From contig NC_045148.1 of NCBI RefSeq assembly GCF_008831285.2, positions 372,001 to 436,000 of the forward strand: a stretch of DNA of 64,000 nt, in the 5' to 3' direction. The DNA is from Nymphaea colorata. Its lineage: Eukaryota > Streptophyta > Magnoliopsida > Nymphaeales > Nymphaeaceae. The notes under the pieces were generated by a model that had not been told where the DNA came from, made no database searches, and saw only the letters and a program-made list of their open reading frames with translations. The position numbers and the translations under genes are program-made. This document shows, piece after piece, positions 1 through 64,000 of this stretch (the stretch's first letter is position 1; every line of letters starts with the position of its first letter).

Positions 1-1170
1 ATTACTATTTCAATGACATATAATATTGTGAGGAAACTGCTAGGCCAGTTTTTTGTGAACGACGTAGAGGGCACACCTCCGCTTCAGATCACAGGTGACA
101 CTTATTATCAGAAGAATAAAAGCCTTATGAATTGATTATGAATATTTTTTTATCCTAAATAAAACCTACTGCCTTATTGTAAAACATAAAATAAAATATT
201 AAAAAATAACTAACCAAAATGCAACAACTAAAAAATAAATGATATGCAACAAAGCAAATGAATAATATCAAAAAATAATTTCCTACTTTAAATAAAGTCT
301 TTCCTTTCCCACGAGTCTCGATTTTTGGAGGGATTAAAAATAAGGGAAGAACGTTTGCATACTTTCTATTCATACCTACCTGCCCTTCACCCCATCCTAT
401 TAAAGAGATTTTCCTCAATAAGAATCAAATTTGAATTCAGACATGAAAATTAAATCGAATCTAGATCCGACAGAAGGAAGGTTCAAACTCATATGCATCA
501 TTGGATTGCAGATTCATTGAATTCTGGATTCAAACTAGGGTTTGATTACATGAAGCACATAAACTCCCAAACTACGATTCAAATTTTTTGCCTTGCAACA
601 TCCAACTAAAAGCATCCAGTTTCAGATCGAGATTCGAGTCCACCAATGCATTTACGTAGTCCTTCCCTTGTCCTATAATTCAAAAATTGCAAGAGCAAGA
701 GATTTCGTAGTAAAAAAGTAAACATTAAACCGACAATTTAATATATCAAAATACTTTTTCGCTTTAAACACGGATTCATGAATTGAAAATTTAAAAAGAA
801 ATACATCTGAACTGCGGTTCAGCGGCAATCAACTAAACTTGTCGATATTGAAAACTCAAAATAAAAAATGTGGCCCATGTTGGTGGGGTACTTCGAAACT
901 ACGCACGTAGTATAAAGAGGGAATTCAACTTTTCAATAATAATAATTCACCCAAAAAACTTTAAAAAAACGGAAAAAACACAAAGAAACAAGAAAATCTT
1001 GAAAATAGAAAAAAATTCTCCCAACATACTCTCTCTCTCTCTCTCTTTCTCTTTCTAGCATCTTTGCTCATTTCTCATGCACAGAATGTAGAAGAGGTTC
1101 ACAGAAACCAGGTATGAGTCGGAGCCTCTCTCCCTCTCCCAGATAGAAAGGTTTTTATGAGATAGTGCAT
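1..1170. other. AT-rich stretch without a recognised gene
   Basis: No reading frame here looks like conserved protein. The sequence is AT-rich with a short CT microsatellite near 1030-1056. The part from about 805 to 1010 resembles 1858-2075: both begin with an ACTGCGGTTCA motif, pass a CAATCAACTA motif and end in an A-rich tail. This is a diverged direct repeat about 1.05 kb apart. Confidence 0.5.
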
Positions 1171-1171
1171 A

Positions 1172-1647
1172 GGGGTGAACAACACTGGCGTGTAAACGAG
1201 TTTGAGCCGAGTCATTTGCTTGCTTAACGAGTCGAGTTCGAGTTCATGAGTTGACTCGTTCAAATAATCGAGTTGACTTCAAGCTCAACACACAACTGCC
1301 GAGTTGAGCTCAAGCCTTAATCGAGTTTGTGAAGTCTTAATCAAGTCAATAGATTCAAATGAGTTTACGAGTGTGTCGAGCCTTAATTGAGTCGAGCTCA
1401 AGCTCAATAGGCAACGATGAATACCAATTTTATTCAAACGAATTTGTCGAGCCTTAATCGAGTTGAGTTCAAGCTCAACACGTAACAATGAATTCCAATT
1501 CTATTCAAATGAGTTTTGTCGAGCTCGAGCTCAACACGTAACTACCAACTCGAGCTCTAGCTGCTTCCATGGAGCTATTCTCGAGCTCGAACCGAGTCGA
1601 GCCGAGCTTGAGCTGGCTGAACTCAGACTCGACTCAACTAGTATCTG
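1172..1647. repeat. Degenerate GAGTCGAGCTCGAG-rich element, probable hAT relic
   Basis: The stretch starts with AGGGGTGAACAAC and is filled with degenerate TCGAGCTCGAG and GAGTTCGAG motifs. It matches the character and left end of the well-bounded 504-bp element at 4369-4872. No matching right terminus or target duplication is seen, so the copy is probably truncated or old. Small reading frames here are products of the repeat. Confidence 0.55.
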
Positions 1648-2075
1648 AAACAAATTATGGTTGAACATAATTTGTCTCGCTTCTAACTCAACAATTGGAT
1701 TACGATGGCCTACTCAGTGAGCATCGTCAACTTACAGACTAACTAGGATACTTTTTCAAAATCAAAACCAGAACTTTGCTGTGAGCAACAATTTACAAGA
1801 GTCAATCTAGACGAAATGAATTGTGAACTGACCCGATTCTTCTTCCTAATGGCTGATCGAACTGCGGTTCACTTCAGCAGCAATCAACTATACTTGTTCG
1901 ACATTCAAGACACACAAGCAATGTCGTAAAAATGCATAATGCGACCCATAATGCCGGATTCAAAGTTACACACGAAATGGAAAAAAATAGCACATTTAAC
2001 TTTCAAATATAAAAAATTCACCAAAGACATTTAAGAAAATAAAAAACACATGGAAATAAGATAAAAAAAAATAAG

Positions 2076-3620
2076 AAATTTTTCTCTCCATCAACATGAA
2101 ATGCATAAACTTAAAAATAACATTTAAATGTTGCCTATGCTACCTACAAAATGTATGTTCCATAAAAAACTCAGAAATGGTAAGGTAAATTACTGTCAAT
2201 AGACAGTTATTGAAACAAATAAGCTTTCTCTATGTCTTGGAATTTTTAAATAACTTAATCAGCACAAAGTTTGAACTTCTCTAAAATCTTTGATAACAAA
2301 TATAGAAACTTGTGCATCATGGAAGTTCTGTGTCAGTTTACATGAAATCAACCTTAATTGTTATTTGTCTTTTTACTTAAAATGTGTGAAAATGCCATTA
2401 AACGAAGGGCATGTTGGTTGTTCTCGGTGATCAAGCATTATTCGTGAATGATTATAGATGATCAACATTTACGATGAATTGGGTCTGAATTCATGTATGA
2501 TTTATTGAGGGGAATCCAGGGGTTTGCTCTGTACAAACTATTCGGTTTGTTCTGGGGATTTATGCCTGTTTGGGCTTTATTATAATTTTCCAATTAAATC
2601 ATAAGTAAGGTCTGTTGGGAGGAGGCCTGTCGCAGGGTACGTCTTCAGCTTTTATTTAACAAATTATAAAAATAATTCTCAAACAAGAAAAAAGCTGGTA
2701 ATTTTTTAAATCATACCAGAACTTTTTGATATTGCTAAACACACACCTAATCTCCTTAGGGAACCAGCCGTGCATATATATGCACCCAAAACATCATGAA
2801 CACTAATTAGTGACAAAAATTTTAAAACTCTGATAAAATTTTGAAATTTATCCAACTGCAGGTTTAAAAAATCAAAACTTCAGAAAAGAAATGCAAGCAA
2901 GACACAATTTTAAATATTTGTGGCACTTTATAATATTTTTGATGAAAACTTTAGAAAGAACACATAAGAATGCAAAAGAATGGAGAACGTTTCGAAATAT
3001 TTGGCCAAAGAAAAAAAGAATGACAATCAGTTTTTTTCAAAAACTTCCTAAAAACTCATGTCAACCAAAATCAAGAAATGCTTTCAAATTTATAGAAAAA
3101 GAAAAAAAGAATATAATAGTCCGTCTCCCAAAAATTTCATTTAATCAAAACAGAATACGTTTTAAAAAAGTTTTGATAAGCATCTTTCAAAATTTAAGTT
3201 TTGACAAAAAATTTCACACAACATTGAAAATATATATAACCGCAAAACTCCAGGAATGCTCATTGATGTAAAGGACGTTGAAAAGTAAAGTTTCAAATGT
3301 TTCTACTATAGTTCAAAAATAAACAAAATCTGACAAAAAGAAATGTTCATAAAATTCAAAAATTGAGAAAATTTACGAAGCTTTAGAATAACTTTCAGCG
3401 AAAGATTGAAGAAAAGCATAAAAATTGCAAAAAGATTAAGATGTTATCACAACTATTTGGCAAAGGAAGAAAAAAGGATGAAAATTTGTTTTAAAAAAAT
3501 TTTGAAAAATTTACGTCTTCCAAAATGAAGAAATATTCTACAAAGTCTGATTAAAGCCCTGAAAAGTTTAAGTTTGACCAAAATTTTCTCACAGATTTAC
3601 AAGTATATATATAAGGTTTG
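2076..3620. other. A-rich intergenic DNA, no supported gene
   Basis: Long A-rich runs on the plus strand with recurrent AAAATTTTGA-type motifs. A 126-codon plus-strand frame at 2891-3271 is dominated by Lys, Phe, Asn and Ile, as expected from base composition, and shows no family signature. Nothing else is supported. Confidence 0.5.
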
Positions 3621-4368
3621 GATTGCAAAAATTTAAGGTTGGATAGTCACTTTCATTCCTATTTTCTAATATATGTGAACACAATATGATAAAACTAAAG
3701 CTAAAGAAGCATTTTCAAGAATGAATGACTAAACTACAATTGCAAAAGTATAAATGCGTTATCAATCTCATGACATGAATGACCACATTTACTTGCGTAT
3801 CACAAAGGATATTATCGTACATTTTTATCTCGAGATAGGGATGACAATGTATCTGATTTTGAATCGGATATTCAACTAAACCATTCCAAAAAAGTTGGAT
3901 ATGAAAAAAAATCTGATTAAGAAATCAGATCAGATGTAGATTTAAAAAATAACATCCGATCGAATTTGGATATACATAAATATTTTGGATTTGGATGTGT
4001 ATTTAAATCAAATTTATTTTTAAACAAATATCATATATCTAATGCCCTTACATTTTGAAAATCAATCAAATTCAGTTCAAAATTTAGATCCAGATATGTA
4101 TGTAAAAATCGCATTCATAACAGATTGACATTGTGACATCGGATTCCGGATTCAAATTCAGATATGACTTTTATTTGTTAGTATTCAAATTCGAATTTGA
4201 ATATGGATATCTGAATATCTAAAAAACGGACACCATTAAAGGGTACATCTAATTCAAACCTGATATACTGACAACCCTATATCAGGATGAGCCGCCTTGC
4301 TTCATAGCCTAATACCTTCCATGGTCCAATATCTCACGATGAATGGCATTTTGCATGTCAAATATAGG

Positions 4369-4872
4369 TAGGGGTGTACAACGAGTCGAGCTACTCGAGC
4401 TCGTTAAGCTCGACTCATAAGCGAGTTCAAGCTGCTTCATTAGTTAAACAAATCGAGCTCGAGTTCACGAGCCGACTCGTTTAACTAATCGAGTCGAGTT
4501 CGAGTTCACTCAAGTGGACTCGTTAAAGCCCAACTTGGCTCGTCATTAAAATATCGGTTTTAAAAAAACCGGTTTGAGCCTTAGTCGAGCCTTAATCGAG
4601 CTCACGTATTCGAACCTTAGTCGAGCTCACGTATTCGAGCCTTCGTCGAGCTCATGGTCGAGCTCGAGCTCAACAAGTCTGGATGACTGTAAACGAGCTT
4701 ATCGAACTTGATCGAGTCAAGCTCGAGCTCGACAAGTGACTATCGAGTCGAGTTCGAGCCAGGATAGTCAAGCTATATTCGAGCTCGAGCCGAGTCGAGC
4801 TCATGTCTTACTTAGTCGAGCCGAGTACGAGCTGACCGAGCTCGGGCTCGACTCGGCTCGTGTTCAGCCCTA
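4369..4872. mobile_element. Non-autonomous hAT element, 504 bp, 8-bp TSD AATATAGG
   Basis: The ends are TAGGGGTG and CAGCCCTA, inverted repeats with one mismatch. Exact 8-bp target duplications AATATAGG lie at 4361-4368 and 4873-4880. The 8-bp duplication and the TAGGG-type terminus are hallmarks of the hAT superfamily. The interior is GAGCTCGAGTCGAG-rich with no transposase frame. The paralogous segment near 19.8 kb reads straight through without the element, giving an empty site. Confidence 0.9.
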
Positions 4873-5035
4873 AATATAGGGACAAATATCTCACGATGAT
4901 TGAGTGCGTCTTGCATGTTAAATGCAGGGAGTAATATTTCAATCAAGCTCAATGGTGCATTATTCATTTTTCTATTCAATTATTGGACAAAACTAGTCCA
5001 TTCAACTTGAGATAATAGATAATGTTGCTTCTAAG

Positions 5036-5382
5036 CTATGTCACAATGGTACCTCCAATTGGGGGCATACCACGTACCGGTACGGTGGTACTGTTACGGT
5101 GGTACGGCCCGGTACGTTTGGATCTGGATCCGGGTCGGATCCAGATGCAAACTACATTATAACTAAAAAAAAGTCAAAAATTACTTATTCTTCATTTTTT
5201 TTTTATACTTTAACATAAGAAGTCTCATTAACAAGATAAAACATTGACAATTTATTCATTATGAGCCTCTTTTTATTGACATTTTTGTTACAACTTGTGG
5301 TTTAATTATATATAATAATTATTTTTTTGAATTAATTATATATAATAGTCGCCATACCCGTACCGGTACCATTGTGACATAG
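5036..5382. mobile_element. 347-bp inverted-repeat MITE with GGTACCGG-rich ends
   Basis: Terminal inverted repeats CTATGTCACAATGGTACC and GGTACCATTGTGACATAG are perfect over 18 bp. The flanks CTTCTAAG (5028-5035) and CTTCCAAG (5383-5390) form an 8-bp target duplication with one mismatch. The paralogous site near 19.95 kb has a single GCTTCCAAG, the empty site. There is no coding capacity. The 8-bp duplication favours hAT, but the superfamily is not certain. A related copy sits at 50608-51074. Confidence 0.85.
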
Positions 5383-6784
5383 CTTCCAAGTGTCCTAGTT
5401 ACAGTTAATGAATGAAGGGTTTCAGATGTCATCAGTTCGCCGAATGTTCTGGTTCTATTTGGCCTTCTAATGATTTATTTTTTTATCTTGTTCTCGGAGG
5501 TTGATTTTTCATGATCATGCCTCCATAGGCTTTTGCTCTGTTCTATTTAACGAACAATTAGAAGATTTCTATCGTTGTTGTGCTGTTCAGCTTTTGTTTT
5601 TCAGATTTGATCAATAACACAACTTTATATCATCTTTGAGGTACATGAAATTCTTGAGGGGACAGCTTGTGGCAAACAAGCTCAATTTCCCCACCACCAT
5701 ATTCTTAAAATTATTTATGTTATGACTACGAATGGAAATGGTTGAAATACATGAATCACAGATGACACCTTAAATAGAAATGGCACGCACAATCTCCCCT
5801 GCCAATCTTTTATTCCACCGTAAAAGCCAAGAAGAAGAAAAGAAAGACATGCACGGCATATGCATTTGGAAGTCTCTTCACTTTTTGCAGACAATGCCGT
5901 GACCATTCAAGCTGTTCTTGCACTCAAGTTCCTCATCATGGTGAACACCTCCTCCATCATGATGCGTCCAGTGCTCTTAAACTGTGCCGCTGCACAATCG
6001 GTGGCGAAGAGCCCCGAAGACAAGAACTCGCGATCGCCGCCGAGCACCAGCATCTTCACGCCCATCTTGGCTCTTCTCTTGTAGTTGTCTGCATAGGTCT
6101 GACCCAGCACCCCATTGACGGCGCTGCTGAGAGAGTAGAACCTGAAGCTGAGGTCGAGATGAGCGATGTAGTCATCGTCAGTTATGCCGTAGTTGTGGAT
6201 CTTGGATTCCTCCTTGCCTATGGGAACCACTTTGGCTGTGATTTTGAACTCGTTGGCTGCTTCCACTAAGATCTCATTAGCTCTGCCTGAGCGAGTGATG
6301 GTGAGGGCAGAAGCCGCAGATGTCCATTGGGCATCCTTTGTGGTAGGTAGGAACAAAGGCTCTCCATCGAAAGCAATGGCTAATTGATCAATGGCATCAT
6401 CCCATTGGGCAATCTATGATATATACAGTACGTAAGTTAATATAAGATGATTAAAACTGTAAAACACTTTCTCTCAAAATCCCAATTTCATAGACTGGCT
6501 TTTTTCTTGACAGCTAATTATAAAAAAAAACTGCAGAATTTGATCAGTCTCTTTACCCTTATTTTGGCGCTATTATTTGTTTCATACATAATTGATCATA
6601 TCCTTAATTATCAGAGCTGCTGGAATCGTTACCTTCTTGGCACCAATGAAGAGCTTGTGGTGGTCGAAGAGGAAGCCGATGGATTGAACCCACATGACAT
6701 CATGCTTCACACTATCCCCTCTCTTGTCGATGAAGTGGCCGTTGATGTGAAGGTTGATGTTGGAGATCAAGCAAAATCTTTGTC

Positions 6785-7066
6785 TGTTAACGATAAGGTG
6801 GAAAGACAATCACTTCTAAAGAGATTCAAGGAAAGAATCTCAACAAGATAAATAAAAATTAAATGATAAAGGGAAAAAAATCTTTCTACTAAATCAGATT
6901 TAGTTTCCATGTTTATCGTCAAATGGATGCCAATGTTGCCTATTTAAGCTATTTCTTTGCATTGTGTAATTAAGACTCATGATGGCCTTTTCCAGTGAAA
7001 ACCATGCATGTTTAATGAAAATAATCTTTTCATTACATTTGTTTGCTTTTTTATATTTTTTCAACA
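6785..7066 (+). repeat. Left LTR of the TRIM-type element
   Basis: 282 bp, beginning TGTTAACGATAAGG and ending TTTTTTCAACA, so it keeps the canonical TG...CA ends. It is immediately followed by the decayed primer binding site at 7067-7080. Confidence 0.85.
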
Positions 7067-7290
7067 TGATATTAAAGCAGAGAAGAAGATCGAAGCCCAA
7101 AGATGGCCTGCAGACAACCAAAGAGATCGCTGTGTTCTTCATCAGCGCAAAGACTTGATCCTTTTGAAGCAAAACTTCAAAAAGCAAATTTAGGCTCGTC
7201 AAATCACTACCAAAGAAATGGAATGACTACCTTTTACAAAGTTCTGCAATAAACATAAAATTTCAGATCCATCGTCCAGTTTGAGGGAGA
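7067..7290 (+). other. Left internal domain with decayed PBS and PPT
   Basis: 224 bp, homologous throughout to 11750-11975 (226 bp): shared GAAGATCGAAGCCCAAAGAT, CTTTTGAAGCAAAACTTC and ATCCATCGTCCAGTTTGAGG. The primer binding site TGATATTAAAG differs from the intact TGGTATCAGAG by G-to-A and C-to-T type changes, the pattern left by cytosine deamination. The polypurine tract TTGAGGGAGA abuts the middle LTR. Confidence 0.8.
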
Positions 7291-7505
7291 TGTTAACGAT
7301 AAAATTGAAAGACAATCACTTCTAAAAAGATTCAAGAAAAGAATTCCAGCAAGATAAATCAAAATTAAATGATAAAGAAAAAAAAAATCTTTCTACAAAG
7401 TCAGATTTAGTTTCCATATTTATCTTCTCTTTCTTCGCATTGTATAATCAAGGCTCATGATGGCCTTCCATGGTGAAAAACCATCCATGTCGAATGAAAA
7501 TAATT
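7291..7505 (+). repeat. Middle LTR, truncated at its 3' end
   Basis: It starts TGTTAACGATAAAATTG directly after a polypurine tract and matches the outer LTRs up to GAATGAAAATAATT. The last 50-60 bp of the LTR and the expected primer binding site are missing; unrelated cargo sequence begins here. Confidence 0.8.
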
Positions 7506-8045
7506 CCCACCAGCCATTTAAACGGAGAGAGAGAAAGCGAGGTCCGCCAGGAATTCAGGGTTACTTGAATATCACGGCGTTGTCTTTTCGGGTCCCTCTC
7601 GCTAGGAAGTCGGTCAATTATCGATCTCTGGCCAATGACCTCCTCTACCGCCAGAAATTGAACCCAGTCGTCCATTGATGAGGAGTGAGTCGCGGAAGGA
7701 CCATTCGGTCTTCGATTTCAATGTCGAATATGACTTTACTGAGATTGCATCCATCGAGAGGATGCGGAAATTCAAGGGCAGAGAGAACCATAGGGCAGAA
7801 GAAAGTCGTCCATCGAAGTACGATTTCCTCAAGATGTTTATCAAGAGATGCTTATAGTCATCATTCAGAAATAACCAATGTTGATGCATGTTCATCAAGA
7901 AAGGGTGAAACGATGGACATTTCCACATCAAGGGATTGCAAAGGATTGGACTATGGTGACCAAGTTGCTTATGAGCATGAAAAAATCTCGAAGAGGCGCT
8001 TTCCAACAAGGTTTTTAAATCTCCAGAAATTACGTGACAAACAAT
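7506..8045 (+). pseudogene. Captured gene fragment(s) of unknown origin
   Basis: This sequence lies between the truncated middle LTR and the first ARF unit and has no counterpart in copy B. Short plus-strand open stretches have coding-like composition (7675-7857 and 7685-8179, in different frames), including an FPTRFLNLQKLRDKQLNYST stretch that runs on into the acidic segment starting at about 8050. I do not recognise the family. The open pieces are broken by frame changes, so this is a transduced remnant rather than a gene. Confidence 0.45.
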
Positions 8046-9409
8046 TGAACTATTCCACTGCCATGTTGAAGGATCTGTCATATGAAGCTGCTGTTGATAT
8101 GACTTCAGATGATGATGACGACGAATGCTCAACTGGAAGTCCTTTATCAGTTTTTTGTCTTTGTTTCTTCAGAAAATGAAGGAGAACATAGACGCACTGA
8201 CGGTTACTTTGAAACCAGTACTTCGACTACTCTCTGTGATGGTTGACTGATTAGATAAAGGAGCACTGTTTGCGGAAGGTGATGTAGAACAAGATGGCAC
8301 ATCATCTGTGACTATGGATGGTGCCCCATTGGCCATTACACTATTAGCAGACATTGACATAAAATTAGTTGCTGATGGCAGCACCAATCCAGCCAGTTGC
8401 TGTTGAAATTTTTGCTGCAGAAGTTGACAAGGTTGGACCCCTGTCTGAGTTCTTGGCAGCATCCTGTTGTTGCTGCACCAGTGTCACTTGCTGGGTTTGC
8501 TGTTGAGCCATCAAATGCACTTGTGAAAGTTGTGGTGTGTCCAACAAAAGCTGCCTTTGTTGCTTAAGCAACTGGGTTTTTTGAAACTTTGTGACAGTAG
8601 ATTGTGACATCAGCGAGTGTTGCTGAAGTTTTTGCAATAATTGCAACTGAATCTGTTGTTCAAACTGCTGCAGCTGCTGCATGTGTTGTGGTTGTTGCTG
8701 AACGGCTTGGAGGGTCAATGCCTGCTGTTGAAAAAGGAGACTGGGATCTTGTCTTGCTGCTGGCTCTGAACATTTATTTGTTGAACTGGCTACTGCTGTT
8801 GCTGGTTTTGCATTATACTAGGTATCTCCTGGGACTGCAGAAGCAACAGTTGCTGTTGCAGGTGACGGGGCAGGTGACTTGGAGACGGGAGTTGAGATTG
8901 TAGAAGTTGTGTTTGGGCTGGAGCCTGCATAAAAGCTTGGCTAGCCAAACATTGTTGCTTCTGCTGCCGCTGTTGATTAATTTCATCTATTTGTTGCAGT
9001 TGCTGCTGAGGACGACTTCTTGCCCCAGGCTGGCTTACTGTGGGTGGTAGCTTCTGCAATTGATCAACCTGTTGTGGTTGTTGCAGCTTTGGAGGGTTGA
9101 GCTGCAAATTGTTCTGCTGCAACATCTAAGATTGCAAGCCCAGCTGTCTTAACACATCAGCTGTGTTCCCAATGCCTTGTAATACGTGTGAAAATGGTGA
9201 TGCTAATTGCCATAGGTAGTCAGGCTGGAGGGTCACATTTGGAAGCTGCAAGTTTTGCTGCATGCTCATCCACTGAACCAGACTTAAGCCAGGGATGATG
9301 GAATTCTGACTTTGAGAATCCTTTATGCAAATTTCCTCATTAGGCCATGGCATAGTTCTTTTAAGAAGGCTCTCCATATCAGACTCGTCTTCTACAAAAG
9401 CAGTTCTCA
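8046..9409 (-). pseudogene. Captured ARF7/ARF19-like middle-region fragment, copy 1
   Basis: On the minus strand, 9409 to about 8365 encodes the middle region of an activator auxin response factor: a TMPWPNEEICIKDSQ segment, PGLSLVQWMSMQQN, LRQLGLQS, then a long Gln-rich stretch with QLQLLQKLQQHS. This order is typical of ARF7/ARF19-class proteins (established family knowledge). A stop replaces Gln after LRQLGLQS (9126-9128) and the Gln-rich part is shifted between frames. The B3 DNA-binding and PB1 domains are absent. The plus-strand end (about 8050-8180) carries a short open acidic segment with DDDDDECSTGSPLS from another gene. Confidence 0.8.
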
Positions 9410-9411
9410 TA

Positions 9412-10800
9412 TCATTTCCTGTTCCACCGCCATGTTGGAGGATTTGTCATTTGAAGCTGCAGTTGATATGACTTATGATGATGACGACGATGAATGCTCA
9501 ACTGGAAGTCCTTTATCAGTTTCTGTCTCTGTTTCGTGAGAAAAATGAATGAGAACATAGACGCATTGATGGTTACTTCGAAACCAGTACTTCGACTACT
9601 CTTTGTGATGGTTGACTGATTAGATAAAGGAGCTATGTTTGTGGAAGGTGATGTAGAACAAGATGGCACATCATCTGCGGATGGTGTCCCATTGGCCAAT
9701 ACACTATTAGCAGACATTGACATAAAATTAGTTGCTGATGGCAGCACCAATCCAGCCCTGTCTGTCAACAGGCTTGGTTGCTGCTGACATTTTTGCTGCA
9801 GAGGTTGCGATGTTTGGACCCCTGTCTGTGAGTTCTTTGCTGCATCCTGCTGTTGCTGCACCGGTGTCACTTGCTCGGTTTGCTGTTGAGCCATCAACTG
9901 CACTTGTGAAAGTTGTGGTGTGTCCAACAAAAGCTGCCTTTGTTGCTCAAGCAACTGGGTTGTTTGAGTCTGTGTGACAGTAGATTGTGACATCAGCGAA
10001 TGTTGCTGAAGTTTTTGCAATAATTGCAACTGAATTTGTTATTCAGACTGCTGCAGCTGCTGCATGTGTTGTGGTAGTTGCTGGACGGCTTGGTGGCCCA
10101 GTGCCTGCTGTTGCAAAAGGATGGTTTGGACTGGATCCTGTCTTGCTGCTGGCTCTGAACATTTATTTGTTGAACTGGCTGCTGCTGGTGGTGGTTTTGC
10201 ATTATACTAGGTATCTCTTGGGACTGCAGAAGCAACTGTTGCTGTTGCAAGTCACTGGGCAGGTGACTTGGAGACGGGAGTTGAGATTGTAGAAGTTGTG
10301 TTTGGGCTGGAGCCTGCATAAAAGCTTGGCTAGCCAAACATTGTCGCTTCTGCTGCTGTTGTTGATTAATTTCATCTATTTGCTGCAGTTGCTGCTGAGG
10401 ACGATTTACTGCCCCAAGCTGGCTTACTGTGGGTGGTAGCTTCTGCAATTGATCAACCTGTTCTGGTTGTTGCAGTTTTGCAGGGTTGAGCTAGAAATTG
10501 TTCTGCTGCAACATTTGAGATTGCAAGCCCAGCTGTCTTGACACATCAGCTGTGTTCCCAACGCCTTGTTATACTGGTGAAAATGGTGATGCTAATTGCC
10601 GTAGGTAGTCAGGCTGGAGGGCCACATTTCGAAGCTGCGAGTTTTGATACATGCTCATCCACTGAACCAGGATTAAGCCAGGGATGATGGAATTATGAGT
10701 TTGAGAATCCTTCATGCAAATTTCCTCATTAAGCCATGGCATAGTTCTTTTAAGAAGGCTCTCCATATCAGACACGTCATCTACAAAAGCAGTTCTACAG
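9412..10800 (-). pseudogene. Captured ARF7/ARF19-like fragment, copy 2
   Basis: The second tandem copy starts about 1.37 kb after the first (the motif CTCAACTGGAAGTCC recurs at 8128, 9497 and 10908). It has the same order on the minus strand: DMESLLKRTMPW, Gln-rich region and the QLQLLQKLQQ-like tail. The beginning is less complete than in copy 1 and the reading frame is broken at several points, including a stop in the PFSPV segment near 10569. The acidic plus-strand segment is again open and ends in SPLSVSVSVS. Confidence 0.8.
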
Positions 10801-10814
10801 AAGTTTGGTTAGTC

Positions 10815-11749
10815 ATATCATTTTCTGTTCCACTGCCTTGTTGGAGGATTTGTCATATGAAGCTGCTGTTGATATGACTTCTGATGATGATGACGATGAA
10901 TGCTCAACTGGAAGTCCTTTATCAGTTTCTGTCTCCGTTTCTTGAGAAAAATGAATGAGAACATAGACGCATTAATGGTTACTTTGAAACCAGTACTTCG
11001 ACAACTCTTTGTGATGGTTGACTGATTAGCTAAAGTAGCACTGTTTGTGGAAGGTGATGTACAACAAGATGGCACATCATCTGCGGATGGTGTCCCATTG
11101 GCCAATACACTATTAGCAGACATTGACATAAAATTAGTTGCTGATGGCAGCACCAATCCAGCCATGTCTGTCAACAGGCTTGGTTGCTGCTGACATTTTT
11201 GCTGCAGAGGTTGCGATGTTTGGACCCCTGTCTGTGAGTTCTTTGCCGCATCCTGCTGTTGCTGCACCGGCGTCACTTGCTGCGTTTGCTACTGAGCCAT
11301 CAACTGCACTTGTGGAAGTTGTGGTGTGTCCAACAAAAGCTGCCTTTGTTGCTCAAGCAACTGGGTTGTTTGAGACTGTGTGACAGTAGATTGTGACATC
11401 AGCTACTGTTGCTGAAGTTTTTGCAATAATTGCAACTGAATCTGTTGTTCAGACTGCTGCAGCTACTACATGTGTTGTGGTAGTTGCTGGACGGCTTGGT
11501 GGCTCAGTGCCTGCTGTTGCAAAAGGATGATTTGGACTGGTATCATGTCTTGCTGCTGCCTCTGAATATTTATTTGTTGAACTGGCTGCTGCTGCTGCTG
11601 GTTTTGCATTATACTAGGTATCCCCTGGGACTGCAGAAGCAACTGCTGCTGTTGCAGGTGACTGGGCAGGCAACTTGGAGACAGGAGTTGAGATTGTAGA
11701 AGTGATGTTTGGGCTGGAGCGTGCATAAAAGCTTAGCTAGCCCAAAGTT
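10815..11749 (-). pseudogene. Captured ARF-like fragment, copy 3, truncated
   Basis: The third copy runs from the acidic segment (10840-10945 on plus) through the Gln-rich region and stops at about 11749, where the intact primer binding site of the TRIM begins. It lacks the PGLSLVQW part present in copies 1 and 2. The junction sequence is AGCTAGCCCAAAGT followed at once by TTGGTATCAGAG. The Gln-rich frame is broken. Confidence 0.75.
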
Positions 11750-11975
11750 TGGTATCAGAGTAGGAAAAGAAGATCGAAGCCCAAAGATGGCCAGAATACG
11801 ACCAAAGAGATCACTGCCTTCTTCATCAAAGCAAAAACTATATCCTTTTGAAGCAAAACTTCATGAAGCAAATTTGGGCTCGCCCAATCACCGCCAAAGA
11901 GATGGAATGATCAGCTTTTACAAAGTTCAGCAACAAACTTGAACTTTCAGATCCATCGTCCAGTTTGAGGGAGGA
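11750..11975 (+). other. Right internal domain with intact PBS and PPT
   Basis: TGGTATCAGAG (11750-11760) is the usual primer binding site for initiator methionine tRNA in Copia-type elements. CAGTTTGAGGGAGGA (about 11960-11975) is the polypurine tract directly before the right LTR. The domain is too short to encode any retroelement protein; the 77-codon frame at 11709-11942 is not a known protein. Confidence 0.8.
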
Positions 11976-12269
11976 TGTTAACGATAAGATTGAAAGACAA
12001 CCATTTCTAAAGAGATTCAGGAAAGAATCTCTACAGGATAAATCAAAATTAAATGATAAAGAGAAAGAAAATCTTTCTAAAAAAATCAGATTTAGTTTTC
12101 ATGTTTATCGTCAAATGGATGCCAATGTCGCCTATTTAAGTTGTTTTTTTGCATTGTTTAATCAAGGCTCATAACGGCCTTTCATTGTAAAAAACCATGC
12201 ATGTTTAATGAAAATAATCTATTCATTTCATTTGTTTGTTTACTTTGCTTCTTTTATATTTTTTCGAAA
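11976..12269 (+). repeat. Right LTR of the TRIM-type element
   Basis: 294 bp, starting TGTTAACGATAAGATTG and homologous to the left LTR to its end. The expected terminal CA is changed: the LTR finishes TTTTTTCGAAA just before the TTGTC target duplication. The two outer LTRs differ at many positions, so the insertion is not recent. Confidence 0.8.
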
Positions 12270-12810
12270 TTGTCCTTCTGGCCATGGAAGTAGAAGGCGA
12301 TGTCGTCACCACCAATGAACCGTGGGTCACCGCATACTTCACCGGGCCTGTCACATTTTGCAAGTATCACCACCCAAAAAATTGTCATCAGCAAATTATT
12401 CAGATCAGCTTCATTTATGCGGATCTCCTTGGGAACGTATATACATAAACATTGTAATTAATTGATTAAATGGATGAGTGTGCATGTGCAGAAATTGACA
12501 ATTACCACACACAGGCTTGCACTGGCCACAATCGACTTTGCATGTTCTAGGGCAGGCAGCAGGGCATGAGTGCACCCGTCCATGGCATTCCTTGAACTCC
12601 TTGTGCCTGCAGGACACCTTCTTGCAACTGGACTTGTCGGATCCGCCAGATTTGGATTTGGATTTGTCATCTGCAGCTGTCACCTGCATGATGATGAGCA
12701 GGATGAGAATGCACACACCCACGCTCTTCCTTGACGAGGCCATCTTTCTTAACTTTAACCCTTAATAATTTCCAATCTCATGTGTGATTGCAACTCTATC
12801 AGTCCCTATC

Positions 12811-12818
12811 TATTTATA
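12811..12818 (-). promoter_or_regulatory. TATA box of pseudogene A
   Basis: Minus-strand TATAAATA lies about 70 bp upstream of the gene A start codon, within the same CTATAAATAGATAGGGAC context as gene B. It was inherited through the segmental duplication. Confidence 0.6.
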
Positions 12819-12851
12819 GTACTTGAGAGGTTGCGGTTTGGTATGCACGTC

Positions 12852-12854
<3 letters not shown>

Positions 12855-12893
<39 letters not shown>
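12855..12893. repeat. (TA)n microsatellite
   Basis: A pure TA run of about 39 bp in the upstream flank of gene A. The corresponding site in copy B (about 29070-29101) is an interrupted TA tract. Confidence 0.9.
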
Positions 12894-12896
<3 letters not shown>

Positions 12897-13063
12897 TTGC
12901 ACGATCAGTACAGCATTTTGAAAAATATGATTTGACCCAACCTATCCTTTTATATTATATGGTCGCTGACCTTGTGGGGATTAGCTTGCTTGAATCTAAC
13001 ACAACCAAGTCAGGGACTTTGTGGTTCTATCTTAATGTGATTATTAGATCTTTAAGTACTTTA

Positions 13064-13476
13064 GGGGGCGTTTGGTTGGCAGGAAAAGCACTGTTCAACA
13101 GGAAAAAAAATTCAAATTTTTAAAACTTTTCCATTTCATCAAACATGGAAAAAAAATTTGGACCGTTGGAGATGATTCTGGAAAAATATTTCCGGAAAAA
13201 TTTCTCCAGCCAGAGGGGTGGAGAAATTTTTCCAGAAATTTTTTTGTGACCGTTGGAGGAGGAAATTTTTTCTCCCTCCTCCCTCCTTCTCTTCTTCCTC
13301 CTTCTTCCTCACCATTCCCATCAAACAAAGAAATTTTTTTCTAGAAAAATAATTCCTCCATAACAAACACAAACTGGTTTTGAAAAAACGGAAAAAATTT
13401 TCCGTTTCTTCAATTCCAGAAATTTTTTTCTAGAAATTTTTTTCCAGAAACTTTTTTCTGACCATCAAACGGCCCC
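13064..13476. mobile_element. Tourist/PIF-Harbinger-like MITE, 413 bp, TSD TTA
   Basis: The left end is GGGGGCGTTTGGTTGGC and the right end is ACCATCAAACGGCCCC, flanked by TTA at 13061-13063 and 13477-13479. The 3-bp TTA duplication and GGGGCGTTTGG terminus are typical of Tourist-type MITEs. Copy B near 29.29 kb has uninterrupted TACTTTAATTTAAACG, the empty site. The CT-rich and GA-rich interior makes spurious frames on both strands. Confidence 0.85.
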
Positions 13477-13492
13477 TTAATATAAACGTTTA

Positions 13493-13654
13493 AGGGTCGT
13501 TGAGCAAATGAAACACTTCGTAAGTGTAATTCCATGAAACTGCCTTGAAAATCGAAGCAAATTCATGGAAACATAGTTCTAGTATTTCATAAATTCACTC
13601 CCTTCTTTGGGGTTAGATTCATGACACAAAGTGTTTCATTTGATAAACGACTCC
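13493..13654. mobile_element. 162-bp MITE shared by both segment copies (copy A)
   Basis: The ends AGGGTCGTTGAGCAAATG and CATTTGATAAACGACTCC are imperfect inverted repeats flanked by TTA. The equivalent element of the same length is at 29306-29467, so this insertion is older than the segmental duplication. Confidence 0.7.
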
Positions 13655-14035
13655 TTAAAGCCCGATTGTTTAAATTGATGGATGTAATTGAAATCAGTCA
13701 GCCGCCATAAGGCAAAAAAATTTAAACCCACACTAGAACACCATAACTAAATTAAAGTACTTTGAACCATCACTAAACCATAAAAGTGTCAGTAATGGTC
13801 CTGTGAGTAGTGACTTTTGGCAAAGTTTTAAGCTTTTCAATTAGTAATTATCCAGCAACATCTGCCCCAGCTGATTTCAATTCCCAACTAATTGGACGTC
13901 ACGAAAGATTTCTTCTCTATGAAATTTGCAATCAATCGGCTAATGTGACGTGGTAATGGCTGAGTGAAACTTGATGCATTTATAAGCAGGAGATGGGCCC
14001 CTCTTGTTGAATAAAAGGGGCGCATGCGGTCCTTG

Positions 14036-15560
14036 GCAACGTTGGAATATCCTAATCCATTATTCAAATATTTATATCAATTTTTTTGACAAAACAATCC
14101 AAAGAATCATTGAAGCTCACAAATTCTTCATACAGTATACATCTCTTTTTCTAAAATAGTCCACAATCTACTTCTTGAACCATCAATATACGTCCAACAT
14201 TTATTTGACAAAAAAAAATATCATAAAATGATAGAAAATGCCATATGGAATTTGGATCAGAGGTCTGACCCAAACAAGGTGTTGAACTCAGATTTAATAT
14301 CTCGGTTTGAATGAGAAGTCTAATCCGATCCGGCTTAAGTGTTGGATTTTCGTTTGGGATCAATAATTTGAATAAGACGCTTAACATGATTAATATGTTG
14401 GGTCTGGACCAAAGGTCTTATTTGTCTCCCTTTAGGTGTTGGATTTGGATTTTGCAACAAAAGGGTAGGTCACAAGTCTAATATGATCATATTTAAATGT
14501 TGTGCTTGGATTTGCGTTTAAGTGTAGGATCGGGATCTATGATCCACTTTTCGGCATCATGTGGGGGATCTCCAAAGCATAACAATAAACAAGTTGAAAG
14601 GACATGAGTAATGAAAATGAACTTCAGCAGGATGTTAACATACATGTACCTTTTTATTTGCTTTTGTTTTTATGCTCCATAAAGCAGCATTGAGCTCATT
14701 GTTGACTAGCTCCAATGGCTAGATTTCTAGCCATCGGAACTACTCCAACTATAAGCTCTCTTGCTTCCTCTATAAATAGAAGACTCCCTCTTCTTTCTAT
14801 TATTATTCTTTGATATAGGTTTTCGCCCAATTTCTGTTCCTTGAAATATCCTGATCATACTCAATAAGAATTTCAATTCACATTTCCTTGTTTGCCAACA
14901 CCAAGTGTTTGAGAAATTGTTCTTAGCTTATTTTAGCACAGTAACTTGGGATTTCATTACAACTTCAACATCAAGGAAAAACATATACATCAACAAGAAT
15001 TACAAGAAAATACAGAATTTACAATTATCACTACAAGAAAACAACCATTTCATGCTCAGATAATCTATCAATAAATGTTATCAATGATGCAGATGCATTA
15101 TGACAAAGCAAGCCACGAGAAATCCCGCCAGTATGTGATGCAGGAAGTGCATCCTTGATTGGTAATCATTAATGCAACTGATGCAGTACTGCCCAAATAT
15201 CAGCTATAGAAATCACTATAAACATCAATGTTGATCAAACATGACTAGTAGTTATTCTGTACAAAACCATGAAGGTCGCAATGACTGTAGAGCAACTAAC
15301 ATGAGAAACAAGAGATCTGGATGAAATAGTGGTGATACCAATTAACATAGATCAAAAGAAGAATCTGAAATTATGGGATGAATGATCTTACAAGGCAACT
15401 ATACTCTGCAACTTACTAATTCCATATAGGATCACACCTTCCACATTGTTGTCTACAAAATTTAGAATTTCCATTAGATAATGCCCATGACACCCTTTAA
15501 TTTTAAAACAATAAATAGATAGACAAAACTACAAAATCACTATCAAAATGAATATCTAGC
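14036..15560. other. Non-duplicated spacer, no supported gene
   Basis: Unique sequence between the duplicated segments. A TATAAATAGAAGACTCCC motif near 14771-14788 resembles a promoter or LTR TATA region, but no primer binding site, partner repeat or target duplication was found, so no element is called. Confidence 0.4.
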
Positions 15561-15564
15561 TTAC

Positions 15565-15752
15565 ATGCCTTGAACGCTACTAAGATTCTCAAATTCTGGT
15601 GGGATGGATCATGTTTATTGTCATTTGCTTCAAATACAATTTCCAAAGGCATTACATGTATACCTGGCCTCCTTTCTACATTAAATCCACAACATAATTG
15701 TGAGCCTGAAGGAAGTTTTGCAAGTCTCAGAATTACTAGTCCCAAGGCTTCA
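15565..15752 (-). pseudogene. Possible exon of an unidentified minus-strand gene
   Basis: The minus strand reads openly with coding-like composition through LAKLPSGSQLCCGFNVERRP and DPSHQNLRILVAFKA, and ends at a GTAAGC donor at 15559-15564. I do not recognise the family. It may belong with the exon-like segment at 16917-17073 on the same strand, with the hairpin repeat between them. Flanking exons were not found, so it could be a relic. Confidence 0.35.
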
Positions 15753-15839
15753 AAATGGGTAAAATTTTTTAATCGTGAGAAGCTTTATGTGAAATAACAG
15801 ATTTTATAATTAAACATTACATCTATAACGAATGATTTC

Positions 15840-16860
15840 AATGGTTCAAACTAAAAGTTTGTACGAAAAAATGAGATTCACGTCATTCGTTTGATCGCTT
15901 ATCATTAGCCTAATGCGTTTCACTTCTTCTTACATGTACAATGATTGATTTTGTTGATTGAAATCACAAGTTCAAATGGATGCAAGTGGGATCTATGCAT
16001 TAGTTTGATCTCTTGTAGTCAATCCAATGAGTTGAACTTGTAGTTACATCAATAGTAAGCATCTAATGAATTGAAATCACAAGTTTGTATCAATACGAGT
16101 GAGATTTAAGCGATTCATCTGAGCACGCATATTTCATTGAATGTGATTAACATGTTGCTACATCCACGTTGAAAGATTTAGTAGATTTAAATCACAAGTT
16201 TGCATGAAAATGAACAAAATTCAAGTGGTTCATTTGCTCTTTTATAGTTAATCTAATGTGTTTCACTTGTTATTACATGTATAAGTAACGATTTAAATGA
16301 TTGAAATCACCAATTCATATGGACACAAATCTGGTGTATAGATTAGTTTGATGCTTGTAGTTAGTCCAATAAGTAGAACTTTTTGTTTTATTGAATTAAG
16401 TAAAAGGGGTTAAACAAAAGCATAGATCCCACTTGTATCCATATGAACTTGTGATTTCAATCATTCAAATCGTTCATTACACATGTAATAACAAGTGAAA
16501 CACATTAGCTTAAATATAAGGGAGCAAATTAATGACTTGAATCTTATTCATTCTCATACAAACTTGTGATTTCGATCAAATAAATCATTCAAAATGGATG
16601 TACTAACAAGTTAAAAACATTCAATTAAATATGTGTGATCAAATGAATCGCTTAAATCCCACTCGTGTTTATATGAACAACTGATTTCAATCGCTTATAT
16701 CGCGTACTATAAATGTAACGACAAGTTGAATTACTAGGGATGAAACTAACGCATAGATTCCATTTTTAACTGTATGAACTGGAGATTTAAATCGTTCTTT
16801 ATAGAGGTAATAAACAGTGATACACATTAGGTTAACTGTAAGGGATCAATTCTGTCATCC
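15840..16860. repeat. About 1-kb imperfect inverted repeat
   Basis: Motifs such as ATTGAAATCACAAGTT, TTTCACTTGTTATTACATG and AGTTTGATC recur on the left arm. Their complements (AACTTGTGATTTCAAT, CATGTAATAACAAGTGAAA) recur on the right arm, with the symmetry centre near 16.39 kb. Within each arm the same block is repeated in diverged form every 90-120 bp. It is probably a foldback-type MITE or a repeat grown by hairpin amplification. No coding frame. Confidence 0.65.
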
Positions 16861-16916
16861 TAATATTAATGTTCAAGAAAGAGAATAATAAGAGACAAAA
16901 ATAGGAGAAAAGATAC

Positions 16917-17073
16917 CTCTTGGAGGATTTCATGTTCATAATTTGATTCGTTCAGACTCCAAAGTCTTATAAGCAGTGTAAAGCATTCAGCCACTTCACA
17001 TTCAGATGGTCCCAGAGCAACATATATGTCGTGTTGAACAAGGCCTTCAAAAAGCCAGTATCTTGAAGAGTGA
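16917..17073 (-). pseudogene. Possible second exon of the unidentified minus-strand gene
   Basis: The minus strand is open through SSRYWLFEGLVQHDIYVALG and AECFTLLIRLWSLNESNYEH, ending CAAGAG at a GTATCT donor. Composition and hydrophobic pattern are protein-like, unlike the surrounding AT-rich DNA. No family assignment is made. The upstream acceptor is uncertain. Confidence 0.4.
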
Positions 17074-18035
17074 GTGTCTTACAATACAACTAAAAACACA
17101 GCAATCTCTCTTGAAGTGAACCAAGTGACAGAGTAGTATAACTTAAACACATAAGCATTCACAACCTACCTAGCAATTATGCTAGAAAACGATTTCACAA
17201 GCACTGGAAGCATCTAAAGAACATAATTGCAATCTAAATTTCAAGAACTTCTGATATGGCGTTCCTAACTGCTGCAAAAAATGCTTTATAAAATTACTTG
17301 GATTGGGAAGTTTTAATGTTATATCCTTGTAATATTATTCACAAGCTCCATGTAGGACCATCACATAATCCTGACACTAATTCAGTGTAGTAGATGGAGC
17401 TTCTGTTGACTGAGAAGAATAGGAGCTAGAAAAACAACAACTGACGCACCAGTATACAAGCATGCTACACATTACGGCAACTATGTGGTTCAGGAAGAAT
17501 ATTAATGTAACCTGAAATCATCCCCAAAAGTCGGTAACAATCTTAAAAAAAGTAAAAAAGCAAAGTCCTAAAGGACGAAGCTGAATGCAACTTAATCACC
17601 CTGATAACAAAAGATTCAAAACATTCTCCAAATTGTTTCCACATTCAACATGTATTAGAATCATAGATTCAGAATCATTACTACCAACAGGGGTCCATTG
17701 AATCCCTTCATCACCAGTAAGAACTGGAAGCATCAATCCGAATTCTTTCTCCATTAAGGATACTAATATAGCGAAACATGAACCCCATACAAAATTTCTT
17801 CTCCATCAAGAATACAAGTATAATGAACATCGATGCCATAAATTTCAAATAATCTCATACTTCTAACAAAAATGTCAACAAACTGCATTCTTGTCAAGAA
17901 ATCAAATGCATGCCATTCTAGAAACAATACTTGAATTTAGTACGAACTAGTAATATCAGGAATTACTACACTTCACAGCAAAAGTGAGCAAGAGAAGAAG
18001 ATCGAACAGGAAAAAAAGAAACATCAGGTCACACT

Positions 18036-18716
18036 AACACAGGTATGCCAGATGCCTCTGCCTGCACAATCTCTCGTTGTTAGCAGGAACCGCACTAGAC
18101 TTGATGACTGCAGCAGGTGCAACCAATCCATCGTAGTCACCCAAATTTGACGATGAGTGGCCCCGCTGCAATGTCGCCCCTGCTTTCTCCAATCCAAGCA
18201 GAAGACCTTGAACCCCTGCGTTACCACCCAACTTTCCCTTTTAAAAAATTTTCTGCTATCAACGTAGCAACCCAAATCAACGATCCGTGACAGAAAAGAA
18301 AGAAACACACGGAAGAACCCTAGAAAAAGTGCAACTGATTCATTCTTATATTGATTTCTTCAAACAAAAACGCCAACCGGAGATGAAGTTATCAAGAACC
18401 CAAGAAAAAGAGTCCGTATAAATATTCCCTCTCGGTTCGCGTTTAAGCAACATAGAAGCACTCATTGCATAGAGAAAGAGAGAGAGTCGCTTGCCTGCCG
18501 CAGAGCGAGCATCGCGATGGTGGACAGGCCGTTGCCCCCCACACCGACGAAATGCAGCCACTCCGTCTTCTCGCCGCTTGTACCGGAAGCATCGCCCTGT
18601 GTTTCGAGGGCGACATTCTTCTCCTCTGTGATCGACGACGCAGAGGCGTTGATTTCGTGCGCCCGATGCTTCTTAGCAGGCGTTCGCCCGTCGAAGACCG
18701 TTCGGAACAAAACTCC
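18036..18716 (-). pseudogene. MurC-like Mur ligase gene fragment
   Basis: Two minus-strand exon-like blocks match the N-terminal Rossmann part of MurC-type UDP-N-acetylmuramate-alanine ligases. Block one (18495 to about 18716) ends in WLHFVGVGGNGLSTIAMLAL, with the GxGGxG nucleotide loop. Block two (about 18036-18215) has GLEKAGATLQRGHSSSNL and AAVIKSSAVPANNE. The donor between them is GC (CAG|GCAAGC). After PANNE a 1-2 bp loss shifts the frame; the restored frame would carry the usual continuation of the family. The ATP-binding central domain and the ligase C-terminus are not in the window, so this is a truncated pseudogene. Family assignment rests on motif recall only. Confidence 0.55.
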
Positions 18717-20469
18717 ACCCGATCATGGCAAACTCCGGCTGCAGAGATCAGGGCAATGCCAAGCAATCCCCATGGAAGGAAGAAACCTCGCTCAAAGACT
18801 TCCACGCCCAAGATAAAAACCTCGCTCCCGCCTAAGAAAGAAACGTCGTTCTACGGTTACAACCAATCTGATGCTTTCCACCTACCTATTAGTGTATTAA
18901 CTTATCAGAATTAGTTTATTGCCTTTATCTCAATCACATATTGGGAGCACAAATGACGTCGTTCCACTGCTTCTGTTTTAAATTATTTCTTCTTTTAGGT
19001 AATTTGTCAAAATTTCTTTCACATCTAGTCTAGTTAATGCACTGGGTATCTCGTTGATGATTTTCATTGCAAAAAATTTAAGGTTTGGATAGTCACTTTC
19101 ATTCCTATTTCTTAATATATGTGAACACAATATGTTAAAACTAAAGCTAAAGAAGCATTATCAAGAACGAATGACTAAACTACAATTGCAAAAGTATAAA
19201 TGTGTTATCAATCTCATGATATGAATGACCACATTTACTTGCATATCACAATTGGATATTATCGTACATTTTTATCTCTAGTTAGGGATTTTAAATCAAA
19301 TATTCGTCTAAATCATTCGAAAAAAAATGGATATGAAAAAAAAAATCTGATTAAGAAATCAGATTAGATTCAGATTTAAAAAATAGCATTCGATCGGATT
19401 TGGATATACATAAATATTTTGTTGGATTTGGATGTGGATTTGAATCAAATTTATTTTTAAACAAATATCATATATCTAATGCTCTTGCATTCTATATATC
19501 AATCAAATTTAGTTCAAAATTTACATCATGATTCATATATAAATGTAAAAATCGCATTCAAAACAGATTGAGATTGTGACATCGGATTTCAGATTCAGAT
19601 ATAACTTTTATTTGTTTGTATTCAAATTTAAATTTGAATGTGGACATCTGAATATCTAAAAAAGCGTTAAAGGGTACATCTAATTCAAATCTAATCTACT
19701 CACAATCTTACCTTATATTTTAGGATGAACGACACCTTGCTTCATAGCCTAATATCTTGCATAGTTTAATATCTCGCGATGAATGGCATTTTGCATGTCA
19801 AATGCAGGAACAAATATCTCACGATGATTGAGTGCGTCTTGCATGTTAAATGCATAGAGTAATATTTCAATCAAGTCTAATAGTGCATTATTCACTTTTC
19901 TATTCAATTATTGGACAAAACCCGTCCATACAACTTGACATAATGGACAATGTTGCTTCCAAGTGTCCTAGTTACAGTTAATGAATGAAGGGTTTCAGAA
20001 GTCATCAGTTTGCCGAATGTTCTGGTTCTATTTGGCCTTCCAATGATCTGTTTTTTTATTTTGTTTTGGAGGTTGATTTTTCATGCCTCCATAGGCTTTT
20101 TGCTCTGCCCTATTCAACTAACAGTTAGAAGATTCTTATCGTTGCAATGTTGTTCACCTTTCGTGCTTCAATTTGAACAATAACACAACTTTTGATCATC
20201 TTTGAGGTAAATGAAGTTCTTAAAAGGAAAGCTTGTAGTAAACAAGCTCAATTTCCCCACCACAACTTATTGGTCACACATATTCGAAATTTTTTATGTT
20301 ATGACAACGAAAGGACATGGCGGAATTGAATGATTGAAAAACATGAATCACAGATGACACCTTAAACAGAAGAGACGCGCACACTCTCCCTTGCCAATCT
20401 TTTATTCCAGCGTAAAAGGCAAGAAGTAGAAAAAAAAGACATGCACGGCTTGTGCATTTGGAGCTCTCT

Positions 20470-20939
20470 TCACTTTTTGCAGACAATGCCGCGACCATTC
20501 AAGCTGCTCTTGTACTCAAGTTCCTCATGATGTCAACACCACCGTCCATGATGATGCGTCTTGTGCTTTTAAACTGTGCCGCTGCACAATCGGTGGCGAA
20601 GAGCCCCGAAGACAAGAACTCGCGCTCGCCGCCGAGCACCGACATCTTCACGCCCATCTTGGCTCTGGTCTTATAGTTGTCTGCGTAGGTCTGACCCAGC
20701 ACCCCATTGACGGCACCGCTGAGAGAGTAGAACCTGAAGCTGAGGTCGAGATGAGCGAAGCAGTCATCGTCGGTTATGCCGTAGTTGTGGATCGTGGACT
20801 CCTCCTTGCCGAGGGGAACCACTTTGGCTGTGATTTTGAACTTGTTGACTGCTTCCACTACGATCTCATTAGCCCGAGCGAGTGATGGTGAGGGCAGAAG
20901 CCGCAGATGTCCATTGGGCATCCTCTATGTTAGGTAGGA
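20470..20939 (-). pseudogene. Truncated root-cap exon 3, array unit 1
   Basis: Matches exon 3 of gene B from the stop codon to the GGTAGGA breakpoint. A 1-bp loss (CATGATGTCAAC instead of CATGATGGTCAAC on plus) shifts the C-terminal frame, and a second frame change lies near the 5' side. The GVLGQTYADNY motif is present. No start codon or signal peptide context. Confidence 0.85.
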
Positions 20940-21658
20940 TACCTTGCATAGTTTAATATCTCGCGATGAATGACATTTTGCATGTCAAATACAGAAAGCA
21001 AATATCTCACGACGATTGAGTGCGTCTTGCATGTTAAATGCAGGGAGCAATATTTCAATCAAGTCCAATAGTGCATTATTCACTTTTCTATTCAATTATT
21101 GGACAAAATCTGTCCATTCAACTTGAGATAAAGGACAATGTTGCTTCCAAGTGTCCTAGTTACAGTTAATGAATGAAGGGCTTCAAATGTCATCAGTTTG
21201 CCGAATGCTCTGGTTCTATTTGGCCTTTCAATGATCTGCTTTTTATCTTATTTTGGGAGGTTGATTTTTCATGCCTCCATAGGCTTTTTGCTCTGTTCTA
21301 TTCAACCAACAGTTAGAAGATTCTTGTCGTTGCTATGTTGTTCAGCTCTCGTGCTTCAGATTTGAACAATAACACAACTTTTGATCATCTTTGAGGTACA
21401 TGAAGTTCTTGAGATGAAAGCTTGTAGTAAACAAGCTCAATTTCCCCACCACAACTTATTAGTCACACATATTCGAAATTTTTTATGTTATGACAACGAA
21501 AGGACATGGCGGAATTGAATGGTTGAAAAACATGAATCACAAATGACACCTTAAACAGAAGAGGCGCGCACACTCTCCCCTGCCAATCTTTTATTCCAGC
21601 ATAAAAGGCAAGAAGTAGAAAAGAAAGATATGCACGGCTTGTGCATTTGGAGCTCTCT

Positions 21659-22134
21659 TCACTTTTTGCAGACAATGTCGCAACCATTCAAGCTGCTCTT
21701 GCACTCAAGTTCCTCGTGATGGTCAACACCACCCTCCATGATGAAGCGTCCTGTGCTTTTAAACTGTGCCGCTGCACAATCAGTGGCAAAGAGCCCCGAA
21801 GACAAGAACTCGAGCTCACCACCGAGCACCGGCATCTTCACGCCCATCTTGGCTCTGCTCTTGTAGTTGTCTGCCTAGGTCTGACCTAGCACCCCATTGA
21901 CGGCGCCGCTGAGAGAGTAGAACCTGAAGTTGAGGTCGAGATGAGCGAAGCAGTCATCGTCGGTTATGTCGTAGTTGTGGATCCTGGACTCCTCCTTGTC
22001 GATGGGAACCACTTTGGCTGTGATTTTGAACTTGTTGACTGCTTTCACTACGATCTCATTAGTTCTGCCCGAGCGAGTCATGGTGATGGTAGAAGCCGCA
22101 GATGTCCATTGGGCATTCTCTATGTTAAGTAGGA
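21659..22134 (-). pseudogene. Truncated root-cap exon 3, array unit 2
   Basis: The Tyr codon of GVLGQTY is replaced by a TAG stop (plus strand GTCTGCCTAGGTCTGACC). The rest of the exon continues openly to VCKK and the normal stop. Confidence 0.85.
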
Positions 22135-22852
22135 TACCTTGCATAGTTTAATATCCCGCGATGAATGACATTTTCCATGTCAAATGCAGGGACAAATATC
22201 TCACGATGATTGAGTGCTTCTTGCATGTTAAATGCAGGGAGTAATATTTCGATGAAGTCCAATAGTGCATTATTCACTTTTCTATTCAATTATTGGACAA
22301 AACCCGTCCATTCAACTTGAGATAATGGATAATGTTGCTTCCAAGTGTCCTAGTTACAGTTAATGAATGAGGGGTTTCAGATGTCATTAGTTTGCCGAAT
22401 GCTCTGTATCTATTTGGCCTTCTAATGATCTGCTTTTTATCTTGTTTTGGGAGGTTGATTTTTCATGGCTCCATAGGCTTTTTGCTCTGTTTTATTCAAC
22501 CAACAGGTAGAAGATTCCTATCGTTGCTATGTTGTTTAGCTTTCGTGCTTCAGATTTGAACAATAACATAACTTTTGATCATCTTTGAGGTACATGAAGT
22601 TCTTGAGGGGAAAGCTTGTAGTAAACAAGCTCAATTTCCCCACCACAACTTATTGGTCACACATATTTGAAATTTTTTATGTTATGACAACGAAAGGACA
22701 TGGCGCAATTGAATGGTTGAAAAACATGAATCACAGATGACACCTTAAACAGAAAAGGTGCGCACACTCTCCCCTGCCAATCTTTTATTCCAACATAAAA
22801 GGCAAGAAGTAGAAAAGAAAGACAAGCACGGCTTGTGCATTTGGAGCTCTCT

Positions 22853-23327
22853 TCACTTTTTGTAGACAATGCCGCGACCATTCAAGCTGCTCTTGCACTC
22901 AAGTTCCTCATGATGTCAACACCACCCTCCATGATGATGCGTCATGTGCTTTTAAACTGTGCCACTGCACAATCAGTGGCGAAGAGCCCCGAAGACAAAA
23001 ACTCGCGCTCGCCGCCGAGCACCGACATCTTCACGCCCATCTTGGCTCTAGTCTTGTAGTTGTCTGCGTAGGTCTGACCCAGCACCCCATTGACGGCGCC
23101 GTTGAGAGTGTAGAACCAGAAGCTGAGGTCGAGATGAGCGAAGCAGTCATCGTCGGTTATGCCGTAGTTGTGGATCCTGGACTCCTCCTTGCCGATGGGA
23201 ACCACATTGGCTGTGATTTTGAACTTGTTGACTGTTTTCACTACGATCTCACTAGTTCTGCCCGAGCGAGTGATGGTGAGGGTAGAAGCCTTAGATGTCC
23301 ATTGGGCATCCTCTATGTTAGGTAGGA
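22853..23327 (-). pseudogene. Truncated root-cap exon 3, array unit 3
   Basis: Carries the same 1-bp loss (CATGATGTCAAC) as unit 1, so the frame changes after the CAVAQFKST region. GVLGQTYADNY is intact. Confidence 0.85.
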
Positions 23328-24046
23328 TATCTTGCATAGTTTAATATCCCGCGATGAATGCCATTTTGGATGTCAAATGCAGGGACAAATATCTCACTAT
23401 GATTGAGTGCTTCTTGCATGTTAAATGCAGAGAGTAATATTTCAATCAAGTCCAATAGTGCATTATTCACTTTTTTATTCAATTATTGGAAAAAACCCGT
23501 CCATTCAACTTGAGATAATGGACAATGTTGCTTTCAAGTGTCCTAGTTACAGTTAATGAATGAAGGGTTTCAGATGACATCAGTTCGCCGAATGCTCTGG
23601 TTCTATTTGGCCTTCTAATGATCTGTTTTTTTATCTTGTTTTGGGAGTTTGATTTTTCATGCTTCCATAGATTTTTTGCTCTGTTCTATTCAACCAACAC
23701 TTAGAAGATTCTTGTCGTTGCTATGTTGTTCAGCTCTCGTGCTTCAGATTTGAACAATGACACAACTTTTGATCATCTTTGAGGTACATGAAGTTCTTGA
23801 GATGAAAGCTTGTAGTAAACAAGCTCAATTTCCCCACCACAACTTATTGGTCACACATATTCGAAATTTTTTATGTTATGACTACGAAAGTACATGGCGG
23901 AATTGAATGGTTGAAAAACATGAATCACAGATGACACGTTAAACAGAAGAGACATGCACACTCTCCCCTGCCAATCTTTTATTCCACCGTAAAAGGCAAG
24001 AAGTAGAAAAGAAAGACATGCACAGCTTGTGCATTTGGAGCTCTCT

Positions 24047-24523
24047 TCACTTTTTGTAGACAATACCGCGACCATTCAAGCTGCTCTTGCACTCAAGTTC
24101 CTCATGATGGTCAACACCACCCTCCATGATGAAGCGTCCTGTGCTTTTAAACTGTGTTTGCTGCACAATTGGTGGCAAAGAGCCCCGAAGACAAGAACTC
24201 GAGCTCGCCGCCGAGCACCGGCATCTTCACGCCCATCTTGGCTCTGCTCTTGTTGTTGTCTGCCTAGGTCTGACCTAGCACCCCATTGACGCCGCCGCTG
24301 AGAGAGTAGAACCTGAAGTTGAGGTCGAGATGAGCGAAGCAGTCATCGTCGGTTATGTCGTAGTTGTGGATCCTGGACTCCTCCTTGCCGATGGGAACCA
24401 CTTTGGCTGTGATTTTGAACTTGTTGACTGCTTCCACTACGATCTGATTAGTTCTGCCCGAGCGAGTGATGGTGAGGGTAGAAGCCGCAGATGTCCATTG
24501 GGCATCCTCTATGTTAGGTAGGA
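24047..24523 (-). pseudogene. Truncated root-cap exon 3, array unit 4
   Basis: Shares the TAG stop in GVLGQTY with unit 2 and the CTCGAGCTC variant upstream of it. A further small insertion (CTGTGTTTGCTGC on plus) disturbs the frame. Confidence 0.85.
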
Positions 24524-25242
24524 TACCTTGCATAGTTTAATATCTCGTGATGAATGGCATTTTCGATGTCGAATGCAGGGACAAATATCTCACGATGATT
24601 GAGTGTGTCTTCCATGTTAAATGCAGGGAGTAATATTTCAATCAAGTCCAATAGTGCATTATTCACTTTTCCATTCAATTATTGGACAAAACCCGTCCAT
24701 TCAACTTGAGATAATGGACAATGTTGCTTCCAAGTGTCCTAGTTACAATTAATGAATGAAGGGTTTCAGATGTCATGAGTTCGCCGAATGCTCTGGTTCT
24801 ATTTGACCTTCAAATGATCTGCTTTTTTATCTTGTTTTGGGAGGTTGATTTTTCATGCCTCCATAGATTTTTTGCTCTGTTCTATTCAACCAACACTTAG
24901 AAGATTCTTGTCGTTGCTATGTTGTTCAGCTCTCGTGCTTCAGATTTGAACAATAACACAACTTTTGATCATCTTTGAGGTACATGAAGTTCTTGAGATG
25001 AAAGCTTGTAATAAACAAGCTCAATTTCCCCGCCACAACTTATTGGTCACACATATTCGAAATTTTTTATGTTATGACAACGAAAGGACATGGCGGAATT
25101 GAATGGTTGAAAAACATGAATCACAAATGACACCTTAAACAGAAGAGACGCACACACTCTCCCTTGCCAATCTTTTATTCCAGCGTAAAAGGCAAGAAGT
25201 AGAAAAGAAAGACATGCACGGCTTATGCATTTGAAGCTCTCT

Positions 25243-25718
25243 TCACTTTTTGCAGACAATGCCGCGACCATTCATGCTGCTCTTGCACTCAAGTTCCTCA
25301 TGATGGTCAACACCACCCTCCATGATGATGCGTCCTGTGCTTTTAAATTGTGCCGCTGAACAATCGGTGGCGAAGAGCCCCGAAGACAAGAACTCGCGCT
25401 CGCCGTCGAGCACCGACATCTTCACGCCCATCTTGGCTCTGCTCTTGTAGTTGTCTGCATAGGTCTGACCCAGCACCCCATTGATGGCGCCGCTGAGAGA
25501 GTAGAACCTGAAGCTGAGGTCGAGATGAGCGAAGCAGTCATCGTCGGTTATGCCGTAGTTGTGGATCCTGGATTCCTCCTTGCCGATGGGAACCACTTTG
25601 GCTGTGATTTTGAACTTGTTGACTGCTTCCACTACGATCTGATTAGTTCTGCCCGAGCGAGTGATGGTGAGGGTAGAAGCCGCAGATGTCCATTGGGCAT
25701 CCTCTATGTTAGGTAGGA
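25243..25718 (-). pseudogene. Truncated root-cap exon 3, array unit 5, frame open
   Basis: The exon 3 portion is open from the breakpoint to VCKK and the stop. Because the breakpoint joins it to flank sequence, a 161-codon frame starting MQGILPNIED is created (25243-25728). It would lack a signal peptide. Only about two codons differ from unit 6, so these two are the youngest pair. Confidence 0.85.
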
Positions 25719-26437
25719 TACCTTGCATAGTTTAATATCTCGTGATGAACGGCATTTTCGATGTCGAATGCAGGGACAAATATCTCACGATGATTGAGTG
25801 TGTCTTCCATGTTAAATGCAGGGAGTAATATTTCAATCAAGTCCAATAGTGCATTATTCACTTTTCCATTCAATTATTGGACAAAACCCATCCATTCAAC
25901 TTGAGATAATGGACAATGTTGCTTCCAAGTGTCCTAGTTACAATTAATGAATGAAGGGTTTCAGATGTCATGAGTTCGCCGAATGCTCTGGTTCTATTTG
26001 ACCTTCAAATGATCTGCTTTTTTATCTTGTTTTGGGAGGTTGATTTTTCATGCCTCCATAGATTTTTTGCTCTGTTCTATTCAACCAACACTTAGAAGAT
26101 TCTTGTCGTTGCTATGTTGTTCAGCTCTCGTGCTTCAGATTTGAACAATAACACAACTTTTGATCATCTTTGAGGTACATGAAGTTCTTGAGATGAAAGC
26201 TTGTAATAAACAAGCTCAATTTCCCCGCCACAACTTATTGGTCACACATATTCGAAATTTTTTATGTTATGACAACGAAAGGACATGGCGGAATTGAATG
26301 GTTGAAAAACATGAATCACAAATGACACCTTAAACAGAAGAGACGCACACACTCTCCCTTGCCAATCTTTTATTCCAGCGTAAAAGGCAAGAAGTAGAAA
26401 AGAAAGACATGCACGGCTTATGCATTTGAAGCTCTCT

Positions 26438-26913
26438 TCACTTTTTGCAGACAATGCCGCGACCATTCATGCTGCTCTTGCACTCAAGTTCCTCATGATG
26501 GTCAACACCACCCTCCATGATGATGCGTCCTGTGCTTTTAAATTGTGCCGCTGAACAATCGGTGGCGAAGAGCCCCGAAGACAAGAACTCGCGCTCGCCG
26601 TCGAGCACCGACATCTTCACGCCCATCTTGGCTCTGCTCTTGTAGTTGTCTGCATAGGTCTGACCCAGCACCCCATTGACGGCGCCGCTGAGAGAGTAGA
26701 ACCTGAAGCTGAGGTCGAGATGAGCGAAGCAGTCATCGTCGGTTATGCCGTAGTTGTGGATCCTGGATTCCTCCTTGCCGATGGGAACCACTTTGGCTGT
26801 GATTTTGAACTTGTTGACTGCTTCCACTACGATCTGATTAGTTCTGCCCGAGCGAGTGATGGTGAGGGTAGAAGCCGCAGATGTCCATTGGGTATCCTCT
26901 ATGTTAGGTAGGA
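26438..26913 (-). pseudogene. Truncated root-cap exon 3, array unit 6, frame open
   Basis: Same open 161-codon frame as unit 5 (26438-26923), nearly identical in sequence including flanks. GVLGQTYADNY and the terminal Cys are kept. No promoter of its own is seen; expression would need readthrough from gene B. Confidence 0.85.
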
Positions 26914-27631
26914 TACCTTGCATAGTTTAATATCTCGTGATGAATGACATTTTCGATGTCAAATGCAGGGACAAATATCTCACGATGATTGAGTGTGTCT
27001 TGCATGTTAAATGCAGGGAGTAATATTTCAATCAAGTCCAATAGTGCATTATTCACTTTTCCATTCAATTATTGGACAAAACCCGTCCATTCAACTTGAG
27101 ATAATGGACAATGTTGCTTCCAAGTGTCCTAGTTACAGTTAATGAATGAAGGGTTTCAGATGTCATGAGTTCGCCGAATGCTCTGGTTCTATTTGGCCTT
27201 CAAATGATCTGCTTTTTATCTTATTTTAGGAGGTTGATTTTTCATGCCTTCATAGGCTTTTTGCTCTGTTCTATTCAACCAACACTTAGAAGATTCTTGT
27301 CGTTGCTATGTTGTTCAGCTCTCGTGCTTCAGATTTGAACAATGACACAACTTTTGATCATCTTTGAGGTACATGAAGTTCTTGAGATGAAAGCTTGTAG
27401 TAAACAAGCTCAATTTCCCCACCACAACTTATTGGTCACACATATTCGAAATTTTTTATGTTATGACAACGAAAGGACATGGCGGAATTGAATGGTTGAA
27501 AAACATGAATCACAAATGACACCTTAAACAGAAGAGACGCACACACTCTCCCTTGCCAATCTTTTATTCCAGCGTAAAAGGCAAGAAGTAGAAAAGAAAG
27601 ACATGCACGGCTTATGCATTTGGAGCTCTCT

Positions 27632-28946
27632 TCACTTTTTGCAGACAATGCCGCGACCATTCATGCTGCTCTTGCACTCAAGTTCCTCATGATGGTCAAC
27701 ACCACCCTCCATGATGATGCGTCCTGTGCTTTTAAACTGTGCCGCTGCACAATCGGTGGCGAAGAGCCCCGAAGACAAGAACTCGCGCTCGCCGCCGAGC
27801 ACCGGCATCTTCACGCCCATCTTGGCTCTGCTCTTGTAGTTGTCTGCATACGTCTGACCCAGCACCCCATTGACGGCGCCGCTGAGAGAGTAGAACCTGA
27901 AGCTGAGGTCGAGATGAGCGAAGCAGTCATCGTCGGTTATGCCGTAGTTGTGGATCTTGGATTCCTCCTTGCCGATGGGAACCACTTTGGCTGTGATTTT
28001 GAACTTGTTGACTGCTTCCACTACGATCTCATTAGTTCTACCCGAGCGAGTGATGGTGAAGGTAGAAGCTGCAGATGTCCATTGGGCATCCTCTATGTTA
28101 GGTAGGAACACAGGCTCTCCATCGAAAGCAATGGCTAGTTGATCAATGGCATCGTCCCACTGGGCAACCTATATGATGTGTAGAGAGAATGCAATTGTTA
28201 ATTAAAATCACGTGACACTTTCTCTTAAATCCCCTACTTAAATAAACTGGGTTTTTTTTAACAGCTAATTGTAAAATTGATGCGGATCAAGCTTTGATCA
28301 TTTCTGCAATTTGATCAGTTTTACCTTCTTGGCACCAATGAATAGCTTGTGGTCATCCAAAAGGAGGCCGATGGATTGAACCCACGTGAAATCACGCTTC
28401 ATGCCGTCCCCTCTCTTGCCGATGAAGTGGCCGTTGATGTGAAGGTTGGTGTCGGAGACCAAGCAGAAATCTCTATCCTTCTGGCCGTGGAAGTAGAAGG
28501 TGATGCCGTCACCACCAATAAAGCGTGGGTCATCGCAGACTGCACCTGGCCTGTCACATTCTGCAAATATCATCACCCAAAAAATTTTCATGAGCAAATT
28601 ATTCAGATCAGCTTCATTTATGCGGATCTCCTTGTGAACGTATATACATAAACATTGCAATTAATTGGTTTATTGGATGATTCTGCATGTGTAGAAATTG
28701 GCAGTTACCGCAGACAGGCTTGCACTGGCCGCAATCGACTTTGCATGTTCTAGGGCAGGCAGCAGGGCATGAGTGCACCTGTCCATGGCATTCCTTGAAC
28801 TCCTTGTGCCTGCAAGACACCTTCTTGCAACCGGACTTGTCGGATCCACCGGATTCGGATTTGGATTTGTCACCTGCAGCTGCCACCTGCACAATGATGA
28901 GCAGGATGAGAATGGACACACCCATGCTCTTCCTTGACGAGGCCAT
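27632..28946 (-). CDS. Root-cap/LEA-related secreted protein, gene B
   Basis: Three exons on the minus strand: 28709-28946 (238 bp), 28325-28560 (236 bp), 27632-28168 (537 bp). All junctions are GT-AG and the sum is 1011 bp, giving 336 residues. The start MASSRKSMGV opens a signal peptide with the hydrophobic core ILILLIIVQVAAA. A Lys/Ser/Gly linker follows, then a Cys-rich segment (CKKVSCRHKEFKEC to CGQCKPVC). Exon 2 gives a conserved FIGGDGITFYFHGQKDRDFC block. Exon 3 has GVLGQTYADNY at about residues 259-269, the signature of the Root_cap family (PF06830); known relatives are secreted and enriched in root cap, with unknown biochemical function. The gene faces gene C head to head; its last exon founded the downstream array. 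Confidence 0.85.
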
Positions 28947-29024
28947 CTTTCTTAACTTTAACTCTCTTTAACCCTTAATGGTTTCCAATCTGATATGTGA
29001 TTGCAACTCTGATCAGTCCCTATC

Positions 29025-29032
29025 TATTTATA
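29025..29032 (-). promoter_or_regulatory. TATA box of gene B
   Basis: Minus-strand TATAAATA, 79 bp upstream of the start codon, in a CTATAAATAGATAGGGAC context. Genes A and C have the same motif and the upstream CCTCTCAA block, so the core promoter is conserved among the three genes. Confidence 0.65.
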
Positions 29033-29069
29033 GTACTTGAGAGGTTGGGGTTTGGTGTGCACGTCAATT

Positions 29070-29101
<32 letters not shown>

Positions 29102-29305
29102 TTATATGTATGTATGCATTGCACGATCAGTACAACATTTTAAAAACTAAGATTTGACAGAATGTATCCTTTTATATTATATGGTCTCTGCTCAACACCT
29201 TGTGGGGATGAGCTTGCATGAATCTAACACAGCCAAGTCAGGGACTTTTGTGGTTCTATCTTAATGCGATCATTAACTCTTTTAGTACTTTAATTTAAAC
29301 GTTTA

Positions 29306-29467
29306 GAGGTTGTTTAGCAAATGAAACACTTAGTAAGTGTAATTCCATGAAACTGCCTTAAAAATCCAAGCAAATTCATAGAAACATAGTTCTAGTGTTT
29401 CATGAATTCACTCCCATCTTTGGGGGTAAATTCATGACACAAAGTTTTCCATTTGATAAGCGACTCC
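29306..29467. mobile_element. 162-bp MITE shared by both segment copies (copy B)
   Basis: Counterpart of 13493-13654: ends AGAGGTTGTTTAGCAAATG and TTTGATAAGCGACTCC, flanked by TTA. Its presence in both copies dates it before the duplication. Confidence 0.65.
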
Positions 29468-29847
29468 TTAAAGTCCGATCAAGTAAATTGATGGATAGAA
29501 TTGAAATCAGTCGGCCGCCATAAGGCAAGAAAAATTAAACCCTCACTAGAACACCATAACTAAATTAAAGTACTATAAACCACCACTAAACTACCAAAGT
29601 GTCACTAATGCTCCTGTGGGTAATGACTTTTGACAAATTTTTAAGCTTTTCAATTAGTAATTACCCAGCAACATCTGGCCCAGCTGATTTCAATTCCCTA
29701 CTAATTGGACGTCAGCAAAGATTTCTTCTCTATGAAATTTGCAATCAATCCGCTAATGTGATGTGGTAATAATGGCTGAGTGAAACTGGATGCCTTTACA
29801 AGCAGGACATCGCCCCTCTTGTTGAATAAAAGGGGCATGCGGTCCTG

Positions 29848-30511
29848 GACATTCCATATATATTTTATTTGAAGGGCTACCTAGTCCTTGGAGTTAAAGA
29901 AGTCAAACCAGGTACTTAAGCAAAATTAATTTGATAATGACCCAGAAGATGGTATTCTTAAAGCACGTCTATCATATTCTTTTATAGCTAATAATTAATC
30001 TAGTTGCTTATAATAATTAACTTCACTAGTTAGAGAAGCATAATGCGGCCCCATCATCAAAATCTGAGTCCTTCAGACTGTGATCCACGCAAGTGTTATA
30101 GTGCAATATCGAAAGACTAATCAATATTTCCAAGAGAAGTCATCTTAAGTACCTGGATTAGCTATATGAATTATGAAGGCAGGAAACGTACCTAATTTGG
30201 AATGGGATCTTATATGACACTTATCTATGTCAATCTTGTCTGGATCTGTTGCTGATTACCACATTCAGCTAATCGATATTGCGTCCACATATTTTTCTAT
30301 TACCATATACTATTAAAAGAAGGCCTAGATATTGCGTCCACATGTTTTCTCCAACATAAACTGATCTACCTTTTTAAACAATGTAAGATAGTAGACGTGC
30401 AAGGCATGAACATTCTAACTATCTAGAAGGTCGTTAAATAAATAATTTTTTGTTAATTGACGTGCCATCCAAACACAATTGTCCTACTGTAGCACTGCAA
30501 CCTCTCAACTA
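29848..30511. other. Intergenic DNA between divergent genes B and C
   Basis: No coding signal. Together with the gene B upstream region it forms about 1.66 kb between the two start codons (28946 and 30612). It contains the unique 5' flank of gene C outside the duplicated segment. Confidence 0.5.
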
Positions 30512-30514
30512 CTC

Positions 30515-30522
30515 TATAAATA
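30515..30522 (+). promoter_or_regulatory. TATA box of gene C
   Basis: TATAAATA about 90 bp before the start codon, preceded by GCAACCTCTCAACTACTC and followed by GATAGCAACTC. The arrangement mirrors the gene B promoter in reverse orientation. Confidence 0.65.
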
Positions 30523-30611
30523 GATAGCAACTCATGGAGTTGTAATCACACATCAAGTTAGAAGTCATTGTAGGCAAGCTTAAGAGTTAGAGAGAGCTAA
30601 AATCAAGAAAC

Positions 30612-31988
30612 ATGGCCTTGTCATGGAAGAGCATAGGCGTCTGCGTTCTCATCCTGCTCATCATCGTTCAGATGGCAGCTGCAGATGACAAATCCAAATC
30701 CGAATCCGGTGGATCCGACAAGTCCGGATGCAAGAAGGTGTCCTGCAGGCACAAGGAGTTCAAGGAATGCCATGGACAGGTGCACTCATGCCCTGCTGCC
30801 TGCCCTAGAACCTGCAAAGTCGATTGCGGCCAGTGCAAGCCTGTCTGCGGTAACTGTCAATTTCTACACATGCACACTCATCCGTTAAACCAATTAATTG
30901 CGATGTTTATGTATATAGGTTCACCAAGGAGACCCGCATAAATGAGGCTGATCTGAATAATTTGCTTATGAAAATTTTTTGCGTGGTGATATTTGCAGAA
31001 TGTGACAGGCCGGGTGCAGTCTGCGATGACCCACGCTTTATTGGTGGTGACGGCATCACCTTCTATTTCCACGGCCAGAAGGACAGAGATTTCTGCTTGG
31101 TCTCCGACACCAACCTTCACATCAATGGCCACTTCATCGGCAAGAGAGGGGACGGCATGAAGCGTGATTTCACGTGGGTTCAATCCATCGGCCTCCTCTT
31201 CGACGGCCACAAGCTCTTCATTGGTGCCAAGAAGGTAACGGTTCTAGCATCTCTCGTAATTAAGGATATGATCAATTATGTATTATGAAACGAATAACAG
31301 CGCCAAAATAAAGGCAGAGAGACTGTTCTGCAGGTTTTTTTATAATTATCTATTTAGAAAAAGGCCAGTTTAAGAAATTGGGATTTTGAGAGAAAGAGTT
31401 TTACGGTTTTAATCATCTTATATTAACAATTGCATAATGTATATAACATAGGTTGCCCAATGGGATGATGCCATTGATCAATTAGCCATTGCTTTCGATG
31501 GAGAGCCTGTGTTCCTACCTACCACAGAGGATGCCCAATGGACATCTGCGGCTTCTGCCCTCACCATCACTCGTTCAGGCAGAGCTAATGAGATCGTAGT
31601 GGAAGCAGCCAACCAGTTCAAAATCACAGCCAAAGTGGTTCCCATAGGTAAGGAGGAGTCCAGGATCCACAACTATGGCATAACCGACGATGACTGCTTC
31701 GCTCATCTCGACCTCAGCTTCAGGTTCTACTCTCTCAGTGGCGCCGTCAATGGGGTGCTGGGTCAAACCTACGCAGACAACTACAAAAGCAGAGCCAAGA
31801 TGGGCGTGAAGATGCCAGTGCTCGGCGGCGATCGCGAGTTCTTGTCTTCGGGGCTCTTCGCCACCGATTGCGCAGCGGCACAGTTTAAGAGCACAGGACG
31901 CATCATCATGGAGGGTGGTGTTGATCATCATGAGGAACTCGAATGCAAGAGCAGCTTGAATGGTCGTGGGATTGTATGCAAGAAATGA
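30612..31988 (+). CDS. Root-cap/LEA-related secreted protein, gene C
   Basis: Three plus-strand exons: 30612-30849, 30999-31234, 31452-31988. The sizes 238, 236 and 537 bp are identical to gene B and give 336 residues. It starts MALSWKSIGVCVLI with a signal peptide of about 24 residues, cleaved probably near AAADDKSK. The Cys-rich segment HSCPAACPRTCKVDC spans about residues 58-72. Exon 2 carries the FIGGDGITFYFHG and NLHINGHFIGKR blocks; exon 3 carries GVLGQTYADNY at about 259-269 and ends GIVCKK. These are Root_cap family features. Predicted location is extracellular or cell wall; the role is unknown. It is divergent from B and convergent with the subtilase gene. A possible AATAAA polyadenylation signal is at 32143-32148. 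Confidence 0.88.
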
Positions 31989-32703
31989 GGAGAGCTCCAA
32001 AAGGACAAGTTACTGTCGGTCCTTTGTTTTACTTTCTTTGTGATTCGCTTCTGGACCCGAATAAGAGGCTTTCTTTCGTTTGATATATAAATGAATATGC
32101 AAATGCTTGGTTGAAGAATGGCAAGGCTGGAATTCAAGATGTAATAAATTTTCCTTCTCAGAAGAAAAGGGCTGATCTTCTGTGCGTACCCCATTATTTA
32201 TCTAATTAGTTCAGAAACAAAGCAAGCAAAACTTCCTGTTTTTAAGGATCAAGAAGAAATGGTACGCCCTCGACTTTTAGAGGTGTGGTTCGTATTTGAT
32301 GTGGAACACACACACCAAGAAAGTTGTCATCAGCTACATGGGATTTAGAGTGTGGAACTTGACAGCATTGTTCTTGACTCCATTATGTAATTGCTTTGTC
32401 TTTTCCCGTTGCAGAAACACACACACACAAAGCAAAAGAAAATGGAAGCCACTAGCACATATTATTAAAAGAATCTTAAAAATAACAGAGAAAAATGCCT
32501 ACCAGTTATCCCCACAATCTATTCTAACCTAAAGACTGAATAATATAATTAAAAGCTTAGGCCCAACAAGGATGACGTTAAGCAAGAACTCAAAATCTAA
32601 CAGTGGAAACCTTTGCCTGGACGCCAGCCCTTCGATCCCTTGTCAAATTTCAACCTGACGCAGCAGGTGGTCTAGAGACGAAAAAAAAATACTAGGAGAA
32701 GCT
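31989..32703. other. Spacer between convergent genes
   Basis: Contains the presumed 3' untranslated regions of gene C (plus) and the subtilase (minus). An ACACACACA run lies near 32418. No other coding signal. Confidence 0.5.
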
Positions 32704-35278
32704 TCAACCCGTAGCAGTAAATTGGTAAACCACTATGGGACTTCTGACCTTGTGCCTCACATCATCCCAAACAAGCGAAGCAGAAATCACGGGCTTGGTA
32801 CCGAGAGGCTCGCCGATCACCTTAACTTCAAAGGAAAGGCTTTGATTGAGAGCCGTAAAGGAGAGTGTTTGTGGCGATACAGTGACGTTGAGCCCGGTTG
32901 GTGCCTTGACTCTTGCCCTGTACACGGATTTCACCGAACCCACATTGGTCACGGTCCGATGGAACGCAGCGTCAATTGGTTCGCCTGAGGTTTTAACATA
33001 GACCTGCATCGCCGGATAGTTGATGCCGTCGTAGCCGAGTCCCGGCGGCACCGCCGAGCAATTGCTAAACTCGCCTGAGGTAAGAATCCTCAATTGGCTT
33101 GCGTTGATGCCTTCCTTACAAAGGAACTGTATGTATGACATTTCGTCCATGTCATAGATTAGGCCCGGATTAAGTGCCTTGCTTGGATTGAGCATACCGG
33201 CGCCATAGGAGAATTCAGCACGATCATGTGATCTTGGGATCATCTCTTTGGCTGAAAGTAGAAAGCATGCTTAGTGATGTAATGATTTAAATGTGCCTTT
33301 GATCATTAACTTTCTGTGACTTATCAGACATATTGTTATGGCAAACTTGAGCAGACATGCATCTAGACCAAGACTAGAATCACTATTCAAGCCCTATCGA
33401 AAATAATGCCATTGGGCTCATGTTTCTATTCTTCAGTTTATCAGGTTCTTTTGTGTGTGTGTGACTATATATATATATGTGTGTGTGTGTGTGTTAGGAG
33501 AGAGTAAGAGAAAGTAATTAGATACTGATCTCAACATACATGTCACTCCCTACCTAACTACCCTTTCTATATTCTCTTCATCTAATCCAGTGAAATCATG
33601 CAAAGAAAGGAGAAGTTAGATACTTCTTGTTCAGTATATAATACCTTCTTAATCATTCAAGGAAAAGAAAACTTAATGGTGACTTTGGCATTTTAGAGTC
33701 ACTCAGCCATCTATTCAAGACCGTTCAATGATGAATGGTTAAAAGAAAAACAATGAGAAAAAGTGATGAGTATTTTTATCATCCAATACTAGTTTATATA
33801 TATATTTTTTGTTTTTCTCTTCACCATCCAAGTGACTATATATATATATAAAGAAGAGATGGGCCAAGCATACCTGTAGTCATAAGGGCAGATTTGATTG
33901 CAGCAGGAGACCAATCAGAGTGGAACGACTTGACATAAGCAACAGAACCGCTTACATGTGGGCACGCCATGGAAGTTCCAGACATTATGTTATAGTTCAC
34001 GAACCGATCATCATCATCCACTCCAGTCATCGAAGAAAGCCTTGTATAGGCAGCCAGTATATCCACCCCGGGGGCTACAATGTCAGGCTGTAATTAAGAG
34101 TGCCGTTAGCCAGAAAAAAATTTTAATATGAGAACAAGGAGAAAAAATAGAACAAGTTATAACAAAATTTCAGTTTTGTTTCTGCTTGGCAAAGTCCGAA
34201 CTTTATAAATATTATTAAAGATACACAGGCAAACATTATAAAAAATAAACAGACAAGAATTGTATGTTTCTCTCGTAACTTCACCTTGAGTATCGTCCTT
34301 GAGATCGGATTCGGGCCGCGAGAGGAGAAAGATGCAACGTGTGCAACGGTCGCATTGGTAGCAAATGTCTTGTGAATAATTGCTCGAGGTGAACTACAGG
34401 AAGCAGAAGAAATGCAACATAAGATCTGGAAAAAGAAGTAGTGACAAGAAATCTAATACTGCGTGATTGCATTTCCCTTACATGGTGAAAGGTAAGGAAG
34501 GAAACACTTCCCTTAATCTTCAATCTTTATTGAAGATCAAGTATGGCTATAAATCTGTATTATACAACAATCTTTTTCTATAACATGCATTACTATGATG
34601 ATTCATGAAGGAAAACATTCCTTCAGATTCTACTGAATATTATTCCTAATACCCAATAAAGCTTGTAAACGCCATATGAACTCAATCTCATTCTTGATCG
34701 CTTACCTAGTGGAATTGATGTATCTCTGGATTAACTGTGATCTGATGGCGTCCAGCTGAACTGATGGGAGGACAAAACTGAAGCCCGTGTCCAGACCATA
34801 ATCGTACTGCCCGATGAATCCTGCCGCTCCCAAGTCTTTGACGGTCGAATCGACATCACCATACTCAGGCATGCAGAAGATTACCTTACCCTTCACCTTG
34901 TTTGCATCTAGAGACCCAGAATCGCAAGCACTGCACGTAAAAAGCTTGCCTGGTCAGAACCGTTAATTCAACTGCGTCCGATATTCGCATGTTTCACTGT
35001 GGGCAGCACGCGCCTTTCTCAGGACATGCATCAGATCTTACGTAAAAGTAACTTTTAAAATCAAATTATTGATTTTTGTCTAAAATCAAGCATGGACGAG
35101 CATTCTAGTCTTCATCTTACATTGGATGCAACCAAGGATCATACGACTGGTTTGCCGCCTGCAGCCCGCTAATGAGTGGGTAATATTGCTTACTTGGTGC
35201 AAAGGTGTTCACTGATACTCCCTGCCATTTTTTGGAGAAAAGACACAAGTTAATATTACAAGCAATATCCATGCAACA

Positions 35279-35337
<59 letters not shown>

Positions 35338-38300
35338 ACTTTAACTATAAGAGTCACATGGCCATCAAGTCAGGGCAGTCCAATCTAACATGGTGGTTAG
35401 TTATGATAAAATCATCCAACTACTTCAAATTGACAATTTTGATTAGATGTTTGAAAGACTCTTAAAGCCAGCGTAACCTTTCATTATATATATATACACA
35501 TTTGAATTGGTGGATGTCAGATGTTAATAAGAAAAAAATGTTTATATGCCTGTTACTAGAAAAAAGACACTAGAAGGGCATTACCGATAGTTTATAATGC
35601 AATGATAGTGCATAAATCAAGTTGCATGCACAAGGGTGTGGAAAAACAAATATATATTTAAGAAAAATGAAGAATGAGTTGGAGTATTTTGTTTAAATTA
35701 TAAAGTAATGTATATTTTAAACTTTTTAGCTTTTTCATAGCCATTCTTATCCTTAAAAAAAAAAACACATTTTTCTAATTAGTCAAGGGTTTCCTTACAC
35801 ACTCGTGCGCATAATTTTTTGTGCACGTGATATGCACATAACCAGCTTCGAATAATATTGTATTTTTAGATATATATATATATGGAGAGAGAGAGAGAGA
35901 TCAGAAACGTACAGTTATCACTTTGCCATTGCCGAGAGAAACTTTGGTTTTGAAGTGCCGACCTGTGGTGGTCGCTCCCACTGTGAAAATCCAGGGAGCG
36001 ACGTTCTCTGTCGTCCCAGGGCTCGGCCCGTCATTGCCGGCGGACATCACGGTGAGAACTCCCTTCTTCATGGCGTGGAACGCTCCAATGGCCAAGGAAT
36101 CGGAGAAGTAGGCAAGGGGCGGGCCGCCAACGGACATGGAGATGACGTCGACCCCATCTGATATGGCATCATCGAAGGCCGCGAGTATGTCGACGTCGGG
36201 GCACCCAGCGTCGGCCCAGCAAACCTTGTACGCCGCAAGCCGAGCTCCCGGGACTGCGCCCCTGGCCGTGCCGTTCGCCAGCCCGTATAGACTTGCGCGG
36301 CGGACCGGCTTCCCTGCTGCCGTCGACGCCGTGTGCGTGCCGTGACCCGCCACGTCGATCGGCGATAGTATTTCCGGTTTGCTGGGCTTCGACCCGTCCA
36401 GCCTATAGTACTTCGCTCCAATAAGCTTGCTGTTCATCAAGATCACTGCTGTTCAAAAATCTTCTCATCTCTCTTCGTGCTTGCTTATGTGTAGGTGAGT
36501 GAGCGTGTGTGCACACGCTATATCTAGCATGTTTGTTCTACCGGGAAAGTTAACCAGTGACAAGGTCAAAATCAAGCTTCGAATGAAAGTCTTCGTCAAC
36601 TTTAGTAGTGTGCATCTTTTCATGAGATAACCAGGAAAATGGGTTAGATTTGGCTCTAATGATCTTAATATTCAAAAGTCGGGGGAAGCATTATGTGTAC
36701 TGATGTAAATTTTATATTTCGGAAAATCTCATTTCTTTTTTTTTTTTTCATATTTCCTATGCCGCCTAATAGAAAGTTCAAGTTGGCAGTGGAAATGAGA
36801 TACTATATAACTAACAGAATGCCGGTACAGAGAATATCTCTCCGAGTTTTTTGTCTTTACAATTGAAACGGTTTGTGAATCGATTTTTCAGTTGTAAACT
36901 GTAACATGTATATAATTAAATTTCGACAATAAAACATATATTTGAACAAATCGGTCCTTAAATCTGACAACTGGTGACAAAAAGCATATATTTTAAGGAT
37001 ATAGACAATCAAATGAAACAGAGAGATATGGAGAGATGTAGAGAGAGATTCACTTGTTGCATCCGCTAAAGGCTTTTGCTTTTTCACATTTGCCTGTCCA
37101 TTTGGCGGGAGGTGGACCAAGACGATCGTCTCTGAAACTCCTTGAAGTTGGGGTTATACCTAACAACAATTTAGTTTTGGAACCATGGCATCAAATTAAT
37201 GAAAAGTGTTTATATTCTGTTCTTATGAGAAATGGCAGCATATATGGCTACCTGTGTCGAACATCCCAATGATGACATCCCTTTCAAACTTGATGCTCCT
37301 CCTCATTTTCAGAGGAAGGCCCACAAAATCCCAAGAATCTGTGGTGTGGAGCTTGCGCCGAGTATTCGGAAACACAGACACCACCCCCTCTGTTCCTGCA
37401 CTTTCAAGAAACGAAACTCTCAGTGGTTAACTTAAAACTGTAAGCAGAAAAATCCGGATCTAGCAAAAAGGGGAAACAGATTCCAACTAACTAATCAAGT
37501 TTCGCCAGTTTCAGATCAAGATCCCACTGCCTTTAGAATGTTGAAAAAGAAAATCCAACTAACTATTCGCGTTTTTCCAGCTTTAGATAGGGATCAAGAT
37601 CCTACAGCCGCTAGAATGATGATCCATGTTGCGGAAAAATTAGAACACCTTTCCGTGTTATCACAAGAAAAATGTTTTTCTTTTCCATCTACCGTGGGAT
37701 TTCAGCTATTTAACCTCGTCAATCATTCTCTTCTACATTGCGAGGCCCATTAGAATGATCCTCATCGGGGAGATGAAGGATATGAACGATCTAGAAACCG
37801 ATCATAGTTGCATTCATGTTGCGCAGAACGAAATTTATCTGCAAGAAATTCATATCACTAACCCGCTAAAGTTTTTGCTTCTTCCGGCGACAGCTTCGCG
37901 GCGAATGCGTTGAAACTTCTGCTGTAACTGTAAACCATGGATTCTTTTGCGATTTCATGGCTGCCGAGAGGTGAAACAGCGTGAGGAAATTTTCTTTAAG
38001 TGCCCAATAGAAGCCAGATTTCTGCTTGTAAGTACGAAAGAAAGAAAAAGAGAGAGAGAGAGAGAGAGGCCGACCTTCCGGTCACAGAAGCAAGAATGTC
38101 ATGGTGCATGTTGGCTGTGAAAGAGATCGGTGCGTCTCCCATGTACACCACGTAAGTCTGAAACACATATTTATATGCAAGAATGGAACTGACATGAATA
38201 TATACATCTTTCAAACACTCGGGGATCAACAGATCACGATGTAACATGAACTACAAAATTCAAATGCTTTTACGTCCATTTCCTTTCATGATGTATTGCA

Positions 38301-38573
38301 TGAACAATGTGCATCTTTCCAAGAAGCGAGTTTCTATCAAGAAGTCGAAAAAAACTCCCGGTTTGGTTTCTCTTGGCAACCAGAAAAGCGAGACACCAAA
38401 CAATTATATAAACAGAACAGAACAAACACACATGAGCCATCAGAAAAGATTGAATCGTGGAAATTAGATGAGATGTGTCTGATGCAAACCTGCTTTTCGA
38501 CTGCCCCACTGCACAGGGCCACCATTAGAGCTAAGAAGAGAGAGGCTAAAGGAGACATCATTGGAATGCCCAT
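32704..38573 (-). CDS. Subtilisin-like serine protease, SBT4.14/XSP1 type
   Basis: Eleven minus-strand exons: 38490-38573, 38075-38157, 37863-37960, 37252-37395, 37054-37159, 35913-36429, 35121-35221, 34706-34930, 34285-34393, 33874-34087, 32704-33251. They sum to 2229 bp, 742 residues, in frame throughout. Order: signal peptide ([20 protein letters not shown]), I9 propeptide (YVVYMGD to [10 protein letters not shown]), and the S8 domain with Asp in IIGMFDTG (about 134), His in GHGTHTAS (about 201), oxyanion Asn in SAGNDGP (about 296) and Ser in SGTSMACPH (about 528). A PA domain (about 350-460) lies inside, and a fibronectin-III-like tail in the last exon. Sequence and exon number fit the SBT4 clade, nearest to Arabidopsis xylem serine protease 1. 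It likely acts as a secreted, self-activated protease. FDTG instead of the common IDTG is the only oddity at the active site. Confidence 0.93.
35281..35334. repeat. (AT)n microsatellite in a subtilase intron
   Basis: An uninterrupted AT run of about 54 bp within the sixth intron (35222-35912). It creates a false plus-strand frame rich in Ile-Tyr. Confidence 0.9.
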
Positions 38574-38699
38574 CTTATTTTCTGGGCCAGCAATGAAGAA
38601 CAAATGGAAAGAACACGCTACGCGAGAGAGAAAGGGTATTAATAGAACCACTGGGCCATTTGCCGTTGAGATACTTCAGCCTTAAACCATGGATTTTCG

Positions 38700-40100
38700 G
38701 GAGATTTTCCACTTGTTTAAACTCCTAATCATGCCCTTGGACACGCAAATATTGGCAAAAAGGGGGATTTCATCGTGTTCACAAGAGGGAATGTCGATCC
38801 ACTAATTCCGGACATTTTACAGCCGATTTGATGCATACGACCTAGTCTGCGCCTGAGCGCATGAAAAATGATTTGCATGATTCGGTTATCATGCTGCTGC
38901 CGTTTTTGGTTTGACCAAGAGATTTAGGTTTGGCATAGGATTTCGGGTCAGATTACTAGGTATCAGAACCCATTTGATTGACTTGGATTAGCTTGGGCAG
39001 ATTGTTTGGGTCAAGTTTGGCTTGGGAGAGACCCAAATAACTCTGATCATGGATTGTCCATTGAACCAGCTCTGAACGAAACGGACGCAAATCTGCTGAT
39101 TGACGGAACATTGTATTTAAGTTTGTGAAGCAAGCAGAGATTCAGACCCGGATTTGATTTGGAGTTTACGAGCAGTCGGGATCCAATCCACCTATACAAA
39201 GTTGGACTCTGATTTCAATTTGGCCGAAAATGAGCGAACCAGTGATGCCCCTTTCTTTGGAAATCGCGGTATGGATATATTGGAAGAACATCTTTTGTAA
39301 TTCTAATTGATACAAAGTTATGCATTCTATTGTAACTTTCCAACTGGTTTAATTATTACAAAAAAATCAAAGCACTAAGAGTTGTTATTCGACCATTTTT
39401 CTCGATCCAAGATGTGCGTTGGGCCAACCTCTCTTCCTTCTCATTTTTCTCTAGGAAGTTTGTTACCTGGTTAAATCTTTTAGTCGGTTTCGTGGTTTTA
39501 TTTTTCAACCCTGGTACAAATAAGAGTTAAATGATATGGTTTCATTTTTCAAATTCTCTCCCTCTCTCTCTCTCTCTCTCAAACACATATATACACCACC
39601 CCACCCAACCAAGGGCGCCTTAATGGATTCATTAATATAATAATACCCTTAACTTTAGGGGTTGTTTGATCGACTACTTCATATTTAAAATCCATTGATC
39701 TTATGTGGATCTGAAGCGACATGCTTCTGAGAGTGTAGCAAAAGATTTATGGCAAAATTTATAGTTCATCAAACTGAGGATCTTAGGTATGGCCTAAAAA
39801 CAACATTTGAAATCTTTTTTTTTTTTTTGGTATTAAGGAGAAGTTTGATTTAAAGTCAGAGAAAGGAATGTCTAATCATAAATCTGCGGTTTTTAAATCC
39901 TGAGGATTTAGACCAGAGTCAATCAGGTAAAACTTCATGTATACTTTTAGTCCTTCCTCCGGTTAAAAAAAAGGTGAATTTTCTGTTTTACATGCAACTA
40001 TACGGCCTTTCCAAAATTTTCAGTGGGAGTTACAAGCTCCCTACTAAATTTTTCTTGAAATTTTTTGTTCTCAGTAATGGAACATTTCATGCTCTCAAAC
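38700..40100. other. Intergenic, no supported gene
   Basis: Upstream of the subtilase. A CT microsatellite is near 39557-39580. A GGGGTTGTTTGATCGA motif near 39658 resembles a MITE end, but no partner end was found. Confidence 0.4.
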
Positions 40101-40110
40101 ATAAGAGTGT

Positions 40111-40329
40111 AATCTTGAATTTTGCAAGGCTACTATATCGCAAAAGAAAGATAACTTCTTCAATGTTGGCTAAATAATATCATAATCTTGAATTTTGCAA
40201 GGCTACTATATCGCAAAAGAAAGATAACTTCTTCAATGTTGGCTAAATAATATCATAATCTTGAATTTTGCAAGGCTACTATATCGCAAAAGAAAGATAA
40301 CTTCTTCAATTTTGGCTAAATAATATCAG
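40111..40329. repeat. Three 73-bp tandem repeats
   Basis: AATCTTGAATTTTGCAAGGC starts at 40111, 40184 and 40257, with an exact 73-bp period. Repeats 1 and 2 are identical; repeat 3 differs by one base (CAATTTTGGC for CAATGTTGGC) before it diverges at TATCAGCAG. Confidence 0.95.
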
Positions 40330-43039
40330 CAGTGCTTTCTTTTTTGTTTACGGGAAACAGGAATCTAAACCTTTATGGGTTAGCCAACAAATTGAGACCC
40401 TCAGAAGATATAGGTTCCTCACCAATTCTCATTTGTGAAGCCACCATTTCCATCTTCAACAGTTACATCTCACCAAGATGAAATGATCTCGTGTCACTGA
40501 CACTGATTTCAGAACCTCAAACAGCTGACAAAAGTGTTGAAAGTTGAATACACAAGTTTTGCCGTATTACATTGCCAGAAAACTCATCATCACCCAGAGG
40601 TGGAGCCAGAAAATTTTGGTTAAGGGCACTTGTTATATAATTTTAAATTTCTGAAGAGCACCCGCATGAATGAGAAAAACTGCCATGCAATTTTAATAAA
40701 AGCATAAACATTTTTGTGGGCTTGTGTGGGCAGTTGCCTACGCTATGCCCACACCTACCTCTGTTCCTGTCATCACCATACCATCTGTGATTCATCCCGA
40801 AAGAAGCATCAGCTGGCTTGGTTTCCACAATTTTTGCTCTTTTCAATATTTTGAACAAGTAATTCCAATACCAAGAAAATATCTAAGTCCTCCTAAATCT
40901 TTAATGTAAAATATTTGATAGTGATAAACTAGAAACCCATTTATTTTGGTTAATTTGGCCATTTCTTGTGATATTAATGTGCAATATATATATAAGAAGA
41001 ACAACGGAAAAAAGCTTTTTCTTTCAAAAAATAAGAGGTTATCAGTCCAAAAGCATAGGAAACCCTTTCAAATGGGGGAATTCATTGAGCTTTGCATACC
41101 AAGCACCCGGGAATTGTTTTAAACCATGTATAGATTGATCTTCTTTGTTTGCAGGCAAAGAACTTGGATTTCATTCTAAGGGCTAATAATGCAAGAAGGA
41201 TTAAGATTAACTAATCTTAATCCATCTGCACTCTCAACTAAACTAAAACTAAACTTAAACTAGCTAAAACTCAAGCAAATGATTAAACGATAGAACAAGA
41301 AGAACAGAAGAAAACTAACAAACTTGCACTTCATTTTTTTTTAACTTTTGAGCTGTGTACAAAATGAACCAGCGTCCCTTTATATAGAGAAATGGATGGA
41401 TTACAGATCTGGATCCATTTATAAGTATGAAAACTAACTAGATCCAGTTACAAGATTTGGTTCTGCTTTCATTCTACATCAAGTAAGCTAGCTAGTTAAG
41501 TTACAAAATAGTCGAGGGGCACATATAAAACGTGAAATTGACTATGTCAGCATTAAAGGATATGCGATACTTCTCCAATAGGGCAGACAAATTAACGTGG
41601 ACATTTCATCAGGGATATAGACTGGTTGCATGTAAACTTGCAAGTTGCAGAACTACGTTTCAACACCTGCCCACTTTCATTGGTCCCGTAATGACCCTTC
41701 AAGACTATGGAGAAGGAAACTCATATTGATGGACAATTGTCATTGATCTTCATTCTTTTTGTGAACACTAATGACATACAATTTGTTGTATAAAAAATGA
41801 CATACAATTGCTATTGGAAAGTTCTTGAAGAAGGACAAGAAGAAGCGTGAATGACATTAGAAGATGCCCGAGAACTTATGAGCTTATCGCACTACCGTCA
41901 GAATCCTGACTTTTCAAGAAAGTCCTGTCCAAAACCTTTCCAGGAACTACTTGAGCCTTTCCCACAGGTAGATGAGATCTACCCGGTGAGCTTCCAAGAG
42001 ATGTCTCGGTAAGTGCAGAGCTAAGTTTTGATCATTTTTTAGGACAACCTGAAATGTCATTGTCTTTCCTGTCATTCATGAGATGTTTGTCAGCAAATGA
42101 AGCGTAACCACGAGTGCAAACTTTTACCTGTGGCATATGTTCAGGTTATTTGTTGTCAACAATCGGTTGATAGTTATTCATATGGTTAAACAAATTTACA
42201 TGCCAGTTTTTTAAACATATTTCTATCTTATGTTATTTGGATGAGTTTGTATGTTGGGGCACGTATAAGAGGCTAAGGCATGTTATGACATGTCTTAAGT
42301 ATACATGCAAAAAATTATAAAATTCTGCAATCATAATTTCACCCTTCAAGGTAAAATCATCGCTCCAGAATTTTGATTCAAGAATGATTCTATAATTTCG
42401 GAATCAAAATTCTTTGCTTAATAACACAAATACAAAATGAGAATTTTTAATTTTAGGATCATCCAGTTCCAGCCTCATCAAACACCCTTTAGACATGAAT
42501 TAAATGGAAGGAGCCGTTTCAATTTTCAATATTGTATTAGAGATAAAATCAAGGCTTTAACGATGGAAGGGGCGAAGGATGATTCCATGATGCATGGAAA
42601 AGATTTTGCACGTCCGAACACCCCCAAAAAGCATCGTGTGGCAGAAAGATTTCATTTGCTTGCAAACAGAAATTTTTTTCCTGCATATTGGTTCTTGCTT
42701 TCCTGCACTTTTTTATAGATCTAGACATTGGTTTACGTAGCCATCGATCTTACTTTACCGAGATAGGCAGAAAGAATGAAAACAGATAAAACCAACTTCA
42801 CAAATATCTCAAAATCTGCAGATGATTGCAACCTAAACTCTTCTCGTTCTATCAACACCCAAGGAGAAATCTCCTCACAACCACATTCACAGCACCTCCA
42901 ATGCCTCCGTCCACCAGAAAAGAAGCTTATTAGTTTTATCTTTTAATAAAACCCCAAATCATGCATATTAATCTCAAATGACTCTAATCTGGAAACGACT
43001 TATTTCTGTTAAGGATGTGCTAGGACGGTATCTTATTAG

Positions 43040-43093
<54 letters not shown>

Positions 43094-43227
43094 AAGGATG
43101 TTTAGGTCAGGTGGTGAATAGCCACTATTGTTCTTGCGATAGCAGTCCGTAACATTTTCGGGGTAAAAAGATAATTTCAATCTTGAAGCTTATTTCTGCA
43201 ACTAGAATCTTCACCCCAGGCAGTTAA
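40330..43227. other. Intergenic, repeats only
   Basis: No coding exon is supported. A minus-strand CTCTATATAAAGGG motif near 41380 followed by an A-rich tract may be an LTR or promoter relic. A (TA)n run of about 50 bp lies at 43039-43089. Confidence 0.4.
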
Positions 43228-43460
43228 TTGAATACGTTGAAACATGTGCCTGTCTTTGTTATATTCCCGTTAACGAGACTTGTTTTTGTAAAATTTCCAC
43301 TCAAACCAAACCGCGGTTTGCAGTTTTATACGCGCGAAACTGATTTTGGACGTCGGTCTCGAAGAAGCTCGGAGATCCCTACTTCCCAAGTCCGCTCTCT
43401 TTTCCCCCCCCCTGCCTGCCTCCGACGGCGGTCTTGCATCCACGGTACTCTTTCTCTCTT
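43228..43460 (+). promoter_or_regulatory. Possible distant leader exon of the helicase gene
   Basis: A GC- and CT-rich island in AT-rich DNA, with CCGCTCTCTTTTCCCCCC and TCCGACGGCGGTCTTGC, ending CATCCACG at a GTACTC donor at about 43444. Such CT-rich blocks are typical of plant 5' untranslated leaders. The next gene downstream on this strand is the helicase at 46688, so an intron of about 3.2 kb is implied. The 126-codon frame here has no family resemblance. Confidence 0.35.
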
Positions 43461-44699
43461 CCCCCCCTCCCGAGCCAGGGTTGGCATTTTTCTGAAAATC
43501 CTTCCTGCTGCTTCCTCCTGTTTGTGCCCTAATATCGAGTTCTATTTGCCAGGCGAGCGCATCCCTTGGAATTCCCGTCATCTTTCTTGTACGGGCCATT
43601 TTTCTTGACGTTTTCCCTGTCGGGTGTCTTCATGTTTCTTTATTCGCATGATATTGAATTGGTTCAGTCCAGGAAGAGCTGAATTTCTTGATGAATGGTG
43701 CGTGTTTGATTAATTTCTGTGCCTTCTTTTTCAAAGCAATAACAAAAGAGGGCTCAGAGTCAATTCACTTTCCTCTACCCGGAGGCCACAGTTTTGCCAG
43801 TATTAACTACTGTTCATAACTGGATTTTCCGCTTCAATATCGGAAACGTGTGTTTTTTTCTTCTATTTCGTTAGTTCCTCCTTTTCTATTAGATGCTGAA
43901 AAATAGAATGAGGACAAAATGCCCATTTCTCTTGTTATAGGTTTGCTTTTTTCCTTTTGCGGAATTCTGAGCTTCAAATTGGGAGAAATTGACATCCGAA
44001 AGATAAAGTTCTATTTTTTTTTACCTCTGCTGTCTCTTATATGGTGGTTGAAGTGGTTTCTGCAAATCTCTTTTAATGCAATGTGAAAGCTATTCTTTGA
44101 AATTCATATAATATTATGGATTACCTTTGCATTTATTGAGCTTCTGATCAATACTGCAGTTGAAGTTGGACGACTGTGATTTTCGAACCAGAAAAAGTTA
44201 GCATGGTCATGTCTTCCATCTAAGAAATCAATAGGAAAAGTGAACTTTGGTACTGGGGGATTCTTTGCTATAGTTCACAGTTCACACTTCATATTGTCTT
44301 GCTTACTTTTTAGTGTGATAATTGAATCAATTAAGTTCCATGAAGTATTATTTTTTTAAGCAACCTTAATTTTTTAACATTATTGGACCCCATAGAACTT
44401 TATAAGATAGTTAGGGTACTTAAAAATTCTCGTTGTGCTGCAACCTGCTAGTCGTGGAACTCCTTTATGTAGGCCACATGCTTTCTTTTTTTCTTTTCTT
44501 TAATGAAATGTGCATATCTGAAGGCTTCAACAGGTCATAATTTGTTAGTAGTACATTTTCATTTTCGTTGATGTTGGTTTCTGCAAATTATATGCTGTTA
44601 TAATGTTAAGATGGACTAATATACTGCTATAATGCTTTCATTGATTTCCTTTTTCATTAATGTTAGTTCTTTCAAAGTGAAAAACTCTGTTGGGTGCTG

Positions 44700-44900
44700 G
44701 TATAGGTACGGATGTAGAGCATTTCCAAGACACTACCATGCATATTATATGTATAACAAGAAATAACAATTAAACAAAGTTAACAAACAAAACAACACAT
44801 TCATGATTCAAAATTTACAGATTATGAAGAAGAAACTAATGAACAAAGTATGAAAGTAACAAACATACAAAAAATCCAAAATAGATTAGCTTTATTGATC
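44700..44900. repeat. Fragment related to the intronic MITE at 50.6-51.1 kb
   Basis: AACAAACAAAACAACACATTC and GATTCAAAATTTACAGATT match 50740-50800 almost word for word, and GGTATAGGTACGGATG resembles the left end of that element. The terminal inverted repeats are not both present. Confidence 0.55.
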
Positions 44901-45537
44901 CTTCTCAATTCCATCATCAAGATAAGAAGGAACGACATGCTTCACAAGGTCCATAGTTTGAGCATGCGAATCATGTATTCCTTCAAGATCCACGTGAGCA
45001 TCATCTGGATTAACATCATAATACTTGAATGTTGCCGAACTACAACTTGCAACAAAAATACGATATGATTTAAGTTAATATTTAACTTCAAGAAACCAAT
45101 CAATAGATTTGTAGATATCAAAGATAAAAATTAAAATAGTACCTATAAGCATCCAAAGTGTGTGAAAGTGAGCGGATGTTGTAGTGAACATAAACTAAAT
45201 CTTTTGCTTGCCCACTAGTGGGTTTATTGCTTTTGATGTTGTGAATTTGGTAATGCATGCTCTACTTTATTTCACAACATGATGAGGATGCAAGTTGATA
45301 TGATAATTTCAAATGTAAGCCGTTGGAGATTTGGTATCCATGCTCCAAAATATAATCATTAGTTAATACTTAATAGGATCTTCTTCATCTTTTCTATTGC
45401 AATCATCAATGAATCATTTCTTCCATATGAGAAGCTCGTAAACTCACTATTTATTATCTTCAGCATATGACGAACACTAAAAAGTCTCCCCAAACATATG
45501 TCCCTATTGTTTATTATGTCTGGAGTTTGATTAGGAG

Positions 45538-45945
45538 CATAGCCAAAGTATCGTGATATTTTAAAAAATATTGCGATATTAACAAGAAAAACAAAGAAAA
45601 CGATTAAAAACGGGAAAATATCGCGGTATATTGAAAAAAATGTTAAAAATGAATTTATCACGTTTTTTCATTTAGATTTTATTCCATTTTCTGTTTTTAT
45701 GTTTTTCAACTTGTGTTTCATTGTTTTATTCCTCTTTTTTTATGTATTTAACTTGACCTCTTAACTGCAATACAATACTTATTAGTTTTTCATTTCTTGT
45801 ATTTTTACCTAACTTTTTAAATTTTTTATTTTCTTAAAGAACTCTGAGATTTTCCTGAGATTTTTTTTCGAAAAGAACAACTTTTCGATAAATACCCAAG
45901 AAAAACCTCACCGATGAAATCCTAAGAATGATATTTGTGGCTATG
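45538..45945. mobile_element. 408-bp hAT-like MITE, TSD ATTAGGAG
   Basis: Ends CATAGCCAAAGTATCGTGAT and ATGATATTTGTGGCTATG are imperfect inverted repeats. Exact 8-bp duplications ATTAGGAG flank it at 45530-45537 and 45946-45953. The interior is AT-rich and non-coding. Related sequence recurs at 54808-55297 and 57760-57965, sharing TTGTATTTTTACCTAA and the ...CCTCACCGATG...AAGAATGATATT right end. Confidence 0.85.
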
Positions 45946-46687
45946 ATTAGGAGGAATTCGACCAATACCTCATGACAACTATGTTTGTCTATAATATTTA
46001 GAACTTAGGGAGTGTGCCATACAATCAAATCGGTATTGTTTTATCCCATCTTTTTATTAAATTTTTCTGCACATGATTGAGAAACTGGAAATTATCTAGT
46101 GCAACGTTCTTCTTTTGACGTTTGATATGCTTTGATTTTTTTAATCATGTTATTCCGCATATCATAAACTTTATGAAGCATAGCCTTTCTATCAACTTCT
46201 CTCAGCATCTCCAAATAGGTTCTTTAAACTGAAGAAAATATATATTGATAATCTTGTCCCATCATAAATCAACTAAATGTTTTTTTTTAATTTCTTGGAC
46301 CTTCACATTGTCATCATTCAAAAAAAGTTTCCAATCATTGTAGGTCACCATCAGCATTAATGCATGCTTCACCTACTTCGTTCTTTTCGTCATTACAATA
46401 ATAGATGCAAGATGAGCCTCAACAACCCTCAACCATTTGATTCTTTTAATATATTACCTATTTTGTCTATGAGTTCTTTGTTTTCCTTTTTTTTTTTTTT
46501 TTTTATATGTCCTTATCATGATTTGTATTGCTATCTCTGCTAGAACTTTTTCATTTTGCTTTATATGAATGATCACTTTATTTCGTCTCTTTCCACATGA
46601 CCAACTCATTTAGGTTCAAGCTAATTTCCTTGTTTTCCTTGATTTGCATTAGCTCATCCAATTGTACCACACATTCAAATATAAGAA

Positions 46688-63957
<17,270 letters not shown>

Positions 63958-64000
63958 GTGCTTTTTATTTTGATGTATTTTTGATAGGGTAACTCACACT

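Follow-up and report, generated by a model that had tools for sequence, protein, structure and literature searches.

The window analysed here, a 64,000-nucleotide stretch of contig NC_045148.1 of Nymphaea colorata, contains a small retrotransposon that carries pieces of two unrelated host genes and lies inside a broken Root_cap gene. Positions 6785-12269 constitute a single TRIM-type LTR insertion, flanked by TTGTC target-site duplications at 6780-6784 (5') and 12270-12274 (3'); the coordinates that an earlier sequence-only reading had given for the element were correct. The TRIM core itself is small, and the whole element reaches 5.5 kb because of its host-gene cargo.

The disrupted Root_cap (PF06830) gene lies on the minus strand. 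Its 3' part (5907-6779) shows 1-nt gaps with respect to its paralogues, and comparison with these placed the 5' part, comprising the predicted first exon and the start of the second, at 12275-12761. In three Root_cap relatives the insertion-free site is contiguous at the position of the 5' duplication. The copy in the window has 33 private changes in 756 columns, distributed 14/13/6 over codon positions 1/2/3, whereas two of its paralogues have 0/1/12 and 4/1/11 (positions 1+2 vs 3, p = 2e-6). These results indicate that the host Root_cap copy was broken by the element and then decayed.

LTRs, internal regions and TRIM family

The element consists of three LTRs and two internal regions, all on the plus strand, with the middle LTR truncated; this additional LTR and the second internal region had escaped the earlier reading, as had the broken Root_cap gene. 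LTR1 (6785-7066, 282 bp) starts with TG, ends with CAACA and thus with the expected CA, and contains a TATA-like box, TATTTAA, at 6941 and a polyA-like AATGAAAATAAT at 7014. It is followed by internal region 1 (7067-7290), with a degenerate primer binding site (PBS) at 7067 and a polypurine tract at 7280-7290. LTR2 (7291-7504) lacks its 3' part and a TATA-like box, the break being located just past AATGAAAATAAT at 7493-7504. On the other side of the cargo, internal region 2 (11750-11975) carries the intact PBS, TGGTATCAGAGT (11750-11761), and a polypurine tract at 11964-11975. LTR3 (11976-12269, 294 bp) has a TATA-like box like that of LTR1, and its 3' end has decayed to CGAAA, leaving AA at the terminus; many of the displayed relatives end in CAACA or nearly so. 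The polypurine tracts noticed in the initial reading lie directly before LTR2 and LTR3. That reading also proposed a Met-type PBS, and in agreement with it the first 11 bases of TGGTATCAGAGT, matched by eye, fit the 3' ends of tRNA-Met genes of this genome plus CCA; ARAGORN called Met(CAT) in all four tRNA loci scanned, and the matching tRNA is presumably the initiator tRNA-Met.

Of 281 aligned sites, 31 distinguish the outer LTRs (11.0%), and these differ from LTR2 by 14.4% and 14.8%. The LTR tree was star-like and weakly supported, with LTR1 and LTR3 not appearing as sisters, and internal regions 1 and 2 differed at 40 of 224 sites. The star-like tree led us to abandon dating by LTRs alone, and the other two observations make such dating weak.

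The idea of a TRIM with transduced host sequence was supported, as the LTRs recur in the genome as paired repeats and the cargo matches host genes. A genome search with the LTR, in which the best 40 of 173 candidates were scored, gave at least 76 matches; among 16 loci fetched from the better ones, 13 showed by our reading the order LTR-internal-LTR, some with incomplete parts. At least one fetched locus was a tandem TRIM. In ten other displayed copies, 5-bp duplications were exact in five (three of them with one common flank), matched at 4/5 positions in one and were absent in two; in the remaining two the 3' LTR end was not located. In a search for other cargo-bearing members, the internal region gave at least 49 matches (best 40 of 97 candidates scored) and the PBS pattern five, and two loci without an evident 5' LTR were fetched. 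One of these retains a 29-bp LTR end. At the other a different, dispersed repeat of 295 bp, LTR-like in position, adjoins the edge of the PBS; no clear target duplication was seen there.

The host-derived cargo

The cargo (about 7505-11749) starts in the truncated LTR2, right after the polyA-like motif, and its far end lies no more than about 2 nt from the 5' border of the second PBS. Two genes contribute to this chimera, a sense piece of a ULP2-like SUMO-protease mRNA and an antisense, Gln-rich ARF7-like exon, and the unit formed by ULP2 exons 2-4 plus ARF is present three times, the third truncated. The three ARF-bearing tandem repeats originally described are thus real, with a spacing of about 1.4 kb; the accompanying "other gene sequence", left unnamed at that stage, is also present and corresponds to the spliced ULP2-like piece, which occurs in every unit.

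The ULP2-like part (7505-8214, plus strand) comprises the 5'UTR and exons 1-4 and aligns with its parent at 88-93% identity; the BLAST match begins at 7525, the likeness of 7505-7524 to the parent being judged by eye only. With respect to the parent locus three GT-AG introns are missing exactly, at junctions 7838/7839, 8083/8084 and 8181/8182 (splice sites at the parent genes are predicted). The parent gene has a PH_ULP match (6e-14). Parent alignment also identified spliced ULP2 segments on the same strand in unit 2 (9418-9583; end of exon 2 and exons 3-4) and unit 3 (10824-10989).

The ARF fragments lie on the minus strand. In unit 1 (8212-9419) the exon runs to 9391 and is followed by an intron tail (9392-9419) that has lost 17 nt; in unit 2 (9581-10825) the exon runs to 10780 and the tail occupies about 10781-10825; the truncated fragment of unit 3 (10987-11749) adjoins the PBS within about 2 nt. 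Their assignment to an ARF7/ARF19-like gene held, since the parent on C2 is 91-93% identical, has B3 and AUX_IAA matches and has a PB1 domain nearest to ARF7 in the PDB. Describing the fragment as an ARF exon was right in that the exon is there, yet incomplete, as the fragment continues beyond a predicted splice acceptor into intron sequence and has ULP2 sequence joined to it. A CAG acceptor precedes DDES(D/N)MES at three ARF loci, the parent and two paralogues; the cargo extends past it and retains about 45 nt of the predicted upstream intron. An antisense ARF part with retained intron implies that its source was not a spliced sense mRNA.

The ULP2 and ARF parts meet at an AAA common to both, and this joint is identical in all three units. 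Between units, the ARF parts differ at 80/1189 (A1-A2), 42/758 (A2-A3) and 59/732 (A1-A3) sites, that is, 5.5-8.1%, and beside them the ULP2 segment of unit 1 is oddly divergent (28/164 sites from unit 2). In line with the initial reading, no gag/pol was seen in the part scanned: nearly all of the cargo aligns to the two host genes, and the Pfam check, which covered four cargo reading frames, gave no match above the cut-off. Cargo changes are spread over the codon positions without bias (35/38/37, n = 110), and a coding function was rejected given this decay without codon constraint.

Genome searches with the ARF and ULP2 parts (5/5 candidates scored each) found no cargo copies beyond the parent genes and ARF paralogues; outside the element, the ARF block is confined to its exon in the C2 parent gene and, at weaker similarity, to paralogues on C13 and C9. 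With this and the recurrence of the LTRs as pairs, the idea of transduced host sequence withstood both refuting conditions that the initial reading had set. No TRIM pieces were detected in the 9-10 kb around ULP2 and each of the three ARF loci (E up to 1e-5). A segmental duplication of the ARF exon was rejected, as the ARF part is fused to spliced ULP2 and has no further cargo copy.

Origin of the cargo

We consider it probable that a non-autonomous tandem TRIM carried host sequence that had been generated when reverse transcriptase switched templates. In a TRIM of the tandem form, with three LTRs and two internal regions, tRNA-Met would have primed cDNA synthesis at the PBS; the growing strand would have copied a putative antisense (or unspliced) ARF RNA in place of U5, moved to the ULP2 mRNA, followed this toward its 5' end and returned to the LTR close to the end of R, whose borders are guessed from motifs. 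All three units share one ULP2/ARF joint, so the chimeric template would predate the repeats; at least two units would have to predate the last step, and unequal recombination in the integrated element may have added a further one. Once inserted, the element would have inactivated the Root_cap gene, possibly become methylated, and decayed without coding constraint. Template switching is proposed in PMC1950507 for three-LTR insertions with flanking duplications. The joints bear no mark unique to this process, and DNA repair or recombination could yield the same ones. The non-sister position of LTR1 and LTR3 and the difference between the internal regions do not bear out a single reverse-transcription cycle, and the odd divergence of the unit 1 ULP2 segment likewise counts against this account.

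More tentatively, the cargo may be the relic of a capture made as reverse transcription began: a natural antisense RNA of the ARF7/19-like gene, and then the ULP2 mRNA to near its 5' end, would have served as template for extension of the tRNA primer, two host RNAs thereby replacing U5. If this were true, TRIM cargoes would be readable records of packaged host RNAs, antisense ones included. Spliced sense and unspliced antisense fragments side by side, attached to the TRIM at the edge of the PBS, constrain the timing of capture in reverse transcription.

Alternatively, a plain tandem TRIM could have inserted first, and a later break between LTR2 and the PBS could have been repaired with ULP2 cDNA and ARF DNA as filler, followed by tandem duplication. 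Tandem TRIMs are known in this genome, the ARF part retains intron as DNA would, and the joints share little sequence (AAA; about 1 nt). Furthermore, A2-A3 and A1-A2 differ somewhat less than LTR1 and LTR3 do (p = 0.004 and 0.017, respectively; A1-A3, p = 0.14). We nevertheless regard this course of events as rather unlikely, because a random break would rarely hit a point so near the PBS edge, about 2 nt away at most (an argument, not a computed value), the spliced ULP2 part requires cDNA in any case, and the divergence of the cargo from its parent is similar to the age of the insertion. In rough agreement, LTR1 and LTR3 differ by 11.0% (half, 5.5%), the Root_cap copy has 27 changes among its first and second codon positions (about 504; 5.4%), and the cargo differs from ARF by 5.5-6.3%.

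The element might also act at present as a source of antisense or small RNA that tunes the parental ARF, and be retained for that. RNA driven from LTR1 would be antisense to ARF, as the initial reading inferred in proposing small-RNA production against the parental gene, both outer LTRs having TATA-like boxes, and 527 of 1175 ARF-exon 21-mers match exactly, compared with 5/1280 and 4/240 in two paralogue stretches. In addition, C>T changes were biased to CG+CHG sites (24/534, vs 15/919 at CHH; p = 0.002), as methylation would give, and this modest excess hints at past methylation. On the other hand, transitions (56) and transversions (54) lack the excess that heavy methylation produces, decay is even over codon positions and the element is single-copy, making such a present role quite improbable. 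The locus is nonetheless a concrete place to test whether antisense transcripts or small RNAs affect an activator of the auxin response.

It seems very improbable that the cargo is a nested DNA transposon, of the Pack-MULE or Helitron kind, inside the TRIM. Such elements resemble it in a multi-gene cargo with some intron, but we found no inverted repeat with arms at both cargo ends, as expected of a Pack-MULE (25 longest of 49 pairs, minimum 12 nt); moreover, three ULP2 introns are absent, their precise loss also arguing against a Helitron, and LTR2 lacks its 3' part and does not resume beyond the cargo. An assembly artefact joining unrelated sequences is hardly credible: although there is a single assembly and tandem repeats are difficult to assemble, exact target duplications flank a site that is empty in paralogues, and the units differ from one another at 5.5-8.1% of sites.

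Comparison with known elements

A search with narrow terms found no literature on retroelement-captured ARF fragments. Gene capture by TRIMs and three-LTR TRIMs are already known; the combination found here is new and its arrangement unusual. The sections of PMC4717578 at our disposal describe GmaRetroS15-type acquisitions in soybean that are similar in their 5-bp duplications, in containing exons of more than one gene and in lacking introns, as the ULP2 part does; they report 30 gene-carrying TRIMs with only exon fragments and no introns, 1,172-1,449 bp in length, all but two with two or more copies. Unlike these, the element studied here measures 5.5 kb, was found in one copy, and contains an antisense fragment with intron and three tandem units. 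The same sections describe tandemly arrayed L3I2 TRIMs that share the three LTRs, two internal regions and flanking 5-bp duplications, whereas here the middle LTR is truncated, with 4.2 kb of host sequence after it.

The complex LTR insertions ascribed to abnormal template switching in PMC1950507 also have an internal LTR, two cores and flanking duplications; in contrast to them, the outer LTRs here, 11.0% apart, do not appear highly similar and host sequence occupies the middle joint. Finally, maize Bs1, as presented in an excerpt of PMC13317346, is likewise an LTR element that contains pieces of several host genes, and it gave rise to a transcribed and translated chimeric gene, whereas the cargo described here shows no codon constraint.

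Structure of the insertion and its carrier element

The window corresponds to C11:372001-436000. A single insertion occupies its positions 6785-12269, bounded on either flank by TTGTC exactly where the sequence-only reading had placed its ends. The carrier comprises three LTR copies, LTR1 (6785-7066), LTR2 (7291-7504, without its 3' end) and LTR3 (11976-12269), and two internal regions, INT1 (7067-7290) and INT2 (11750-11975). A 416-base LTR-plus-internal query gave at least 76 matches in the genome (407.8 Mb in 783 contigs; 40 of the 173 candidates scored). Sixteen TRIM loci were retrieved from the better matches, and 13 of them showed, by our reading, the order LTR-internal-LTR, with parts incomplete in some; the LTRs therefore recur elsewhere as paired repeats. 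This order was lacking in L035, L036 and L038, and another of the 16, L032, contained three LTRs and two internal regions. Exact 5-bp duplications flanked five of the ten other copies whose ends were displayed; in one the flanks agreed at 4 of 5 positions, in two they mismatched, and in two the 3' LTR end was unlocated. Three of the five exact cases have a common flank and probably represent one insertion that was duplicated. The TRIM copies L027, L028 and L029 (C3, 18.1-18.5 Mb) have a similar flank and a common TAGTA duplication, which suggests that they arose through duplication of one insertion.

The Met-type primer binding site (PBS) proposed earlier was borne out, as the first 11 bases of the PBS at 11750 fit the 3' end of tRNA-Met from this genome's own genes after CCA addition; ARAGORN assigned Met to all four tRNA loci scanned. 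We take this tRNA to be the initiator. At a C9 locus (L062:4733-5027 with L035:1028-1544), a different dispersed repeat of ~295 bases adjoins the PBS edge of a TRIM internal region. This structure is possibly a hybrid retroelement with the same switch point as the element at 6785-12269; no clear target duplication was seen at this locus.

Origin of the two-gene cargo

Positions 7525-8214 matched a C3 gene in four blocks (L024 2732-3045, 4804-5053, 5143-5240 and 5319-5353). Successive blocks are separated in L024 by GT...AG intervals, across which the cargo passes directly from one exon into the next. We named this gene ULP2-like because of its match to PH_ULP, the ubiquitin-like-protease PH domain (6e-14). 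The ULP2 part is in sense orientation and begins within the 5' UTR, the likeness of its first 20 bases to the parent being judged by eye only.

From 8212 onward the cargo is antisense to a Gln-rich exon of a C2 ARF gene (91-93%), which also matched B3 and AUX_IAA and whose PB1 piece had ARF7 as its best PDB match (116 bits, vs 92 for ARF5). The search for the parental ARF thus led to this gene, the paralogues on C13 (70%) and C9 (83% across 157 bases) being more distant. At all three ARF loci the exon starts with DDES, preceded by a CAG acceptor, a splice site predicted without transcripts. The ARF part of unit 2 extends ~45 nt past this predicted acceptor into the intron, and that of unit 1 contains the same stretch minus a 17-nt deletion. 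The antisense Gln-rich exon therefore stands, but not as an exon alone, and a spliced sense mRNA cannot be the source of the ARF part.

The repeat unit, present three times, consists of ULP2 late exon 2 to exon 4 followed by ARF. The three tandem ARF copies of the sequence-only reading were thus found, but each unit also holds ULP2 and the third is cut: it ends inside the ARF exon and adjoins the PBS within ~2 nt. The ULP2/ARF joint is an AAA common to both parents in all three units, and the ARF/ULP2 joint is identical at both its occurrences. Since units 1 and 2 have ARF sequence absent from unit 3, the array cannot descend from one short unit alone. The ULP2 segment of unit 1 (8050-8213) differs from those of unit 2 (9419-9582) and unit 3 (10825-10988) at 28/164 and 25/164 positions, and the latter two differ from each other at only 10/164; the adjoining ARF parts lack this excess divergence of unit 1.

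Mechanism of capture

An RNA step is required, because the ULP2 part is spliced and sense. Minus-strand cDNA would have taken the antisense, intron-bearing ARF piece from an antisense RNA; alternatively, the source might be an unspliced pre-mRNA copied in plus-strand synthesis, or ARF DNA. The PBS edge is the start point of tRNA-primed synthesis. LTR2 breaks right after a polyA-like motif present in all three LTRs, and this break might be the end of R, whose border is guessed from motifs. Judging from the joints of the cargo, namely the PBS edge and the LTR2 stop after the polyA-like motif, together with its ULP2/ARF make-up, we favour capture around strong-stop synthesis.

The insertion and the two-gene capture are real, and their novelty lies in the combination, not the kind. 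In published work, template switching has been proposed to explain three-LTR insertions flanked by target duplications (PMC1950507), tandem TRIMs and intron-free multi-gene TRIM captures have been described (PMC4717578), and repeat-number changes in Cassandra arrays are attributed to unequal crossing-over (PMC7215508).

Divergence, decay and possible effect on ARF

LTR1 and LTR3 differ at 31/281 positions, LTR1 and LTR2 at 31/215, LTR2 and LTR3 at 32/216, and INT1 and INT2 at 40/224. Among the ARF parts of units 1 to 3 (A1, A2 and A3), differences were 80/1189 (A1-A2), 59/732 (A1-A3) and 42/758 (A2-A3), and relative to the parental gene 71/1184, 67/1220 and 47/747, respectively. Divergence is greater for LTR1-LTR3 than for A2-A3 (p = 0.004) or A1-A2 (p = 0.017), but not than for A1-A3 (p = 0.14). 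Growth or homogenisation of the array may accordingly have followed integration, a reading for which these comparisons are suggestive only. LTR1 and LTR3 may also have been different already at integration, because they are not sisters in the LTR tree, which is star-like with weak support.

In the ARF exon columns, 110 changes were not common to all units (codon positions 35/38/37) and 25 were common to all units present. Taking the living ARF gene as the ancestral state, a simplification, C>T changes numbered 5/68 at CG and 19/466 at CHG, vs 15/919 at CHH (CG and CHG pooled, p = 0.002), an excess such as methylation would be expected to leave; the near-equal transitions and transversions (56 vs 54) are not what heavy methylation would give. 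Exact 21-mers in the cargo amounted to 527/1175 for the ARF exon fragment, 5/1280 for the C13 paralogue stretch, 4/240 for C9 and 84/703 for the ULP2 exons. Silencing of ARF by the cargo is a possible, putative effect.

The disrupted Root_cap gene and its neighbourhood

The insertion lies in a predicted exon of a minus-strand Root_cap gene, and the site is uninterrupted in three relatives, of which two lie inside the window and the third is at its left end. Two 1-nt gaps interrupt the coding columns of the disrupted copy. Its private changes are distributed 14/13/6 over the three codon positions (756 columns), vs 0/1/12 and 4/1/11 in two paralogues; we infer that its time as a pseudogene roughly equals the age of the insertion. 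Ten of the 19 genome-wide matches to PF06830 (Root_cap) are on C11, at 371216-403886. The tandem array spans window positions 20343-32001 and C11:371216-403886, with six related stretches evenly spaced ~1.2 kb apart within 20.3-26.9 kb; in two copies the matched stretch contains a TAG in frame. Reading frames at 32704-36446 and 63079-63984 of the window resemble a subtilisin-like protease and a DEAH-box helicase, as named by eye.
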